In this document: positions 1 to 64,000 of the stretch, in pieces | Layout of the letters: each line of letters opens with the position of its first letter | Position numbering within the stretch: the stretch's first letter is position 1 | From: Leptolyngbya sp. SIO1E4 | GTDB lineage: Bacteria > Cyanobacteriota > Cyanobacteriia > Phormidesmidales > Phormidesmidaceae | NCBI GenBank assembly: GCA_010672825.2 | Contig: JAAHFU020000002.1 | Location: forward strand, 384,001-448,000 | Length of the DNA stretch: 64,000 bases | Direction of reading: 5' to 3' | Program-made: the position numbers and the translations under genes | Notes under the pieces: generated by a model | Databases searched by the model: none | Seen by the model: only the letters and a program-made list of their open reading frames with translations | What the model was told of the DNA's origin: nothing

Positions 1-3000
1 TTTCGTCTAATGGACGGAAAGAATTTCCACTTACTTTGTCCCATAAGTCTCTAACTGCAGGCGTCTCTCCCTGTAGCTCTAGTTCAAGACGCGCTAAAGA
101 CTCAGATAGTACCTCTAACAGCTGATTGCCAGTTTGAACAAGCCGCCTATCTCGCTCAAAAATGATCTGCACAACATCACTGGGTTTTGGAGGTTGCCAT
201 GTTATTCGTCTAGTTAAGGCTTCGGCCTCTAACAATCTCCATTGAAGTTTATCTTTCAACTCTGGAAGCTCATCAATTATTCTTCGCAGAGCATCACAAG
301 CCTCTCGCGTACCACGAGCTTGCAGACGTTGGGGTATATAGTCTTTCCAAATATTTATACTGTCTTCTTCGTCAATCCTATAGTCATCTGGGTTTATCTC
401 AGCAGAATTCTTATGGCTACTGCTATTAATGTTTGACTCTTTCTCAATTTCAGGAAATTCCTTTGCAAGGAAAATGAAAAGGTTCGCAATGTATTCCTCT
501 CGAAGCTTCACTTCAAGATTGCCATCCCATTTCGCTAAATAGGAAATCCTCTTAAATAATTCTCTGCCAAAATCAGAATCCTGCTGAATCGTTTGCCATA
601 TCATTGGCCATCCTGCATCTCTTGTGTGAAACATGAGAGAAACTGCCGCAAAAATTGCTCTTAAGCGTTTTTGAGATCCAGAGGGCAATGGTTGTGTAAT
701 ATGTGATCTTGCAATCTCTAATGCTTTCTCGCATTCGTGATTCAGAAGAACTCCAAGCAAGCGACCAAAAGATTCAGGAGAGAGAGCGTTGTCTAAAATT
801 TTGTCCGACAAAGCAGATAATGAATAGTCATCCCAACATTCTTGAAAGGCACTGAGAATATGAATATCATTGTGTTTTCTGTTGTCTTCATCTATTGAAG
901 CCATCAAAATTCTAGTGGCTTCTTGAGGTGCATGTTGATAGGCAATTTTCATTATCTCATGATGATCATCTACGTATCTACTATCACTTGTGTAGGGATA
1001 AACTAGCAAAAGTATTCTTGCAAACTGCCTCCAAGTTTCGTTGGAAAGAATTGAAAGACTAATAGGATTCTCAGTTAAAAGTAAGCGTATGGCTTTGTAA
1101 GCGGCAACATCAATTTCATGAAGATTCAAATCAATACTTTCTGATTCCCATCTTTCCAAAAAAAACTCCGCCGCCTCAACTATCCTCAGTCTAGTTGAAT
1201 CATCGGAATTTTCCCAGCCTGGAAGCTTCTTGATATCGAGCTGCCTACAAATATCGTCATAGTATTGACTCGTAGGCAACAAGGTTAATTGTAGATTTAG
1301 ATTCCACCATTCACCAATATCACCTGCCTCAAAGCTGTTTAAGCAATTGACAATCCGCTCATTCGGAGGAGGAGCAACAAGATTAGGATTTTGATCTTCA
1401 TTTTCCCAGGCTTTTTGCTCTAAATAAGCGGTATACAATTTGACTGACTTTGCTGAATTCAAATCTATCGTTTTCAACCAGAATGAGAACTCATCATGCA
1501 AATGTTTGCTTCTTTGGCTAACATCTAAAATTGCTATGGCCTCTTCAGACATTTTCTCTGGATACCGAAAAGTTCTGCGGATTAAATGAGCCCATACAAG
1601 CGTTTCTTGCTCATTTCCAGATTGTTTAATGCGCTCAAGCATCCATATGATATCCTTCTGAAGGATAACTCCTGCCCTAGAGCCTAAAATCCAATTTGAC
1701 CTCTGATTTAATGACGATATTACAGAAACGATTGTCTCTAATAGCTTATGACGTTTCTCATCGTTTCGAATTAAATTTTCCTCAAAAGATGGATCATTTC
1801 TATGGCTAAATAATGGTTCATGATTTTGCCACCTACTTACTACGACTTTTGAAAATCTTTCCAAAACCTCTAAGTTTTCGAGATTCTCCCACGTCTTGAG
1901 CAGGATGGCATCAAAAAGTTGTTGAAAGGGATATTTTAAACCTCGGCGCGATTTTCCTTCAATCCATTTTAAAGCTATTAGTATGTCTGACGGCTGAAAA
2001 TTTTCAACAATTTCTTCTGCTATAAAATGCTGGTATGTTCCACCGAAAAATTGTGCTTTAGGAAGAGTTATTGCATTGAACAACTGAACAGTCGAGATGT
2101 GATCTGGATATACTGCTTTGAGCGCATAACCTTTAATTTCATCATTTGGATCATCTCCTGAATCTTCAAGTGCTAAATTGATTAACTTCTTCTTAGTAGG
2201 TGCGTCTCCAATACGACATACTGCACACGCTGCATTTCTACGGATTGCAGGTGGCTCTGAGAAATTTAATGCTACAGTTGCTAATTCATTCTGAAGCGAT
2301 TTTTGCTCACAGGCTTCAGCAATATCAATAGCAACATATCTTGCATTTAGGTTTCTAGCTGATTCGCAGATGTATGGTCTGAGCTGCAATGATAGACTGT
2401 CATGATTTAATTTCTTATAGTCTCCGTAATTGTTGAGGATATCATTTACCAATTTTCCCTCATCATAGAGTCGCAATAGATTTTCCACTAAAGCCGAACA
2501 CTCTGAATCAGTTGCAGTCTGGATATCACTTCGGAGCAGTACATCTGGATCCGTTTCCATGACACTTCGAAAGACTTCAGATGACATGCTAGCCAACCAA
2601 GCTACTGTTTCATGTAGTTGAGGGACTAACCTACTATCTGAATCGTTAGGGTGAATTATTAGTTGCAGAATTTGCTGAATTTCTAGTTGCCTTTGTTTTA
2701 GATACCAAGCAGCTAGAAATTCAGCGTATGTTCTATGGGAAAACTCTATTCGTTGACTATATTTATTTGTAGAGAATAGTCCTGTTATTTCAAGGACTTC
2801 TTCAATGCAATCTTCATCTACATCAAATTCTTGATTGCCAATTTTTCCCTTTCCAATACAAAGATCATGAAGTAAGATATCTGAATCAGATACATTTCCA
2901 TAATCTGATCCTATCCAGATCGAAGCTCGGTTAGAAAATATCATGACAGCAGCAATTCGGCCTGCAATCATTTTTCTTTTAGTTTCAGAATGCTTGCCAC

Positions 3001-3805
3001 TCCAACCTGCTTCTAATCGGTCTGGGTTGGCTTCTGTGCAAAGCTGAAGACAGCCAAGTTCGTACAGTTTAACCTGAGATGTAGGTAATCTTTTATCTTG
3101 AGAGTACAGATTTATGAGGAATTTCAGCGTAATGGGCTTGATCGCAAGCGGGACAGCATTTTTCTCAGAAATCTCCTTTAAAAATTTGTCAGTATCAACA
3201 ATACCTTTTTGACCTGCTGCTTTAGCAACATCAGTTCTGGTCAAAGGGGCCAGCGTGTAGATTTCAACTTTATCTTTTTCCCATTTCTCCTTTAAGACTT
3301 TTTCCAAGCTTGCTGGCCATTCTGTTGCACGGCAAGTGATTCGAAAATAAAGGCGATCACAAGGCAGACTCTCAATTTCCCGCTTGAGAATTCTGACTAA
3401 AATCTTGATTGAAAGTAGACCTTCGTCTAGGCTATCCAGAAAAAGGTATATTTTGTGTTCTCCTGAAAGCCATTCCTGAAAGACTGGATTTCGAAAAACG
3501 GCATTGCATAACTCTGTATCTGAACCGTAGTCACCTAGTCTAAACAAGGGCAAACAAACATCTTCCGAGCTTTTAGTTTGCTCGTAAGTTTGTTGATGCG
3601 CAAACTCCAAAGCGGTTGTCTTGCCCATACCAGCCTCACCCAGCAGAACTAAACATGGCAGCCCTGAAATGTCGCTGAGGGTAACGAGATTGGGGTTGGA
3701 AGCACGTCCCCAATCTGACTTCGGTTCTGGAAGATAACCATCCCAATCTGGGGTTATATCTTCTGAGCGAGGGTACCAATATCTTTTGTATATCCATTTC
3801 GACAT
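1..3805 (-). CDS. NACHT/STAND-like P-loop NTPase, very large, C-terminus off the left edge
   Basis: The frame opens with ATG at 3805 (MSKWIYKRYWYPRSEDI) and I found no stop codon where I read it (about 1-540 and 1800-2950 in detail). At least 1268 codons lie in the window. Residues about 56-64 read GEAGMGKTT (Walker A) and about 119-128 IYLFLDSLDE (Walker B with the DE ending usual in NACHT/STAND ATPases). The remaining ~1100 residues are alpha-helical looking, leucine-rich and without recognised motifs, as expected of a sensor or repeat domain. STAND NTPases of this kind act as signal-sensing switches, often in anti-phage defence (Avs-like proteins), but no effector domain is visible because the C-terminus is outside the window and the N-terminus ahead of Walker A is only ~55 residues. 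Base composition is clearly more AT-rich than the hydrogenase region, which suggests horizontal acquisition. Defence function is an inference. Confidence 0.85.
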   Translation of the reverse strand, partial: MSKWIYKRYWYPRSEDITPDWDGYLPEPKSDWGRASNPNLVTLSDISGLPCLVLLGEAGMGKTTALEFAHQQTYEQTKSSEDVCLPLFRLGDYGSDTELCNAVFRNPVFQEWLSGEHKIYLFLDSLDEGLLSIKILVRILKREIESLPCDRLYFRITCRATEWPASLEKVLKEKWEKDKVEIYTLAPLTRTDVAKAAGQKGIVDTDKFLKEISEKNAVPLAIKPITLKFLINLYSQDKRLPTSQVKLYELGCLQLCTEANPDRLEAGWSGKHSETKRKMIAGRIAAVMIFSNRASIWIGSDYGNVSDSDILLHDLCIGKGKIGNQEFDVDEDCIEEVLEITGLFSTNKYSQRIEFSHRTYAEFLAAWYLKQRQLEIQQILQLIIHPNDSDSRLVPQLHETVAWLASMSSEVFRSVMETDPDVLLRSDIQTATDSECSALVENLLRLYDEGKLVNDILNNYGDYKKLNHDSLSLQLRPYICESARNLNARYVAIDIAEACEQKSLQNELATVALNFSEPPAIRRNAACAVCRIGDAPTKKKLINLALEDSGDDPNDEIKGYALKAVYPDHISTVQLFNAITLPKAQFFGGTYQHFIAEEIVENFQPSDILIALKWIEGKSRRGLKYPFQQLFDAILLKTWENLENLEVLERFSKVVVSRWQNHEPLFSHRNDPSFEENLIRNDEKRHKLLETIVSVISSLNQRSNWILGSRAGVILQKDIIWMLERIKQSGNEQETLVWAHLIRRTFRYPEKMSEEAIAILDVSQRSKHLHDEFSFWLKTIDLNSAKSVKLYTAYLEQKAWENEDQNPNLVAPPPNERIVNCLNSFEAGDIGEWWNLNLQLTLLPTSQYYDDICRQLDIKKLPGWENSDDSTRLRIVEAAEFFLERWESESIDLNLHEIDVAAYKAIRLLLTENPISLSILSNETWRQFARILLLVYPYTSDSRYVDDHHEIMKIAYQHAPQEATRILMASIDEDNRKHNDIHILSAFQECWDDYSLSALSDKILDNALSPESFGRLLGVLLNHECEKALEIARSHITQPLPSGSQKRLRAIFAAVSLMFHTRDAGWPMIWQTIQQDSDFGRELFKRISYLAKWDGNLEVKLREEYIANLFIFLAKEFPEIEKESNINSSSHKNSAEINPDDYRIDEEDSINIWKDYIPQRLQARGTREACDALRRIIDELPELKDKLQWRLLEAEALTRRITWQPPKPSDVVQIIFERDRRLVQTGNQLLEVLSESLARLELELQGETPAVRDLWDKVSGNSFRPLDE

Positions 3806-4024
3806 GTTGAGCAGCAATCAGAGCAAAAACCTTTGCTCAAGGATAGCCTTACCCTAAATGCTTCATCTACTTCGTGAATAGCTTACGGAATAGGTCGATT
3901 AAGTTTCTTTCAATGAGTGCGACCGAACAAACGCTTTGGGTAGTGACTCTTTCGACTTGGTCTGATGCGAAGCCAGTAGGGTATCAGATAGGCAATACAC
4001 TCATCGAACCTTTCCTCTACAGAT

Positions 4025-4263
4025 TCAGACAGCTCCAAACCCCTTGCCTTGAGTACCATAGCGTACCGTTCTAAAACTCACCGCATTGGTATAAGAGCTG
4101 TATAGCGTGTAAGTTGCTTTCCCTGGTTCCCTGCCAACACTACCGACACCGATAATTTGGCGATCGCGCACCGTCTGCGTCATCGTCTGGGCTGGAGCAT
4201 CCAGCGTCGTCACAGTAGAGGTCACTGCCCCTGAAGGAATTTGCAGGTGAAACGTTAACCCGA
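4025..4263 (-). pseudogene. C-terminal fragment of a metallophosphatase-like gene
   Basis: On the minus strand this stretch encodes the last ~75 residues of a protein nearly identical to the C-terminus of the metallophosphatase-like gene at 6998-7732. Shared strings include QTMTQTVRDRQIIGVG, TNAVSFRTVRYGTQGKGFG, and the nucleotides correspond to about 7000-7235. Upstream of residue LTFHLQ the similarity stops, so the catalytic N-terminal two-thirds is missing. It is a decayed partial duplicate, not a functional gene. It lies just beyond the 77-aa gene of repeat copy A. Confidence 0.8.
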
Positions 4264-4336
4264 CCGCGCTTGAGCGCCGTAGCGACTTGCATAGCCCACC
4301 GACCGAATCGGGCAAGTGGGCCACGAAATCTGGCTG

Positions 4337-4570
4337 TTACGGGATTGTGCGCTTGCGGGTCATGACGCTGATGAATTCGCCGTTGCGCCCGGTGGGCAGG
4401 GGTTGGCTCCAGGCGATGCGCTCACAGTAGCCGAGCACGGCCATGCGGTTGATGGCGTCGATGAGGGCACTGTAGTCGCCTAGCAAAATATGCCGCACGC
4501 TCTCCTGGTTGAAGGTGGGTAGGTTGAATTGGGGAGCAGGCTGAGCTGCCCCGGTGGAAGGTTCACACAT
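4337..4570 (-). CDS. Conserved 77-aa protein, copy A
   Basis: Small acidic-to-basic protein beginning MCEPSTGAAQPAPQ and sharing the core HILLGDYSALIDAINRMAVL and ending FISVMTRKRTIP with copies at 44294-44527 and 58052-58285. The N-terminal ~18 residues differ between copies while the remainder is almost invariant, so the protein is under purifying selection. No signal peptide, membrane segment or catalytic motif is visible. I do not recognise the family. All three copies have the same ~190-nt leader with a long-range stem, implying common post-transcriptional control. Function unknown; it could serve the repeated element itself or be a host gene duplicated with it. Confidence 0.75.
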   Translation of the reverse strand: MCEPSTGAAQPAPQFNLPTFNQESVRHILLGDYSALIDAINRMAVLGYCERIAWSQPLPTGRNGEFISVMTRKRTIP

Positions 4571-4760
4571 GACGGGTTCATCTCCGTTTTCACGTTAAGG
4601 AAAACGGGGAACGTATCTAGCGTTTCCCAAATGAGGCGCAACGAAGAAGCTAGATCATAGAATGATCCCAGATATCTCGTCTTACCACGGTTAAGCGGGA
4701 TGTTCAGGGGATTTGGGAGGTTGCCGCCTTCCTCTTCCCCGCCTAGAATCATTCCCCGTG
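4571..4760 (-). promoter_or_regulatory. Structured 5' leader of the 77-aa gene, copy A
   Basis: Directly upstream of the start codon, a hairpin CCGTTTTC (4584-4591) / GAAAACGG (4600-4607) overlaps a long-range pairing of ACGGGGAA (4604-4611) with TTCCCCGT (4752-4759). The same two pairings occur at the same relative places in copies B and C although the intervening sequence differs, which is the pattern of a conserved RNA structure. The overlap of the two helices (shared ACGG) allows alternative folds, as in attenuators or riboswitches. No known riboswitch consensus was recognised. Confidence 0.5.
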
Positions 4761-5089
4761 TGACATAACGTACCTGAAGCCGTCTGTGAGTTCAACCGTA
4801 TGGGTTAGCTGATATCCAGTCGTTGAGGCTTTTTGGCCCGCTCAATTTCGCCAATGTAAGGCAGTTCCTTTTCTAAAACATGTCGATAGAGAAATAGCAA
4901 TGCACTCAAAGCCACATTTTGAGTGGAAGCCGCCACATTTTTGTTGACTGCACGGATAATACAGTGGCACCACGGGATTAGCCGTCACATCTGTCGTCTA
5001 ATCCTGAATCGATAGGCGTCATCAACCCAATCTGTCAGATAATCATGCCCAACATGAGTTATCCGTCAGATCTGTCGTTGAATTAATAG

Positions 5090-6061
5090 TTAGCTTTGTA
5101 GATGCTTGTTGATTCTGCGTAGCTCACGCACACTACATCCTGTTTTTTTTCGAAGCAGTGCTCTTAATGTAACACCGTCAAGATAACCAACGGCCTGGGC
5201 GATCTCTTCAACACTTGCATCGGTGACCTGAAGACGGTAGATTGCCTGCTCAATCCTTAGGTCCTGGACAAACGCGATGGGAGTGCGTCCCAGAACCTCC
5301 TGAAATCGCCGCTGTAAGGTCCGTTCGCTGACACCCATTGCTTTTGCTGCATCCGTCATCGTAAAGCTATTGAGATTTTGACGGACCCAGTGCTCAAAGT
5401 GTTCGATTAGCGAGTCGTTATGGGCCAAATGATTGGCGATGGCATATACAGCCTGGGAGGGTCGCCCATCAATCATGAGATATCGAGATACCCATTGAGC
5501 TACCTCAGGACTGTGCTGACGGACTATCCATAACGCTAAATCAAAATGCGCTAGCGCCGCTCCTGCCGTCACTCGCTGCTCCTGAACCACAAGCATTTGT
5601 GAGTCATCGAGGATCACTTTAGGAAAACGTTTGCGAAAATCAGAGGCAAGCCACCATGATGTCGTTGCGCGCATACCGTTAAGCAAACCCATCGCTGCCA
5701 GGATATAGGTACCGGTGCATGCTGCAGTGACTAAAGTGCCGGATCGATGCCAATGCTGAATCATACTTTGAGCCTCAACTACATCAGGGCGCTGAAGCGC
5801 TGCACTTAGCAGTGCAGGCGTTTTATCTGCCAATGCAGGAACAACCACAAGATCAGGGTGAGGCAATGATGTTGCTAATGCGGCTGAAACATGTAGACCA
5901 AGCCGAGTCTGCACTGTTGGACGCACACCGGTAATGGTTACTTCAAATTGAATCCTGTCTCCCTGTTCTGAGATGACTTCATTCGCAAAAGCCAAGGTGT
6001 CCAGGATGGCTGTAAGCCCAGTGTCGAACATATCGTCAACAATCAGAACGAAAATCTTCAT
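5090..6061 (-). CDS. AraC-family regulator with N-terminal DJ-1/PfpI (GATase1-like) domain
   Basis: 323 residues. Residues 1-185 form a GATase1/DJ-1-like domain (MKIFVLIVDDMFDTGLT, nucleophile-elbow-like VTAACTGTYILAAMG) and residues ~215-315 two AraC-type helix-turn-helix motifs (AAKAMGVSERTLQRRF and VEEIAQAVGYLDGVTLRALL). Proteins of this architecture (FtrA/GlxA-like) are transcriptional activators sensing metabolites or oxidative stress. Its stop codon overlaps the GTTAGCT edge of repeat copy A. It is divergent from the monooxygenase-like gene at 6180, separated by 118 bp, and probably controls it. The pair lies between the repeat edge and an attC site, so it looks like a two-gene cassette. 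Confidence 0.85.
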   Translation of the reverse strand: MKIFVLIVDDMFDTGLTAILDTLAFANEVISEQGDRIQFEVTITGVRPTVQTRLGLHVSAALATSLPHPDLVVVPALADKTPALLSAALQRPDVVEAQSMIQHWHRSGTLVTAACTGTYILAAMGLLNGMRATTSWWLASDFRKRFPKVILDDSQMLVVQEQRVTAGAALAHFDLALWIVRQHSPEVAQWVSRYLMIDGRPSQAVYAIANHLAHNDSLIEHFEHWVRQNLNSFTMTDAAKAMGVSERTLQRRFQEVLGRTPIAFVQDLRIEQAIYRLQVTDASVEEIAQAVGYLDGVTLRALLRKKTGCSVRELRRINKHLQS

Positions 6062-6179
6062 GTCGGAAATAACACCTTTATTGGCGTTTGCGACAATATG
6101 ATAATTGCTTTCCTGCTCTTACACTGAATTTCGTGAGCTCACACATCACGCTTTCCTTCACGCAGGAGATCCAATTACT

Positions 6180-6488
6180 ATGCTGAGCCATGCTCTTGTC
6201 GTTAAAATCATCGCAAAGGCTGATCGGAGTGAGGATGTTGATCAGTTTCTCTCCGCAGCGCTTCCTCTTGCGCAGGCAGAAACTTTCACACCGATTTGGT
6301 TTGCCTTCCGAGCCAATGCAACTACGTTCTACATTGTCGATGCATTCTCTAGTGCTGATGATCGCCAGAAGCATCTAGAAGGACAGATTGCGGCTGCCCT
6401 TATGTCTAAAGCATCAGAACTGCTAGCCGAACCTCCCTCGATTGAGCCCGTGGAGGTAATAGCAAGCAAATTGCCAATATCAGTTTAG
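6180..6488 (+). CDS. Antibiotic-biosynthesis-monooxygenase-like (ABM/YgiN-type) protein
   Basis: 102 residues from ATG 6180 (MLSHALVVKIIAKADRSEDV). The ferredoxin-like ABM signature is visible: a first beta-strand, a helix with FLSAALPLAQAETFTPIWFAF, then ATTFYIVDAFSSADDRQKHLEGQIAAAL. Such small dimeric enzymes oxidise quinones or aromatic substrates, or remove reactive by-products. An in-frame upstream extension (6105) has no support and lacks the fold. Divergent from the AraC-type gene at 5090-6061, a common arrangement for regulator and target. A 3' attC site follows at 6561. Confidence 0.75.
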   Translation: MLSHALVVKIIAKADRSEDVDQFLSAALPLAQAETFTPIWFAFRANATTFYIVDAFSSADDRQKHLEGQIAAALMSKASELLAEPPSIEPVEVIASKLPISV

Positions 6489-6560
6489 ACAGCCTGTAAA
6501 GATTCGGGGAAAACGAGCAGATATAAACTTTGCTCTGTCCAACAGAACACAGAAATCTAA

Positions 6561-6646
6561 GGCTAACCCAACGGTGCAGCGGACGGGTTAATAGTTATTC
6601 TGTTTTCCTGAGCACTCTAGCCCGCCGCTGAACTGAGCCGTCATGC
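6561..6646 (+). other. Integron attC site (isolated, behind the ABM gene)
   Basis: R'' GGCTAAC (6561-6567) and R'-like GTCATGC (6640-6646) bracket complementary arms GGTGCAGCGG (about 6573) and CCGCCGCTGAAC (about 6622), with the extrahelical bases typical of attC. Size 86 bp matches the sites of the array at 46.5-61 kb (82-99 bp). R' carries C instead of T at core position 3, so it may be inactive. Confidence 0.65.
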
Positions 6647-6847
6647 TGCCAAAAACGAGACTCCTAGCGCTTGCAAATCAACCGTTTCTACGTTTTTAGA
6701 ATAGTTGTCCAGCGTAATGGCAACCACCTTGCTATCACCGTCATAATCCAAAATTAAGTCATCCGTAATCGCATCCGTCGCCGCAACAGCTTTCGTTGTT
6801 AGTTCAATCGCTAAGGTATCTGTATCAGGAAAATATTGGATTTTCAT
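6641..6847 (-). CDS. DUF2283 family protein
   Basis: 68 residues starting MKIQYFPDTDTLAIEL, the hallmark of DUF2283 (Y-x-P-x-x-D-x-L-x-I), with DDLILDYDGDSKVVAI in the middle. These small single-domain proteins are often found near toxin genes or mobile DNA and are of unknown function. The stop codon overlaps the R' end of the attC site at 6561-6646. No partner toxin gene is visible next to it. Confidence 0.8.
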   Translation of the reverse strand: MKIQYFPDTDTLAIELTTKAVAATDAITDDLILDYDGDSKVVAITLDNYSKNVETVDLQALGVSFLAA

Positions 6848-6997
6848 CGGGGTTCTTCACCTCGCTGCTGACGTTGCAAAGTCATCAAAATAGCGAGTGG
6901 TTTTGAACATATCCCATTATATGGCTGGCTTCTGAAGGGGCGCTCTCTCCTTAGACATGTCAGCACCAACCCGCTCTTAATCTCAAAGCGTCCTGAG

Positions 6998-7732
6998 TCA
7001 ACCTACCCCAAATCCCTTACCTTGAGTGCCGTAGCGTACCGTTCTAAAACTCACGGCATTGGTGTAAGGGCTGTATAGTGTGTAAGTGGCTTGCCCAGGT
7101 TCTCTGCCAACATTGCCGACACCGATAATTTGGCGATCGCGTACCGTCTGCGTCATCGTTTGGGCTGCAGAATCCAGCGTTGTAATCGTAGACGTTACCG
7201 CCCCTTCCGGAATTTGCAGTTGAAACGCCAGCCCGGATCGCCCGCAGAATAGGGTGTTGGCCTCGGCTCTTAGCAGGCGATCCAGGAGTTGCATCGGCGG
7301 CGTTTCCGGCGTCAGCGTGTCATGGTAGCCCACCGTACTGCCGTGAATGAGCAGACAATCCCGCTCAAAAAAGCCAAAGTGCAGCGACCTCAACCACTGC
7401 ATCGTTTCCCGTGAGACAGACTGCCAGAATTGTTCAACACCTGCCGAGCCAACCTGCTCCAGCAACTCTTTAGCCTCCGGATCACTGCCCAGTCCATACA
7501 GATTGAAGCACTGCTCTTCCCACCAGCCGATACAGATCTGCGGTTCTAGTTCGTCCTTTTGCGGCTGACGCACCCGTTGCACTAGTGCCTCACACTGCGG
7601 ATGCAGACCAATTAAATCGCCCAAGACATAGAGCGCCTCGACCTCACAGCGTAGTCGCTTGATATCAGCCAACACGGCTTGGTAGGCCGGGAGATTGCCA
7701 TTAATGCCAGAGAGGATTGCCCAGTGGGTCAT
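6998..7732 (-). CDS. Metallophosphatase-like protein, apparently catalytically inactive
   Basis: 244 residues aligning with the YfcE/MJ0936-like calcineurin-type fold (MTHWAILSGINGNLPAYQAVL, VLGDLIGLHP, LIHGSTVGYHD, TLFCGRSGLAF). The usual metal ligands are substituted: DIHGN has become GINGN, and the GHTH motif has become GRSG. Only GD and an H remain, so hydrolysis is unlikely and a binding or structural role is more plausible. The homologous gene 7940-8758 keeps most ligands. A truncated second copy of the C-terminus is at 4025-4263. It lies downstream of the zinc-type genes in the same orientation, separated from them by a ~160-bp repeat. Confidence 0.8.
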   Translation of the reverse strand: MTHWAILSGINGNLPAYQAVLADIKRLRCEVEALYVLGDLIGLHPQCEALVQRVRQPQKDELEPQICIGWWEEQCFNLYGLGSDPEAKELLEQVGSAGVEQFWQSVSRETMQWLRSLHFGFFERDCLLIHGSTVGYHDTLTPETPPMQLLDRLLRAEANTLFCGRSGLAFQLQIPEGAVTSTITTLDSAAQTMTQTVRDRQIIGVGNVGREPGQATYTLYSPYTNAVSFRTVRYGTQGKGFGVG

Positions 7733-7760
7733 AGGGGTGGATGAGTGGATGGGTGGATGG

Positions 7761-7924
7761 GGCTATGGTGTATACACATCTCAGGTTGGGGCGGTAAGGC
7801 GACCATTCCGGGGATGTGAGAGAGGTGCTGCTTGAGGACAATTTCGCTGTCCTCAAACTCCCGTCGACTAGGACGTTCCGTCGTCCTAGAACCTCACGAA
7901 AGGAGAGGGCGGGTGAGGCTAACC
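7761..7924 (+). repeat. MITE/REP-like element, copy 1 (right part missing)
   Basis: About 160 bp nearly identical to the left half of the element at 20238-20559 (shared CATCTCAGGTTGGGGCGG and what follows). Two perfect hairpins are visible: TTGAGGACA/TGTCCTCAA and CTAGGACG/CGTCCTAG. It lies between the two metallophosphatase-like genes and stops near the end of the 7940-8758 gene. The right terminal inverted repeat of the complete copy is absent, so this copy is truncated. Confidence 0.7.
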
Positions 7925-7939
7925 CGCACCTTGCACCCT

Positions 7940-8758
7940 TTACCGTTCACAAACGTGAGTGGGGTCGTCCGCTTTTTCGGCAAATTCCAGGCCCTGTGAG
8001 AGTCGCCAGGCAAAAATTGCAGGCAAGCCTTTGTCAACGATAGCGGCGCAGGTTTGGGTGTAGTCGTACTCAACTTCGCGGAGGGTGACCTCCTGAGTGT
8101 CGGTGTCATAGAGCACATAGGTGGCGTTGGGGCGACCATGGCGGGGTTCGCCAACGGAACCGGCATTGATGATGCGCTTGAGGGAGGGTAAGGGGGTCGC
8201 GGAGTCGGTGGATGGATGGACAGATGGAGAAGCGACTTTGAGGGTGAGGTGGCTGTTCTCTAAGTTGCGCACATAGGGGACGTGCGTGTGGCCACAGAAG
8301 AGGGTGTCCGCTCCGGATGCGAGGACTCGTTCCAAGGCGATGAAGGCACTGGTGTCGGGGAGCAAGTATTCGTGCTGGCTGTGGGGACTGCCGTGGACGA
8401 AGCACAGCGTATCCTGATGCAGAGTCAGGGGTAGATTGGCCAGAAAGGTGCGGGTTTCAGGGGTGACCTGCTGATTGGTCCACTCGTGGGCTAGCCGACC
8501 TCGGGTTTCTGCCAGTAAGGAGGGATAGCTGCATTCGCAGGCATTCAACCCTTCAACGATATCTTCGTCCCAACAGCCCTGGCAGGTCGGGATCGCCAGT
8601 TCGCGAATGCGGGTGACGACCTCGTTGGGGTAGGGTCCATAGCCCACCAGATCACCCAAACAATAGATCTGATCGACTGTGTGATGGTCGATATCTTGCA
8701 AAACGGTATCCAATGCCGCTAGATTGCCGTGAATGCAGGAAAGCACTGCGATTTTCAT
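7940..8758 (-). CDS. Calcineurin-like metallophosphoesterase
   Basis: 272 residues. Motifs in order: MKIAVLSCIHGNLAAL (motif I, with Cys at the first Asp position as in many cyanobacterial homologues), CLGDLVGYGPYPNE (GDxVGYGPxP), CFVHGSPHSQHEYL, TLFCGHTHVPYVR (GHTH) and NAGSVGEPRHGRPNATYVLYD. Family members are metal-dependent phosphodiesterases or phosphatases. The start overlaps the stop of the CobW-like gene by 4 bp (ATGA at 8755-8758), so both are translated from one transcript that begins at the Zur/Fur-type box. This suggests a zinc- or iron-limitation response. Confidence 0.88.
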   Translation of the reverse strand: MKIAVLSCIHGNLAALDTVLQDIDHHTVDQIYCLGDLVGYGPYPNEVVTRIRELAIPTCQGCWDEDIVEGLNACECSYPSLLAETRGRLAHEWTNQQVTPETRTFLANLPLTLHQDTLCFVHGSPHSQHEYLLPDTSAFIALERVLASGADTLFCGHTHVPYVRNLENSHLTLKVASPSVHPSTDSATPLPSLKRIINAGSVGEPRHGRPNATYVLYDTDTQEVTLREVEYDYTQTCAAIVDKGLPAIFAWRLSQGLEFAEKADDPTHVCER

Positions 8759-9504
8759 GACGCCTCCAGGGAGAATGAGTCTCTCAACGCCGCTTGGTGA
8801 GAAGCCAGCAGAGAATCAGATAGGTAGCAGTCTTTGAGGGTAGCTGCGATCGCCGCCTCATCCAGCCCATGCCCCACCACCTCCAGCCCGCTAAAGCGGT
8901 TGGGACGCCCCTGCACCCAACGAGGGAGCTTGAGTTCTGTGTAGGCGGTGCCGGGCAAACTGTTCACAAAGTCAAAGTGGAACGCTTGACCATCGGCCAA
9001 TTCAAAAATGCCCTTAGCCCGATGCACCTCGCCATAGGCTCCCTGACTGAGTTCTTGCCAGAATGTATCTAAACTCGGCGGATCGAAGACTTGACCCCTT
9101 AAGGGAGCCCGCCAGAGCTGGGCGGCTTGAGGATTCAGCCCAGACCGATTGCCTCGAATCACCGTTTCAGCCCAGAGCGACCAACCAGAATCCGGGCTGT
9201 CATCAGAGCAGACGGCCACCCGATGATGAGGCAGTGCTTCTAACAAGGGAATTTCCATTTCCAGATGAAAGCCCAACTCAAAATAGATTGGCATCTTAGC
9301 CGCTAAGCGCTGCAATAGGTCTGCTTCGGACTGCCGATGAAAGATCTCGACTTCGGGAAACCGAGCGGCCACGCGCGTCGCATCAATGGGAACCGTTCCG
9401 ACTCCCGGTGTCACGTAAACAGCCGTCGTCGGTGTTTGAGCGAGTTCCTGAAGAATCCAGGTAGTCTTGCCGGCGCCACAGGGGCCCGCAACAACTGTGA
9501 GCAT
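8755..9504 (-). CDS. CobW/G3E-like P-loop GTPase, short variant
   Basis: 249 residues starting MLTVVAGPCGAGKTTWILQE, with Walker A at residues 7-15. The C-terminal third resembles the CobW_C region (KGIFELADGQAFHFDFV, RFSGLEVVGHGLDEAAI). The C-x-C-C metal-binding motif usual in zinc-chaperone COG0523 proteins is absent, and the protein is ~100 residues shorter than typical CobW. The start codon is 20 bp from a GATAATCATTATC palindrome, the classic Fur-family box, and the gene is divergent from the FAD-dependent oxidoreductase. Likely a metal-starvation GTPase; the metal is inferred, not shown. Confidence 0.75.
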   Translation of the reverse strand: MLTVVAGPCGAGKTTWILQELAQTPTTAVYVTPGVGTVPIDATRVAARFPEVEIFHRQSEADLLQRLAAKMPIYFELGFHLEMEIPLLEALPHHRVAVCSDDSPDSGWSLWAETVIRGNRSGLNPQAAQLWRAPLRGQVFDPPSLDTFWQELSQGAYGEVHRAKGIFELADGQAFHFDFVNSLPGTAYTELKLPRWVQGRPNRFSGLEVVGHGLDEAAIAATLKDCYLSDSLLASHQAALRDSFSLEAS

Positions 9505-9523
9505 ACGCTTGCAGAGCGGTAAC

Positions 9524-9536
9524 GATAATCATTATC
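9524..9536. promoter_or_regulatory. Zur/Fur-type operator between divergent genes
   Basis: GATAATCATTATC is a perfect 6-1-6 palindrome identical to the core of Fur-family boxes (Zur: TGATAATNATTATCA). It sits between the starts of the CobW-like gene (9504, minus) and the FAD gene (9576, plus), where it would repress both. Together with CobW, Zur is more likely than Fur. Confidence 0.7.
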
Positions 9537-9575
9537 ATATTGCTCGCATCCCGTTCGATCAACCCAGGGAGGGGT

Positions 9576-10802
9576 ATGGCTCAGCCGCAAATAGATATCG
9601 CAGTCATTGGTGCAGGGCCTCAGGCGCTGACCCTGGTAACCCACATATTGCAGAAGAAGGCAACCTTCCAAAATCGTATCCAGGTGTTTGACCCCAGTGG
9701 CACCTGGATGACTCAGTGGCATCAGCAGTTTGCGGCTCAAGAAATTCCGGAGTTGCGATCGCCCGCCGTTCATCATCCTGATCCTAATTCCCACGCGCTG
9801 CGCACCTTTGCCGAAGGACGTTACCACGAACTGCATCCGCCCTATGATCGCCCCGGCACTCGGCTTTTCCACGACTTTTGTCATGCCGTGATGCATCGCT
9901 GGCAGTTGCAGAATACGGTTATCCCTGCCCAGGTCACTCGCCTGGAACCGTTACAGAAAAGACCTTTTCGGTTTCGTTTAACGCTGCACACTGGCGACAC
10001 CGTGCTGGCGCGGCGGGTAGTGTTGGCGACAGGCGGCGGTCAGCCGACTTGGCCCGATTGGGTGCATCACGTCGGTTCCTCTTATCCGACTGAGCGGTTA
10101 TGTCATGCCAGCCAGGTCAGGTTGCCATCGCTCCCGTCTTTGACTGGAGAAACGATTCTGATTGTCGGCAGTGGTCTGACCAGCGGCCATCTAGCCGTCG
10201 GAGCTGCGAAGCGAGGGGCTAGAGTCTTGATGATGGCACGGCGCACCTTCCAAGAAAAGCTGTTTGATGCCGACCCCGGCTGGCTAGGGCCAAAGTATCT
10301 GAAAGGGTTCCAGGCTGAGCCAGATATGCAGGCCCGCTGGCAAATGGTGCAGGACGCCCGCAATGGCGGGTCGCTAACGCCCGCCATGATGACTCACTTG
10401 CGGAAATTAGAACGCCAAGGGCACGTCACCTTTTATGAGCACTGCCAGGTAGCCGCTGCTGACTGGCAAGAGAACGCCTGGAAAGTTTGCTGTGACAACC
10501 ATTCAGTGCATACCTGCATAGCTCACCAGCCCGTTCATCGCATCTGGTTGGCGACGGGAACATCGCTCGATATCAAAGCGCATCCCCTTTTGAAGGATGT
10601 GTTGGAAAAGTATCCCATCGCAACCGTCAACGGTCTGCCAATTTTGGATGAACATCTGCGCTGGCCAGGCTGTGAACTTTTCTTGATGGGACCTTGGGCC
10701 GCCCTGAGAGTTGGGCCAGTTGCCCGGAATTTGTTTGGCGGCAAGTTAGCCTCTGACCGAATTGTGCCTGCCCTCACCAAAGCTAGCCTGTCTTTTGCCT
10801 AA
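9576..10802 (+). CDS. FAD/NAD(P)-binding oxidoreductase (lysine/ornithine N-monooxygenase-like)
   Basis: 408 residues from ATG 9576 (MAQPQIDIAVIGAGPQALTL), preceded by GGGAGGGG. Two dinucleotide-binding folds are visible: GAGPQA near residue 12 and ILIVGSGLTSGH near residue 201. A further LATGTS motif is near residue 333, typical of N-hydroxylating monooxygenases of the SidA/IucD type. It is divergent from the CobW-like GTPase and shares a Zur/Fur-type box, which suggests a role in metallophore or metal-limitation metabolism. No siderophore synthetase is adjacent, so the substrate is open. Confidence 0.78.
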   Translation: MAQPQIDIAVIGAGPQALTLVTHILQKKATFQNRIQVFDPSGTWMTQWHQQFAAQEIPELRSPAVHHPDPNSHALRTFAEGRYHELHPPYDRPGTRLFHDFCHAVMHRWQLQNTVIPAQVTRLEPLQKRPFRFRLTLHTGDTVLARRVVLATGGGQPTWPDWVHHVGSSYPTERLCHASQVRLPSLPSLTGETILIVGSGLTSGHLAVGAAKRGARVLMMARRTFQEKLFDADPGWLGPKYLKGFQAEPDMQARWQMVQDARNGGSLTPAMMTHLRKLERQGHVTFYEHCQVAAADWQENAWKVCCDNHSVHTCIAHQPVHRIWLATGTSLDIKAHPLLKDVLEKYPIATVNGLPILDEHLRWPGCELFLMGPWAALRVGPVARNLFGGKLASDRIVPALTKASLSFA

Positions 10803-10869
10803 AGCCTTGATTATCCTGGGAAGCTCAGTCCGTGCCTCATAATGAAGTCATGACTCCCTTGCTTTATTT

Positions 10870-11235
10870 GTGAACAACTCTAAGTCCAAAGATGTATGCC
10901 AGGTTCGGTGTTTCAATACCGAACTCGTTGCTCATGTTCAAAACGATCTACCCAGCGCAGACACCCTTGAAACGGCTCAAATCATCTTTGGCGCGTTAGC
11001 AGACCAATCACGCCTCAAAATCTTGTATGCTCTCAGCCATGATCAGGAACTCTGCGTTTGTGATGTCGCTACCCTGCTAGGGGTTAAGGTGGCGACGGCC
11101 TCCCATCATCTTCGTAAACTGCGTGATCTAAGGATTCTCAAGTATCGCAACGATGGCAAACTCGCCTACTACTCACTGCGCGATCAGCGGGTTGCTGACA
11201 TCCTTCATCATGCTTTAAGGCAGTTAGTGGATTAA
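10870..11235 (+). CDS. ArsR/SmtB-family metal-sensing repressor
   Basis: 121 residues with GTG start (10870). Winged-helix core LADQSRLKILYALS, recognition region VATASHHLRKLRDLRILKY. The alpha-3 ELCVCDVA motif carries Cys-x-Cys, and the N-terminal arm has DVCQVRC, together the ligands of an alpha3N site as in CadC/AztR-type Cd/Pb/Zn sensors. The alpha-5 zinc site is weaker: DQRVADILHH replaces the usual DxH. Candidate operators lie upstream of the CDF transporter (14150-14208). A degenerate copy of its 3' end is found at 12057-12170. Confidence 0.88.
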   Translation: MNNSKSKDVCQVRCFNTELVAHVQNDLPSADTLETAQIIFGALADQSRLKILYALSHDQELCVCDVATLLGVKVATASHHLRKLRDLRILKYRNDGKLAYYSLRDQRVADILHHALRQLVD

Positions 11236-11346
11236 GGATTTTAGGAATTGGGAAGATTCATAACGGTGGAGTTGTGCGGCGGTAGGTAACCTTGAAATCT
11301 TGCCAATACCGTTCATTCCGTCCGCACCAACGCAGTGCTAGGCGGT

Positions 11347-11727
11347 TCAGCGGCTATAGGGTTGCTCCAAGCTCAAGCCCGGAATAACTCGATAGTGCTT
11401 CACGTTAAAAGTACAGAGAGTTGCGTTACGCCCAACGGCACAAGCCGCAATCAACGCATCAATCAGGCCGACCTTATGGGACAGATGATAAGCCGTGAAA
11501 TCAGACAAAGCCCGTGCACAATCAGTTGCGGTAGGCCAAACGATTGGTAATGGAGCCACCATCTGTAGGACGTTACGAACCTGCTGCTTGTTCTGAGCGT
11601 CCTGAATCAGTTCCATGACCACAAAGCCAGGAATACTGGGCAGTTCTGAGACAGTGGCAAACCAGGTAAGCGCAGGCGCGTAGCCTCGCTGGATGTCAAT
11701 CATGACATCAGTATCAATCAGATACAT
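11347..11727 (-). CDS. VapC-like PIN-domain ribonuclease toxin
   Basis: 126 residues; MYLIDTDVMIDIQRG holds the first acidic residue of the PIN active site, VVMELIQ the second, and GLIDALIAACAV the C-terminal Asp. The gene follows its predicted antitoxin (11735-11995) on the same strand with a 7-bp gap. PIN toxins cleave tRNA or rRNA. The module lies between the ArsR gene and a decayed copy of its 3' end, suggesting insertion by recombination between these repeats. Confidence 0.88.
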   Translation of the reverse strand: MYLIDTDVMIDIQRGYAPALTWFATVSELPSIPGFVVMELIQDAQNKQQVRNVLQMVAPLPIVWPTATDCARALSDFTAYHLSHKVGLIDALIAACAVGRNATLCTFNVKHYRVIPGLSLEQPYSR

Positions 11728-11734
11728 GCGCTAC

Positions 11735-11995
11735 CTAAGCCTGCTGACGGTGTTCAGCTTGGTCGCGCAACCTGCGGGCATATTCTTGGCTATCAGTAAT
11801 CTCAGAACGGGATCCCAATATCCCCATACTTTCCCAATAGGCAACGAGTTCTACACCCGTTTTAGGAGGATTTTGGAGAAAGGGGCGGAATGCAAGCACA
11901 CGCAAAATGTACTCTGCCAAAGGCAATTTAAGCTGAGAAGCCTCTGCAGATAACTCATCTTCTAGCTCTGACGGGAGTTCCAGGCTAATTGCCAC
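11735..11995 (-). CDS. VapB-like antitoxin
   Basis: 86 residues, MAISLELPSELEDELSAEAS at the N-terminus (ribbon-helix-helix-type beginning), then a C-terminal toxin-binding tail rich in charged residues (SQEYARRLRDQAEHRQQA). It precedes the PIN toxin by 7 bp on the same strand. RHH antitoxins usually autoregulate; no operator could be defined. Confidence 0.8.
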   Translation of the reverse strand: MAISLELPSELEDELSAEASQLKLPLAEYILRVLAFRPFLQNPPKTGVELVAYWESMGILGSRSEITDSQEYARRLRDQAEHRQQA

Positions 11996-12056
11996 GGCGT
12001 TTTCTCTACGTTCTCATATTCGTGCTTGATCATATCAAACGCACTAAAACGTTAAT

Positions 12057-12170
12057 GATGGTAAGCTGGCCCGCTATTCGTTGCGCGATCGCCGAGTATT
12101 TGAGATTCTCAACTATTCACTGAGACAGTTAGTGGATTAAAGATTTTAGGGAGTGGGAAGATTTATAACG
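12057..12170 (+). pseudogene. Decayed duplicate of the ArsR gene 3' end
   Basis: GATGGTAAGCTGGCCCG onward parallels the 3' end of the ArsR gene and its flank (about 11150-11270): the shared stretch includes CAGTTAGTGGATTAA and AGATTTTAGG, followed by GGGAAGATT and TATAACG. Many substitutions and indels have broken it. The VapBC-like pair lies between the two copies. Confidence 0.7.
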
Positions 12171-12350
12171 ATCCCAATCACGCGCTGTAGACAAACTCAA
12201 TTACTCACAAATAGCCTCTCGGCGGTCGGGTGCATTGGGGTGGTTATGCCACCGTGTGTGGCTAGCAGAGGGAACTGACCAGCACCTAGCCACGCAAGTC
12301 TAAAGCGAGACAAACCAAAGGCTTTGAGGCATCATAGGAGGCCAAGTATA

Positions 12351-12938
12351 TTGATTTCTACTTTTGCAGATCACATGTCCTTTGCCAGCTTCACAAATCC
12401 TTACAAAAGCGCACCTGATGTTCCAGAGAACTATTGGAAGTACCCTAGTCTGTCGAAGTTGTTTAAGGCAGAGGGGACCTATGTGCGTCCGACTGAAGAT
12501 CCGGTAACCCTATGGGCGATCGCCCTCCTGCATAAAGAGTACAGTGTGCCGCTGGATGCCCTCGAACTGGAGCTGTACGCCGATTTCTCCGAGCAGACGC
12601 ATCAGGGGGGGCGGCGGTACCAGGGACGGGCAGATGTCATTGTCTATGATGACCGCTACATCGGTGCGGGGGGCGGGTTAGATGTGGCCTTCATTATGGT
12701 GGAGGCGATGGAGCCTGGGAAAAAGTTTGAGGGTATGGAGCCGAAAGGCAGGGTGGAGCACTTAAATCGCCTCAATGCCTACATAAGCGCATTGCCCTCT
12801 GCTCGTTATGCCATCCTGACCAGTGGCACGAATACCAAAATCTATCGCCGGGATTTGGAATATCCCCGCGCCCTTCAGGAAATTGGGGATTTGCCGAAGT
12901 ACGAAAGTGCGCGATCTGAGGTAAATCATGATCGCTAA
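12351..12938 (+). CDS. HsdR N-terminal-domain-like protein
   Basis: 195 residues if started at TTG 12351, which has AGGAGG 9 nt upstream; ATG 12375 is the alternative. Central motifs: WAIALLHKEYSVPLDALELEL, QGRADVIVYDDR and DVAFIMVEAMEPGKK, the arrangement of a PD-(D/E)xK-like fold of type I restriction HsdR N-terminal regions (D, E-x-M/K). The last ~60 residues (AYISALPSARYAILTSG) continue the fold. There is no helicase domain, so it is a stand-alone nuclease-like protein. It overlaps the MntA-like gene by 11 bp. Confidence 0.65.
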   Translation: MISTFADHMSFASFTNPYKSAPDVPENYWKYPSLSKLFKAEGTYVRPTEDPVTLWAIALLHKEYSVPLDALELELYADFSEQTHQGGRRYQGRADVIVYDDRYIGAGGGLDVAFIMVEAMEPGKKFEGMEPKGRVEHLNRLNAYISALPSARYAILTSGTNTKIYRRDLEYPRALQEIGDLPKYESARSEVNHDR

Positions 12939-13263
12939 CATTGGATCACCTCTAAATCAACGCATCCCAGCATCTTCTGAGCAGATTGTTGAGTTCTGCC
13001 GCCGCTGGAAAATCACCGAGTTTGCCCTCTTTGGTTCCGTCCTGCGGGATGACTTTTGCCCCGATAGCGACATTGACGTACTCCTGACCTTTTTGCCGGA
13101 ACAGTGGTTAACCTGGGATGACTGGCAAGCCATGCAAACAGAAATTGAAACCTTGTTTAAGCGAAAAGTTGATTTGGTTAGTAAGCAATATCTAAAAAAC
13201 CCCTACAGACGACACGAAATTTTGAATACTCGTCAGGTTATTTATGCAGTCAAACAATCGTGA
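12928..13263 (+). CDS. mntA: MntA-like minimal nucleotidyltransferase (antitoxin)
   Basis: 111 residues. FALFGSVLRDDFCPDSDIDVLLTF carries the GS-x10-DxD catalytic motif of minimal nucleotidyltransferases. In HepT/MntA modules this protein AMPylates the HEPN toxin and so neutralises it. It overlaps the HepT-like gene by 20 bp (13244-13263), the compact layout typical of these modules. Confidence 0.88.
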   Translation: MIANIGSPLNQRIPASSEQIVEFCRRWKITEFALFGSVLRDDFCPDSDIDVLLTFLPEQWLTWDDWQAMQTEIETLFKRKVDLVSKQYLKNPYRRHEILNTRQVIYAVKQS

Positions 13264-13606
13264 TGTTGCTTCTGTTTGGGATATGACGCAAGCCATTCAA
13301 TATATTCAAACATTTACGAATGATCTGACCTTTGATGAGTATCTCAACGATATTCGCACGATCAGTGCCGTTGAACGACAGTTTGAAGTTCTGGGCGAAG
13401 CGGCTCGTAGAATCTCCAATGAATTTCGACAAATCCATCCAACCATTGATTGGCAACGCATTGTTGGGTTACGCAATATTGTTGCCCATCGCTACGATGA
13501 AGTCAGACAAGATATTTTGTGGACAATAATTCACTCAGAGCTAGCTCCTCTCCTGGCTCAGTTAGAGTCAATACTTCCTCCCTTGCCCGATGAGTCACAA
13601 ACTTAG
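13244..13606 (+). CDS. hepT: HepT-like HEPN RNase toxin
   Basis: 120 residues. The HEPN active-site motif RNIVAHRY fits R-x4-H-x-Y, where the Tyr is the AMPylation target in HepT/MntA pairs. The N-terminal AIQYIQTFTNDLTFDEY and VERQFEVLGEAARRI are typical of DUF86. Directly follows mntA-like 12928-13263. HEPN toxins cleave RNA. Confidence 0.9.
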   Translation: MQSNNRDVASVWDMTQAIQYIQTFTNDLTFDEYLNDIRTISAVERQFEVLGEAARRISNEFRQIHPTIDWQRIVGLRNIVAHRYDEVRQDILWTIIHSELAPLLAQLESILPPLPDESQT

Positions 13607-13787
13607 AGTAGACCTTGATGTAGTCCATAGCATCTCTGCCCACAATGCTTGCTACGTTGCCCTGTCATAACAAAACGATGTCCCTTTACTGACTCAAGAT
13701 CAGCGGCTATCAACATCCTGAAAAGTACAGACTTAGATATGTAGCTATTCTCAGACTTCGTGATTCCGCCTGTTCCGTGAGGGTTTC

Positions 13788-14051
13788 ATGAGCATCAAAC
13801 CTGGCAGCAAGTACTATCCCCTGTTTGAACATCTGCAAAGCTGCAACTCATCAGCCGTTACGCTGACCTTCGCCGAAATCGAAGCCTTGATGGGATGCTC
13901 ACTACCTGCCTCAACCCTCAAAAAGAAAAACTGGTGGAGCAATCGCGATAGCCCCAGCGCCCTCCAAGCAACCGCCTGGGTTAGCGCAGGCTATCAAATT
14001 GAGTCCATAGATTTAATTCAGAGCCTTGCAATGAAAGACTCGATCGCTTGA
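13788..14051 (+). CDS. DUF7662-type small protein
   Basis: 87 residues. KYYPLFEHLQSCNSSAVTLT, then FAEIEALMGCSLPAST and WWSN...QATAWVSAGYQI are the conserved blocks of a small family found beside restriction and toxin genes, often annotated as hypothetical. No catalytic residues recognised. It stands alone, with ~180 bp of featureless sequence on the left and ~100 bp before the metal-responsive operators. Confidence 0.65.
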   Translation: MSIKPGSKYYPLFEHLQSCNSSAVTLTFAEIEALMGCSLPASTLKKKNWWSNRDSPSALQATAWVSAGYQIESIDLIQSLAMKDSIA

Positions 14052-14149
14052 GGGCTCATCCTACGCTACAACTCCCTCGATCGCTTCCCCAGAGGCAAGG
14101 GGGTGAATCCTCCCGCCGCTATGCTCCAGCCTCGTCGGCCAATCCGAAA

Positions 14150-14208
14150 ACATTCACATGAACGTCATAATGACTTACGCTATATTCAAACATTCTTTTG
14201 AACGTTTG
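14150..14208. promoter_or_regulatory. Two ArsR/SmtB-type operator palindromes upstream of the CDF gene
   Basis: ACATTC-N4-GAACGT (14150-14165) and CAAACATTC-N4-GAACGTTTG (14187-14208) share the same core and spacing, 22 bp apart. Palindromes of this design bind ArsR/SmtB repressors. The second overlaps the start of a longer reading frame, so the transporter more probably starts at 14219. Confidence 0.6.
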
Positions 14209-14218
14209 GATAAAAGCA

Positions 14219-14830
14219 ATGGCCGATCACTGTTGTCAACACAAAGAAACGGCTCTGGTGAAGCTAAAACAACGGCAAGCTAGAGTACTCTGGATAGTTT
14301 TGGCTATCAATCTGGTAATGTTTGTCGTCGAGTTTGGAGCGGGCGTGCGAGCAGCTTCCCTCTCGCTGACGGGGGATTCCCTCGATATGTTGGGAGATGC
14401 CTTGGTCTACGGCACCAGTCTTTACGTGATTCATCGCAGTGCTAAAGCCCAGGCGGGAGCCGCTCTATTAAAGGGCGTCATTATGTTTGGCTTTGCGATC
14501 GCAGTCTTCGCTCGGGCCGTTTATCAATTTGTGACCGGGGCTGCCCCCACAGCAGAAATTATGGGATTCATTGGCTTGCTCGCGCTGGTGGCTAACCTGA
14601 TATGCCTGTTGCTGCTCACCCGCCATCGCCAAGACAACTTGAACATGTCGTCCGTCTGGCTCTGCTCCCGCAATGACATTATTGCCAATACGTCAGTTTT
14701 GGCCGCTGCGGGGCTCGTCTTGCTGACCCACTCCCCCATACCCGATTTGTTAGTGGGTTTGCTACTCACCGTGGTTTTCGCCCGTTCTGCTGGAACTGTT
14801 TTGGCGCAGTCCTGGCGGGCGATCGCATAA
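14219..14830 (+). CDS. Cation diffusion facilitator family transporter (membrane domain)
   Basis: 203 residues from ATG 14219 (MADHCCQHKE, metal-binding Cys/His cluster). The CDF signature SLTGDSLDMLGDALVY is at about residues 50-65, and the second metal-site helix LCSRNDIIANTSVLAA at about 146-161. Five to six hydrophobic spans fit a CDF transporter without the usual C-terminal cytoplasmic domain. CDF proteins export Zn, Co, Cd or Fe. The palindromic operators just upstream and the ArsR/SmtB gene 3 kb away indicate metal-induced efflux. Confidence 0.82.
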   Translation: MADHCCQHKETALVKLKQRQARVLWIVLAINLVMFVVEFGAGVRAASLSLTGDSLDMLGDALVYGTSLYVIHRSAKAQAGAALLKGVIMFGFAIAVFARAVYQFVTGAAPTAEIMGFIGLLALVANLICLLLLTRHRQDNLNMSSVWLCSRNDIIANTSVLAAAGLVLLTHSPIPDLLVGLLLTVVFARSAGTVLAQSWRAIA

Positions 14831-15020
14831 ACATTGATTCATCCCAAAGAATCCCGATGATATGTTGAAACTCCAACAGATGAACCAAATGCTGGAAAGT
14901 GCAGTAGTAGATTGGTTGTCTTCGGACTCCGCTCGAAGTTGGCACCTGTTCATAAAGCCTCTATCGAAAGGTGCTGATCGAGTTCAAAATCAATGCAGAT
15001 TTAATGCATGATTCTGAACT

Positions 15021-15048
15021 AGCCCCGAAAGCCTTTCACAAAGGGGCT
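15021..15048 (+). terminator. Possible terminator hairpin
   Basis: AGCCCC-GAAAG-CCTTT / AAAGG-GGCT forms a nested hairpin without a clear T-run. It lies in the otherwise featureless 14831-15298 gap between the CDF gene and the pentapeptide-repeat protein, where I see no other gene. Confidence 0.35.
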
Positions 15049-15298
15049 TGTAAACTTGTTGGAGCTATTTTGTAATCAGCAATCAGCCGGCCGCAAGTTC
15101 GAGTCTTGTCGCCAGCTTTTGGGCTCCAACACCAATAATCATGAGTCAGCTCCGGGTTTGCTCAAGCCTCCCCTAGGACGAAGCTTGTGTATCAGCTTGC
15201 CTCAAAGTGATCACTTTTTCTCACCGACACTCAAGGAGTGAGCCAGATACCATGAGGTGCTGTTCAAAAAGGCAAGGTTCCCTTGCTTGGTCAGGCCC

Positions 15299-17311
15299 AT
15301 GCAGTTTTCTGTTCTCCTGCTAGTCGTCGCTATCAATGGGGCGCTAGCGGCTGTTTGGACTGTTCTGATCGGGTTGATTTGGGGGTATGTTGCTGCGATC
15401 GCTCATCGGCTGTCTCGATACTGGCCGGTGGTGTTAGGCACGTTGCTGGGGGCGCTGTTATTAGGATGCTGTGCAGGTGTGGTGACGTTGCTTCAGCAGC
15501 CGGAGGTTGTAAAACCCTCTACCTTAGCGAGTTCCACCCCCTCTTTCATAGGCGCCATCGGGGGAATGCTGTGGGGATATTATGACTTGACTGGTTGGCT
15601 ACGGGCCTTTCTGTCTGGAGATAGACGAGCCGCTAAAGAGCATTTCAAGCGTCTTGCTCGTCAGGCAGTTTCCACTGGACGATCTGCGAATCGACCGTTA
15701 ATCGTCAGCGCCCCATCCGGCAATCTCTCAGCATCATCTGAACTGTCGTCAGAAGCGGATGTGACCTCCCCTTCAACACCGTTAGAACGAGCCCGTCAGG
15801 GTGATGCGACTGCAATTGCCCTTCTGATTAACCAACAGCTGCAGTCGCAAGGCATCACCGCCCAGACGCGGCGACAGGAAAGCTTACTCCGCATTGGCCT
15901 AAGACGCGAAACCGCTTTCGACATTGATCAGGCGGTGAGTTTTCTCCAGCGTGGACTGGAACGATTAAACCCCCAGGACATCTTTGAGGTGCAGGTGATG
16001 GGTCAGTATGGGGAAGGGGCCACCCAAGTTTGGCGGCGGGCTTTTGTGCTGTCGCCACCTGCCGCTTCTAAAAATTCGGAAAGTGGGCCTTCTCAAGTTT
16101 TGCCATCGCGCCCATCCAATGCTTACCAGCCGCCCAGCGATGCTCGAAAATTTGTGCTGGAGATTGGGAACGCGCGATACGAAATTCAGGCAGTTGTTGT
16201 CTGGACGATCGCAACTCTCCTGCTCCTACTAGATATCGCCAGTGGTGCTTTTCTCTGGATAGGGCTGCGCCTGTTGTTCGCGTTTATGCCCGTTGGCTTG
16301 GCCCAGTCGCGGGGGCGTCCCTTCTTGCCTTGGTTCCTGTACGGCTACATTTATGCACCCCTGGCCTGTATTTTTGCGTTGATATTGCCCCAAGCGGAGC
16401 CCCTAAGTTTTGCCCGACGTGATCTGAGACAGGCTGCATTTAGCCAAAAGTCGCTACAGCAGGCTAACTTCCAAGGGGCCAATCTGAGGGAGGTTGATTT
16501 CAGTCGGGCAAATCTTGCCGGGGCTAACTTCAAAAATGCTGTCTGCACCGGGGCAAATTTCAACGGTGCTTCTATCAGTGGTGCCTGTTTTGACCAAGCT
16601 GTTTTAGATGGAGCTACGTTTGTTCAAGCTCGCCAGGGTAAAGCAGCGGTCTCCCTCAATCAGGTTTGTGGCAGCATTTCTCCCATTGTGTGGACGGTTG
16701 CAGTTTTTGTTTTGTTGATAACGACCTCAGTGTTGATGATTGTGCTGGCAGTTTATGGGTGGGTATTGGGTGGGGTGGCTGGGGGGCTGATCACTATAAC
16801 CCGCCGAAATCGAGGGGTTGCCCCGTGGATGTTAGGGGGGATTGTTGCTGTTGTGAGTTGGGCAGAATTTTCAGAGGTTGAATCCCTTTGGGTTGCTTTA
16901 GGGGTAGTGGCGATCGCCGGTAGCTTGGCGATCGCAGCGCAATGGTCCCTCAAATGCAATTCGTGGGCAGGCTTTGGTGCGGCCTTTGGCACTCTGATAA
17001 GTCTGGGTGTAGTGGAAGTCTGGGTTGCAGTTGTCGCCATGTTTGTGCCCCAGCTAGCGATGAAATGGGTGATTTGGGGCGTGGGGGCGATCGTGGGTTG
17101 CCTAGTCGGTGCCTGGATGCAGCAGGGAATGCCAAGCTTTCGGAAAGCAAGCCTGAATGGTACTGACTTTACAGGCAGTGACTTAAGAACTGCGGACTTT
17201 CGAGAGACCGATACCGCCCATACAACCTTCACGGGAACCCGGCGTCAAGGGGCGCTGTTTCCTAACCAAAGACAGACCTCACTATCCAGACTCTTTCAAA
17301 GGCCGAGTTAA
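15299..17311 (+). CDS. Membrane protein with pentapeptide repeats
   Basis: 670 residues from ATG 15299; an in-frame start 14 codons upstream is possible. Segments: two or three N-terminal membrane spans (residues ~1-80, MQFSVLLLVVAINGALAAVWT), a soluble region with ARQGDATAIALLINQQLQSQ and the domain ~190-260, then membrane spans flanking a pentapeptide-repeat block (NFQGANLREVDFSRANLAG, A(D/N)LXX type), a further 4-5 membrane spans, and a final short pentapeptide set (ASLNGTDFTGSDLRTADF). Function unknown; the same architecture is common in filamentous cyanobacteria. Confidence 0.8.
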   Translation: MQFSVLLLVVAINGALAAVWTVLIGLIWGYVAAIAHRLSRYWPVVLGTLLGALLLGCCAGVVTLLQQPEVVKPSTLASSTPSFIGAIGGMLWGYYDLTGWLRAFLSGDRRAAKEHFKRLARQAVSTGRSANRPLIVSAPSGNLSASSELSSEADVTSPSTPLERARQGDATAIALLINQQLQSQGITAQTRRQESLLRIGLRRETAFDIDQAVSFLQRGLERLNPQDIFEVQVMGQYGEGATQVWRRAFVLSPPAASKNSESGPSQVLPSRPSNAYQPPSDARKFVLEIGNARYEIQAVVVWTIATLLLLLDIASGAFLWIGLRLLFAFMPVGLAQSRGRPFLPWFLYGYIYAPLACIFALILPQAEPLSFARRDLRQAAFSQKSLQQANFQGANLREVDFSRANLAGANFKNAVCTGANFNGASISGACFDQAVLDGATFVQARQGKAAVSLNQVCGSISPIVWTVAVFVLLITTSVLMIVLAVYGWVLGGVAGGLITITRRNRGVAPWMLGGIVAVVSWAEFSEVESLWVALGVVAIAGSLAIAAQWSLKCNSWAGFGAAFGTLISLGVVEVWVAVVAMFVPQLAMKWVIWGVGAIVGCLVGAWMQQGMPSFRKASLNGTDFTGSDLRTADFRETDTAHTTFTGTRRQGALFPNQRQTSLSRLFQRPS

Positions 17312-17554
17312 CCCAGCGACCTTCAACCTGGATCGAAATTGCTTGAAAACAGGCCTTGGCACAGCGGTTGATATAGCAAAAGGCAGAGGGATGAAAGCAG
17401 CAGGATGAATAGAAACGCTTGATGAGAGAGCGGTTGAATTATCTGGACTGTCCTAACACAGATGCGGACTGCTATAAAAGGCGATTGCAAGAGGGAAGAT
17501 CTCTGGGTAATCCGTTTTGAATTGCGTGAGTTATACACAAATAGGATTTGACTG

Positions 17555-18226
17555 ATGAGCAGCTCTACTCCGAATTTGGCTGACCGAGAGTATGTATTGA
17601 ATGTTGGGCGCTGCTTCGACCGTGGCTGGGATATATTTCAAAAAAATACGTGGGGGTTTATTGGGTTTATACTACTCTTTGGGCTGTCAAATATTCTTTT
17701 TTCTTTGACTTCTGAGATCCTGGCTGAAGAAGATACCTCAATTTCTTACGGGGTGCGGCAGCTGTTATTTTTCTATCAAATCCTAATTGCACCCGTGATT
17801 TATGCGGGTCTTTGGATTGTCCCCCTGGAGATAGCTCGTAATCGAACTGTGCGCTTTGGAGATTTCTTCAGTGGGTTTTATCGATACTGGTCGATTCTAC
17901 TCGTTACCAATATTACCTATCTCTCGATTTCTGCGGGATTGATATTTTTATTGATTCCAGGAATTGCTCTGTTCACACTCTATAAATTTAGCCTGCCGCT
18001 AGTGATAGACCGAAATTTAAACTTTTGGCTTGCGATGGAAACGAGTCGTCAAATCATTATGAAAAATTTTTTCAGCTTTTTGATGTTGGATATTCTGGTA
18101 GTTTTTCTGAATCTTGCTGGATTACTCATGATGGGCGTGGGGATTCTGTTTACGCTGTCGTGGAGTATTTGTGTGCAAATCGCCGCCTACGAATCGGTTG
18201 TGGGCCTCAGCCCTAGCAGACGGTAG
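17555..18226 (+). CDS. Integral membrane protein, YciC/DUF975-like
   Basis: 223 residues, five or six hydrophobic segments (WGFIGFILLFGLSNILFSL; FYQILIAPVIYAGLWIVPLE; LLVTNITYLSISAGLIFLLI; FFSFLMLDILVVFLNLAGLL). The N-terminal GRCFDRGWDIFQKNTWGF is typical of membrane proteins of this superfamily. No catalytic residues. It follows the pentapeptide gene by 240 bp and may be independently transcribed. Confidence 0.7.
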   Translation: MSSSTPNLADREYVLNVGRCFDRGWDIFQKNTWGFIGFILLFGLSNILFSLTSEILAEEDTSISYGVRQLLFFYQILIAPVIYAGLWIVPLEIARNRTVRFGDFFSGFYRYWSILLVTNITYLSISAGLIFLLIPGIALFTLYKFSLPLVIDRNLNFWLAMETSRQIIMKNFFSFLMLDILVVFLNLAGLLMMGVGILFTLSWSICVQIAAYESVVGLSPSRR

Positions 18227-18286
18227 TGAAGTGCAACCCTCCCTTGGGTGTCTGTTTCTGGAATGATTGAGATCTGATTTGCTGAT

Positions 18287-19903
18287 TTATTGAGATACGG
18301 TGCAGCTATTGAGCAGACTGGTGCCAGAGAAGGACTGGTCAAGGGACTGGCCTAAAAGTTCAGCAATTGTTGGGACAACGTCAAAAGAAGACCTGATGCC
18401 CTGAGCCCCCACGGGTATTCTTGCTCCGGCGATAAAGGCAACGCCATAGGGGCCAGTATGCCCTCCGGTGCGGCGATAGGGGACGGGGCCAACTACGCCA
18501 TGGGTTGGGTGCTCAAATGCCGTTGACATGCCCTGCCAAATAATCACCATATCTGCATCACTGTTATGCAGTTGAGTCGGATCTGCGATCTCCGGGCGCT
18601 CTACATCAGCCACCACAGACTCACCGGTTCTGGGATCTCGGCATTCCCGAAGCAGGGCTTCTAGCTGTTGGCAAACCTGTGAGTAGTTTGCCAGCGGGAC
18701 AATGCCATGGTGCTCACGACCTGCCAGGTTAATGCGAATTCTGCCGTCATAAAACGAAGGCAACGCAAAGGCCGGCATCTGGGGCCACCATGGTTGATAG
18801 TAGGTTGAAGGTTGCCAATACAAGTCTGCAGCGAACCCCTTTCCTAGATGAGGCAAGTATTTCTGCAAGGCTCGGGCAGTTTTGCGATTAAGCGTCGCTC
18901 TCCAGTGATGTAACGGGTTGGAAGGCTTCAACCATGCATAGGGATGATGCCAGCTTTTTGCCTCAGAAAATGCAGGAATTTCCTCAGGATGCTGACTCCA
19001 CGCTTTGGGAATTTCTAGAAATGGGCGGTTGAAAGCATGTCGATAGAGTAGTTCAGGCAGCAGGAACATACTTTGCAAGTCAGAATGGTTCGCGCCCATG
19101 CCCCCCATGGCAAAGGCCACGACGTCTCTCTGGGGGGCGGCTTCAACGAGGGCTGCGATCATACGATCAACAGCTTCATGAATCTCGATTAAGGCTTTTT
19201 CAGCCGCTTTGGCAGAAGCTGAGTTGTGCAAAGGATGATGCGGGTCAACCCCGTGCCAGAGGGCTTCGATACCAGAATGAAGCTCTCCGGTGACCACGTA
19301 AAACACATCATGGTGGCTAAAGTTTTCAGATAATAGCCACAGGGCTGCTTGTTGCCTCACCTCGATCGCATTCACTAAGGCTCGTCCCATTTGTGCACAC
19401 TTCTCAGCGGAATAACAAGGAAACTCATAAATCCACTGGGGTGAGGGGTAATGACCGAATCGCTGAATAAATGCTTCTAGAAGACTGTCTGTGCTGCCTT
19501 GCAAAGGTATCCCCGGATCATGGGCACCCCAGCCGACAATGCCTTCAAGTTTTTGAGATTTTGCCAGATCAAAGTAGGGCGGATCAAAGACCGCGATCGT
19601 GGCGTCTAGCTGCTCAAAACACGGCACGAAATGGGAGCCTTCCTGACGAACTGTGTAAGTCTCAGGAGAAAACTCAATAACTGACCAACGCTTGGCTGCT
19701 GATGGAGATAATCCCGATGCCACATGTTCCCACGCTAACCCTGTTCGCTGTGCTGGGCCATGGTCTAAATAGAAAGACGTGCTGAGATCGCGCAGGGCTG
19801 AAAGGGCAGGCATTTTACCGGCAGCCATTAGCTTCTCAGCAAAGGAGATTTCTAATCCATCAAGGCCAATAACGAGTAGCGGTTGCTGAGAAGAAATAGG
19901 CAT
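18287..19903 (-). CDS. Alkaline-phosphatase-superfamily phosphodiesterase/nucleotide pyrophosphatase-like
   Basis: 538 residues from ATG 19903 (MPISSQQPLLVIGLDGLEIS; an extra four residues upstream are possible). LLVIGLDGLE contains the first metal-binding Asp, and the Thr/Ser nucleophile region is around QRTGLAWEHV. FAMGGMGANHSD and RTGGHTGPYGV hold the remaining metal ligands (H near residues ~300 and ~480), all consistent with the type I phosphodiesterase fold. Substrate unknown. The next 1 kb on the right is non-coding apart from repeats. Confidence 0.8.
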   Translation of the reverse strand: MPISSQQPLLVIGLDGLEISFAEKLMAAGKMPALSALRDLSTSFYLDHGPAQRTGLAWEHVASGLSPSAAKRWSVIEFSPETYTVRQEGSHFVPCFEQLDATIAVFDPPYFDLAKSQKLEGIVGWGAHDPGIPLQGSTDSLLEAFIQRFGHYPSPQWIYEFPCYSAEKCAQMGRALVNAIEVRQQAALWLLSENFSHHDVFYVVTGELHSGIEALWHGVDPHHPLHNSASAKAAEKALIEIHEAVDRMIAALVEAAPQRDVVAFAMGGMGANHSDLQSMFLLPELLYRHAFNRPFLEIPKAWSQHPEEIPAFSEAKSWHHPYAWLKPSNPLHHWRATLNRKTARALQKYLPHLGKGFAADLYWQPSTYYQPWWPQMPAFALPSFYDGRIRINLAGREHHGIVPLANYSQVCQQLEALLRECRDPRTGESVVADVERPEIADPTQLHNSDADMVIIWQGMSTAFEHPTHGVVGPVPYRRTGGHTGPYGVAFIAGARIPVGAQGIRSSFDVVPTIAELLGQSLDQSFSGTSLLNSCTVSQ

Positions 19904-20237
19904 CACGACTCTCACTAAACGTTTGAATTTTGGAGCGAATAGACTGATTTCGTGGATGCACTCGATTTCGTCAAGTTTAGCAACTCGAAATTGATATGTC
20001 TGGTTATTTTTTGAAGATGTGGGCGCTTTTTAGATAAGTTTTAGTGAAGATTTTAAGGCGATATCCTTTAGCTATTTTTCTGCCCGGATATATGGAAATT
20101 GAGAGAGTGATAACAATTTTATTTTCTATTAAGAGCTACCGGATATACACATCTGGCTTGAGAAGCAGATATGCGGGATAACCTCCCTTAATCCTTCCTT
20201 CTCAAGAAGGGAAATCTAGTTCTCCTCCTTCTCAAGG

Positions 20238-20559
20238 CTACGGTGTACACACATCTCAGGTTGGGGCGGTAAGGCGACCATTCCGATGGTGTGAGGGAGG
20301 TTCTGCTTGAGGACATTTCGCTGTCCTCAAACTCCCGTCGACTAGGACGTTCCGTCGTCCTAGAACCTCCCGAAAGAGGAGGGCTGGTGAGGTTAACTAC
20401 AGTGTTGCATTGGGGGTTGGATTTGCCGCCGGAGGCCGCTTGCACAAACGCCTCTAGCTTTGCCGGAATTCAGTTCTGAAGGAACTTGAGCAGGAGCTGG
20501 AGCATTGATGCTCTCCGGTGGCAGTATGGGTTAGGCAAAGACTTGTGCATACACCGTAG
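20238..20559 (+). mobile_element. MITE-like element with terminal inverted repeats, copy 2 (complete)
   Basis: 322 bp bounded by CTACGGTGTA (20238-20247) and TACACCGTAG (20550-20559), each continued outward by CTCCT-rich flanks. The left half carries the two hairpins shared with copy 1 (7761-7924). No transposase. Just outside the right end a 21-bp unit (starts 20560 and 20582, TTCTCAAGGAGGAGTTAGAG...) is repeated twice. The 1-kb gap 19904-20949 holds no gene I can support. Confidence 0.6.
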
Positions 20560-20949
20560 TTCTCAAGGAGGAGTTAGAGGCTTCTCAAGGAGGAGTTAGA
20601 GGCGATCTGAATTTTTTGCAGCAATATCAGAATGTGTCTGTGCTGAGTTGCTGCTCAGGAAGAATTGTTCGTCTTATTTAAGCCCGGTGGTGTTCCAATC
20701 CAAATTTTTATTCATCGCGTTGTAGAGTCTGTTCTTCTGCTTGCTTGTGGATTTCCTTAAGTGGGATTAGATATTTCTGCTTCCTCATAGGGGGGATCTG
20801 GCTATTGTTTTGTCGGTCATACTCTGATTTTTATTTTCCCTACTTTTTCTCGATTGCCTTCCCGCTTCTTCTCCCTTGCTGCCTAGAGTGATGCCTGTAG
20901 ACATGAGAACTGTCTTACACACCTCTGAAGCCTAAAAGGAGCCCCCACC

Positions 20950-21534
20950 ATGAATCGCTTTGCATTATCCTTATTGACAACTGCTGCTTTGGTTGTTTGT
21001 GCACCTCTACCTTCAACTGCAGCAGAATTTTCGAACTTTGATCAGCTGCGGAACGAGAACCGTAACAAGGCAGTAGATTTCGACCAGCTGCGGAATGAAA
21101 ACCGCGACAAAGGTGCCGTGGATTTCGACCAGTTGCGGAATGAGAACCGTAACAAGGCGGTAGATTTTGACCAGCTGCGGAACGAAAACCGCGACAAAAG
21201 TGCCGTGGATTTTGATGCGCTGCGGAACGAGAACCGTAACAAGGCGGTAGATTTTGACCAGTTGCGGAATGAAAACCGCGACAAAAGTGCCGTGGATTTC
21301 GACCAGTTGCGGAATGAGAACCGCAATAAGGCGGTAGATTTCGACCAGCTGCGGAACGAAAACCGTGACAAAGGTGCCGTGGATTTCGACCAGTTGCGGA
21401 ATGCGAATCGTAACAAGGCGGTAGATTTCGACCAGTTGCGGAACGAAAACCGTGACAAAGGTGCCGTGGATTTCGACCAGCTGCGGAATGAGAACCGTGA
21501 TAAAGGTGCCGTGGACGTTGATGCGCTGCGTTAA
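20950..21534 (+). CDS. Secreted protein of 14/15-residue tandem repeats
   Basis: 194 residues. N-terminal signal peptide MNRFALSLLTTAALVVCAPL with cleavage near STAA-EF. The rest is about twelve near-identical units of the form VDFDQLRNENRNKA (14) and VDFDQLRNENRDKGA (15), mostly alternating, giving an ~87-bp DNA period. The units are acidic and strongly helical, without Cys or Trp. The repeats also leave long open frames on the antisense strand, which are artefacts. Function unknown; extracellular or periplasmic binding or structural role is likely. A strong hairpin follows at 21612. Confidence 0.8.
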   Translation: MNRFALSLLTTAALVVCAPLPSTAAEFSNFDQLRNENRNKAVDFDQLRNENRDKGAVDFDQLRNENRNKAVDFDQLRNENRDKSAVDFDALRNENRNKAVDFDQLRNENRDKSAVDFDQLRNENRNKAVDFDQLRNENRDKGAVDFDQLRNANRNKAVDFDQLRNENRDKGAVDFDQLRNENRDKGAVDVDALR

Positions 21535-21611
21535 GCAACCTGCAATAACGCTCAGCTAACCATCCGCGAGATGGTGACCAATTGCAGACATCTCAAAGGT
21601 CCTGCCTGTAA

Positions 21612-21635
21612 AGCCCCCGTTCTGTAACGGGGGCT
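21612..21635 (+). terminator. Hairpin terminator after the repeat-protein gene
   Basis: AGCCCCCGTT-CTGT-AACGGGGGCT is a perfect 10-bp stem with a 4-nt loop 77 bp after the stop codon. The T-run is short. Confidence 0.6.
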
Positions 21636-21734
21636 CTGTGCTTAAAACTTAGGCAAAAATTAGTGAAAAGCAGTTTTTCTAAACCCATCGCAACTTTTTA
21701 GACGCATGCTTTCAAAGACTCAAGACTGGCGATT

Positions 21735-24665
21735 ATGATGATTTCGAAAAGGCGCGGGACGTTCTCGATCGCAATGGCTACCCAGCACCTTAAGTTCAAG
21801 CTGAAAAAGCTGTCAGGCAGGATTTCTCAACAGCTGTCAGGCAGGGTTTCTCTTCGCTCTGCATTAGTGATTCCCTTTGTGCTGCAAATTGTTATCGCTG
21901 TTGGGCTGACCGGCTATATCTCTCTCCGAAATGGCCAGCAGGCAGTGAATGAGGTGGCTTCTCAGCTGCGCCGAGAAATCTCAGAGCGAATTCAGGAACG
22001 CCTAGCCGATCATTCTGAAATTCCCCACGTTATCAACCAGGTGAATGCCGATGCTGTGCGACGGGGAGACCTCTCGACCCAGGATTTAGCGAGTGAAAAA
22101 TACCTGTGGCGACAAATTCAGTATTTAGAAGATGTAACCTGGCTCTACTTTGGTGCGGCCAATGACGGCTCGTTTATTGGGGTCACCCAGACCATTGACG
22201 ATACGCTTCAAGTCGTCATTAATGATCTGTCAACGAAGTTTTTAGGTTACTACTACGCATTGGATGACGCGGGTAATCGTCAAGCGCTCATCCGCATTAA
22301 TTCTCACGTTTATGATGCGCGGGAACGCCCCTTCTTTCAAGCAGCAGTGGACTCTAATGATGCGGTTGATGCGGTTTGGAGTGATATCTATGCCAGTGTT
22401 GGGTTACCCCAGCTGATTGTGAGTGCGGTGCTGCCTGTCTATAACGACGCGGGTGATTTACTGGGCGTCACCGGAGTTGATTTTTCCTTAGACGATATCA
22501 GCAAGTTTTTAGAAAGCATTGAGATTGGCAAAACGGGCCAAGCTTTTGTAATGGATAGTGCTGGGTTGCTGGTGGCCAGTTCTACAGGGGAAAAACCCTA
22601 TCGGGTGCTGGCCGACGACACGCTGGAACGCACGCCAGCAGTCGAAAGTGAAAATCGTCTCACCCAGCAGGCAGCTAAATTCTTAAGCAGTACCGTTGAT
22701 ATCAACGGCCTGCAAGATCATACCCAGCTCAATTTCCGAGCCCAGGGACACAATCAGTTTGTGCAGGTATCGAAATTTTTGGATCAGCGGGGCATTGATT
22801 GGCTGATTGTGGTGGTGGTGCCCGAAGCTGATTTTATGGAGCAAATTGCTGCTAATACGCGCACCACGATTCTGTTGTGCTTAGGGGCGCTCGCGATCGC
22901 CATTGCCATGGGTGTGTTTACGGCCCGGCGGATTACCCAGCCCGTGTTGCAGCTCAATGCCATTAGCCAGGCGCTGGCTCGCAACACGCGCGAAAAGCAG
23001 CTGCACACGGCTGAAAATTTGCACGTAGAAACCCGAGGCATTCGAGAACTCGAGACGCTGACGCGGTCTTTTAACGACATGAGGGAACAGCTGCGCAGTT
23101 CGTTTCGAGCCCTGGCCAGCAGTAATGAGGCGTTAGAACAGCGAGTACAGCAGCGAACGGCAGCGCTGCAAGAGGCGAAAGAAACTGCCGATACGGCCAA
23201 CCGCGCTAAGAGTGAATTCTTAGCCAATATGAGCCATGAGTTACGTACGCCGCTGAATGCCATTATTGGGTTTGCCCAAATTCTGCTGCGGGACGATCGC
23301 CTCAACCCTGAGCATCGAGACAGCTTAAAAATTCTCAACCGCAGTGGTGAACATCTGCTGGCCCTCATTAATGATGTGTTAGAGATGTCAAAAATTGAGG
23401 CCGGTCGAGTCAATCTGAATGTCCAGCCTATTGACCTTTATCAGCTGCTGGCGGCCCTGGAGGAAATGCTGCGACTGCGAGCCCAAGCTAAAGGGCTGCA
23501 GTTGGTGTTTGATTGTGCCCCGAAGGTGCCCCGATATATTCGTACCGATGAGGGCAAGCTGCAGCAGGTGTTAATTAACCTGTTGGGCAATGCCGTCAAA
23601 TTCACCCAATCCGGTGGCATTACCTTGCGCGTTGGGGTGAGAGGGCAACCGTCCCCTTCGTTTGCGTCACCTGGGGCAGGGGCGAAAACCTTACCCGATA
23701 ACAGTCCCAACCCCCGTTTGCCATCTCCACTGATTCTCTGCTTTGAGGTGGAAGATACGGGTTCGGGAATTGCCCCGGCTGAATTGAACACGATTTTTGA
23801 TCCGTTTATTCAGTCGCGCTCAATTGACCACAGTAAAGGGGGGACAGGTCTGGGGCTCGCGATTAGCCGCAAATTTGTCCAGCTGTTGGGCGGGGATATC
23901 CATGTCAAAAGCGTGCTGCGCCAGGGTACCTGCTTTCAGTTTCAGATTCAGGTGGCCCTGGCAAAACCAGAGGACGTCACGGAGTCTTGCCATCACCGCA
24001 AAGTTGTGGGTCTTGCACCGGATCAAAAGCATTACCGCATTCTTGTGGTGGATGACCAGCCCGATAATCGCCGGGTGATTCGGACGCTGCTAGAACAGGT
24101 TGGTTTTGAGGTGCAGGAAGCGGTTAATGGAGCTGAGGCGATCGCCCAAACTCAAGTCTGGCATCCTCACCTGATTTGGATGGACATGCGCATGCCTGTG
24201 ATGAATGGCTATGAAGCGACTCGCCGCCTTAAAGCCGAGCCCCACCCCCCTGTCATTATTGCCCTGACGGCCAGCGTGTTTGAAGAAAAGCGAGAGGCGG
24301 TATTGGCAGCAGGCTGCGATGATTTTGTGCGCAAACCGTTCCAGGAGCATGTCATTTTTGACAAGCTGGCGGCCTATCTAGGCGTCCGCTATCAATACGC
24401 CCCCACAGAAACGGCTCAAGAAAATGACTTCCCGCTGGAGGCGGGGCCGCTCACGGCAGAGGCTTTAGCGGTGATGCCCTCAGACTGGATTCGACGTCTG
24501 GCTGAGGCAGCTATTCAGGCGGATGCAACGCTGATATATCAGCAGATTCAGCAAATTCCTGATCAGCATTCTGGCCTGATGCACGGTCTCACGGTTAAGG
24601 TCAGCCGCTATGACTATGACGGCATCATCGAACTGACAGAGACGGTGCTCAGTCAGTCTCGATAA
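21735..24665 (+). CDS. Hybrid sensor histidine kinase (dCache-HAMP-HisKA-HATPase-REC)
   Basis: 976 residues. Two membrane spans (residues ~45-65 and ~375-395) enclose an extracytoplasmic dCache-type sensor ([20 protein letters not shown]). Then follow HAMP, a coiled coil, the HisKA box with [19 protein letters not shown] (phospho-His), the HATPase N-, G1- and G2-boxes ([40 protein letters not shown]), and a REC domain ([24 protein letters not shown]). It precedes the multidomain response regulator by 45 bp, so the two form a phosphorelay. Signal unknown. Confidence 0.92.
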
Positions 24666-24710
24666 TCTGGGCGGATAAACGCAAAGAATTACCAAAAAAA
24701 GTTATGGAAA

Positions 24711-27098
24711 GTGGCCTTTCACGATAAGTTTTGGAAAATTAACGTTCTTAAAATCACTTCCGCCGTGAGAATCTTACTGATTGAGGATGATGAGATTCTG
24801 GCTGACCGGCTGATGGAGTCTTTGACCCATCACCAGTACGTGGTGGATGCGATCGCGGATGGTCAGGAGGGGCTAGAGTATGCCCAAAGCGCCACCTACG
24901 ATCTGATTATTTCTGATGTGGGGCTCCCTAGCATCGACGGCATTACCCTCTGCAGTCGCCTGCGAGATGCTGGGTGTACCACTCCAATTTTGCTCATGAC
25001 CGCCAAAGATGCCCACGACGAGCGTGTTCGCGGGCTAGATGCGGGGGCTGATGACCATTTAACGAAGCCCCTAAACCTGGAGGAACTGCACGCCCGCGTG
25101 CGAGCCCTGTTACGTCGTGGGGAGGTGACCCCTGAAACCGTGTTGCAGGCAGGGGCGTTACGGCTAGACCCGGTGAGCTGTCAGGTGACTTACGCCGATA
25201 GCCCGCTGAAGCTCACCCCTAAGGAATACAGCCTGCTAGAAATGTTTCTGCGCAGTCCGAATCGGGTGTTCAGCCGTTCCCACATTATTGAGCACCTGTG
25301 GAGCTTTGATGATCCGCCCCTAGAAGACAGTGTCAAGGCTCATATTAAAGGGCTGCGCCGCAAGCTCAAGCAGGTAGGCGCATCAGACTGGATTGAAAAC
25401 GTCTATGGCATTGGCTATCGCTTCACGCCGCAGCCTGCATCCACCCCCAGGGCTGCCCCAGATGTTGGAACGCCGCCTTCGGGGACGACCGCGAATGTCA
25501 CGACGGCAAAGGCAGCCCCTTCAACGGTCGCTAGGGCTGAGGCTGCCACCGTTGAACAAACGTTTCAGGCGTCGATGGCTGGGCTCTGGGGCAAATATCA
25601 AGGGCTGATGACCCAGCGAGTAGATGCCCTAACCCAGGCTGCATCGGCTATTCAGGCTGCTCAATTAACCCCTGACCTGCAGGCTGAAGGCACCCAAGCG
25701 GCTCACAAACTGGCCGGGGTGCTGGGGATGTTTGAGCAAGATGACGGGTCTGACCTGGCCCGCGAGATCGAAACCCTGCTGGAATCGGACACCCCCGCCA
25801 GGTGGCAGCGGGTGCCCTCCCTAGTGCAACAGCTGGTAGATTTGATCCAAATTCAGCCGTCTGAAGCGATTGTGGAGATCGCCGCAGAAGCCGGGTATGG
25901 GCTGCTGGTTTCCCCCGATGCCTCGCTGGCTGAGGCGCTGCAGGGCTTCGGGCAAGCGACCGATATGGTTTGGAAGCATGCTCACTCCATGGGAGAGGCT
26001 GAGGCGATTATTCAACAGGCTTCGCCGGAGTTGGTGGTGCTAGACATTGCCTCGGCCTCCCTGTGGGCGCCAAGTTTAGACTTTTTGCAATACCTGTCGG
26101 CCCACACGCCGTCTGTGCCAACGGTGGCGCTCACCACCACCGATAGCCTGATTGACCGGGTCGCCATTGCCCAGACCGGCATCCAACGGTTATTGACTAA
26201 GCCGGTGACGGCGGCTCAGGTGTGGGAGGTGACCACCCAGCTACACCAAAGCAGTCGGGGCTTGACGGCACAAATTTTAGTGGTAGACGATGACCCTCTG
26301 ATTCTTAAGGCTTTGCGCCCTCTCCTGGAGCCCTGGGGCTTGGGGGTAACTGGGTTAGAAACCCCCCGTCGCTTTTGGGAATTGCTCAACGCTACCCGCC
26401 CTGATTTGTTGATTTTGGATGTGGAGATGCCTGAGTTTACGGGCATTGAGCTGTGCCAGGCGGTGCGCACTGATCCGACTTGGCAAAACCTGCCGGTGCT
26501 GTTTCTCACGGCCCATCGTGATGCAGATACGGTGCAGCAGGTGTTTCGGGCCGGGGCCGATGACTATATTTCGAAACCCATTGTGGGACCAGAACTGCTG
26601 ACGCGCATTCTCAACCGCCTGGAGCGCAACCGCTTATTGCAAACGCTGTCTCATCGCAATGCGGTCACGGGGCTGCCGAACTATAGCTGCTCTCAGCAGA
26701 CCCTGACCCAACTGCTCGAAACAGCCCTGACGCGATCGCTGCCAATGTCTCTTGCCCTGGTGCGATTGCGCGATTTGCTTTCTGTGAATAGACAGCATGG
26801 GCACGATGCAGGCAATACGCTTTTGCAAACCTGGGGGCAGTGTTTTCAGGCGTTGTCTCGTGACCATGAGGCGATCGGGTATTGGGGCAATGGTGAGTTT
26901 GTGGTGGGCGTGCCAGAGTTTGCCCAAGCCGACGCCCAAGAGTACCTGGAACCTTTGTTTCAAGCGCTGCGACGGCAAATCGTCACCCTCCCGACGGGGG
27001 CGCGCATGCAACCCGCTTTCGATTGGGCGATCGCCACCTACCCTACCGATGGCTATACCTTGCAAGCGCTTTATCAATCAGCTGTTTCTAGGCTCTAA
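24711..27098 (+). CDS. Multidomain response regulator: REC-wHTH-Hpt-pseudoREC-REC-degenerate GGDEF
   Basis: 795 residues with a GTG start; a shorter GTG start at 24765 (VRILLIEDDEIL) is equally plausible. Order: REC (DLIISDVGLPSIDG); OmpR/PhoB winged helix (LKLTPKEYSLLEMFLRSPN, residues ~155-245); Hpt (QAAHKLAGVLGMF, with His); a degenerate REC (LVVLDIASASLW); an intact REC (DLLILDVEMPEFTG); and a C-terminal GGDEF-like domain with GNGEF in place of GGDEF, so diguanylate cyclase activity is doubtful. The linked kinase probably phosphorylates it, and the Hpt can relay phosphate to the last REC. Confidence 0.9.
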   Translation: MAFHDKFWKINVLKITSAVRILLIEDDEILADRLMESLTHHQYVVDAIADGQEGLEYAQSATYDLIISDVGLPSIDGITLCSRLRDAGCTTPILLMTAKDAHDERVRGLDAGADDHLTKPLNLEELHARVRALLRRGEVTPETVLQAGALRLDPVSCQVTYADSPLKLTPKEYSLLEMFLRSPNRVFSRSHIIEHLWSFDDPPLEDSVKAHIKGLRRKLKQVGASDWIENVYGIGYRFTPQPASTPRAAPDVGTPPSGTTANVTTAKAAPSTVARAEAATVEQTFQASMAGLWGKYQGLMTQRVDALTQAASAIQAAQLTPDLQAEGTQAAHKLAGVLGMFEQDDGSDLAREIETLLESDTPARWQRVPSLVQQLVDLIQIQPSEAIVEIAAEAGYGLLVSPDASLAEALQGFGQATDMVWKHAHSMGEAEAIIQQASPELVVLDIASASLWAPSLDFLQYLSAHTPSVPTVALTTTDSLIDRVAIAQTGIQRLLTKPVTAAQVWEVTTQLHQSSRGLTAQILVVDDDPLILKALRPLLEPWGLGVTGLETPRRFWELLNATRPDLLILDVEMPEFTGIELCQAVRTDPTWQNLPVLFLTAHRDADTVQQVFRAGADDYISKPIVGPELLTRILNRLERNRLLQTLSHRNAVTGLPNYSCSQQTLTQLLETALTRSLPMSLALVRLRDLLSVNRQHGHDAGNTLLQTWGQCFQALSRDHEAIGYWGNGEFVVGVPEFAQADAQEYLEPLFQALRRQIVTLPTGARMQPAFDWAIATYPTDGYTLQALYQSAVSRL

Positions 27099-27100
27099 CG

Positions 27101-27472
27101 CTACAACCTACGTCGCATGAGCCGAGAGAGGGCACGTCGAGGTTCTACAGTTGTCAGAGAGCCCAGCAAAGAATTGGGAATGCGATTAGCTAACAGATCC
27201 AGAATTTTGGCATTGACAGTACTGGCGGGCGTATAGTCAGGCAAATTGACAAAGATTACTCCAGCCGTAAAGGTTTTGGGCCAACCGCGAGGATCTGCAA
27301 AACCGCGATCGCGCGTAATGATGATCGCATCTGCTGAGATCGCAACTTCCATAACCTCGGAGTCTGGATGTCCACGTAAGCCAATATCTCGCACATCTTG
27401 CACAGCAAACCCCAATGCTGCGATCTGAGGCGTAAGCGAACGAGGCATATTTTCATCGACCAGAAAGTTCAA
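27101..27472 (-). CDS. DUF5615 PIN-like toxin
   Basis: 123 residues: MNFLVDENMPRSLTPQIAAL is the canonical DUF5615 start (D-E-N), and IITRDRGFADPRGWPKTF holds the second acidic centre. DUF5615 proteins belong to the PIN-like nucleases and are paired with DUF433 antitoxins. The partner at 27476-27709 is 3 bp upstream on the same strand. Confidence 0.88.
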   Translation of the reverse strand: MNFLVDENMPRSLTPQIAALGFAVQDVRDIGLRGHPDSEVMEVAISADAIIITRDRGFADPRGWPKTFTAGVIFVNLPDYTPASTVNAKILDLLANRIPNSLLGSLTTVEPRRALSRLMRRRL

Positions 27473-27475
27473 AAC

Positions 27476-27709
27476 TTAGGCTCCCAAGGCGGTGACCTGG
27501 GTTTGTTTGACCAAATCTGCCGCGTAAGCCAGGGCAGCTTCAACCTGAGTTTTGGTGAGTTCGTATTCTTGTATCACGTCTTCTTTACTCATGCCTCCAG
27601 CTAGGGAGCCAATGATAATAAAAACGGGCATACGGGTTCCGGTGACGGTGGGCGCACCGTGATGGATGTCAGGATCAATGTTGATGTGAGGGGCGATTTC
27701 CATTTCCAT
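27476..27709 (-). CDS. DUF433 antitoxin
   Basis: 77 residues. INIDPDIHHGAPTVTGTRMPV is the DUF433 signature, followed by a helix-turn-helix-like tail ending TQVEAALAYAADLVKQ. The DNA-binding antitoxin of the DUF5615 module at 27101-27472; the ATG codons at residues 1 and 3 both work as starts. Another DUF433 gene at 29926 lacks a DUF5615 partner. Confidence 0.88.
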   Translation of the reverse strand: MEMEIAPHINIDPDIHHGAPTVTGTRMPVFIIIGSLAGGMSKEDVIQEYELTKTQVEAALAYAADLVKQTQVTALGA

Positions 27710-28035
27710 AAAGTTGTGTTAGAGCAGTGTTGCAAACAAAGAGGATATAAACCACATCTGATGAGGAACCTAGAGTTTTTCCTCAGGTGAAAATCAGGCA
27801 TCTGGATGGGGTCAGGGTATATGACCTACGCTCCTCTAATTTTATCCGGGGGATTTGCCTGCCAGGGGAAATGACACCTTAGGGTTTCCGATAAGATTGG
27901 CGTTGGAGTAAAAGGCGTTGATCCACACCCTTTTAGGGGAGCAAAGGCGTTAAGCAGAGATAGTGCTATCCATTGCGGAAAGCTGGCCTTAAGGGGCGAA
28001 ACTATAATGAGGCAACCGCACACGCAGTGTCAGGC

Positions 28036-29682
28036 ATGGCAGGCGATCCTTTAGAGGTTTTTATCTCCTACTCTCGCAAGGATGAAGGGCTCAAGGATGA
28101 GTTAGCACGTCATCTCAAAATTTTGCGACGGGAGGGCAAAATCAACACCTGGCAAGATCGCGACATTGAAGCCGGGACAGAATGGGCTGGGGAAATCAAG
28201 GCACGGCTAGAAAAGGCGCAGATTATTTTGCTGTTGGTGACGAGCAATTTTCTGGCGTCTGACTATTGCTATGAAACTGAGATGCAGCGGGCTGTGCAGC
28301 GTCACCATGCAGGCACTGCCAGGGTGATTCCGATTATCTTGAAGCCCTGTAGCTGGAAGTACAGCGACTTTAAAGGGCTGCAGGCACTCCCTAAAGACGG
28401 AAAACCGGTGACCAGTTGGAGAGATCGAGAAGAAGCCTTGTTTGATATTGAAATCGGCATCCGTCAGGTGGTTGAGTCGATTCATGCCGAACAGCGAGAT
28501 CGAGAACAGGAAGCCGCGAGGCAGCAGGTAATTCAACAGCAGCAACAGGCAGAAGCTGCGAGGCGAGAGCGGGAACGGCAAGCTGAACAAAAGCGGCAAA
28601 AAGAGCAGGCAGCAGCAGAGCAACTGCGCCGACAACGAGGAGCCGAAGCGCTGCTGCGCCAACAGCAGCTAGAACAGCTCGAAACAGCGCGGCGAGAGCA
28701 AAAACAGGAGCAGTCAACCATAGACCAATGGCACCAAACACAGGGTGAGGTAGAAACTGCTCAGCAAGCTAAATTGCCTAATCTCCAAAAAAATTCATTT
28801 CAAATAGCCACGATTACTGGCATACAGCCAAGTAGATTTTGGGGTTTGGTAGGAAAACAAGCAAATATTAGCAGGCAGCCTGGAGAAGTCACGCAATTTG
28901 ACGAGGTGCTTGACGATGGTCTCACCTTAGCAATGGTCAAAATTCCAGGGGGACAATTTTGGATGGGCTCGCCCGACGATGAGGAAGAGCGTCAATTTGA
29001 TGAGGAACCGCAGCATTCTGTAACTATCCAGTCTTTTTGGATGGGGAAATATGTGGTTACTCAGGCTCAATGGGCTCAGGTCGCTGCTTACCCCAAAGTT
29101 AGGACTGACTTAGAGCCTTTTCCGGCCTATTTCAAAGGCCCGAACCGCCCAGTGGAGCGGGTAAGTTGGGAGCAAGCAGTGGAGTTTTGTCAACGGCTAT
29201 CCCAGAAGACAGGACGCACTTATCGCCTTCCTAGTGAAGCCCAATGGGAATATGCCTGTCGGGCTGGAATGAATACCCCGTTTCATTTTGGCCCCACCAT
29301 CACAACTGATTTAGCCAATTATCGGGGAACTGATTGGGAGTACGAAGGAACAACCTACCTGGGTAGTTATGGAGACGGACCTTATGGAGTTTTTCGAGAA
29401 CAGACGACGGAGGTGGGACGTTTCCCGCCCAATATCTTTGGCTTGTATGACATGCATGGCAACGTATGGGAGTGGTGTCAGGATGTGTGGCACAGCGATT
29501 ATAAGGGAGCGCCCACCGATGACTTTGCTTGGGCAGAAGGCGGTGATCAAGAACGGAGAGTTGTGCGGGGCGGTTCCTGGGACGACAATCCTGGGGACTG
29601 CCGGTCGGCGACCCGCTACTGGGGCGCGCCCGTCAACGGGAACGACGTCACCGGTTTTCGGGTCGTGTGCGGCGTTGCGTGA
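28036..29682 (+). CDS. TIR-coiled coil-FGE-sulfatase (formylglycine-generating-enzyme-like) fusion, probable DGR target
   Basis: 548 residues from ATG 28036 (MAGDPLEVFISYSRKDEG). Residues 1-150 form a TIR domain (EVFISYSRKDE; LASDYCYETEM with the glutamate of NADase TIR domains). Residues ~160-240 form a Gln/Glu/Arg-rich coiled coil. Residues ~290-548 form an FGE-sulfatase (C-type-lectin fold) domain (MVKIPGGQFWMGSPDDEEE; YRLPSEAQWEYACRAG; FGLYDMHGNVWEWCQDV; GFRVVC). The C-terminal stretch RGGSWDDNPGDCRSATRYWG has the codon pattern of a DGR variable region. No reverse transcriptase or template repeat is seen nearby. Likely a signalling or defence receptor. The upstream 28021-28035 sequence offers alternative starts. 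Confidence 0.85.
   Translation: MAGDPLEVFISYSRKDEGLKDELARHLKILRREGKINTWQDRDIEAGTEWAGEIKARLEKAQIILLLVTSNFLASDYCYETEMQRAVQRHHAGTARVIPIILKPCSWKYSDFKGLQALPKDGKPVTSWRDREEALFDIEIGIRQVVESIHAEQRDREQEAARQQVIQQQQQAEAARRERERQAEQKRQKEQAAAEQLRRQRGAEALLRQQQLEQLETARREQKQEQSTIDQWHQTQGEVETAQQAKLPNLQKNSFQIATITGIQPSRFWGLVGKQANISRQPGEVTQFDEVLDDGLTLAMVKIPGGQFWMGSPDDEEERQFDEEPQHSVTIQSFWMGKYVVTQAQWAQVAAYPKVRTDLEPFPAYFKGPNRPVERVSWEQAVEFCQRLSQKTGRTYRLPSEAQWEYACRAGMNTPFHFGPTITTDLANYRGTDWEYEGTTYLGSYGDGPYGVFREQTTEVGRFPPNIFGLYDMHGNVWEWCQDVWHSDYKGAPTDDFAWAEGGDQERRVVRGGSWDDNPGDCRSATRYWGAPVNGNDVTGFRVVCGVA
29566..29670 (+). other. Candidate DGR variable region
   Basis: The codons between RGGSW and GFRVVC include GAC, GAC, ACC, TAC, GGC, GTC, GAC and GTC, which keep C in the third position while first and second positions vary at places where related proteins carry Asn (AAC). 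This is the footprint of adenine-specific mutagenic homing from a template rich in AAC. The GGTTTTCGGGTCGTGTGC end (29653-29670) is the typical place of the invariant 3' homing signal. No matching template repeat in the window. Confidence 0.5.
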
Positions 29683-29785
29683 GGCTTCCCCTTTACCCTT
29701 TTCCACTTTTACTCTTTACACTTCTTAATCTTTTGCTCTCTTACCCTCCTCCTTCGCGCGAAGCGCGTAAAAAATTTGGTGATTG

Positions 29786-29827
29786 AACAGCGCTGTGGCG
29801 GAGCCACAAAATCGAAGGCTCAGCCTC
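29786..29827 (+). repeat. Palindrome-rich repeat, copy 1
   Basis: AACAGCGCTGTGG...CACAAAAT, then AGGCTCAGCCT; the core AACAGCGCTGTGGC recurs at 30299-30340 with a similar order of short hairpins. A REP-type sequence in the gap between the TIR-FGE gene and the DUF433 gene; also CGCGCGAAGCGCG at about 29756. Confidence 0.5.
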
Positions 29828-29925
29828 TCCTCATCCGCTGAATCAGCTTGAATTTCTCGACTCTTTATATCGAAATTTCTTGATAATCATTCGGTTGAAT
29901 AGCATCAACGATCGCTTGAATGCGC

Positions 29926-30171
29926 TTAGTTTGCTGCTTGATACGAGGCCAAGAGGTATATCCCTAACACTGCGAGTTCATAATCTAAAAGCGCCTCCAC
30001 TTGCGATCGAGTTACACCTGGAAACCATTCTAGAAATTGATCAATTGAAGCCCCGTCTTTAAGATTTTCAAAAAAGGCGGATACCGGAACACGGGTCCCC
30101 TTAAAAACCCATGTACCGCTCACCTTATCAGGATGGCGCTCAAGCATATCCAAAGGGTTAGTATGTTCCAT
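29926..30171 (-). CDS. DUF433 antitoxin-like protein, orphan
   Basis: 81 residues: ERHPDKVSGTWVFKGTRVPV and FENLKDGASIDQFLEWFPGV show the DUF433 fold. No DUF5615 partner follows it on the minus strand; the downstream sequence to 29740 contains only palindromic repeats. Possibly a solitary remnant of a toxin-antitoxin module. Confidence 0.8.
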   Translation of the reverse strand: MEHTNPLDMLERHPDKVSGTWVFKGTRVPVSAFFENLKDGASIDQFLEWFPGVTRSQVEALLDYELAVLGIYLLASYQAAN

Positions 30172-30298
30172 CGACTGACTGTTTTTAGTTTCTTATTGTT
30201 CTATTCTTCCTCAACCTTAAGGGGGGTGGACAAAGTTTCGCATTTTGGTTGCGCTCTCAACAATCCTAAAGTTCCTCGTTCCCCGGCTCTGCCGGGTA

Positions 30299-30340
30299 AA
30301 CAGCGCTGTGGCTCTGGCACAAAATTGGAGGCGGAGCCTC
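30299..30340 (+). repeat. Palindrome-rich repeat, copy 2
   Basis: AACAGCGCTGTGG again, followed by CTCTGGCACAAAATTGGAGG; related to 29786-29827. Preceded by CCCCGGCTCTGCCGGG hairpin at 30281-30296. A REP-like family with two copies here. Confidence 0.5.
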
Positions 30341-30392
30341 AAGTGAAAGTGCGTAGCCAGAAGCTCGGCACTAGAAAGTACACTGTACTGAC

Positions 30393-30758
30393 TCATAGCG
30401 GCATTCCCCGCTCAATGGCAGCTTGCACATGGGGACTAGCCGACTCTGCTGGCACCAGGTCAATCGAAAATTCAGGAAGTTTTAGTAGCTGAGCCACGGC
30501 CTCAATGTAATCTGCGGGGGGCAGATCCCAAACTGCGATATCCAGATCAGAGTTTTCGTGAAAGGCTGCGTTATCGAGGACAGAGCCAAATAAAACCACC
30601 CGACTGACGCCAAAGGTTTCTCGGAGTACGCGGGCGGCTACTTTCGCTAACTGAATGCCTCGGGCTTGCCTTTGATGGAGCTGTTCCTGCTGGTGCCGCT
30701 GTCGTTTTTTAGCCGTTGCAATGTAGGCCTGCATTTTGTCGGCTGGCGTGGGTTCCAT
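30393..30758 (-). CDS. MNT-type nucleotidyltransferase domain protein
   Basis: 121 residues from ATG 30758 (MEPTPADKMQAYIATAKKRQ). The motif VVLFGSVLDNAAFHENSDLDIAVW carries GS-x-DxD of the minimal nucleotidyltransferases. The N-terminal helix is basic and Gln-rich. The gene overlaps the end of hupW by ~50 bp (30709-30758), so it is likely co-transcribed. No HEPN partner gene is adjacent, which leaves it an orphan. Whether it acts on the hydrogenase system is not known. Confidence 0.72.
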   Translation of the reverse strand: MEPTPADKMQAYIATAKKRQRHQQEQLHQRQARGIQLAKVAARVLRETFGVSRVVLFGSVLDNAAFHENSDLDIAVWDLPPADYIEAVAQLLKLPEFSIDLVPAESASPHVQAAIERGMPL

Positions 30759-31257
30759 GGGCAAGCACCTTCTCCGCGTCTTTCCCTGAAACGATTCTAT
30801 TTTCGACTTGCTGAATGATCGTTTGCAAGACTTTCTCAGCGGCGGCTTCAACCGCAGGGGAAAGTGTCCAGCCGAAGTCTAAAGTCTCAGCTTCGATCAG
30901 GTAGACCGTGACCTGGGTGGGAAACGTGTCTTTGAAAATTTTGCGTCCGGCGGCGATCGCGTGGTCCCATCTAAAATCGTGCAGGTTATAGCTGGGCTGG
31001 GGTAGCTGTTCTAGCACTGCCCCTGGCACCTCGTATACCGCCCCGGGGTCTGAACTGGTCTGGCTGGCGTCAATAATGATTAATTCACGGCTGCCCCGCG
31101 CCTGAAACATAACATCAATACCCGCTGTGCCACAGTCAAAGACGCGCACGTCGGGTACGGGGTTTTCAGTTAGATATTGCTGTAGCCGCTGGGCGATCAA
31201 AACCCCGACCCCATCGTCGGAACGATTAAGGTTGCCACAGCCGATGATTGTCAACAT
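30709..31257 (-). CDS. hupW: HupW-type hydrogenase maturation protease
   Basis: 182 residues from ATG 31257 (MLTIIGCGNLNRSDDGVGVL). The G(C/N)GNxxRxDDGxG motif and the DCGTAGIDVMF and IIIDASQTSSDPGAVY blocks are those of [NiFe] hydrogenase C-terminal endopeptidases. The enzyme removes the HupL C-terminal peptide after nickel insertion. It is downstream of hupL in the same orientation, separated by ~290 bp of repeat-rich DNA. The protein is ~25 residues longer than many HupW, with a charged C-terminal tail. Confidence 0.9.
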   Translation of the reverse strand: MLTIIGCGNLNRSDDGVGVLIAQRLQQYLTENPVPDVRVFDCGTAGIDVMFQARGSRELIIIDASQTSSDPGAVYEVPGAVLEQLPQPSYNLHDFRWDHAIAAGRKIFKDTFPTQVTVYLIEAETLDFGWTLSPAVEAAAEKVLQTIIQQVENRIVSGKDAEKVLAHGTHASRQNAGLHCNG

Positions 31258-31270
31258 GGATATCAATAAA

Positions 31271-31340
31271 AGAAAAGGCAGAAAGCAGAAGGCAGAAGGC
31301 AGAAAGAAAAGGCAGAAAGCAGAAGGCAGAAGGCAGAGAG
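31271..31340 (+). repeat. Heptanucleotide STRR (AGAAGGC type)
   Basis: Two ~33-bp copies of AGAAAAGGCAGAAAGCAGAAG followed by AGGC units, a cyanobacterial short tandem repeat. Lies upstream of hupW and could vary in length. Confidence 0.75.
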
Positions 31341-31381
31341 GGAGGATGGATTGGGTTCCTGCCTACTGCATTTTGGATTAA

Positions 31382-31539
31382 GGAACCGGGTTTCTTTGAG
31401 TCAGATATTCCTGCTCGTGAATGGTTAGACCTCTTTCACGAATAAAGTGGGACCCCCTTCCGTTTGCTTTGGAGAATGGGTATTAAGGGGGCGTTATAGG
31501 ATTGATGCAAGTGGTCTGTTCTCTAAGAAACCCGATTCC
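31382..31539. repeat. Inverted-repeat-bounded element between hupL and hupW
   Basis: GGAACCGGGTTTCTT (31382-31396) and AAGAAACCCGATTCC (31525-31539) are inverted copies with one mismatch, enclosing ~130 bp. The AAGAAACCCG(A/G)TT core resembles a dispersed repeat of many cyanobacterial genomes. May act as a terminator or RNA processing site for the hupSL transcript, whose stop is 4 bp beyond. Confidence 0.55.
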
Positions 31540-31543
31540 TGGA

Positions 31544-33151
31544 TCAGGCGGTTCTAAACCGGGCCAGTTCTTCCCCGGTTTTGTCGTCGTGGGCGTGGAC
31601 GGTACACACCAGACAGGAATCAAAGGAGCGGGCGACGTGGCCGACTTCGACCGGATCGTTTGGATCGGCAATGGGTGTACCGACAAGCGCTTCTTCGATG
31701 GGCCCACGGACGCCGTCAGCATCGCGTGGCCCGACGTTCCAGGTGGTGGGGGCGATGATCTGATAGTTCTTGATCTTGCCGCCTTCCACTTCTACCCAGT
31801 GGCACAGGGCTCCCCGAGCTGCCTCGGTGGCTCCCCAACCACGACCATCGGTTTCCGTCGGCTTGATGTAGAACGGTTCCTTGAGTCGGAACTCCCGTAG
31901 GCAGTGCTCAGCCTGGCGATAGAGCTTCACGATCTCATGCACCCGAGCCAACTGCCGCAGGTGAATACTGGGGCCGCCCATTTTCTTGAAGGCATCCAGA
32001 ATGAACCCGTCGTAGTGCTGCCAATCTTCACCGTGGCGACCGCCTGCAACTAGCTGCCGGGCCAGTGGCCCCGCTTCTAAGCGGCCCGACTCGATATGAC
32101 GGACTGCCGTAGACCAGGAGTAAGCCCCGTCATAGTCGTGACTGTTGTTGGCCGTGGGCTGCACCGTGCGGTCAAAGGGGTGAATGTCGGCAATCCCTTC
32201 GTCATACCAGGCGTGGGCGGTGTTCTCCCGAGCAAAGTCTTGCTGCATCAGCTGGTGGGTGTCAGTGAAGCTGTCGTAGACGCCGCTCTTCATAATCAGG
32301 GCAGCATTGCGGCTTTCGATGGTGGGTTTTTGGTAGCGGTCTTCGTGGGGCAGATACCCCCAAGTCACGTAGCGACCGCAGCCACCGCCGTAGGTATCGA
32401 GCCCAATATCGAGGCCCATGCGCCAGTAGAAGCCCAGGTCAGAGTTGGCATGTTCGGGCTTTTCATCAATCCAGGCCATGAAGTCGTCATAGGTCTGAAT
32501 TTGTTCATACCGCTCTAGGGAGCAGCCTAGCCAGACGGGCTCCAGCCAATTGGTGCGGAAGTATTCCAAAATTGACCAGGCACGGGTGATATCCGTCAGT
32601 GTGGGGGCACACATGACGCCCCCAGGCACCATATAGCTGGAATGGGGCCATTGCCCGCCAAGCAGCGCGTAGATTTCAACGGGCTTGCCGGAAATGGTGA
32701 CCCCAAGTTCATAGGAAGTGCCCGTGTAGGGGGCAAAGCGACGACAGGCTTCTTCGTAGAAGGCGCTGTTTTGGTATTTCTTGTTGGTCAGGTCGATGGC
32801 GTATAGCCCATAGAAATAGCGCGGGATGCTCTGAATCGACTCAGCAAGCTGGCCCAAGTTTCTGGCCAAAATGGCGTTGCGAGGCACCTCAGTGCCCCAG
32901 GCCGTATCCAGTGCCCAAGAGGCGCAGGTGAGGTGAGAGCCGCCACAAATGCCGCAGGCCCGGGGGGTTACAATGAGCCCGGCCTGGGGGTCTTTGCCTT
33001 TGAGAATAATCTCAAAGCCGCGAAACAATTCGGCCCGAGTCCAGGCGTTGACCACTTGGCCGTCGCGAATGTCTACGCGCACGTCGAGGTCTCCCTCAAC
33101 CCTCCCGACGGGTGAAATGTCTAAGGTTTGAATGGCTGATGTTGCAGTCAT
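31544..33151 (-). CDS. hupL: Uptake [NiFe] hydrogenase large subunit
   Basis: 535 residues. The N-terminal RGICGGSH-type L1 motif reads PRACGICGGSHLTC, and the C-terminal L2 motif reads DSCLVCTVHAHDD; these four Cys coordinate the Ni-Fe centre. After the conserved His the peptide AHDDKTGEELARFRTA would be cleaved by HupW. Active on the cytoplasmic or thylakoid side, oxidising H2. Cotranscribed with hupS, 24 bp away; all cyanobacterial HupL features (TSYELGVTISGKPVEIYAL, GLDTYGGGCGRYVTWG) are present. Confidence 0.97.
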   Translation of the reverse strand: MTATSAIQTLDISPVGRVEGDLDVRVDIRDGQVVNAWTRAELFRGFEIILKGKDPQAGLIVTPRACGICGGSHLTCASWALDTAWGTEVPRNAILARNLGQLAESIQSIPRYFYGLYAIDLTNKKYQNSAFYEEACRRFAPYTGTSYELGVTISGKPVEIYALLGGQWPHSSYMVPGGVMCAPTLTDITRAWSILEYFRTNWLEPVWLGCSLERYEQIQTYDDFMAWIDEKPEHANSDLGFYWRMGLDIGLDTYGGGCGRYVTWGYLPHEDRYQKPTIESRNAALIMKSGVYDSFTDTHQLMQQDFARENTAHAWYDEGIADIHPFDRTVQPTANNSHDYDGAYSWSTAVRHIESGRLEAGPLARQLVAGGRHGEDWQHYDGFILDAFKKMGGPSIHLRQLARVHEIVKLYRQAEHCLREFRLKEPFYIKPTETDGRGWGATEAARGALCHWVEVEGGKIKNYQIIAPTTWNVGPRDADGVRGPIEEALVGTPIADPNDPVEVGHVARSFDSCLVCTVHAHDDKTGEELARFRTA

Positions 33152-33175
33152 AAATTTCGAGTGAATAGTGGAGCG

Positions 33176-34138
33176 CTATACGGTGAAAATGTCGTCTTCG
33201 GCCCAGGCGGGCATGGCGTCTTTGGCCACCACCGTGAGCAGGGCGTAGTCTTTTTTGTTGACCCCTGTGGGCAGCTCTTTGGGTACGCCCATGATGGTCT
33301 GGGTTTTGAAGACAGTGCCGGGTGCCAGGTCATGGAAGGGGAATTCGGGCTCGGTACAGCCTAGACAAGGCATGCCTGCCCGAGTTTTAGACGACACCCG
33401 ATTCCATAGAATTCGGTTGCAGGAAGAGTGCGTCATTGGCCCCCGGCAGCCCAGGTCATAGAAGAGGCAGCCGGTGCGCTGGCTAAATTCATCGCTGGAG
33501 GCTTTGTAGGCAAAGTGAATGTTGCGGGTGCAGCCTGTTTGCGTAAAGCTCTTGAAGAAGGTTTGGGGCCGGTTAAATTCGTCTAGGGTGATGTCGTCTA
33601 GGCGACCCGTGGCGATCGCCACCAGAATCTGCGTCATCCAGTCGGGGTGAGCTGGGCAGCCGGGAATGTTAATCACCGGGAAGCCTGCCTGGGATTTATA
33701 GTCAGTGCCCAGGGCGCCCCCAGCCTCACGCTTCAGGAACTGCAATCCCTCCGATTGACTAGGATTGGGCGCCATCGCTGGAATCCCGCCCCAGGTGGCG
33801 CAATCACCCACAGCCACGACAAACTTTGCCACCCCCGCCAGGTCGTGGACCCAGTCTTTCATGGGGCGATCTGCAAAGCGATTCCACTCGCCGGTGCCAT
33901 TGGGGGCATTTACCACTGACCCCTCAAACACCAAAATATCTAGGGGTGTTTCCCCAGAGAGGCACTGACGCAGCAGCCGCTGCAGGTTGTCTCCTAACTC
34001 CATCCCTAGGGATGGATGCCAGAGCACGTTAATGCCAAAGTCCGTCACTAAGTCGCAAACGCTTGGTTCTTCTGCGTTTAAAAACGACATCGTGTTTCCA
34101 GAGCAGGCACCGCCCTGGAGCCACAACACATTTGCCAT
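33176..34138 (-). CDS. hupS: Uptake [NiFe] hydrogenase small subunit
   Basis: 320 residues beginning MANVLWLQGGACSGNTMSFL, with no signal peptide, as in cyanobacterial HupS. Cysteines for the three Fe-S clusters are visible (CSGNT, VGDCATWGG, IPGCPAHPDW, GCTRNIHF, CLFYDLGCRGPMTHSSC, PCLGCTEPEFPFH). It relays electrons from the NiFe site. First gene of the minus-strand hupS-hupL unit; the 925-bp region upstream is shared with the divergent hyp-linked operon. Confidence 0.97.
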   Translation of the reverse strand: MANVLWLQGGACSGNTMSFLNAEEPSVCDLVTDFGINVLWHPSLGMELGDNLQRLLRQCLSGETPLDILVFEGSVVNAPNGTGEWNRFADRPMKDWVHDLAGVAKFVVAVGDCATWGGIPAMAPNPSQSEGLQFLKREAGGALGTDYKSQAGFPVINIPGCPAHPDWMTQILVAIATGRLDDITLDEFNRPQTFFKSFTQTGCTRNIHFAYKASSDEFSQRTGCLFYDLGCRGPMTHSSCNRILWNRVSSKTRAGMPCLGCTEPEFPFHDLAPGTVFKTQTIMGVPKELPTGVNKKDYALLTVVAKDAMPAWAEDDIFTV

Positions 34139-35063
34139 GGGTCACCTCAGTTCAGAAGGATACTGTGCTTCTGCCTCTGATCCGCCCACTTATCCACTTT
34201 TATCTTCTATAACATTGATAGCCATTCATATATATCAATTAGTATTTGGAAGATTGTAATAAACCTGAAAAATTGTTGCTTTTTATTGCATTCCCAAGCA
34301 GGTTCAGAGACAGTGAAGCCGCTGATAAACTGTTCAAACCTTCTTAGTCAATGCCTTTGAAAGATTTTTGTAGGGCGGCTGTTCCGAACGCTAAATATAT
34401 TTTTACGCGATCAAATTATTCTATTTAAGGTCACTCAGGTGACGAGCCGCTTCACAAAATTCGATAAACAAGCTTGATGTTGCTTATGGCCGATTGTGAT
34501 GGCAGATCATGACACGTCTGCAGGAAAAATTTGAGTCAAGCTGTGAGTTCATCGAGTGCGGCTGACGTACTTTCCAGAGTGATCTGAAACCCGTGAAGAT
34601 GCTCAATAAAAAGGTGCTGAGAGTCGATAGGTGTTTTCGCTAGAGAGGCCCTAAAGCCTTGTCTGCTCAGGCTTTGTGCTTAAAGGGTGAGCAGAAAAGT
34701 GATACGTGACAGGGGTGAAAAAATTGAAAGAGACCCTGCAAGGGTTGGGCAAAATTGAGGGATTCAGATGCGGTGCTTGGCTATTTTTCTAGGAGCTTGA
34801 ACAACACAACGGTTGTTTTTCTTGCGGGATTATTTGCTTTTTTGAAGGCTTAACATTGAATGATAAACAAGGATCAGGTTGCTAAAAGTCGCGAGAGACT
34901 TTGTCTGAAATCGTGAAATGTCTCGCGCTTAAACATTAAAAAAATGCGGGGATTATAAGAAGATTAATTTATCTGCCGTTTATGCTGCTAAAAATTCAAA
35001 TCTATTGAGCCTCTGCTGCGCACTTATCCACTAGCAGCAATTTTGTAGGAGCTTTATTCCCCT
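34139..35063. promoter_or_regulatory. Divergent promoter region of hupSL and the hyp-linked operon
   Basis: Non-coding 925 bp. Contains an inverted repeat ATTGATA-N12-TATCAAT at 34214-34239 close to hupS and a hairpin AAAGCCT...AGGCTTT at 34653-34675. No exact GTA-N8-TAC (NtcA) site seen. AT-rich, no gene found. Confidence 0.5.
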
Positions 35064-36053
35064 GTGACTAATACCTTGACGGATACGGCTGTTAAGGTGG
35101 CGATCGCAGCCCTTGATTCTGAAGCGGCAACGCCCATTGAAAAGATTGAAATGCTTTTAGAGATGGCGACGCGGCTGCAGCATAAACCGCAAGATGAGCA
35201 TCCGTTAATCCAGGCGATTGTGCTGTATGACCATGCTTTAGAAGTGGGTGGCGAGACGTATCCACTACTGAAAGCCCGCGCCCTGGCTGGCAAGGCAACG
35301 GCACTGCGATCGCTGCCAGAAGAAGGGCCGGATCGCTTGCTAGAAGCCAAAACCCTGTATGAAGCAGCGCTGCCGCTGTTAACCCAGCACGGTGCGCCTG
35401 AGGAAAAAGCCGAAACCCAGATGAATCTGGGGTTGGTCATGCAGTCGTTAGTGCCTTATCACCAGGCCCGGCTGGCTGACTGTATTCGTCTGTATCAGCA
35501 GGCTTTGGAGGTCTTTACCGGCAAAGCCTATCCCCAGGAATATGCCATTCTGCAAAACAACATTGCGATCGCCTATCTGTCGATGGCCTCCACCACTGGC
35601 CGAGATGATTTGAAGCAGGCGATCGCGGTGCAGACGTTTGAGCAAGCATTAACGGTGATCACCCTGATCGATCATCCCAGCGAATACGCCATGTTGCAAA
35701 ACAACTTGGGGAATGCGCTGCAGTATTTGCCCAGTACGCACTCCGTAGAAAACAATCTGCGGGCGCTGACGGCCTACGATGAAGCGCTGAAGGTGCGCAC
35801 GGCTAAAGATACCCCGTTGCCCTATGCCCACACCCTGGCAAACCGGGCCAATGTGTTGGTCAATCTGCCAGATGACCTGGAGCATCCTGAGTGGGGGAAT
35901 CAGCGGCATTTACAGCAGGCTGGGGCTCACTACCTGGAAGCGGAGCACCTGTTCTTGGCCTATGGCCAGTTTTCCCAAGCAAAGGCTGTCCGACAGGCCC
36001 ATGAGGCCCTGTCTCAGTCGCTGGCTGAAGCGATGCCTGAAGTTGTGAACTAG
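35064..36053 (+). CDS. TPR-type protein of the extended hyp operon
   Basis: 329 residues with GTG start. Tetratricopeptide-like helices recur (LARALAGKATALRS, AILQNNIAIAYLSMA, AMLQNNLGNALQYL, AHTLANRANVLVNL), consistent with five to six TPRs mediating protein contacts. It is the first gene of the plus-strand cluster and has the position of an alr0691-type gene in the extended hyp operon of Nostoc sp. PCC 7120, where it has been proposed to assist HupS maturation. Function inferred only from synteny. Confidence 0.85.
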   Translation: MTNTLTDTAVKVAIAALDSEAATPIEKIEMLLEMATRLQHKPQDEHPLIQAIVLYDHALEVGGETYPLLKARALAGKATALRSLPEEGPDRLLEAKTLYEAALPLLTQHGAPEEKAETQMNLGLVMQSLVPYHQARLADCIRLYQQALEVFTGKAYPQEYAILQNNIAIAYLSMASTTGRDDLKQAIAVQTFEQALTVITLIDHPSEYAMLQNNLGNALQYLPSTHSVENNLRALTAYDEALKVRTAKDTPLPYAHTLANRANVLVNLPDDLEHPEWGNQRHLQQAGAHYLEAEHLFLAYGQFSQAKAVRQAHEALSQSLAEAMPEVVN

Positions 36054-36112
36054 GGCGGGTTCACCGTCTGTTATTCCCTCAACGTCGATCCTGAAACTTT
36101 CTGAGGTTCACT

Positions 36113-36379
36113 ATGGAAGCGATTCTCAACGATCCCCTGTTGCAGGGGTTCCTTCACGATTTATGGAGTCAGAAAATCACCCTGGCAACGGGGCCAGTGT
36201 GGTTGCTCGTGGCGATCGCCTTTTCGATTCTGGGCGGTGCCCTCGGCGGTGTCGTGCTGGCGAGAAAAGATTTGGGTTCCCGGCTGGCCGCCATGATCGG
36301 CGGACTGTACGGCCCCGCCGCCATGATTCCAGCCGCGACGCTGGGCCTGGCGCTGATCGGATTTGGGTTAGCAACCTAG
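36113..36379 (+). CDS. Small membrane protein of the extended hyp operon
   Basis: 88 residues, two membrane spans (TGPVWLLVAIAFSILGGALG and MIGGLYGPAAMIPAATLGLA). No enzymatic motif. Lies 59 bp after the TPR gene. Its place corresponds to the small genes asr0689/asr0690 of Nostoc PCC 7120 that accompany hyp genes; role unknown, possibly membrane anchoring. Confidence 0.75.
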   Translation: MEAILNDPLLQGFLHDLWSQKITLATGPVWLLVAIAFSILGGALGGVVLARKDLGSRLAAMIGGLYGPAAMIPAATLGLALIGFGLAT

Positions 36380-36461
36380 GCATCAAAACTCATTCCTGAT
36401 CAAGCTGCTGAACTGAGTTTTTCCCATTACATATCTCATTGCATATCTAAGGAGAACGTCT

Positions 36462-36686
36462 GTGTTAGAAGTCGGTTGGTTTTCAAGCAAGCTGCTGTTT
36501 AAAGGCAAACTATTGCGCAACCCTGGCTATTTCGCCCGAGAAACCACCCTTGGAGTGGGTATCGGCGTGGTCTTGTTAACTGGGCTGTGGCACGTTAGCG
36601 CCAATTTAGGGGTGGCGATCGCTCTCTCCAGCATGGTGACGGGGTTTACCATGCCCTTCCTGTTGAAAGACGTCAAGATGAAATAG
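36462..36686 (+). CDS. Small membrane protein of the extended hyp operon
   Basis: 74 residues with a GTG start after AAGGAGAA. The second half is hydrophobic (TTLGVGIGVVLLTGLWHVSAN, GVAIALSSMVTGFTMPFLL), giving one or two spans. Followed after 11 bp by the NifU-Rieske gene, so translationally linked. Counterpart of a small hyp-operon gene in Nostoc. Confidence 0.75.
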   Translation: MLEVGWFSSKLLFKGKLLRNPGYFARETTLGVGIGVVLLTGLWHVSANLGVAIALSSMVTGFTMPFLLKDVKMK

Positions 36687-36697
36687 GAGGCATGTGA

Positions 36698-37543
36698 ATG
36701 GTTCAGGCTCCGCCGCCCCCAACCCGGACCTTGAGTGACCTGGTGGAAGATATCCAGCGTTACACCGCGATCGTTGAGCAGTGGGATCCCCAGCAGCAGC
36801 AGGTGGTTCTACAGCTGAAGCAGGCGATCGAGGCTTTGCATAAAGAGGCCCTGACGCGGCTGATCCGCAGCGTCAAGCAAGAAGCAATGGGGGCCTTGCG
36901 CAACGCCACCCAAGATGAAATTGTCTACGGGCTGCTGCGCTACCACGAGCTGGTTAAGGCACCCTCCCTGCAGCAGCGATTGCAGCAAGCCCTGGATGAA
37001 GTGCGCCCAGGTTTGCAGGGGCATCAGGGGGATGTTGAGCTGGTCTCAATTCGTCTGCCTGATACGGTTGAGGTCAGACTGGTAGGAGCCTGTAGCCATT
37101 GCCCCGCCTCACAGTTGACGCTCTCAGAAGCGGTAGAAACCGCAATCAAGCGCCACTGCCCTGAAATTGAACATGTGGTTGAGGTGGCCTATCAGCCGGT
37201 GGCTCTGTCTACCGAGGCCCCCCCGGAACCCAACTGGCGCTTAGTCACCTCCCTGGCTGAAATTCCAGAGCAAGGGGTGCTAGACCTGAAGCTCGAAGGC
37301 CACAAACTGCTGCTCAGTCGCCAGGGGGGGACGGTGCAGTGTTTTCGCAATGCCTGCAGTCATTTGGGGGTGCCCATTGATAGCGGCGAATGTGAGCACG
37401 GCATCCTCACCTGCCCGTACCACGGCTTCCAGTTTGAGTTGAAAACGGGCAATTGCTTAACCGCCCCTGCGGTACCCCTGCAGCCCTATCCGGTCAGGGT
37501 CAGCAATGGACAGGTGTTTGTGCAGTTGATTGGCCTTGACTGA
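36698..37543 (+). CDS. NifU C-terminal-domain and Rieske fusion protein
   Basis: 281 residues. N-terminal helical region; NifU-type scaffold domain at ~95-165 with GACSHCPASQL (CxxC); Rieske [2Fe-2S] domain at ~180-275 with CFRNACSHLG and LTCPYHGFQFEL (C-x-H...C-x-x-H). It probably handles Fe-S cluster transfer during hydrogenase small-subunit assembly, as proposed for the alr0692-type protein. Starts 12 bp after the previous gene, supporting an operon. Confidence 0.9.
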   Translation: MVQAPPPPTRTLSDLVEDIQRYTAIVEQWDPQQQQVVLQLKQAIEALHKEALTRLIRSVKQEAMGALRNATQDEIVYGLLRYHELVKAPSLQQRLQQALDEVRPGLQGHQGDVELVSIRLPDTVEVRLVGACSHCPASQLTLSEAVETAIKRHCPEIEHVVEVAYQPVALSTEAPPEPNWRLVTSLAEIPEQGVLDLKLEGHKLLLSRQGGTVQCFRNACSHLGVPIDSGECEHGILTCPYHGFQFELKTGNCLTAPAVPLQPYPVRVSNGQVFVQLIGLD

Positions 37544-37568
37544 GGTGGCGCAGCCAGATCTGGTTGTT

Positions 37569-37598
37569 GATTTTGGACTTTGGATTTTGGATTTTAGA
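37569..37598 (+). repeat. Heptanucleotide STRR (GATTTTGG type)
   Basis: GATTTTGGACTTTGGATTT and repeats of the ATTTTGG unit between the NifU-Rieske and NHL genes. An 88-codon open frame across 37564-37830 is an artefact of it. Related units recur at 40031 and 41891. Confidence 0.7.
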
Positions 37599-37826
37599 CG
37601 CTGGATTTCTTGGCTACATGCAAGCAGCGGTCTATAGCGGTATGCAGGCTAATCAAGCACACCCTAGACCCCAAACCCTAGACCCTGTCTTGACCCAGAT
37701 GTACTGGACTCAACTGAACAAGGCTATACGCGGTTCTCCCAGACCAAAATCGTTAATCCAAACTCCAAAATTAATCGCTCAAGGTTTTAACCCTTTTTCA
37801 TCCACGCTTATTTCACCCACGCTTAA

Positions 37827-39086
37827 ATGACTTCTTTCGTTGTCAAATCCTTCTCGCCCCAGCGCAGTCCCCAGGGGGCTCCGGCCCCACGACTGCCGTT
37901 TTCAAACCCTGCTGCAGACGCAGGGGCTGACTCTGCGATCACGATTTTAGGGGCTGGTCATGACCTGTCGTGGATGACGGCCCCGCTGTCTCCGGCTGCG
38001 GATACCCTGTTTGGGCCACGGGGAGCCTGTTTGTTTTCTCCCACAGGGCCGCTATGGGTAGCGGATACCGGCCATCATCGGCTGTTGGGGTGGCGATCGC
38101 GCCCGACAACTGACGGCCAACCCGCTGACTGGGTTATCGGCCAACCTGATTTTGAGCACGAAGGGCAAAACGCGAAGGGAGAACCGGCTGCCAATACGGT
38201 GGCGGTGCCCACCGGCATTTGCCCCTGTGGTGACGGCATGGCAGTGGGGGATGCCTGGAATCATCGCGTCTTGATTTGGCATCGGGTGCCTACCGATAGC
38301 CATACCCCGGCAGATGTTGTTTTGGGACAGGCAGATTTCACCCAAAATTCTCCCAACCGAGGGGAAGCCGAAGCCGCCAGCGATCGCCTGCACTGGCCCT
38401 ATGGCGTGTTCTTCCATGACGGGTGCTTATACGTGGCGGATACCGGCAATCGCCGGGTACTGGTGTGGCACGGTATTCCCCAATCTCACGGGCAGCCCGC
38501 TGATCAGGTGCTGGGGCAGGAGACCTTTAACACCCGCAACGAAAACGGGGGCGGCTCCCCCACCGCCGCCAGTATGCGATGGCCCCATAGCCTGACGCTG
38601 TGGCAAGGGCATCTGGTGGTGGCCGATGCGGGCAATAACCGCCTGATGATTTGGTCAGGGGTGCCTACCCAAAACAATGAACCCTGTCGGGTTGTGCTGG
38701 GCCAGGGCAACTTTGAAGCTGTGGAGCTGAATCGAGGCGAATACTTCCCCACTGATCGCAGTTTGAATATGCCCTACGGGGTGACCGCCGTTGGGGACTG
38801 GCTGCTGACTGCTGATACTGCGAATTCTCGTCTGATCGGCTGGCAGGCTTCAGCGCTGGATTTAGACACTCTGAATGATGCCCCCGCCGCTGGCCTTCTG
38901 GGTCAGGTGACCTATCGCCAAAAGGGGGAAAACCGCAGTTACGGCTCCGCCTTAAGAGATAGTTTCTGTTGGCCCTATGGCATTCAGATGTGTGCTAGTA
39001 CAGCAGTAATCGCAGACTCCGGTAATAACCGCGTCATGCTCTGGCCCCTGGAGACAGGCGCTGCGGAGGATATCCATGCTGGCTAA
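37827..39086 (+). CDS. NHL-repeat beta-propeller protein of the hyp operon
   Basis: 419 residues. NHL repeats marked by LWVADTGHHRLLGW, GDAWNHRVLIWHR, LYVADTGNRRVLVWH, VVADAGNNRLMIW and VIADSGNNRVMLW, about six blades. Conserved Asp-x-Gly-x-(H/N)-R patterns are typical. In the extended hyp operon the equivalent is alr0693; likely a scaffold in hydrogenase maturation. The C-terminus overlaps hypF by 11 bp. Confidence 0.9.
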   Translation: MTSFVVKSFSPQRSPQGAPAPRLPFSNPAADAGADSAITILGAGHDLSWMTAPLSPAADTLFGPRGACLFSPTGPLWVADTGHHRLLGWRSRPTTDGQPADWVIGQPDFEHEGQNAKGEPAANTVAVPTGICPCGDGMAVGDAWNHRVLIWHRVPTDSHTPADVVLGQADFTQNSPNRGEAEAASDRLHWPYGVFFHDGCLYVADTGNRRVLVWHGIPQSHGQPADQVLGQETFNTRNENGGGSPTAASMRWPHSLTLWQGHLVVADAGNNRLMIWSGVPTQNNEPCRVVLGQGNFEAVELNRGEYFPTDRSLNMPYGVTAVGDWLLTADTANSRLIGWQASALDLDTLNDAPAAGLLGQVTYRQKGENRSYGSALRDSFCWPYGIQMCASTAVIADSGNNRVMLWPLETGAAEDIHAG

Positions 39087-41517
39087 CCCCTTCTCCCCAT
39101 CGTCTACCCCCCCGATAGAGACCCCGGAAGCGGCTGAGATCGCTGCAGAGGTTCGGGTGAAAGGCACCGTGCAAGGGGTTGGATTTCGCCCCATGGTGTA
39201 TCAGCTCGCGATCGCCCACGGGCTGCGCGGTGAAGTTTATAACGATGCTGCTGGGGTGGTGATTCGTGTTGCTGGCCCCGCTAATTCAGTGGATGAATTT
39301 ATCAATCAGCTGCGGCCCAGTGCGCCGCCGTTAGCCAAGATTGAATCAGTGGAGCAGCGAGACGTGGCCGTCGCCACAGTTCCCCAATCCCAATTTGAAA
39401 TCACCCCGAGCCGTTCTGGCCATAGCCGTACCCAAATTGCTGCCGACGCCGCTACCTGCCCCCAGTGTCTAGCCGACAGCCTTGATCCCTTTAGCCGTTT
39501 CTACCGCTACCCCTTCACCAACTGCACCCATTGCGGGCCTCGGCTCAGCATCGTTCGCGCCATCCCCTACGATCGCGGCCGCACCAGCATGGCCACCTTC
39601 CCCATGTGCCCCGACTGCCAGGCAGAATACGACGACCCCCTCAACCGTCGCTTTCACGCCCAGCCCGTCGCCTGCTACCACTGCGGCCCCAAAGCCTGGC
39701 TGGAACGGGCCGACAAACGCCCCGTCGTCGCCGACATGTTTTCCATGCTCGACGACGTTGACGCCGTCTGCACCCTGCTCCAGCGCGGTGAAATTGTCGC
39801 CATCAAAGGCATCGGTGGCATTCACCTCGCCTGCGACGCCACCCACGAAACCGCCGTCAGCCAACTGCGCCAACGCAAACAGCGCTACCACAAACCCTTT
39901 GCCCTCATGGTTCGCGACTTGTCGGTCATTGACCCCTACTGTGAGGTGAGCGATGCAGAACGCGCCCTGTTAGAGAGCCCGGCAGCGCCAATTGTGCTGC
40001 TACGCAGAAGGCGTCAGGCGTCAGGCGTCAGAATCCAAAATCCAAAATCCAAAACCCAAAACTCCCTTGCCCCCTCCCTTGCTCCCAACCTCCACACCCT
40101 CGGGGTGATGCTGCCGTACACGCCGCTGCATCACCTGATGCTGAAGCGGATGGATCGGCCGATTGTGCTAACCAGTGGCAACGTCTCGGATGAGCCGCAG
40201 TGTATTGATAATGAGACGGCGCGGGAGAAGCTAGGGCATATTGCCACCTACTTTTTGCTGCACGATCGCGAGATTGTGAATCGGGTGGATGATTCGGTGG
40301 TGCGGGTGGTGGCGGGGCAGCGACAGACGTTGCGGCGAGCCCGAGGCTATGCGCCTGAGCCTATTCAGCTACCGGCTGGGTTTGAGGATACCCCACCGAT
40401 TTTGGCCATGGGGGGCGAGCTGAAGAGTACGGTCTGTTTAGGGCGAGGCGGCGAGGCGATTCTCTCCCAGCATTTGGGAGATTTGGAGCAGGCTCCAGCG
40501 TTTGCGGCGTATCAAGAGACGCTCACCCTATACCAGCAGCTCTTCGAGCATCAGCCGGTGGCCATTGCCGCTGATCTGCACCCAGACTATCTCTCCACGC
40601 AACTGGCGCACCAAATCGCTCAAGACCAGGCGTTGCCGCTCTACGGCATTCAGCATCACCATGCCCACATCGCCGCCTGCATGGTGGAGCACGGTCTGCC
40701 CATGGACAGTGAACCAGTGCTGGGCATCGCCTTGGATGGGTTGGGCTATGGGGCGGATGACACGCTGTGGGGTGGCGAATTTTTAGTGGCAGACTATCGC
40801 GACTTTCAGCGCGTAGCCCACTTTGAGCCGATGGCCATGCTGGGGGGAGCCCAAGCGACCCGGCAGCCCTGGCGCAATACCTACGCGCAACTTGTGGCGG
40901 CGCTGGGTTGGCCGGCCTTGACCGAACAGTTTGGCGATCTGGAACTGGTGCAGTTTCTGGCCCAAAAGCCCCGGTCGGTGCTGGATCAAATGCTGGCCAC
41001 GCAGCTGCGATCGCCCCTGGCCTCCTCTGCCGGACGGCTGTTTGATGCAGTGGCGGCGGCGGTGGGCTGCTGTCGAGAAACGGCCAGTTATGAAGGGCAG
41101 GGGGCGATCGAGCTGGAGGCGCTGATCCAGTCGGATGAACTGGGTGGCGAGCCCTATCCCTTTGCCCTCCAAGCAACCGAGGCGGGATTACAGCTCTCTG
41201 CGGCTCCCCTCTGGCCCGAGCTGCTGCGAGACCTGCAGCAAGGGACGGCGCGATCGCAGATCGCCGCCCGATTCCATCAGGGGTTGGCGGCGGCGATCTC
41301 TGACCTGGCGGTTGATTTGGCCGCGCGTCACTCGCTCACGCAGGTGGTGCTCTCGGGTGGGGTTTTTCAAAATCAGGTGTTGCTTATGGCGGTTCAAGAC
41401 CGGCTGCGCCAGCAAGGGTTGACTGTGCTCACCCCCCACACCGTCCCGCCTAATGATGGTGGGGTGTCTTTGGGGCAGCTGGCGATCGCAGCCGCCAGGA
41501 TGACACCGTCGGGATAG
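39076..41517 (+). CDS. hypF: Hydrogenase maturation carbamoyltransferase
   Basis: 813 residues: acylphosphatase domain (VKGTVQGVGFRPMVYQLA, residues ~28-100), two zinc-finger modules (CPQCLADSLDPFSR; CTHCGPRLSIV; CPDCQAEYDDP; CYHCGPKAW), YrdC-like domain (GIGGIHLACDATHE), and Kae1-like C-terminal domain (HHHAHIAACMVEHG; LSGGVFQNQVLL). HypF makes carbamoyl-AMP for the CN ligands via HypE. A 17-20 residue low-complexity segment (residues ~312-330, QASGVRIQNPKSKTQNS), encoded by STRR DNA at 40011-40062, interrupts the YrdC region in frame. hypE is not adjacent. Confidence 0.96.
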   Translation: MLANPFSPSSTPPIETPEAAEIAAEVRVKGTVQGVGFRPMVYQLAIAHGLRGEVYNDAAGVVIRVAGPANSVDEFINQLRPSAPPLAKIESVEQRDVAVATVPQSQFEITPSRSGHSRTQIAADAATCPQCLADSLDPFSRFYRYPFTNCTHCGPRLSIVRAIPYDRGRTSMATFPMCPDCQAEYDDPLNRRFHAQPVACYHCGPKAWLERADKRPVVADMFSMLDDVDAVCTLLQRGEIVAIKGIGGIHLACDATHETAVSQLRQRKQRYHKPFALMVRDLSVIDPYCEVSDAERALLESPAAPIVLLRRRRQASGVRIQNPKSKTQNSLAPSLAPNLHTLGVMLPYTPLHHLMLKRMDRPIVLTSGNVSDEPQCIDNETAREKLGHIATYFLLHDREIVNRVDDSVVRVVAGQRQTLRRARGYAPEPIQLPAGFEDTPPILAMGGELKSTVCLGRGGEAILSQHLGDLEQAPAFAAYQETLTLYQQLFEHQPVAIAADLHPDYLSTQLAHQIAQDQALPLYGIQHHHAHIAACMVEHGLPMDSEPVLGIALDGLGYGADDTLWGGEFLVADYRDFQRVAHFEPMAMLGGAQATRQPWRNTYAQLVAALGWPALTEQFGDLELVQFLAQKPRSVLDQMLATQLRSPLASSAGRLFDAVAAAVGCCRETASYEGQGAIELEALIQSDELGGEPYPFALQATEAGLQLSAAPLWPELLRDLQQGTARSQIAARFHQGLAAAISDLAVDLAARHSLTQVVLSGGVFQNQVLLMAVQDRLRQQGLTVLTPHTVPPNDGGVSLGQLAIAAARMTPSG
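40011..40062 (+). repeat. STRR inserted in the hypF reading frame
   Basis: GCGTCAG units (three in tandem, 40011-40029) followed by ATCCAAA units (40031-40062). The heptanucleotide type is the same as in the intergenic STRRs at 37569 and 41891. The reading frame remains open. Confidence 0.8.
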
Positions 41518-41610
41518 GGCCTGGGTGAAGACACGGCATGCCATGTTCTCCCCAACCAGTTCCGCTCCCACATTTGTTTACAAAACCCTTAAGAAAAGGA
41601 CGATCAATCC

Positions 41611-41874
41611 ATGTGTTTAGGCATTCCCGGGCAGATTCTAGAAATTAGTGATGCCGTCCAAAAACTCGCGATCGTGGATATCGGCGGGGTGCGACGACCC
41701 GTCAACATTGCCTGCATTGTTGGTGAGGATGAACCGGTGGAGTCTTGCGTGGGCGATTGGGTGCTGGTGCATGTGGGGTTTGCCATGAATCGCATTGATC
41801 CTCAAGAAGCCCAGCTCACCCTGGAACTTTTAGAGGAAATGGCTGCAGTCCACGAGGAAATGGCCGCGACTTAA
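41611..41874 (+). CDS. hypC: Hydrogenase maturation chaperone
   Basis: 87 residues, MCLGIPGQILEISD with the essential Met-Cys start, and NIACIVGEDEPVESCVGDWV and HVGFAMNRIDPQEA. HypC carries the Fe(CN)2CO group with HypD and keeps HupL open. Preceded by AAGAAAAGGA. Lies 93 bp after hypF; an STRR (41891-41921) separates it from hypD. Confidence 0.96.
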   Translation: MCLGIPGQILEISDAVQKLAIVDIGGVRRPVNIACIVGEDEPVESCVGDWVLVHVGFAMNRIDPQEAQLTLELLEEMAAVHEEMAAT

Positions 41875-41890
41875 GTTCTGATGTTTGTCA

Positions 41891-41921
41891 ATTTTGGACT
41901 TTAGATTTTGGATTTTAGATT
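41891..41921 (+). repeat. Heptanucleotide STRR between hypC and hypD
   Basis: ATTTTGGACTTTAGATTTTG and further ATTTTGG units, the same family as at 37569. Confidence 0.65.
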
Positions 41922-41997
41922 CTGACTCCTGCTTCCTTCCTACTTCTGTCTGGCGCAAAACTTCACCTCATTTCAAAAACCTGAAGAGACACCACCG

Positions 41998-43143
41998 ATG
42001 AAATACGTCCAAGAATTCCGCGACCCCCAAAAAGCCCAAGGTCTCTTACAAGAAATTACAGCCTTAGGCGAACAGCTGACCCAGTCTCGCCCTGGCCCCA
42101 TCAAAATTATGGAGGTCTGCGGTGGCCATACTCACTCCATCTTTAAGTATGGACTGGAGTCGCTGCTGCCGAAAACGGTGGAGCTGGTTCACGGCCCTGG
42201 CTGCCCGGTGTGCATTATGCCGAAGGGACGGTTGGACGACGCGATCGCCCTGGCCCGGCATCCGGAAGTGATTCTCACCACCTTTGGCGATGTGATGCGG
42301 GTACCCGGTTCCAAGCAAAGCCTGCTGCAGGCGAAGGCTGAAGGGGCGGATATTCGCATGGTCTATTCACCGCTGGATGCGTTGGCGATCGCCCAGAAAA
42401 ATCCTGACCGGGAAGTGGTGTTTTTCGCCATTGGCTTTGAAACCACTGCCCCCAGCACGGCCCTGACGGTATTGCAGGCCGAAAGCCAGGGAATTCAGAA
42501 CTTCAGCCTCTTTTGCAACCATGTGCTGGTTGTCCCCGCTTTGGAGGCATTGCTGAGCAATCCCGACCTGCAGCTCGACGGGTTCATCGGCCCCGGCCAC
42601 GTCAGCATGGTTATTGGTGCTCGCCCATATCAGGTCATCGCCGAGCGCTACCGGAAACCTGTTACGGTCTCTGGCTTTGAGCCGCTGGATATTTTGCAAT
42701 CGCTATGGATGGTGCTGCGTCAGCTCGCGGAAGGCCGCTGCGAAGTGGAAAATCAGTACACCCGCTTGGTGCAGGAGAACGGCAATACCGTGGCGCTAGC
42801 AGCGATGGCGAAAGTCTTCACCGTGCGTGAGCAGTTTGAATGGCGCGGCCTGGGCGACATCCCCGCCTCCGGCTTCAAAATGCACCCCAACTACGCCCAC
42901 TTTGATGCCGAGGCGAAGTTTACCCTGCCCCATCGCCAGGTGGCGGATCACAAAGCCTGCGCCTGCGGTGAGATTCTCCAAGGGGTGAAGAAACCCTGGG
43001 AATGCAAGGTTTTCGGCACCGGCTGCACGCCCGAGCATCCGATTGGGGCCTGTATGGTGTCATCAGAAGGGGCCTGTGCGGCGTATTACAAATATGGTCG
43101 CCCTCAGACGGTGGCTGAGCCTGTGGCAAGTCGAGGAAAGTAG
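41998..43143 (+). CDS. hypD: Hydrogenase maturation Fe-S protein
   Basis: 381 residues. Signature motifs: MEVCGGHTHSIFKYG, GPGCPVCIMP, GFETTAPSTA, GFIGPGHVSMVIG, GFKMHPNYAHFDAEAK and CACGEILQG with CTPEHPIGACMVSSEG. HypD binds [4Fe-4S] and passes electrons or ligands during Fe(CN)2CO formation with HypC. No hypE, hypA or hypB follows; a Uma2 gene begins 162 bp downstream, so the operon ends here. Confidence 0.96.
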   Translation: MKYVQEFRDPQKAQGLLQEITALGEQLTQSRPGPIKIMEVCGGHTHSIFKYGLESLLPKTVELVHGPGCPVCIMPKGRLDDAIALARHPEVILTTFGDVMRVPGSKQSLLQAKAEGADIRMVYSPLDALAIAQKNPDREVVFFAIGFETTAPSTALTVLQAESQGIQNFSLFCNHVLVVPALEALLSNPDLQLDGFIGPGHVSMVIGARPYQVIAERYRKPVTVSGFEPLDILQSLWMVLRQLAEGRCEVENQYTRLVQENGNTVALAAMAKVFTVREQFEWRGLGDIPASGFKMHPNYAHFDAEAKFTLPHRQVADHKACACGEILQGVKKPWECKVFGTGCTPEHPIGACMVSSEGACAAYYKYGRPQTVAEPVASRGK

Positions 43144-43305
43144 CCGTCAGAAGAGCCCTGAGAAGATCCCTGAAAAGGAAAATATCATTAAATAGCAATA
43201 TGCTCTGGTATGTGTTGTGGGGCTGTGTGAGATGTCACGATCAAACCCCTATTCAGACGGCATAGAGTAGTTAAAATCGCCATAAAACGGCCTGGGCGCA
43301 GAGAC

Positions 43306-43920
43306 ATGATTGCGATCGCACCTATCAGATCCTTGCCAGATGGCTCAGTGGCAACCATCCCAATGAGCTGGGCAGAGTATGAGCAACTGGTCGCTAGCCG
43401 AGGCGATCACAGTATTCCGCGTCTTAAATATGCCAATGGACATTTAACCCTCAAGATGCCAACCTTCGAGCATGGGCAGCTGGATGCGATTGTTGCTGAT
43501 TTGATTGTTGCCATCCTCAATCAGCAGCTACGCGATTACATCCGCACTACACCCGTTACCCTGCAAATTCCTGAGCAGGCAGGCATTGAGCCTGATCATT
43601 GTTTTTGGCTTAGTAACTGGGCAGCTGTGAATGGCAAAAGTCGTATTGACCTAGCAACCGACCCACCGCCTGATATTGCAGTCGAAGTAGATGTAACCAA
43701 CTTTACGAATATCGCTGACTATAAACCTTTTAAGGTTGCTGAAGTATGGCTAATTCGAGGAAACACCCTAGAAATCTTTGGCCTAACCCCTGAGGGATAT
43801 ATCCAGACTGATTCTAGTCAGTTTTTTCCTGAGGTTGCTATGCCAAAGTTATATCAGCAGGTGATCGCAGCAGTTGCCGATGGTGCTAGCCCGCCAAGGG
43901 CAATTCGATCTGTCATCTAG
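43306..43920 (+). CDS. Uma2-family PD-(D/E)XK nuclease-like protein
   Basis: 204 residues. The Uma2 layout is visible: MSWAEYEQLVA, PRLKYANGHLTLKMPTFEHG, PDHCFWLSNW and DPPPDIAVEVDVTNFTN (the P-D-x-x-V-E-V core). Uma2 genes are numerous in cyanobacteria and of unclear function (possible nucleases). It is single and monocistronic, not linked to the hyp genes functionally as far as can be seen. Confidence 0.85.
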   Translation: MIAIAPIRSLPDGSVATIPMSWAEYEQLVASRGDHSIPRLKYANGHLTLKMPTFEHGQLDAIVADLIVAILNQQLRDYIRTTPVTLQIPEQAGIEPDHCFWLSNWAAVNGKSRIDLATDPPPDIAVEVDVTNFTNIADYKPFKVAEVWLIRGNTLEIFGLTPEGYIQTDSSQFFPEVAMPKLYQQVIAAVADGASPPRAIRSVI

Positions 43921-44052
43921 TTGGAAAATCAGTTCTCAGCTCTGCCGGCCAGTTTTAGTAAGTGAGGCTGTAAGGAATCACTTTCATGGCTATGAGGAAT
44001 GGTCGTTTTAGCTCTTAGACCTTTTGCATCCAATCCTAAACGCTCCCTAAAT

Positions 44053-44133
44053 CCCCCAATGCTGGGGGACTTTCAACCCTTGATTGGGCATATAACAGAC
44101 TCTGTAAGAACAAGTTTCCCCCAATTTTGGGGG
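44053..44133 (+). repeat. Two C5/G5 hairpin repeats
   Basis: CCCCCAATGCTGGGGG (44053-44068) and CCCCCAATTTTGGGGG (44118-44133), 49 bp apart. Palindromic repeats of this kind are widespread in cyanobacteria. Confidence 0.65.
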
Positions 44134-44293
44134 ACGGAAGGGGGCCTTATTTTATTCGTAGAGGGCTATTCTCTGGCGAAAGTCACAAAAGAGAGATTAG
44201 GCAACACTCCCTCCTCTGGCTTCAAGATGCACCCCAACGATGCCGCTTTGCTGCTGCCCACCCGTATCGAACAGGCAGGCAGAGCGATCGCGA

Positions 44294-44527
44294 TTACGGC
44301 AGGGTGCGCTTGCGGGTCATGACGCTAATGAATTCGCCATTTCTGCCCGTGGGCAAAGGTTCGCTCCAGGCAATGCGTTCGCAATAGCCCAGCACTGCCA
44401 TGCGGTTGATGGCTTCAATCAGGGCGCTGTAGTCACCCAGCAGGATATGGCGCACTGTCTCTTGATTAAAGGACGGCAGGTTAAAACTGGAAGGGGCATT
44501 GGCCCCTCCACCAGAAGATTGAAACAT
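44294..44527 (-). CDS. Conserved 77-aa protein, copy B
   Basis: MFQSSGGGANAPSSFNLPSF, then HILLGDYSALIEAINRMAVL and ending FISVMTRKRTLP. Differs from copy C by only a few residues (APSS against VPPI; ET against EA) and from copy A mainly in the first ~18 residues. Unknown family. Located at the left of the cassette array, transcribed away from it. Confidence 0.78.
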   Translation of the reverse strand: MFQSSGGGANAPSSFNLPSFNQETVRHILLGDYSALIEAINRMAVLGYCERIAWSEPLPTGRNGEFISVMTRKRTLP

Positions 44528-44711
44528 ACGGGTGTCTCCGTTTTCGACTAAGGAAAACGGGGAACTATCCAGATCCCTATTTGAAGCGGTAAGGACAAGA
44601 TAGTGGGTACGATGATCCCAGTCATCTCGACTTACCTACGCTAAGTTGGGATGATCAGGGGTTTTGAGAGGCTCCACCCTCTCTTTTCCCCGCCTAGAAT
44701 CATTCCCCGTG
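44528..44711 (-). promoter_or_regulatory. Structured 5' leader of the 77-aa gene, copy B
   Basis: Long-range pairing ACGGGGAA (44557-44564) with TTCCCCGT (44703-44710), and hairpin CCGTTTTC / GAAAACGG nested next to the start codon. The paired parts are preserved relative to copies A and C, though ~90 nt of the interior differ. Confidence 0.5.
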
Positions 44712-45034
44712 GGACATAACGTACAAGAAGCTGCCCACGAGTTCAACCGTATTGATAAGCCGATAGGTTTTTTCGGGTGAAAGGCTAAAGTGACTTAGTC
44801 GAGCGACTTTACTGGATGCGATCGAGCAAGCGTGGCGACTTTGATGATGCCATGGCAAACGTGTATAACTCCCCTAGATGGGGGCTTAACTGTCAATGGA
44901 TATTATCAGCCAGATCTGACGCTGAATATATAGTTAGCTATCAATCGGTCGATTAAAAGCTGCTTGCCCATTATGCTGACTTTCTTTAGCTGGTTATTTC
45001 ATTGCAGGTAAATGAATGACACATAGACTGACCA

Positions 45035-45847
45035 ATGAAAAAAATTGATAAGTTGCAAGCTAGTGCCACTTCAAGTGTGTCCGTGCTGTCAATCTCTCAG
45101 GCAACGACAGCTACGTTCACTGATCTTTATTTTCAGCACACATTTTTATTCTTCATTCGGGTTGGTAGCAAAAGGGTATTGTGTCCGATAAACGGCGAAC
45201 TGATTGGGCATGCCGAAGATGTGATGATATTTCCTCCTGGGTCTATGGTGACGATGGAAAACCGACCCGTGCTTGGCGATGATTATCGAGCTACTGGTGT
45301 TTGCTTTCCACGTCATATGATAGGAGCGGTGTTCTCTAACCAAAAATTAAAGTCTGAATCAACTGGCATCCAAATCGTGCAAGCTTCTACAGGTCAGTCC
45401 TTCCAAATATTAAATACTATTCAGGCCACGCTGGACGACACAGAAATACCAGAGCCTATAAGACAGCATCGACTGCTGGAACCCTTGATCTGGTTAAAAT
45501 ACAATGGTGTTCATCTCTCACCTCATGAAGAAGAGAAACCACTTAGCAAGGTTAGAAGACTTATTGAAACAGATTTAAGCCACCCTTGGCGGTCCAGTGA
45601 AGTGGCCGATTATTTTGCCATAAGTGAGGCAACCATGAGACGTTGGTTAACCAAATCCGGGCAAAGGTTTTCAAAAATACTGCAGAATACAAGACTTGAG
45701 CATGGGCTTAGCCTTTTACAGTCAACAGACATTCCAATTTCAGAAATCGCATTTGATTGTGGATTCAAAGCACCATCACACTTTTCGGATTCGTTCAAGA
45801 AGCGATTTGGGATTAAGCCGAGTGAGATACGCAAGGTAGAAGATTGA
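45035..45847 (+). CDS. AraC-family transcriptional regulator
   Basis: 270 residues. N-terminal cupin-like sensor (FFIRVGSKRVLCPINGELIG, AEDVMIFPPGSMVTM), C-terminal HTH pair (WRSSEVADYFAISEATMRRW and IPISEIAFDCGFKAPSHFSD, residues ~185-265) with the conserved FKKRFGIKPSEIRK ending. Such proteins activate operons in response to small ligands. It begins ~96 bp beyond the edge of repeat copy B and precedes the PEBP gene by 101 bp, so it probably controls it. Confidence 0.88.
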   Translation: MKKIDKLQASATSSVSVLSISQATTATFTDLYFQHTFLFFIRVGSKRVLCPINGELIGHAEDVMIFPPGSMVTMENRPVLGDDYRATGVCFPRHMIGAVFSNQKLKSESTGIQIVQASTGQSFQILNTIQATLDDTEIPEPIRQHRLLEPLIWLKYNGVHLSPHEEEKPLSKVRRLIETDLSHPWRSSEVADYFAISEATMRRWLTKSGQRFSKILQNTRLEHGLSLLQSTDIPISEIAFDCGFKAPSHFSDSFKKRFGIKPSEIRKVED

Positions 45848-45948
45848 GCGTTTTTCGATAGTTTCTGCCTGATTGGTGAAAGTAGAATAAAGCTGTCCTT
45901 GCTAAATTCAGAGTGTAGACAATACTCAACTTAAAGAGGACCACGACA

Positions 45949-46497
45949 ATGCTTAGTAAGTTTATTGCTCTTGGCTTTTTGCTCACCACAATGATCGCAT
46001 CTCCTGCATCTGCGCAGGAGTTTAACTTAACCAGTACAACCGTCTCCGAAGGTGAAATATTGACAAACGCCCACGTTTTTGAGGGTTTTGGATGCGAAGG
46101 TGAAAACCAGTCACCACAATTGTCATGGACTGGTGCACCAGAAGAAACAAAAAGCTTTGCAATCAACGTGTATGATCCAGATGCACCAACCGGCTCAGGC
46201 TGGTGGCACTGGAATGTCGTCAATATTCCAACCTCCACAAACTCTATTTCTCAGAATGCGAGTATCAATGACGACCTACCTGGTGAGGCGATTGAGATTC
46301 GAAATGACTACGGTACTATTGGGTTTGGCGGTGCTTGTCCCCCTCCCGGTGAAGTCCATCGTTACATCTTTACGGTGTATGCGCTGAGTACAGAACGCTT
46401 GGAACTGCCTGAAAATCCAAGCAATGCGCTTGTCGGTTTCATGATCCGTACAAATATGCTCGACAGTGCAAGTATCACAGCGGTTTATCATCGATAA
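45949..46497 (+). CDS. Secreted YbhB/YbcL-type PEBP protein
   Basis: 182 residues with signal peptide MLSKFIALGFLLTTMIASPA, cleavage near SAQ-EF. The phosphatidylethanolamine-binding signature is visible: SPQLSWTGAPEETKSFAINV and DPDAPTGSGWWHWNVVNIP, CPPPGEVHRYIFTVYAL. Function of bacterial PEBPs is unclear (kinase-inhibitor-like). It lies between copy B/AraC and attC1, compatible with a first two-gene cassette. Confidence 0.88.
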   Translation: MLSKFIALGFLLTTMIASPASAQEFNLTSTTVSEGEILTNAHVFEGFGCEGENQSPQLSWTGAPEETKSFAINVYDPDAPTGSGWWHWNVVNIPTSTNSISQNASINDDLPGEAIEIRNDYGTIGFGGACPPPGEVHRYIFTVYALSTERLELPENPSNALVGFMIRTNMLDSASITAVYHR

Positions 46498-46576
46498 TAT
46501 TAACTAACAACAACAGTTTTACCCCCAATCCCTTGCTAGAGATTCAGAGGGGTAAATTTCTTTAATTGAAGGTGCT

Positions 46577-46661
46577 AGCTAACACTGCATGGCAGCGGGC
46601 AAGCAAAGGGCACCTGTGTAAATTTCAGATTAACTGTTGCCGCTGCACTCTACCGTTAGCC
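46577..46661 (+). other. Integron attC site 1
   Basis: R'' AGCTAAC (46577-46583) and R' GTTAGCC (46655-46661). L'' GGCAGCGG pairs with L' CCGCTGC. 85 bp. First site of the array. Confidence 0.75.
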
Positions 46662-46676
46662 AGACCAAGGAAGTGC

Positions 46677-47462
46677 ATGGAAATTCGCCGCACCACTCTC
46701 CGTGATCGAATCGTCAGTGCCTTGAGCAATGCGTCAAGCGCCCTGCCTTTTGTTCTGGCGGGTTGGGAAGGCGGGAGTGCCGCGTTCGATCTTGTGGATG
46801 AGTACTCCGATATCGACTTAAATTTCCTGTTGGATGGTGCAAACGCAGAAGAACCCTTTTACACCGCTGTCCAGTTGGCCCTAGAAGAGGTGTCGCCCGT
46901 AGTAGCTTGCCACTCCGAGCCTCCTGGCCGATACTTCAAGTTGGCTGCTAGCGGAGACTTTCTATTGGTGGATGTGTGTGTTTTCCAGAAAGGAGACTAC
47001 GTCGAGTATCTCGACCCTGAACGCCACGGGAAGTTGCAGCCACTCTTTGACAAAGGGGAGTGGCTACGGTTTAAGCCCTCAGAGAGGGACTCGCAGGAAA
47101 CTCGCCGGGCCAAGCGCAGTCAAGACCTCGAAGAGTGGTTTTCCGTGAGTCAGAGTTTTGTCCAAAAGGCGATCTATCGCGGCCAAGAGGCAGAAGCCCT
47201 TGCCGCGTTTTGGGGATACACGCTTAAGCCACTCGTGGAACTGCTTCGCATGCGATATTGTTCCACACGCTGGGACTTCGGGATGCGTTATCTTCAGCGA
47301 GATCTTCCAGGCCCCGTATACAATCAATTGCGAGACATCATGTTTGTAGGAGACCCTTCTGATCTAAAAGAACATCACGCGAAAGCGGTGGCCTGGGGGG
47401 AATTGCTACTTCAAGAATTGGAGCTATCCAGGGCAGGCGATCCTCCGCCGAAGGCTGGCTAA
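46677..47462 (+). CDS. Nucleotidyltransferase, aminoglycoside/lincosamide type (cassette gene)
   Basis: 261 residues from ATG 46677, 16 bp after attC1. The pol-beta-type motif GWEGGSAAFDLVDEYSDIDL (GS...DxD) is near residue 25, and a C-terminal helical part follows (LEEWFSVSQSFVQKAIYRGQ). Resembles antibiotic nucleotidyltransferases and orphan NTases. The stop TAA is part of R'' of attC2, the usual layout of an integron cassette. Confidence 0.8.
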   Translation: MEIRRTTLRDRIVSALSNASSALPFVLAGWEGGSAAFDLVDEYSDIDLNFLLDGANAEEPFYTAVQLALEEVSPVVACHSEPPGRYFKLAASGDFLLVDVCVFQKGDYVEYLDPERHGKLQPLFDKGEWLRFKPSERDSQETRRAKRSQDLEEWFSVSQSFVQKAIYRGQEAEALAAFWGYTLKPLVELLRMRYCSTRWDFGMRYLQRDLPGPVYNQLRDIMFVGDPSDLKEHHAKAVAWGELLLQELELSRAGDPPPKAG

Positions 47463-47555
47463 CACTATGCTGCACCTGACTTGCACCTTCGGTCCTGCGT
47501 CTTGCGAAGCAAGTCTTGGCCCTACGCCGTATGCAGGTGAGCTTGAACGTTATGT
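47457..47555 (+). other. Integron attC site 2
   Basis: R'' GGCTAAC (47457-47463, overlapping the stop codon) and R' GTTATGT (47549-47555). L'' GCTGCACCTGAC pairs with L' GCAGGTGAGC with extrahelical bases. 99 bp. Confidence 0.65.
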
Positions 47556-47571
47556 GGTATGTGATACTCCC

Positions 47572-48003
47572 ATGGAATTGCGAATCGCGGCAAAGACAGA
47601 TGCAGATGCGATCATCGCTTTCGATCACGTCGCGGCATCTGACCCGGCACGTGTCCAGTTAATCCACAACCAGATCAAATCGGGCGCTTGTTACATCGCC
47701 GTCATCGACGCAAACGTCGTGGCCTACGCCGTCCTGAACTACAAATTCTACGACAACGGTTGGATCGAAATGCTCTATGTCCATCCGCGATTCCGCCGTC
47801 AAGGAATCGGATCTGCGTTGATCCGTCACTTGATTAATGAATGCTGCACACCCAAACTGTTCACATCGACGAATCAATCCAACGTCCCGATGCAGCGACT
47901 GCTGGCAACGCTGGGATTTGCTCGAAGTGGCTTCATCGAAAATCTTGACGAAGGCGATCCGGAATGGGTGTACTTCAAACGCTTGCGCGATAATGCCACA
48001 TAA
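47572..48003 (+). CDS. GNAT acetyltransferase (cassette gene)
   Basis: 143 residues from ATG 47572 (MELRIAAKTDADAIIAF). The acetyl-CoA site VHPRFRRQGIGSALIRHLI (RRQGIGS) is clear, and TNQSNVPMQRLLATLGF and GFARSGFIENLD complete the fold. Substrate unknown; could be an amino acid or antibiotic. The longer open frame upstream is attC sequence. Confidence 0.88.
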   Translation: MELRIAAKTDADAIIAFDHVAASDPARVQLIHNQIKSGACYIAVIDANVVAYAVLNYKFYDNGWIEMLYVHPRFRRQGIGSALIRHLINECCTPKLFTSTNQSNVPMQRLLATLGFARSGFIENLDEGDPEWVYFKRLRDNAT

Positions 48004-48087
48004 TAAACGCATGCACCGGAGCCACCGATGTGATCGGATTTTAGTGGAACATCAAACGGGGCGGCCCGTTGATGCTGGTCGTTAGGC
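47998..48087 (+). other. Integron attC site 3
   Basis: R''-like ACATAAT (47998-48004, overlapping the stop) and R' GTTAGGC (48081-48087). L'' GCACCGGAGCC pairs with L' GGCCCGTTGATGC. Similar to attC7. 90 bp. Confidence 0.7.
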
Positions 48088-48191
48088 GGCTTAAGCACGT
48101 TTGCCGAGAACCATCGGAGAGGAACCCAGCTACCGTAAGCGCGTGGATCAGCCGTAGAAACTCGCAGCGATCACCCGTTCTAGGAGTAAAA

Positions 48192-48554
48192 GTGTTTGAT
48201 CACGTAGTCTTTGGCACCAGCGACTATGAGGCTAGCAAAGCGTTCTTTCTCAAAGCCTTGAAACCAATCGGCATAGAAGTCGTTTCAGAGGGGCCGCTCG
48301 GGATTGAGCTTAGCTCTGATGGCAAGTCGTCACTGTGTATCCGTCGAGTCGAGGAAACACCTGCACACCTTCATTTGGCATTCGTTGCGCAAAACCGCGA
48401 GCAGGTTGATGACTTTTATCGCGCATCGCTTGAAGCTGGAGCAAAAGACAATGGCGCGCCGGGCATACGCCCGGAATATCGTGGAACGTACTACGCCGCA
48501 TTCGTTATTGGGCCAGACGGCCATAACATTGAAGTAGTGTGTCACGAAGCCTAG
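48192..48554 (+). CDS. VOC-family (glyoxalase/bleomycin-resistance-like) protein (cassette gene)
   Basis: 120 residues from GTG 48192, with TAGGAG just upstream. VFDHVVFGTSDYEASKAFFL, then LHLAFVAQNREQVDDFY and YYAAFVIGPDGHNIEVVCHE give the beta-alpha-beta metal-binding fold (His, Glu). Common in cassettes. Metal and substrate are not deducible. Confidence 0.88.
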   Translation: MFDHVVFGTSDYEASKAFFLKALKPIGIEVVSEGPLGIELSSDGKSSLCIRRVEETPAHLHLAFVAQNREQVDDFYRASLEAGAKDNGAPGIRPEYRGTYYAAFVIGPDGHNIEVVCHEA

Positions 48555-48580
48555 GCTTATGAGCACCGTTCTCTGTCGCC

Positions 48581-48599
48581 GCCTAACGAGTAGTTAGCC
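48581..48599 (+). other. Collapsed attC site
   Basis: GCCTAAC (48581-48587) and GTTAGCC (48593-48599) lie only 5 bp apart; a normal site needs 60-100 bp. Internal L sequences have been deleted, leaving outer R boxes. Confidence 0.5.
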
Positions 48600-48712
48600 C
48601 GCGATGTCCTTTGATACGGGTATACTTTTAGTTTGTTTGAGAAAGATTAGTGCTAAGGTTGGCTTGCTCATACTTAACTTCTAAAAAATTAGATTAGATC
48701 TTAAAAAGAAAT

Positions 48713-49450
48713 ATGTTGACGACAACATTAGCAGCAGTTATATCTCTTGTTACTTCCTTGATAGTTACGATAATCACTCAATATTGGAATACCAAGTTTA
48801 AACAAAAGGAGCAAGAGAGAGAGGAACGCAAAAAGTTGAATTTCTCATACTCCAACCCTTTGCGCTTTGCCCTTGAAAGGGCATACTTTAGGCTTTCTAA
48901 GCTTTTAAAGCTTAGCAAAGAAAGGAACGCTGAATTCAAAAAGAAAATGCCAACTATTAGTAATGTAAGTGAAGTCTCTAGTAAAGACGAAGAATGGTTC
49001 ACTTTTGATGAATCGGGATATTATATAATTTCTTCTTGTTATATGACTGCATGCTTGTTTTACCAAATCGAAAAAATGAGAAGTGAAGTGCCATATTTAA
49101 GTTTGGACAAGAAAGATGATGCAAGAATCATAGCTTTGATGTACGAAGTGACTCACAGTTTTGCCACAGAAGGAGTTTATCATGTAGTTCAAGATAGCAT
49201 TGGCATTGATATGTATATGCCTGAAGAGAAGAGGTTGATGAGTTATCGGGAATTCTGCCAACTCCTGAAAGTTCCGGATAAAAGAAAATGGTTTGACCAG
49301 CTCATTTCTTTTTATATTGGTGTTGGATTAGGTGAGAAAAGTAAGCAAGTACAGCAAACTGTTGACGCTATTGACCAATTGCTGAACTTCATTGAAATAA
49401 GCCTTAATAAGGGCACTCCAGCGAAGGAACGGCAGCGCCCCTTCAAGTAA
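48713..49450 (+). CDS. Membrane-anchored protein of unknown function (cassette gene)
   Basis: 245 residues. A single N-terminal membrane helix (LTTTLAAVISLVTSLIVTII) is followed by a basic, coiled-coil-like stretch (KFKQKEQEREERKKLNF) and a soluble AT-rich-coded domain. No catalytic motif. Codon use is much more AT-rich than neighbouring cassettes, indicating a different source. Confidence 0.65.
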   Translation: MLTTTLAAVISLVTSLIVTIITQYWNTKFKQKEQEREERKKLNFSYSNPLRFALERAYFRLSKLLKLSKERNAEFKKKMPTISNVSEVSSKDEEWFTFDESGYYIISSCYMTACLFYQIEKMRSEVPYLSLDKKDDARIIALMYEVTHSFATEGVYHVVQDSIGIDMYMPEEKRLMSYREFCQLLKVPDKRKWFDQLISFYIGVGLGEKSKQVQQTVDAIDQLLNFIEISLNKGTPAKERQRPFK

Positions 49451-49777
49451 CTTCAGGGAAAAGATTCAAAAAATTAACCTGCTCGATAAGCATGATAAGT
49501 AGGTGGATTTAATCTTTTATAAGATGGCATTTTAGTGAAAACCTTTATCCTTAAAGCTTCCTAGGATTAAGTATCTTAGGTTTAATCATGTCTACCTACT
49601 TACCACTAAGTAAGAAGTTCTAATTAATTGTAAGAAGGGGTTTAGGGTGGTACTCCCAAGTGGGGTTTCCTAACCCTCAACCCCCATAAACATTTTCAAT
49701 TTATTTCGCCCAGGTAGTTGCCGTTGGCGGGCTAACATAGTCCCTGATCTGGGTACGGACACCCTCCTGGCTCTGCC
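49451..49777. other. Non-coding stretch of cassette with inverted repeats
   Basis: No gene seen. AAGTAGGTGGA (49496) pairs with TCTACCTACTT (49591), and GGGGTTTAGGG (49637-49647) with CCCTCAACCCC (49675-49685); the latter may be a terminator. GGCTAAC at 49730-49736 is an additional R''-like box. Confidence 0.45.
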
Positions 49778-49866
49778 GTCTAACCTTACGCAGGAGCGGA
49801 CTGAATTTACAATCCAGGCAGGCATAGATGCAAAAATATTGGCCGCCGCTTAACTCCACGTTAGCC
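49778..49866 (+). other. Integron attC site 5
   Basis: R'' GTCTAAC (49778-49784) and R' GTTAGCC (49860-49866). L'' GGAGCGG pairs with L' CCGCTTAACTCC after looping out TTAA. 89 bp. Confidence 0.65.
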
Positions 49867-49912
49867 TGCAAAATTCAGTGTTGCATCATGGATATACATC
49901 CTCATCCAAGGC

Positions 49913-50794
49913 ATGAAATCCATGAATAATAGAACTCAATATTTATTGGAATTAGCAAAACGCAATGTTAAAGCTTACATTGCTAATCCGAAAACAAAAG
50001 CAGCAATGGTTGCAGGCTCAGTTGCAGAAGGGCTGTGTGATGAATACTCTGATTGTGACATGAGCATTTATTACGACGAATTACCTTCCGAGGAAGAATT
50101 GCAGCTTGCGCGTCAACAGAATCAAGGTTCAGAGCGGCTCTGGATTTTGGGTGATCGAAAAGAGGGTGGGTTCGCTGAGAGTTACCTTGTAAACGGTGTC
50201 GAGTGTCAGTTTGGTCATGTGACGATCTCACAATGGGAGAGAGATATTTCAAATATCTTGGAAGGGCATGACATTCAATCCCCATTAGTGAAAGCGATGT
50301 CTGGGACATTGGTCGGAATCCCACTGTACGGTGAAACGCTCATTCAGCGATGGAAAGCCAAGGTGGCGAATTATCCAGATGAACTCGCACAGAAGACGGT
50401 TGAACATTACCTCAAGTTCTTCGCGATTTGGGGAATGCAGGAAAAATTCGCCAAGCGAGATACGACGCTTTGGTATTATCAAATCCTGGTTGAGTCAGTC
50501 CAAAACCTTCTCGGCGTGTTATCTGGGTTGAACCGTTTATATTATTCAACATTTCAATTCAAGCGGATGAGCAGGTTTATTGAGCAAATGGAGATTGCAC
50601 CTGAGAATCTTGCCGCTCGTCTTGAAAGGCTGTTTCATCAGGAACCCCCAGTAGCGGTCAATCAACTTGAAGCATTGGTTCGAGAAACCGTAGAGCTTGT
50701 GGAGATTCATAGACCTCAAGTGGAGACGTCGTCAGCAAAACGAAGATTAGGGTGGAGACAACAGCCGTGGAAATTCAATGAAATAGATCGGTGA
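49913..50794 (+). CDS. Nucleotidyltransferase (cassette gene)
   Basis: 293 residues. AGSVAEGLCDEYSDCDMSIY contains the GS-x9-DxD catalytic motif near residue 35. The C-terminal half (VEHYLKFFAIWGMQEKFAKR, FIEQMEIAPENLAARLERLF) is helical. Similar in design to the 46677 gene but not closely alike. No resistance phenotype can be assigned. Confidence 0.8.
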   Translation: MKSMNNRTQYLLELAKRNVKAYIANPKTKAAMVAGSVAEGLCDEYSDCDMSIYYDELPSEEELQLARQQNQGSERLWILGDRKEGGFAESYLVNGVECQFGHVTISQWERDISNILEGHDIQSPLVKAMSGTLVGIPLYGETLIQRWKAKVANYPDELAQKTVEHYLKFFAIWGMQEKFAKRDTTLWYYQILVESVQNLLGVLSGLNRLYYSTFQFKRMSRFIEQMEIAPENLAARLERLFHQEPPVAVNQLEALVRETVELVEIHRPQVETSSAKRRLGWRQQPWKFNEIDR

Positions 50795-50803
50795 GGTATT
50801 GCC

Positions 50804-50885
50804 AGCTAACAACCGTATTGCAGCGGAACGTGCTTGCTTGCTTTGTTAGAGTTAAGGGGGCGTCCGCTGAACACGAACGTTATGC
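50804..50885 (+). other. Integron attC site 6
   Basis: R'' AGCTAAC (50804-50810) and R' GTTATGC (50879-50885). L'' GCAGCGGAACGTG pairs with L' CGTCCGCTGAACACG. 82 bp. Confidence 0.75.
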
Positions 50886-50900
50886 GGAAAGAGAGCGACC

Positions 50901-51449
50901 ATGATCTGTGGAACGAGAATAACGCTTCGTCCCGCTACCAAAAATGACCGCCGGGACATCTACATTTGGCTCGTCGCGTCTGATGTCACGGCATCCATGA
51001 TGGGACCGCCTACATTTCCTGAAGTGTCGATTCCCACCTGGGATGAGTTCTTAGGTGATTACGCACCGCATTTCTTCGATGGGTCACGGCCTCACTGTGG
51101 ATGCTCTTTCATCATCGAGGTTGATGGCGAGGCGGTTGGGCACATCAATTACGATGGACTTGATACCGAACGATCTATCACGGAATTGGACATTTGGATG
51201 CGGTCGCAGGGCTGCTGCGGTCACGGATACGGAACGGATGCAATGGTTGCGTTAATGCGCCACCTTCACGCCGACTTTGCGGTGGAAACTTTTATCGTTC
51301 GTCCTTCGCGCCGCAATCAACGGGCGATCCGCGCATACGAAAAGGCTGGGTTTCGACCATCCCGATTGTCGCTTGCAGATCAAACGAGCACATATGGTGA
51401 CGGGGATTACTCCGATACGATTACACTTGAACGCAAAATGTCCGCATAA
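50901..51449 (+). CDS. GNAT acetyltransferase, aminoglycoside 6'-N-acetyltransferase-like (cassette gene)
   Basis: 182 residues (MICGTRITLRPATKNDRRDI). RSQGCCGHGYGTDAMVALMR is the acetyl-CoA binding region (a variant of QxxGxG), and RPSRRNQRAIRAYEKAGFRP follows. Overall layout resembles AAC(6')-type enzymes, which are common cassette products; activity is inferred. The stop is part of R'' of attC7. Confidence 0.82.
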   Translation: MICGTRITLRPATKNDRRDIYIWLVASDVTASMMGPPTFPEVSIPTWDEFLGDYAPHFFDGSRPHCGCSFIIEVDGEAVGHINYDGLDTERSITELDIWMRSQGCCGHGYGTDAMVALMRHLHADFAVETFIVRPSRRNQRAIRAYEKAGFRPSRLSLADQTSTYGDGDYSDTITLERKMSA

Positions 51450-51538
51450 CAAAGTGATGCACCGGAGCGGGCTACGTTATCGGTTTTTCCACGATCACTC
51501 GTGTTGGTCTGTCCACCCGGTGATCTTAATCGTTAGCT
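51444..51538 (+). other. Integron attC site 7
   Basis: R'' GCATAAC (51444-51450) and R' GTTAGCT (51532-51538). L'' GATGCACCGGAGCGG pairs with L' CACCCGGTGATC. 95 bp. Another GTTAGGT lies 31 bp farther (51569), perhaps a remnant. Confidence 0.75.
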
Positions 51539-51788
51539 GGCTACACACCCAGGCTTTGCACTTGTACTGTTAGGTTTCTGATGAGCTTAAAAATCCATAA
51601 AATGAGATCAAATTGTTACTCGAACTCTTCTGTGATGTTTGAGAGGTTTATGGAACTGAAGCAAAGATACTCATAGAGACTTCCTAAGTTCACAACCTCC
51701 AAGAGAAGGGACATATTAAATCAGAAGATCTTGAGAGGATTAAAGAAGCGATTCCTGAAAATTTCAATCCCAATGTTGGAGCTTATCT

Positions 51789-52307
51789 GTGATACCAAAT
51801 AGTGAAAGTCCCAAGGATTCTGCCTTCAGATATCAACTTGATTTCCTAAAGCTGGAATATCAGAGCCTAAATGAAACTATAGCTAGAATTGATGGCACCA
51901 CTCAAACCATAAAAAATTGGACGCTTCTTATTTGGGCTGGCTCTATTTCATTTTCTCTAACACGTGAGCAAGATCTGCGTGATTATGTCATATTTACGGC
52001 AATAATACCGTTAGTCTTTTGGTCTCTTGACGCTTGGTGGCGTCGAGTACAGCGACAGTGCATTTTTCGAATTGAGTTAATTAGTGATTTTTTGAATAGT
52101 GAAAATCTCTTCACATCCTTTTCAGAAAAAAAGTTAATAAATTTCCATTTAATTGACCATCGTGCCAGGAAACATGCCAATAAAAAGGAATTAATTGCAT
52201 TTAGCAGTGTTTGGAAAACAGTCTGGTTTGGTAGTGTGGCGGCTTTTTATCTAGGTCTTTCTATAATGAGTATAGGACTTGGCGTATTTTTCCTGTTGGT
52301 TCAATAA
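51789..52307 (+). CDS. Small multi-span membrane protein (cassette gene)
   Basis: 172 residues, GTG start. A soluble helix (FRYQLDFLKLEYQSLNETIA) precedes membrane spans (WTLLIWAGSISFSL; YVIFTAIIPLVFWSLDAWW) and a further C-terminal span pair (AAFYLGLSIMSIGLGVFFLL). Similar spacing of helices occurs in SLATT-type effectors, but similarity cannot be confirmed. The 250 bp before it carry no gene. Confidence 0.6.
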   Translation: MIPNSESPKDSAFRYQLDFLKLEYQSLNETIARIDGTTQTIKNWTLLIWAGSISFSLTREQDLRDYVIFTAIIPLVFWSLDAWWRRVQRQCIFRIELISDFLNSENLFTSFSEKKLINFHLIDHRARKHANKKELIAFSSVWKTVWFGSVAAFYLGLSIMSIGLGVFFLLVQ

Positions 52308-52313
52308 GTCGAC

Positions 52314-52399
52314 AGCTAACACTTCACGGCAGCGGATGGGCGAAAGTCGCTAGTCCTGATTTAAAGGTTATTAGCCGCCGCTGCATTTCACCATTAGGC
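52314..52399 (+). other. Integron attC site 8
   Basis: R'' AGCTAAC (52314-52320) and R'-like ATTAGGC (52393-52399); the conserved G is replaced by A. L'' CACGGCAGCGG pairs with L' CCGCCGCTGC. Closely related to attC1. 86 bp. Confidence 0.7.
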
Positions 52400-52433
52400 G
52401 CACTACACACTGTGATTCATGTGTGAGAGTTGA

Positions 52434-53306
52434 ATGAAAATTATTGTTCAAAATGGAGAAGTTTATACTCGGTCACTCGGTACAGGTCGAAAGGCACTCT
52501 TGATCATACATGGTGGCCCTGACTGGGATCATTCTTACCTACTTAATGCTGCCGAAATACTGGCTAGAGACACACGAGTTATCTTGTTTGACATTCGTGG
52601 CTGTGGCTTATCTTCAAGATTTGATGACGTTGAAGAGTATTCAATAAACAAAATTGTCTCTGATATTCAAAAGGTACTGTCTGCACATCGTCTGAAAAGC
52701 TGCGATGTTCTTGGATTTTCATTTGGTGGTACAGTTGCGCTAAGTCTGTTGAAGCATCACCCTGATGTGATTGAAAGGCTCATTCTGGCTTCGACCACAG
52801 CTTACGCTAGTTATCAGGCAGATCTTGAAGCCAAACCCGAGTACCAGAAACGAAATACTCTTGAGTTACGTGCATTAAAAGCATATGCATTCCATGAAGC
52901 TGAACCAATTGGTGAAGAACCCAGTCGTAGCCTAGCGATGAAATCGCTTGCCCTTGACGTTCATGACTTGAGTAAAATAGGTGTAGTCAAGAAAGTGATA
53001 AGCAAAATCAAATTTTCAAGTGAATGGATTAAGGCATTTCGTAAAGGTGTTATTGGAAATGAAAATTTCGATGTGGCTTATCTTATCAACTCAACCAATA
53101 AACAACTCTTAATCGTTCACGGTGAGAATGATTTGCGTTTTCCGCTGTCCGTTGCACAAAAACTTCATCAAAACGTACCCGCCTCTGAGTTGGTAATTAT
53201 CAGCGGTGCTGGCCATCTAGCACATTTAGAAAAGTTAAACGAGTGGGTTAATGCTGTAGGTACTTTTTTAGCTGAAAAAGCACATGGGAGTGAAGCCAGC
53301 ATCTAA
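52434..53306 (+). CDS. Alpha/beta hydrolase (cassette gene)
   Basis: 290 residues. LLIIHGGPDWDHSYLLNAAE contains the HGGP oxyanion motif of prolyl-iminopeptidase-like hydrolases; DVLGFSFGGTVALSL the GxSxGG nucleophile elbow; LIVHGENDLRFPL the Asp; GAGHLAHLEK the catalytic His. Substrate unknown. The stop is inside R'' ATCTAAC of attC9. Confidence 0.9.
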   Translation: MKIIVQNGEVYTRSLGTGRKALLIIHGGPDWDHSYLLNAAEILARDTRVILFDIRGCGLSSRFDDVEEYSINKIVSDIQKVLSAHRLKSCDVLGFSFGGTVALSLLKHHPDVIERLILASTTAYASYQADLEAKPEYQKRNTLELRALKAYAFHEAEPIGEEPSRSLAMKSLALDVHDLSKIGVVKKVISKIKFSSEWIKAFRKGVIGNENFDVAYLINSTNKQLLIVHGENDLRFPLSVAQKLHQNVPASELVIISGAGHLAHLEKLNEWVNAVGTFLAEKAHGSEASI

Positions 53307-53384
53307 CAAACGCATGCAGCAAAAATCAACAATCTTTCTACGTTTAGCACAAATTTTTGCTTCCGCTGATGCGAGTCGTTATGT
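53301..53384 (+). other. Integron attC site 9
   Basis: R'' ATCTAAC (53301-53307) and R' GTTATGT (53378-53384). L'' GCATGCAGCAAAAAT pairs with L' ATTTTTGCTTCCGCTGATGC. 84 bp. Confidence 0.8.
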
Positions 53385-53412
53385 AGACAAAGATTGGGTG
53401 AGTCTCTTGCGA

Positions 53413-54021
53413 ATGGCTGTCCTAGTTGGTGCGATCGCCGTTCTCTTCGGAACTGGCTGCACTCGGCACGTGCAGATTGAGTCAATCGGATACACCATCG
53501 TTGATTCCTATCCGGTGCCGAAAGACGCGTACTACAAATACCCACGTGAGGCAGCGGTGACTCCGCGGGATGCTGAACGTGGCCCTTTTCTGGTTGGGTT
53601 CTTCAAGTCGGACGTGGATCTTAGCTCGATCGCTGAATCGAAGGGAATGCACCACCTCGGATACAACCTTTTCCAATGTCCCGAGCCAGCACCGCATGAG
53701 TATTCGTTCTCCAACGACCGGGTGTTCGAGTTGTCCCGTGAGGATTCTGCCCGGCTCGGATCACCTGGCGAAGAAGACACATTCAAGCTCTATATTCCGC
53801 TCAACCTCCACGAGACAATCGAGCGCTCGCCATTCCTGCGCGGGCCAGAGGAGGAGACTCTAGTCGCCGATGGCATTCGCGCGCGGGGTCTCTGTCTTGA
53901 TGTTCGCGCGGGCGCAATGACGGGCTTTGCTCTACGATCAAACACAGTCATGCTGCCCGTAAGTATTGAGAATTCGCCTTTGAGAGTTAGTGGTATTTTG
54001 CCTGGAGCGGAGGTCGAGTGA
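53413..54021 (+). CDS. Predicted lipoprotein (cassette gene)
   Basis: 202 residues from ATG 53413 (MAVLVGAIAVLFGTGCTRHV). LFGTGC is a lipobox, so the mature protein is probably a lipid-anchored extracytoplasmic protein. The rest has no catalytic motif. An upstream extension of the open frame is attC9 sequence. Confidence 0.72.
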   Translation: MAVLVGAIAVLFGTGCTRHVQIESIGYTIVDSYPVPKDAYYKYPREAAVTPRDAERGPFLVGFFKSDVDLSSIAESKGMHHLGYNLFQCPEPAPHEYSFSNDRVFELSREDSARLGSPGEEDTFKLYIPLNLHETIERSPFLRGPEEETLVADGIRARGLCLDVRAGAMTGFALRSNTVMLPVSIENSPLRVSGILPGAEVE

Positions 54022-54028
54022 GGCAGCC

Positions 54029-54083
54029 ACATAACGTTGTGTTCAGCTGACAAGCTAACTCGCAGCTGAACACAACGTTATGC
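54029..54083 (+). other. Integron attC site 10, perfect palindrome
   Basis: ACATAAC (54029-54035) to GTTATGC (54077-54083). Arms of 20 bp (CATAACGTTGTGTTCAGCTG and its exact complement) enclose a 13-nt loop that contains CTAAC. 55 bp, without visible extrahelical bases. Confidence 0.65.
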
Positions 54084-54099
54084 GACATGAGTTACAGAT

Positions 54100-54720
54100 C
54101 TAGGTGCTCTGTGACATTGATCCATTGATGTTGAAAGTTAAGATAGCGTGTTGCATTCGGATTTCGGCTAAGCGATTGGCTTGATTGGGGTCTACCCCAA
54201 TTGTTAACTCACCTACCAAGGAGTAGTAAGCTAAACGGGCACGAACCATTGCTTCGGCTTCAGAGAATCCAATTTCGAGAAATAATGCTTTGGTGTAGTT
54301 GAGCCTTTGCTGATCAACGTGGGCAATGACTTCGGCTACTTTCTGATTACTCATCGCCCAAGCACGAATTGAATTTTCAATTCTGCCATCAGCCAAACCG
54401 GGAATAAGACCGTTCTCTGCGATCGCCAGTTCAAATAGGCGCAGTAGCTTTGCCTTCGGATCAGCATCAATTTGATTGACTTGTTCAATAATGCCGTTGG
54501 TATCAATCTCTACCCATTCAGCCAAGATTGCATCCAATAAATCATTCCGATCCTTAAAGTGCCAATAGAAGCTGCCTTTAGACATTTTCATCCGCTTGGC
54601 CAACGGCTCTATTCGGACTGCTTCTACACCACTTTCCGCCAGCACAATCAACCCTGACTTAATCCAGTCTTGCCTGCCAAGCTTGGATTCTGGACTTTTC
54701 TTTCCTTGGTTTTTATCCAT
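54100..54720 (-). CDS. TetR-family regulator (cassette gene, reverse)
   Basis: 206 residues. N-terminal HTH WIKSGLIVLAESGVEAVRIE then PLAKRMKMSKGSFYWHFKDR; the remainder is a ligand-binding domain. Divergent from the GNAT gene at 54947 (226 bp), probably regulating it. One cassette thus carries its own promoter region and regulator, and reads against the array. Confidence 0.88.
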   Translation of the reverse strand: MDKNQGKKSPESKLGRQDWIKSGLIVLAESGVEAVRIEPLAKRMKMSKGSFYWHFKDRNDLLDAILAEWVEIDTNGIIEQVNQIDADPKAKLLRLFELAIAENGLIPGLADGRIENSIRAWAMSNQKVAEVIAHVDQQRLNYTKALFLEIGFSEAEAMVRARLAYYSLVGELTIGVDPNQANRLAEIRMQHAILTFNINGSMSQST

Positions 54721-54946
54721 ACGCTACCGTATTGACATCTTTGGAATCATAGCTTAAGTTAACCGCATACGATGGCGTATGGAGGCCTTATGTACGAAAC
54801 TAATTTGCTATCTGCGATGCCGCAATTGGGACGCCTGCCCGACGCTTAGTCATGGTTGAAATTAAGCGACCGATGACATTCGTGGGCAATGTATCTGGAA
54901 GTTCATTGCTCGATAAATTTCACCTTCATCTTCAGGCCACTAGATC

Positions 54947-55573
54947 ATGAATTGCTTTGATGTGATCCAGTTACAACCATCACAGATTCCGGATGCCAGT
55001 GAAATTGCAGCAAATGCATTTGCATCTGATCCGGTATTTAGCTATCTAATGCCAGACGATCCGCAACTGCGATTTAAGGCATTAGCCTGGTTGTCGAATA
55101 GAGTAATGGCCTACTGTACTCAGTATGAACATATCTATACGACATCAGACTTGCAAGGAATTGCTGTCTGGTTGCCACCAGGAGAATTCTCTAGCCATCT
55201 TCTCCAGCAATTAAAGATGGTGTTGCAACTTCAGTTATATAGATTGCCGATGAAAGTGGGGTGGAGTCGATTGGGACGATGGTTGAATGTCCTATACACA
55301 ACCGAAATAGCTCATCAACAGGACATGGGCAATTCATCCTGTTGGTATTTGGGGATGATGGTGGTGCATCCAGCAAGACAAGGACAAGGAATCGGTAGTC
55401 GGTTACTGCAGCCAATTATGCGACGGGCGAGTGATGAGGGCTTACCCTGTTATGTTGTGACTTTTACAGAGCCGGCAGTGCGTTTCTACCAGAAAAATGG
55501 GTTTGAAATCGTTCGCCAGCAAAAGTTCGCACTCGACGCGCCGTTATTCTGGACACTCAAGCGCAATCCGTGA
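54947..55573 (+). CDS. GNAT acetyltransferase (cassette gene, divergent from TetR)
   Basis: 208 residues (MNCFDVIQLQPSQIPDASEI). MVVHPARQGQGIGSRLLQPI holds the acetyl-CoA motif QGQGIGS, FTEPAVRFYQKNGFEIV the conserved tail. Typical of antibiotic or toxin detoxification acetyltransferases; substrate unknown. Together with TetR it makes a two-gene cassette. Confidence 0.88.
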   Translation: MNCFDVIQLQPSQIPDASEIAANAFASDPVFSYLMPDDPQLRFKALAWLSNRVMAYCTQYEHIYTTSDLQGIAVWLPPGEFSSHLLQQLKMVLQLQLYRLPMKVGWSRLGRWLNVLYTTEIAHQQDMGNSSCWYLGMMVVHPARQGQGIGSRLLQPIMRRASDEGLPCYVVTFTEPAVRFYQKNGFEIVRQQKFALDAPLFWTLKRNP

Positions 55574-55611
55574 CTAATGAATTGCCTGCAAAAGTCGATA
55601 CTGTTGATGTT

Positions 55612-55699
55612 GCATAACAATCCTGTTGCAGCGGATTAACCCAAGACGCTACGCCAAGATTGTAAGGGTCTTGGCAACCGCTAACCACAACCGTTCTGA
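55612..55699 (+). other. Integron attC site 11 (degenerate)
   Basis: R'' GCATAAC (55612-55618). L'' GTTGCAGCGG pairs with L' CCGCTAACCACAAC, but the R' position reads GTTCTGA (55693-55699), away from consensus. 88 bp. Confidence 0.5.
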
Positions 55700-55753
55700 C
55701 GCTTGCGTTTCGGGTGGGGGCAGTAGTTTGGAAAATATCGGTCGAGGGCAACA

Positions 55754-56299
55754 TCAAGCTAACTTATCTTTCAATCGACTACACTCATCCAGCAGCAGAT
55801 TGAGTTCAGCAGCTACTTTCCAGGGATTGCGACCTTTGAAAGGGGCCGCGATAACTGCTTCATAGGGATTTTTCCCAGTTTTTTTGACGGCTGCGATCGC
55901 GGCTTGGTTGGAGAGTCCTCGTCCAGCTACAAGCCAAGCGGCTAGGATATGTCCTGTGCGTCCAACTCCACCAGAACAATGAACAATAACTTTCTCTTCA
56001 TTTTGGTTGGCAGCAGCTAGGAACGGTAGAATTTGTTGAGTTAGAGTTTGCGGCTTCGCAAAATCAAAATCGTAGATTGGTGTCCAACAAACGCGGTTAA
56101 TTCCGAAGGTCTGTCGGTAAGTTTCAAGTAGATTTGTGTAGCGAATGAGTTGAAACTCAGTCATCAAGCAGCAGACACGCTTGATGTCTTGATTGTGCAT
56201 GAACTCAATCCACTTGTTAACTTGCTCATCGCTATATCCCGGTCGAGCACAGCCAAATACGATGGATTCATTCTCCGAAGCTGAAGCAAATTTGTACAT
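55754..56299 (-). CDS. Dual-specificity/tyrosine-phosphatase-like protein (cassette gene, reverse)
   Basis: 181 residues. VIVHCSGGVGRTGHILAAWL contains the C-x5-R-T/S signature of the Cys-based phosphatase loop. The upstream Asp region PIYDFDFAKPQ supplies the general acid candidate. Such phosphatases dephosphorylate proteins or phosphoinositides; the target is unknown. Orientation is opposite to the array. Confidence 0.88.
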   Translation of the reverse strand: MYKFASASENESIVFGCARPGYSDEQVNKWIEFMHNQDIKRVCCLMTEFQLIRYTNLLETYRQTFGINRVCWTPIYDFDFAKPQTLTQQILPFLAAANQNEEKVIVHCSGGVGRTGHILAAWLVAGRGLSNQAAIAAVKKTGKNPYEAVIAAPFKGRNPWKVAAELNLLLDECSRLKDKLA

Positions 56300-56410
56300 A
56301 TCGAGTGCATCAAATTGTTCAATAACTGATTTTAACGCTTAAGTTTTCCTGTCAATCCAGTTCGACAAAACGAAGATTAAATATTTTATAATAGGTCGTG
56401 TTTTGGCGCA

Positions 56411-56497
56411 GCAGAACAATCCCATTGCACCGACCGTATAGAGTCTTTTCGTTGAGTCCGAGAAGCTGTTAGCAGCGGGTGAACAGGGTCGTTAGGC
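56411..56497 (+). other. Integron attC site 12
   Basis: R''-like GCAGAAC (56411-56417) and R' GTTAGGC (56491-56497). L'' TTGCACC pairs with L' GGGTGAA. 87 bp. Confidence 0.6.
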
Positions 56498-56510
56498 GAC
56501 AAAATTAGAA

Positions 56511-57173
56511 TTAAGTGACCCAATTCTTAGGGAGACCATCAATTTCTTCTGGCAAGAAGTCACCATACACCCATACCCGAGAGTTGTCGTAAAGGTCGCT
56601 GAGAATAGATTTACGGGCACCCGATTTGTCCCAAGGTTGGAGATCAGAATCCAGCTCACAGAAGCCAACCCAACGATGGCCCTTTCGCAGCAATTCTTCA
56701 GATTTAACTAATACAGCAGCTAGGATTGCTAAATCATAAGGTTTCAAGGAAAGATCCATTGCTCCAATGGCAATTTGACGTTCTAGCATTGCTTCTGAAA
56801 GCGGGAAAATGCTTAAACCCGGATGTGACGCTAACTCATTCAGCCTTTCTGGAATTTTCGTCAGTTCATTGGCAACTAATCCATCAAATTTATCAAACAC
56901 CCGAAATGCAGCATCCGCATCTTCAAGCCTTATTCGACCTCCGTCTCTTGACCACCTAACAAATTTTCGGAAGTCTTCTGAGCGTGACCGGGGTGTAAAC
57001 CTTCGAGGCACAGTTTCGCGTGCTTCTACCAGACATATTGCTGGAACCAGCAGCTGAAATTTACCAGCATCAGCTTGCTGCAGCAACTGAATAGCCTGTG
57101 GACTCTGCAAATGAGCTGGAGCTGTAACATCTACAACCCAGTTTGTTTCAACCAAAACTGCACTAGGCTTCAA
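56511..57173 (-). CDS. PIN-domain-like protein
   Basis: 220 residues. KPSAVLVETNWVVDVTAPAH holds a PIN-like start with acidic residues, LVPAICLVEARETVP the second motif, and LKPYDLAILAAVLV the third Asp. Long for VapC, so possibly a larger PIN-type ribonuclease. Downstream partner of the nuclease-like gene 57170-57637, with which it overlaps 4 bp. Confidence 0.6.
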   Translation of the reverse strand: MKPSAVLVETNWVVDVTAPAHLQSPQAIQLLQQADAGKFQLLVPAICLVEARETVPRRFTPRSRSEDFRKFVRWSRDGGRIRLEDADAAFRVFDKFDGLVANELTKIPERLNELASHPGLSIFPLSEAMLERQIAIGAMDLSLKPYDLAILAAVLVKSEELLRKGHRWVGFCELDSDLQPWDKSGARKSILSDLYDNSRVWVYGDFLPEEIDGLPKNWVT

Positions 57174-57637
57174 CTGGCGACTCTACTCCACCTTGGACCA
57201 GCAGCCCGGATGTCACCAAGCCTTATAAGACTGATGATCGACTCACCTAGGAGTTCTCCTAAATCATTGGGCAGATCTTCTAGATTTGGAGTCTGCTTTA
57301 GTTTCTCAAGCCACTGTTGAACTCGCGACTCAAACTCAAGACTACGTTCTCCTTTCCATTGCTCATCTGCAGAGGGCAGAAGATGCTCTGGTAACATTGC
57401 CTCACCAACCACAGTAATCGATTCCCCGTGTGACTTTTCTAAGGAATCACGGAGAAGAAAAATATGATTGCCAGTGATAGCCAAACCGACTGAACAACCC
57501 ATAGAAACCATCAGGTGCTTCAGTTGCTCCGTAGCACGTTGACGAAGAGGAGGACTGTCGCTGAACTTCACTTCAACGATAATCAAATACTCCCCATCAG
57601 GGCTTACTACGACAATGTCTGGATGTGCTATGTTCAT
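57170..57637 (-). CDS. Restriction-endonuclease-fold-like protein
   Basis: 155 residues. MNIAHPDIVVVSPDGEYLII continues VEVKFSD, the D-x-x-x-(D/E)xK arrangement of the PD-(D/E)XK fold. GESIISLIRLGDIRAAGP near the C-terminus. It overlaps the PIN-like gene 56511-57173 by 4 bp (ATGA), so the two form an operon; function as nuclease pair or toxin module is inferred. Confidence 0.55.
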   Translation of the reverse strand: MNIAHPDIVVVSPDGEYLIIVEVKFSDSPPLRQRATEQLKHLMVSMGCSVGLAITGNHIFLLRDSLEKSHGESITVVGEAMLPEHLLPSADEQWKGERSLEFESRVQQWLEKLKQTPNLEDLPNDLGELLGESIISLIRLGDIRAAGPRWSRVAS

Positions 57638-57792
57638 GGCCGTATTCTAGCAAAGCTTAATAAAGCCCAGGCACCCGACTGACAAAAGGCTTGACTTTTC
57701 ACCATTAACTCCAGATGAGAGCGTTGAATTAGATGCAATTGGGGAGTTAGACTGCATTTTCACTCACATCAACGCAATGCTTGCGGCTCAAA

Positions 57793-57947
57793 ATGCCACT
57801 CAGTGAAAAAATCAAGCAGGCTATTCGAGAACGAGCCAAATATATATGTGAGTATTGCCATCCTCTAGAACGTTTTGAGTGCCAATCGATTTACCATCGA
57901 CCATGCCATTCCAAAGTCTTTGAGCCGTCCCGCCGTCTCTAACGCAA
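57793..57947 (+). pseudogene. HNH endonuclease fragment
   Basis: MPLSEKIKQAIRERAKYICE, then YCHPLERF from ATG 57793; a +1 shift continues as ANRFTIDHAIPKSLSR (from 57881), the I-D-H-x-I-P HNH core. A stop and the junction with repeat copy C (57974) truncate it. A real HNH gene interrupted by the repeat element. Confidence 0.65.
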
Positions 57948-58051
57948 GTTATATCGGCAGGCGATCGCAGCAGTTGGCTTCAAGATGCACCCCAACGATG
58001 CCGCTTTGCTGCTGCCCACCCGTATCGAACAGGCAGGCAGCGCGATCGCGA

Positions 58052-58285
58052 TTACGGCAGGGTGCGCTTGCGGGTCATGACGCTAATGAACTCGCCGTTT
58101 CTGCCCGTGGGCAAAGGTTCGCTCCAGGCGATTCTCTCGCAATAGCCCAGCACCGCCATGCGGTTGATGGCTTCAATCAGGGCGCTGTAATCGCCCAAGA
58201 GGATGTGGCGAACGGCTTCTTGATTAAAGGATGGCAAGTTAAAGATGGGAGGGACATTGGCCCCTCCGCCAGAAGATTGAAACAT
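58052..58285 (-). CDS. Conserved 77-aa protein, copy C
   Basis: MFQSSGGGANVPPIFNLPSF and ending FISVMTRKRTLP. Almost identical to copy B (44294-44527), so intact and under constraint. Unknown function. It points away from the array, as do the other copies. Confidence 0.78.
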   Translation of the reverse strand: MFQSSGGGANVPPIFNLPSFNQEAVRHILLGDYSALIEAINRMAVLGYCERIAWSEPLPTGRNGEFISVMTRKRTLP

Positions 58286-58472
58286 ACGGGTGTCTCCGTT
58301 TTCGGTTGAAAGAAAACGGGGAACTCTCTAGCATTTCCCAATGAAGGTGCAACAGAGAAGCTAGATCATAGAATGAGCCCAGGCATCTCGTCTTACCGTC
58401 GCTAAGTCGGGATGTTCAGGGGATTTGAGGAGCTGCAACTTCTCTTTTCCCCGCCTAGAAACATTCCCCGTG
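58286..58472 (-). promoter_or_regulatory. Structured 5' leader of the 77-aa gene, copy C
   Basis: ACGGGGAA (58316-58323) can pair with TTCCCCGT (58464-58471) and GAAAACGG with CCGTTTTC near the start codon, as in copies A and B. Confidence 0.5.
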
Positions 58473-59003
58473 CGACATAACCTACAGGAAGCTGTCCGTG
58501 AGTTCAACCGTATGGGTTAGCCGACAGGATTTTTCGGGTGAAAGGCTAAAGTGCCTTATTCGAGCAACTTTACTGGATGCGATCGAGCAAGCGTAGCGGC
58601 TTTGATAATGCCGTCGTACATGTCGGATAACGCCTCTAGGTCAGTGCTTAATTGTCAAAAGTGACGGATAAGCACCCCGAACACCATACTTAATTGTCAA
58701 AAGTAGAAAATAACACCCTACTTTCTTAGAGTTATATGTCAAATATTGTGTATAAGTTCTGTGAATGGAGGTGTTATTACCCAAAAGTGACGGATAAGAT
58801 CCGGGAACATGGATATTATCAGCCGGATCTGACGCTGAATATATAGTTAGGCTTCAAATGGGGCTTTTATGCCTTTTCATATACAGTTTTCGTTTCATCT
58901 AAAGGATCAGATAGAAGACTTTTGTGTGGGATAAAATTATTTACGATAAACCAAAACAGTTTATAGATGGAGTTGATTAAGGCCGAGAGTGCAGGAAGAT
59001 ATC

Positions 59004-59549
59004 ATGATAAGCAAAGTAGGATTTGATTTTGATGAATTTGGCGGTAATGTCGATATTGTCATCGTGAAAGGTAATAAAGATCGGTTAAAGAATGCCAGGT
59101 ATCTGAAATCTCTTCAAGGCAATTGGAAGTTTGAGCAACAACAAGATCAAGCGTGGAGTTTTTATCACGGGATGAGATACCCAGCAGAAGAATTTGAAGC
59201 ATTAGCGAAAGAGTTATCGAAAGAGTTCTCGACGAGGGCGATTTATTTTTACTTCGGAGACGCATCGGGCTGGATGGGCTATAAGCTATTTGTGAATGGC
59301 GAAGAAAGTGAAGAGTATAGTTTTGGCGTAGACTATGATGAGGAATTGGCTGAGGCCGGGATTGACTTAGCGGAGACGAGAAAAGCGGGTACGTTGGTTA
59401 CTAGTAATGAGGATGGGTATCAGTGTTTATTTTGGAGCCTACTTCGTACTAAAGCCGAAGATGAAATCAGCGGTGGAGAAAAATTCATCGATGAGTTTCT
59501 ACGTAATGAAAGCGCCTATATTGGCTGGGACTTATTCCCTAATAGCTAA
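59004..59549 (+). CDS. Hypothetical protein (cassette-like gene)
   Basis: 181 residues from ATG 59004 (MISKVGFDFDEFGGNVDIVI), with AGGAAGA upstream. Acidic, globular, no signal or membrane segment; IYFYFGDASGWMGYKLFVNG and DEYSFGVDYDEELAEAGI lack known motifs. AT-rich. It directly follows repeat copy C. Function unknown. Confidence 0.6.
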   Translation: MISKVGFDFDEFGGNVDIVIVKGNKDRLKNARYLKSLQGNWKFEQQQDQAWSFYHGMRYPAEEFEALAKELSKEFSTRAIYFYFGDASGWMGYKLFVNGEESEEYSFGVDYDEELAEAGIDLAETRKAGTLVTSNEDGYQCLFWSLLRTKAEDEISGGEKFIDEFLRNESAYIGWDLFPNS

Positions 59550-59737
59550 ATGATTTTTAATAAAGAGGGAAAATCCAAGTGTAAACCTATTGAAGAGTTA
59601 AGTTAAGCAGCAATTCCAAAAGACTTAATTTTTTATAATCAATGCAAAATCTTTCTGAAGATATAGTCCTAAAAAGCTTGCATCAGGGTCACCTTATTGA
59701 GGTTTTTGAAGGTGATTGACATTGCCGGTTCCAATGA

Positions 59738-60190
59738 TGCTCTGTTCATGGAGGAGAGGAAGAAACTAATCGAATTGGTTACGATAGCCTCGGTTCGGCT
59801 CAAAGAGCTGGGAAGGCATTTAAGGCATTTATTGATAGAAAAACAGAGGACGATAATGCAGTGTTAAAGCTTGAGATTAGGTGGCCGTGGACTATGATGC
59901 CTCTGTCGGTAGCCGATGAATACATCAAGTATCTTCAGGAGCAAATCGGTTCCGAACATCCACTCTATGGCAAGAAGGTGTTTCCGTCTTGCCATAGAGT
60001 GGATAGCTGGGATCCCATTATTTAACTTGATCTTGATGACGACAATTCCTATGCCATTGTTTTCTTCGGCGAGAAGCAGCTATTTGGCAATAAGCAAATG
60101 CCAAAGGTAGAGTTTATAGCCTCGGTTTTCGATCTTCAGAAACGCTTTGACCAAGATCGTCGTAACGCGATGGAGAGCCTCGATGATTAG
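59738..60190 (+). pseudogene. Broken ORF with in-frame stop
   Basis: The frame reads ...AFKAFIDRKTEDDNAVLKLE through MMPLSVADEYIKYLQEQIGS to VDSWDPII, then TAA at 60023-60025, then LDLDDDNSYAIVFFGEKQLF to NAMESLDD before the stop at 60190. The 5' part has another stop at about 59735. A perfect 18-bp inverted repeat sits inside it. Family not recognised. Confidence 0.55.
59958..60004. repeat. Perfect 18-bp inverted repeat with 11-nt loop
   Basis: ATCCACTCTATGGCAAGA at 59958-59975 and its exact complement at 59987-60004. Lies within the broken ORF, 19 bp before its premature stop. A strong hairpin, perhaps an inserted palindrome. Confidence 0.85.
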
Positions 60191-60205
60191 AATAAATCTC
60201 TGCAT

Positions 60206-60294
60206 GCCTAACCCTGCGTTGGAGCGGATGTGAGTGCAAAAGGGTCGGGCGTCGTAATAAAATCATTTCTCACCGCTCAACTGCGCCGTTAGGC
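60206..60294 (+). other. Integron attC site 13
   Basis: R'' GCCTAAC (60206-60212) and R' GTTAGGC (60288-60294), both canonical. L'' GCGTTGGAGCGGATGTGAG pairs with L' CTCACCGCTCAACTGCGC with extrahelical bases. 89 bp, the clearest site in the array. Confidence 0.85.
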
Positions 60295-60311
60295 GCATAG
60301 AGGTACTAGAA

Positions 60312-60683
60312 GTGTCACAGGAGACGCATTGTCCGATTTGCTACTCAGAGCTGGAGGTGCGAGACGTCGCTCCATGCATGGAGTGCGGCGGTCTGCCAGA
60401 AGAGCTAGCACATTATCAAGAGGGTAGACATAGGTACCAGGAGCTCGAGGTGCTGCCAGGGCATCGTCTTGTTCTCTGTAACTTCTGTATGGTGGATTTC
60501 GGTTCTTTTGACCGCAGTTACTTCGGGCTCCCGCAAGGCCACTCGCTCGGTTTCGAGCATATGGAGTACGTCCGGGAAGCTTCGAACATCGGGATAGGCA
60601 AAGACAAATTCTGCACAACTTGTGGTCACAGGCTCAGTTTTCTGAAGTTCGTGTGCGCTGTTCGAAGCGAAAACGGAGCCTAA
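60312..60683 (+). CDS. Zinc-ribbon protein (cassette gene)
   Basis: 123 residues with GTG start. CPICYSELEVRDVAPCMECG, CNFC and CTTCGHRL supply three Cys-x2-Cys pairs for one or two zinc sites. The stop lies in R'' of attC14. No catalytic motif. Function unknown, small protein typical of cassettes. Confidence 0.75.
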   Translation: MSQETHCPICYSELEVRDVAPCMECGGLPEELAHYQEGRHRYQELEVLPGHRLVLCNFCMVDFGSFDRSYFGLPQGHSLGFEHMEYVREASNIGIGKDKFCTTCGHRLSFLKFVCAVRSENGA

Positions 60684-60763
60684 CAAGCCGTTGCAGCTAA
60701 TGCTAGGAGCGTGTTTCGTGAACACTAAAGGCTGTCAGCAGCCGTTGAACTACGCTGTTATCC
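60678..60763 (+). other. Integron attC site 14
   Basis: R'' GCCTAAC (60678-60684) overlaps the stop codon; R' GTTATCC (60757-60763). L'' around GTTGCAGC and L' around GCCGTTGAAC pair only partly. 86 bp. Confidence 0.6.
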
Positions 60764-60800
60764 GACTAAAATGCGTTAATCCACGATTCTCGCCAAGACA

Positions 60801-61277
60801 ATGATACGCAACGCGACTCCTGATGACCGCTCCGCAATCAGTGCGATTACCCAGGCCATAGGCTTTGAGCTATCAGAAACCGAGACTGTTCTCGCGTCAT
60901 TCGACCAAGCTTATAGCAATCTCGAATCTCCAACATCCATCTGGATAGTGGACGATGATTCCGGCATTCATGGTGTCGCCTATACTGAACTCGAACGAAT
61001 GACCGACAGGGTTCATAATTTGCTGCTGGTCGCCGTACATCCAGACAAACAAAGGCAAGGAATCGGCACCAAGCTCGTGGCGCATATCGAACGTTTAGTT
61101 TTGCAGGCAAACGGTCGCCTGCTTCTGGTTGAGACGATGGCAACCAAGGACTTTGCTCACGTTCGCCAACTATATGAACGGCTTGGATTCGATCGTGAGG
61201 CACAAATCAGTAATTACTACGCAGATGGACTCGACAAGGTTGTTTATTCAAAAACACCTACAGCAAGCGGCAGATAA
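60801..61277 (+). CDS. GNAT acetyltransferase (cassette gene)
   Basis: 158 residues (MIRNATPDDRSAISAITQAI). AVHPDKQRQGIGTKLVAHIE is the acetyl-CoA motif (RQGIGT). VRQLYERLGFDREAQISNYY completes the fold. The stop is part of the R'' box AGATAAC. Substrate unknown. Confidence 0.9.
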   Translation: MIRNATPDDRSAISAITQAIGFELSETETVLASFDQAYSNLESPTSIWIVDDDSGIHGVAYTELERMTDRVHNLLLVAVHPDKQRQGIGTKLVAHIERLVLQANGRLLLVETMATKDFAHVRQLYERLGFDREAQISNYYADGLDKVVYSKTPTASGR

Positions 61278-61305
61278 CAATTCAATGCACCGTAGCCGCG
61301 AACCC
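61272..61305 (+). other. Half attC site (left part only)
   Basis: R'' AGATAAC (61272-61278) plus L'' TGCACCGTAGCCGCG; no matching L' or GTTRRRY partner within the next 110 bp. Confidence 0.5.
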
Positions 61306-61388
61306 GGTCGTCATGATCGACGCATCTACTGGACAAAGATTCTTGGCTTACTTTGCAAGCACGCAATTTTCCACCTCAGCGATTTTAT

Positions 61389-61967
61389 ATGAGCAATACC
61401 AATTTGACTGATATCAGTCTAATCAGATCAGTAGAAGACTTAACTACGGCAATTGGGTCAGGTTCATCGTTTAAGTACATCTACTTCTGGAGTCACAAAG
61501 GAACCGGCGTCGGATCACATTGTCTAAGTCAGTGGTATCCATCAAAGTTCCATGTGAATAATAGTCTGTTTTATACAGCAGAGCACTACATGATGTATCG
61601 GAAGGCAATCTTGTTTTCAGATAAGAATGCTGCGGCTCAGATCATTGAAGCTAAAGACCCTGGAAAGGCGAAGCACCTCGGCAGGGAAATAAGAAATTTT
61701 GACGAAGAGATTTGGGCAGCAAATCGATTTGAAATTGTGGTTGAGGGGAATGTTCACAAATTTAGATCTAATCCGGAACTCCATTCCTTCTTAATCAACA
61801 CCAAGCTGAGAGTGCTAGTAGAGGCGAGTCCGCGGGATAGGATTTGGGGAATTGGCATGGATAAAGTATCAGCTCAATCGCAAAGTCCATTTAAATGGAA
61901 AGGCCTGAATTTATTGGGCTTCGCTTTGATGGAGGCGCGCAGCAGGCTACTCGCGACTGCTGCCTAA
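61389..61967 (+). CDS. NADAR-domain protein (cassette gene)
   Basis: 192 residues from ATG 61389 (MSNTNLTDISLIRSVEDLTT). FYTAEHYMMYRKAILFSDKN and EIRNFDEEIWAANRFEIVVE, plus GMDKVSAQSQSPFKWKGLNL (the R/D-W-G-x-G neighbourhood), are NADAR motifs. NADAR proteins are N-glycosidases acting on ADP-ribosyl groups or nucleotide intermediates, sometimes linked to phage defence. The stop TAA lies in a GCCTAAC box at 61962-61968, the R'' of a further half attC site. Confidence 0.85.
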   Translation: MSNTNLTDISLIRSVEDLTTAIGSGSSFKYIYFWSHKGTGVGSHCLSQWYPSKFHVNNSLFYTAEHYMMYRKAILFSDKNAAAQIIEAKDPGKAKHLGREIRNFDEEIWAANRFEIVVEGNVHKFRSNPELHSFLINTKLRVLVEASPRDRIWGIGMDKVSAQSQSPFKWKGLNLLGFALMEARSRLLATAA

Positions 61968-62014
61968 CGGTGCCATTCGATGACTTCACTTCTGAGTTGT
62001 ATAAAGTCATTATT

Positions 62015-62665
62015 ATGAAGCAAGGCATCGCGATCGCATTCGATAAATTGACGCTAGAAATCTGGCTATTGTTTATTGGTTTTTGCTTACCCTCGCTGCT
62101 GCTCTATTCAAATCTTCTCCCCAGGCCGTTTTTCTTTCCTGTTTTAGGCGGCTTTCCGTTCGTCGTCATGGTGCTTTATATATTCATTAACAGAATTTCT
62201 CCACGTAAATTAGGACTTTCAATAGATCTTCCATCAATACGCAAGATACTCCCCCCTACGCTGCGCTTGCTTCTGCTAGGTGGCCTCTTTTTAGCCTTAC
62301 TTCCTTGGGTCTTAGGGCGTCCACGTTCTCTATACCTGGAACTCGATTACTATGCCTGGTATTTAGGCATGTCGATATTTCAGGAAATAGTATGGAGAGG
62401 GTTTGCCTTCCTGCTTCTAGAAAGGATACTAGGCTGTCGCGAGAGAGCCGTAATAGTCTGCTCTGCAAGCCTTTTTGCTTTCTCACACATTTACTTTCGC
62501 AGTATTTTAATTTTGATAGGCACCTGGCTACTGGGCTATCTATGGGGCAAAAACTATTGGAAGTTCAAAAGTATTTCTGGCCCTACAGTTTCCCACTATC
62601 TGGTAGGCTTTCCCTTTATTCTCCTAAATTATATGGGGGGTAATCAGAGTTGGGGGTTACTCTGA
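62015..62665 (+). CDS. CPBP-family intramembrane metalloprotease
   Basis: 216 residues from ATG 62015, six or so membrane spans. ISMSIFQEIVWRGFAF (a QE-x3-R variant of the EExxxR motif), LFAFSHIYF (FxxxH) and VSHYLVGF (HxxxB) form the Abi/CAAX-protease active site. Such proteins process membrane peptides. No attC between it and the NADAR gene, so it may be outside the array proper. Confidence 0.8.
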   Translation: MKQGIAIAFDKLTLEIWLLFIGFCLPSLLLYSNLLPRPFFFPVLGGFPFVVMVLYIFINRISPRKLGLSIDLPSIRKILPPTLRLLLLGGLFLALLPWVLGRPRSLYLELDYYAWYLGMSIFQEIVWRGFAFLLLERILGCRERAVIVCSASLFAFSHIYFRSILILIGTWLLGYLWGKNYWKFKSISGPTVSHYLVGFPFILLNYMGGNQSWGLL

Positions 62666-62783
62666 CAGCTATGTTGCTCTGTTTTTAATTGCTAAAATCC
62701 CATGGCAGCGATGCGATACAGATCGTAAATAGCCGTTTCATCTTAAATGTATGATTTTAGTAATGGCTAAGGTTTGAGGAAAG

Positions 62784-63239
62784 ATGATAAACATACGTCC
62801 TTATGAAACGGCTGACTGGTCTAGACTGTGCGAGATACATGACGCATCCCGTCTTAATGAACTAGGTTTAACCGTAGGGACAGAGGCGTTTCTTACCCTT
62901 GAGCAAACTGCTAAAAACGAAGGTCTTTTTGATGACAAGCTCTTTGTCGCAGAAGTCGATAATGTTGTGCAGGGGTTTGTTGCCTATGGAGATGAAGAAC
63001 TTGCCTGGCTGTATGTTGATCCTAAGTTTTGCAGAAAAGGGGTGGGACGTGCGCTAGTTCGACATGTCGTTGCAGACTCAGCACCCACGATAGAAATTGA
63101 ACTGCTTGAGGGCAATACGCCTGCTCTAGAGCTTTATCTTTCTGAAGGTTTTAAAGTTATAAAGCGCGTAGAAGGTCAGCTTGTAGGCAATGAGGAGTTT
63201 GCTGCAGTCGGTTTGGTATTGAGACGTGAAGAGACTTAA
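62784..63239 (+). CDS. GNAT acetyltransferase
   Basis: 151 residues (MINIRPYETADWSRLCEIHD). LYVDPKFCRKGVGRALVRHV contains the acetyl-CoA motif RKGVGR; ELYLSEGFKVIKRVEGQLV is the C-terminal strand region. It ends 2 bp before the truncated glycine-rich gene, so the junction with the next locus is abrupt. Confidence 0.88.
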   Translation: MINIRPYETADWSRLCEIHDASRLNELGLTVGTEAFLTLEQTAKNEGLFDDKLFVAEVDNVVQGFVAYGDEELAWLYVDPKFCRKGVGRALVRHVVADSAPTIEIELLEGNTPALELYLSEGFKVIKRVEGQLVGNEEFAAVGLVLRREET

Positions 63240-63241
63240 GA

Positions 63242-63931
63242 CGATCTGTTACCCCATCAGACCAAGTTGACCAAGTTTGGCATCTACACTTAACCTATAC
63301 GCGATCGTATTGGGATGAGTTTTGTTCAGAGATTTTACAAACACCGCTGCATCATGATCCAACCCTGGGTGGAGAGGCTGAAGATCAAAAATTTGATGAT
63401 TGGTATAGTAAGACTCTGGATAGCTATGAAAAATTTTTTGGAACAAAACCACCAGTAGAAATTTGGCCGAAACCCAAGGATCGTTTTGGGCGTGACTTGC
63501 ATTTTGTGCGAGTTAATACCGAGCAAAATTGGATATTGCTAAAGTTGCAAGTTCTAGAAGGTGCAACGTTAGGTATCGCTATCCTGGCTACTTTAATAGT
63601 CAGTGTTTGTTACATCACCCTTTCTGAAAACAGCATCAACCCGTTTGCGGGAATTTTACTGGCCGTTATTTTGGTTGCCGCAGTTTTTGGCGTGGTACGG
63701 ACTTTTGCCGGAATAGTAGACTTCATTAAAAATCCTTCACGCCCTCGTAATGGATGGACTTGGGGTGGCAGCGGGTGTGCCTCTGCTGGCTGCGGAGGAT
63801 GGGGATGGGGGGATGGTGGCCATAGTTCGAGTGGCGGTGACAGCGGCGGCGGCTGTGGCGGCGGCGGTTGTGGCGGAGGCGGAGGCTGTGGCGGTGGTGG
63901 TTGCAGGGGCGGAGGCTGTGGCGGTGGGTAA
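63242..63931 (+). pseudogene. Glycine-rich membrane protein gene truncated at its 5' end
   Basis: The frame runs from codon 63242 (RSVTPSDQVDQVWHLHLTYT, then RSYWDEFCSE), without an ATG, GTG or TTG start until TTG 63497. DQVWHLHLTYTRSYW is a conserved motif of a glycine-rich cyanobacterial protein family, normally preceded by ~35-45 residues that are missing here. A hydrophobic pair (LGIAILATLIVSVCYITLSE; FAGILLAVILVAAVFGVV) and a C-terminal tail of GGGCGGGGCG-like repeats follow. The GNAT gene has replaced the start. The last ~70 bases of the window show no further gene. Confidence 0.7.
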
Positions 63932-64000
63932 CCGTATAGCAATTTGTTTGGAGCGGACTGATGCTAAGTCTTCGTGCGTTGCTCGGTAATTTACAGCGAC

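Follow-up and report, generated by a model that had tools for sequence, protein, structure and literature searches.

The usual description of an integron is that of a single platform per chromosome with an integrase of its own. Integrons have been reported from cyanobacteria, as have genomes with several integrase (intI) genes and the frequent occurrence of intI pseudogenes (PMC2426708), and in Xanthomonas the decay of intI has been traced to frameshifts, stop codons or deletions (PMC12444791). It is also accepted that arrays lacking an integrase can be mobilised in trans (PMC9668308, PMC12444791), and a precise edge at GTT beside cassettes bearing attC sites is the established signature of attI x attC recombination (PMC8618304, PMC8352920). 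No description was found in the open-access literature of an orphan attI present in many copies within one genome, or of the loading of such copies.

The subject of this work is a repeat found in three copies (A, B and C) within a window of 64,000 nucleotides from Leptolyngbya sp. SIO1E4, a filamentous cyanobacterium with an assembly of 8.2 Mb in 12 contigs (99.99% complete). The original prediction regarded each copy as an attI-like site, free of any integrase, that had received different cassettes. Very probably, the repeat represents a platform for recombination belonging to a cyanobacterial chromosomal integron whose intI has mostly been deleted, with a genuine attI in each copy. Direct support comes from the identity of the attI, its place beside an intact intI in related genomes, the remnants of intI, the attC arrays behind the platforms and the multiplicity of platforms per genome. 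The platform would read leftwards from attI through an almost wholly deleted intI to a short gene, denoted here as ORF77, and rightwards from attI into the cassettes.

The repeat and its right-hand edge

Self-comparison of the window showed 86% identity between B (44217-44896) and C (57975-58658) across 686 bp and, at their right ends, an extra common block of 50 bp (94% identical). Across about 480 bp, copy A (4337-4814) is 80% identical to C and 77% identical to B; its attI end comes in addition, and its middle is a different sequence, namely an integrase remnant. The predicted common length of about 0.7 kb therefore stands for B and C, whereas A contributes only some 0.48 kb and the attI block at the right end. 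Alignment of all three copies confirmed that similarity is lost directly past GTTAG, with the core GTT starting at positions 5089, 44933 and 58846. On the plus strand, the attI of platform A was placed at 4990-5091 (core 5089-5091) from the alignment and the 58-locus profile described below, that of B at 44854-44935 (core 44933-44935), with an internal deletion of about 150 bp at 44896, and that of C at 58613-58848 (core 58846-58848). The left flank of C (57946-57976) repeats 31 bp found at 43846-43876, within the gene upstream of B, which suggests a local duplication as the origin of B and C. A separate repeat of 220 bp (4035-4254 and 7008-7227, 87% identical), part of ORF 6998-7732, brackets platform A and its cassette, and degenerate tandem repeats of roughly 43 bp occupy positions 21037-21530 within another ORF.

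In the genome, the element is present, whole or in part, at ten loci. The expectation that all of them end at the core GTT was borne out at the six with a clean right edge (A, B, C, L042, L044 and L045), every one of which diverges at GTT, but not at the remaining four, where the attI end is damaged or lost: the core is mutated in L040, L039 breaks off 15 bp short of it, and L041 and L043 have no attI end left. When 58 distinct loci from this genome and its relatives (about 40 genomes) were aligned on GTT, the core proved to be the point of divergence throughout. Most columns from -22 to +2 hold 1-1.9 bits; a weak signal of cassette starts (AGGCGGC) follows in columns +3 to +9, and past +10 the content is down to about 0.05 bits. 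The search pattern biases columns -19 to +3, while columns -20 to -60 and those past +4 lie outside it, so that the conserved columns -22, -26 to -30 and -34, and the drop to the right, are free of this bias.

The attI sequence, GATCTGACGCTGAATATATA immediately followed by GTTA, is specific to this family. Its right end of 23 bases gave about 107 matches in 44 of 65 family genomes, compared with 2 for a reversed control, and the exact right-end pattern, sought in 84,980 GTDB species genomes, was found in cyanobacteria only (20 stretches). Relatives have several platforms per genome, some with an intact intI; up to 15 attI-region matches occur in one genome, some of which may be pieces of a single site, and intact integrases are fewer than attI matches. 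A search for plasmid or viral carriage of the attI found none, and no sigma-70-like site that could act as a cassette promoter (Pc) rose above the shuffled background on the plus strand of attI.

The integrase gene in relatives and in this genome

In Adonisia, Leptolyngbya and Halomicronema relatives, the site is found immediately upstream of an intact gene for an integron integrase, which identifies the end of the repeat as a real attI. In the relative G033, the counterpart of copy C (80% identity across 313 bp) extends from the opening codons of an intact intI to the same GTT, and the encoded integrase reaches 477 bits with the TIGR02249 model (cut-off 265). Two further genomes, G031 and G014, have the same layout, and an intact intI is also present in Leptolyngbya PCC 7375 (G002).

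The claim that no integrase is encoded holds insofar as the assembly yielded no intact intI; remnants, however, are present, and since the gene is intact in relatives sharing the attI, the locus is best described as a decayed integron rather than an element that is integrase-free by design. Copy A retains, on the minus strand between ORF77 and attI (4805-4954), IntI residues of approximately 54-99 (E=8.7e-10 in one search, and E=1.2e-14 with 74% identity in another), fused to the IntI C-terminus, which ends in DIS and the stop codon. In copies B (44757-44853, minus strand) and C (58521-58612, minus strand), as in L039, L040, L041 and L042, nothing remains of intI but roughly its first 30 codons, joined to the last one through one identical internal deletion junction. 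L044 has a longer, broken remnant and lacks ORF77. As no intact intI was detected there, the arrays have probably become frozen.

ORF77 and its leader RNA

ORF77 is a conserved ORF of 77 amino acids, located downstream of intI and preceded by a structured leader RNA. It lies on the minus strand at 4337-4570 in copy A, 44294-44527 in copy B and 58052-58285 in copy C. Its family has no match in Pfam or NCBIfam, and its predicted fold, a model of modest quality, has no significant match among solved structures in the PDB. In relatives, ORF77 is found directly downstream of intI (L056/L149, L058 and L059), and in one of them, G013, a second platform (L151) contains an independently truncated intI; both facts argue for ORF77-intI-attI as the ancestral order.

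In copy B, the ORF77 promoter and a leader of about 165 nt span 44528-44757, and the equivalent regions upstream of ORF77 are 58286-58520 in C and 4571-4800 in A, all on the minus strand. The leader consists of a closing stem (CGGGGAAU/AUUCCCCG) and several hairpins, with compensatory changes at 6 pairs, and has no Rfam family at E<=1. The shared GTTCAACCGTAT block was considered as a transposon end and rejected, as it corresponds to the ORF77 promoter region just behind the intI stop codon. Leader and ORF77 also form a dispersed family of their own (e.g., L149-L168), with 51 copies in G013 and 59 in G028, and the flanks of the aligned copies are unrelated. In the genome studied here, the stop codon of ORF77 is the left edge of similarity for copies other than B and C. 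The leader is mosaic, being 78% identical between B and C and 93% between C and L042, compared with 90-91% for ORF77 and the intI remnant of B and C.

attC sites and cassette arrays

A first attC scanner, which required complementarity between RYYYAAC and GTTRRRY, missed most sites and was replaced by anchored-stem scoring and then by a covariance model built from 16 attC of the window and of relatives. In the latter, 88.9% of cells are paired and 41 carry double changes, a level reached by none of 500 shuffles, and pairing falls to about 30-40% when the strands are slid against each other. The sites have R and L boxes and a bottom-strand fold supported by covariation. The model recovered 51 attC at E<1 in the genome. 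Nine of the ten platforms are followed within 13 kb by attC on the expected strand, 29 sites altogether (20 of them outside the training set), and 2 sites there are on the wrong strand; in 2000 random placements, the count averaged 0.43 and never exceeded 10. Some 22 attC are located away from any recognised platform. Taken with the adjacency to intact intI in relatives, this distribution upholds the attI-like nature proposed for the repeat.

Within the window, the attC sites predicted behind the copies (E from 8e-15 to 2e-4, some having served as training) turned out to be real: one for A, that at 46577-46661 and about ten more for B, and two for C, all on the plus strand. The cassette of A, encoding AraC/DJ-1, is closed by an attC at 6561-6646 (40.7 bits, outside the training set) whose R' box has decayed to GTCATGC. 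The first cassette of B (44936-46661) encodes an AraC-type regulator and a PEBP protein and is closed by attC1 (46577-46661; 66.6 bits, in the training set, with covariation). The rest of array B extends over 47457-56497, where the covariance model placed attC at 47457, 47998, 49778, 50804, 51444, 52314, 53301, 54029, 55612 and 56411. The first cassette of C (58849-60294) encodes a 186-residue protein with no Pfam family and ends in an attC at 60206-60294, followed by a second at 60678-60763 (26.4 bits, outside the training set). Two other attC (11258-11343 and 12163-12249) lie on the opposite strand, as a leftward array with no attI platform found nearby. Elsewhere in the genome, the first genes encode proteins of unknown nature (L042 and L044), a short-chain dehydrogenase (L045) and an APH-type phosphotransferase (L040). 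At L045 (G000:C1:1027966-1027989), the attI end is embedded in an array, flanked on either side by attC of the same orientation.

As foreseen, what follows the platforms differs: no nucleotide similarity was found among the 4-kb segments downstream of eight genomic copies. A different array behind each copy is accounted for if each is an attI with the core GTT as crossover point, at which an integron integrase would join circular cassettes by attI x attC recombination. The genome appears to have run several cassette-capture stations.

How the platforms may have multiplied

Six loci have one intI deletion in common, yet their first cassettes are different. Probably the platforms were either loaded in trans or made alike by gene conversion. 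One explanation, to which we give slightly less than an even chance, is that the platforms were filled while their own intI was present and that gene conversion later spread one deleted-intI allele across several older platforms, with no action in trans. The mosaic leader points to gene conversion, thereby weakening the claim of loading after the loss of intI; edges at the ORF77 stop and at GTT are what conversion limited by homology predicts, and several platforms, some with intact intI, do coexist in relatives. Conversion would nevertheless have had to bring one identical deletion to six platforms, and A and L044 retain other remnants.

Alternatively, a unit of 0.7-0.8 kb (ORF77, leader, gutted intI and attI) might have been mobile or duplicated, spreading after intI had been lost and being loaded in trans, a history that we find plausible without favouring it. 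Some platforms may then have been filled, after the loss of their own intI, by an integrase encoded in a different copy that has since decayed or by one of outside origin. Movement of the unit would fit one deletion junction at six loci with unrelated left flanks and unrelated first cassettes, the dispersal of ORF77 and its leader (at least 50 copies in some relatives) and the former presence of at least two other intI copies (A and L044) as possible sources in trans. The left flanks, unrelated and starting precisely at the ORF77 stop, are, in fact, compatible with unit spread and with conversion alike. The mosaicism that points to conversion speaks against movement, and features of a transposable element were not seen: ORF77 is the only ORF encoded, and no transposase, terminal repeats or target duplications were identified. 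The broader proposal that a dispersed, integrase-free attI unit serves as a multi-copy docking station for one integrase acting in trans, with ORF77 and its leader as stable partner, is put forward tentatively, and we think it rather improbable.

An ordinary dispersed repeat with a right boundary near GTTAG by chance, to which the different ends of L039, L041 and L043 might seem to point, is refuted by 58 distinct loci ending at GTT, by the adjacency to intact intI and by the placement and strand of the downstream attC (29 correct versus 2 wrong).

Comparison with described systems

Genomes of this cyanobacterial family contain up to about ten or more matches to one attI, exceeding their intact integrases, so that cassette capture may be spread across many loci and be, or once have been, sustained in trans. 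A family-specific attI allows arrays filed as integrase-less clusters to be traced to platforms, and the use of orphan attI sites in trans becomes a directly testable question.

Among the described systems that come nearest to this locus is the sedentary chromosomal integron (with TIGR02249 integrases), which the locus resembles in its divergent intI, its GTTRRRY-like attI core and its tandem cassettes with attC, all intact in relatives. It differs in that intI is deleted at every platform, in having ten platforms instead of one, and in the conserved ORF77 with its structured leader downstream of intI. Like CALINs, defined by at least two attC without an integrase nearby, an arrangement found here, it consists of cassette arrays devoid of an integrase; in contrast, an attI that can still be recognised and what is left of intI stand before these arrays, and this attI is met again at many loci. 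In the Xanthomonas integrons with decayed intI (PMC12444791), the gene has likewise been lost and the arrays are frozen, but there a single platform occupies a fixed site beside ilvD, whereas here the copies are dispersed through one genome. The likeness to attI1 of class 1 integrons concerns the core alone, a crossover point of the GTTRRRY type. While arrays without integrase, the loss of intI and the presence of integrons in cyanobacteria were already known, what is new is the family-specific attI, its multiplicity alongside fewer intact integrases, and its partnership with ORF77 and a structured leader.
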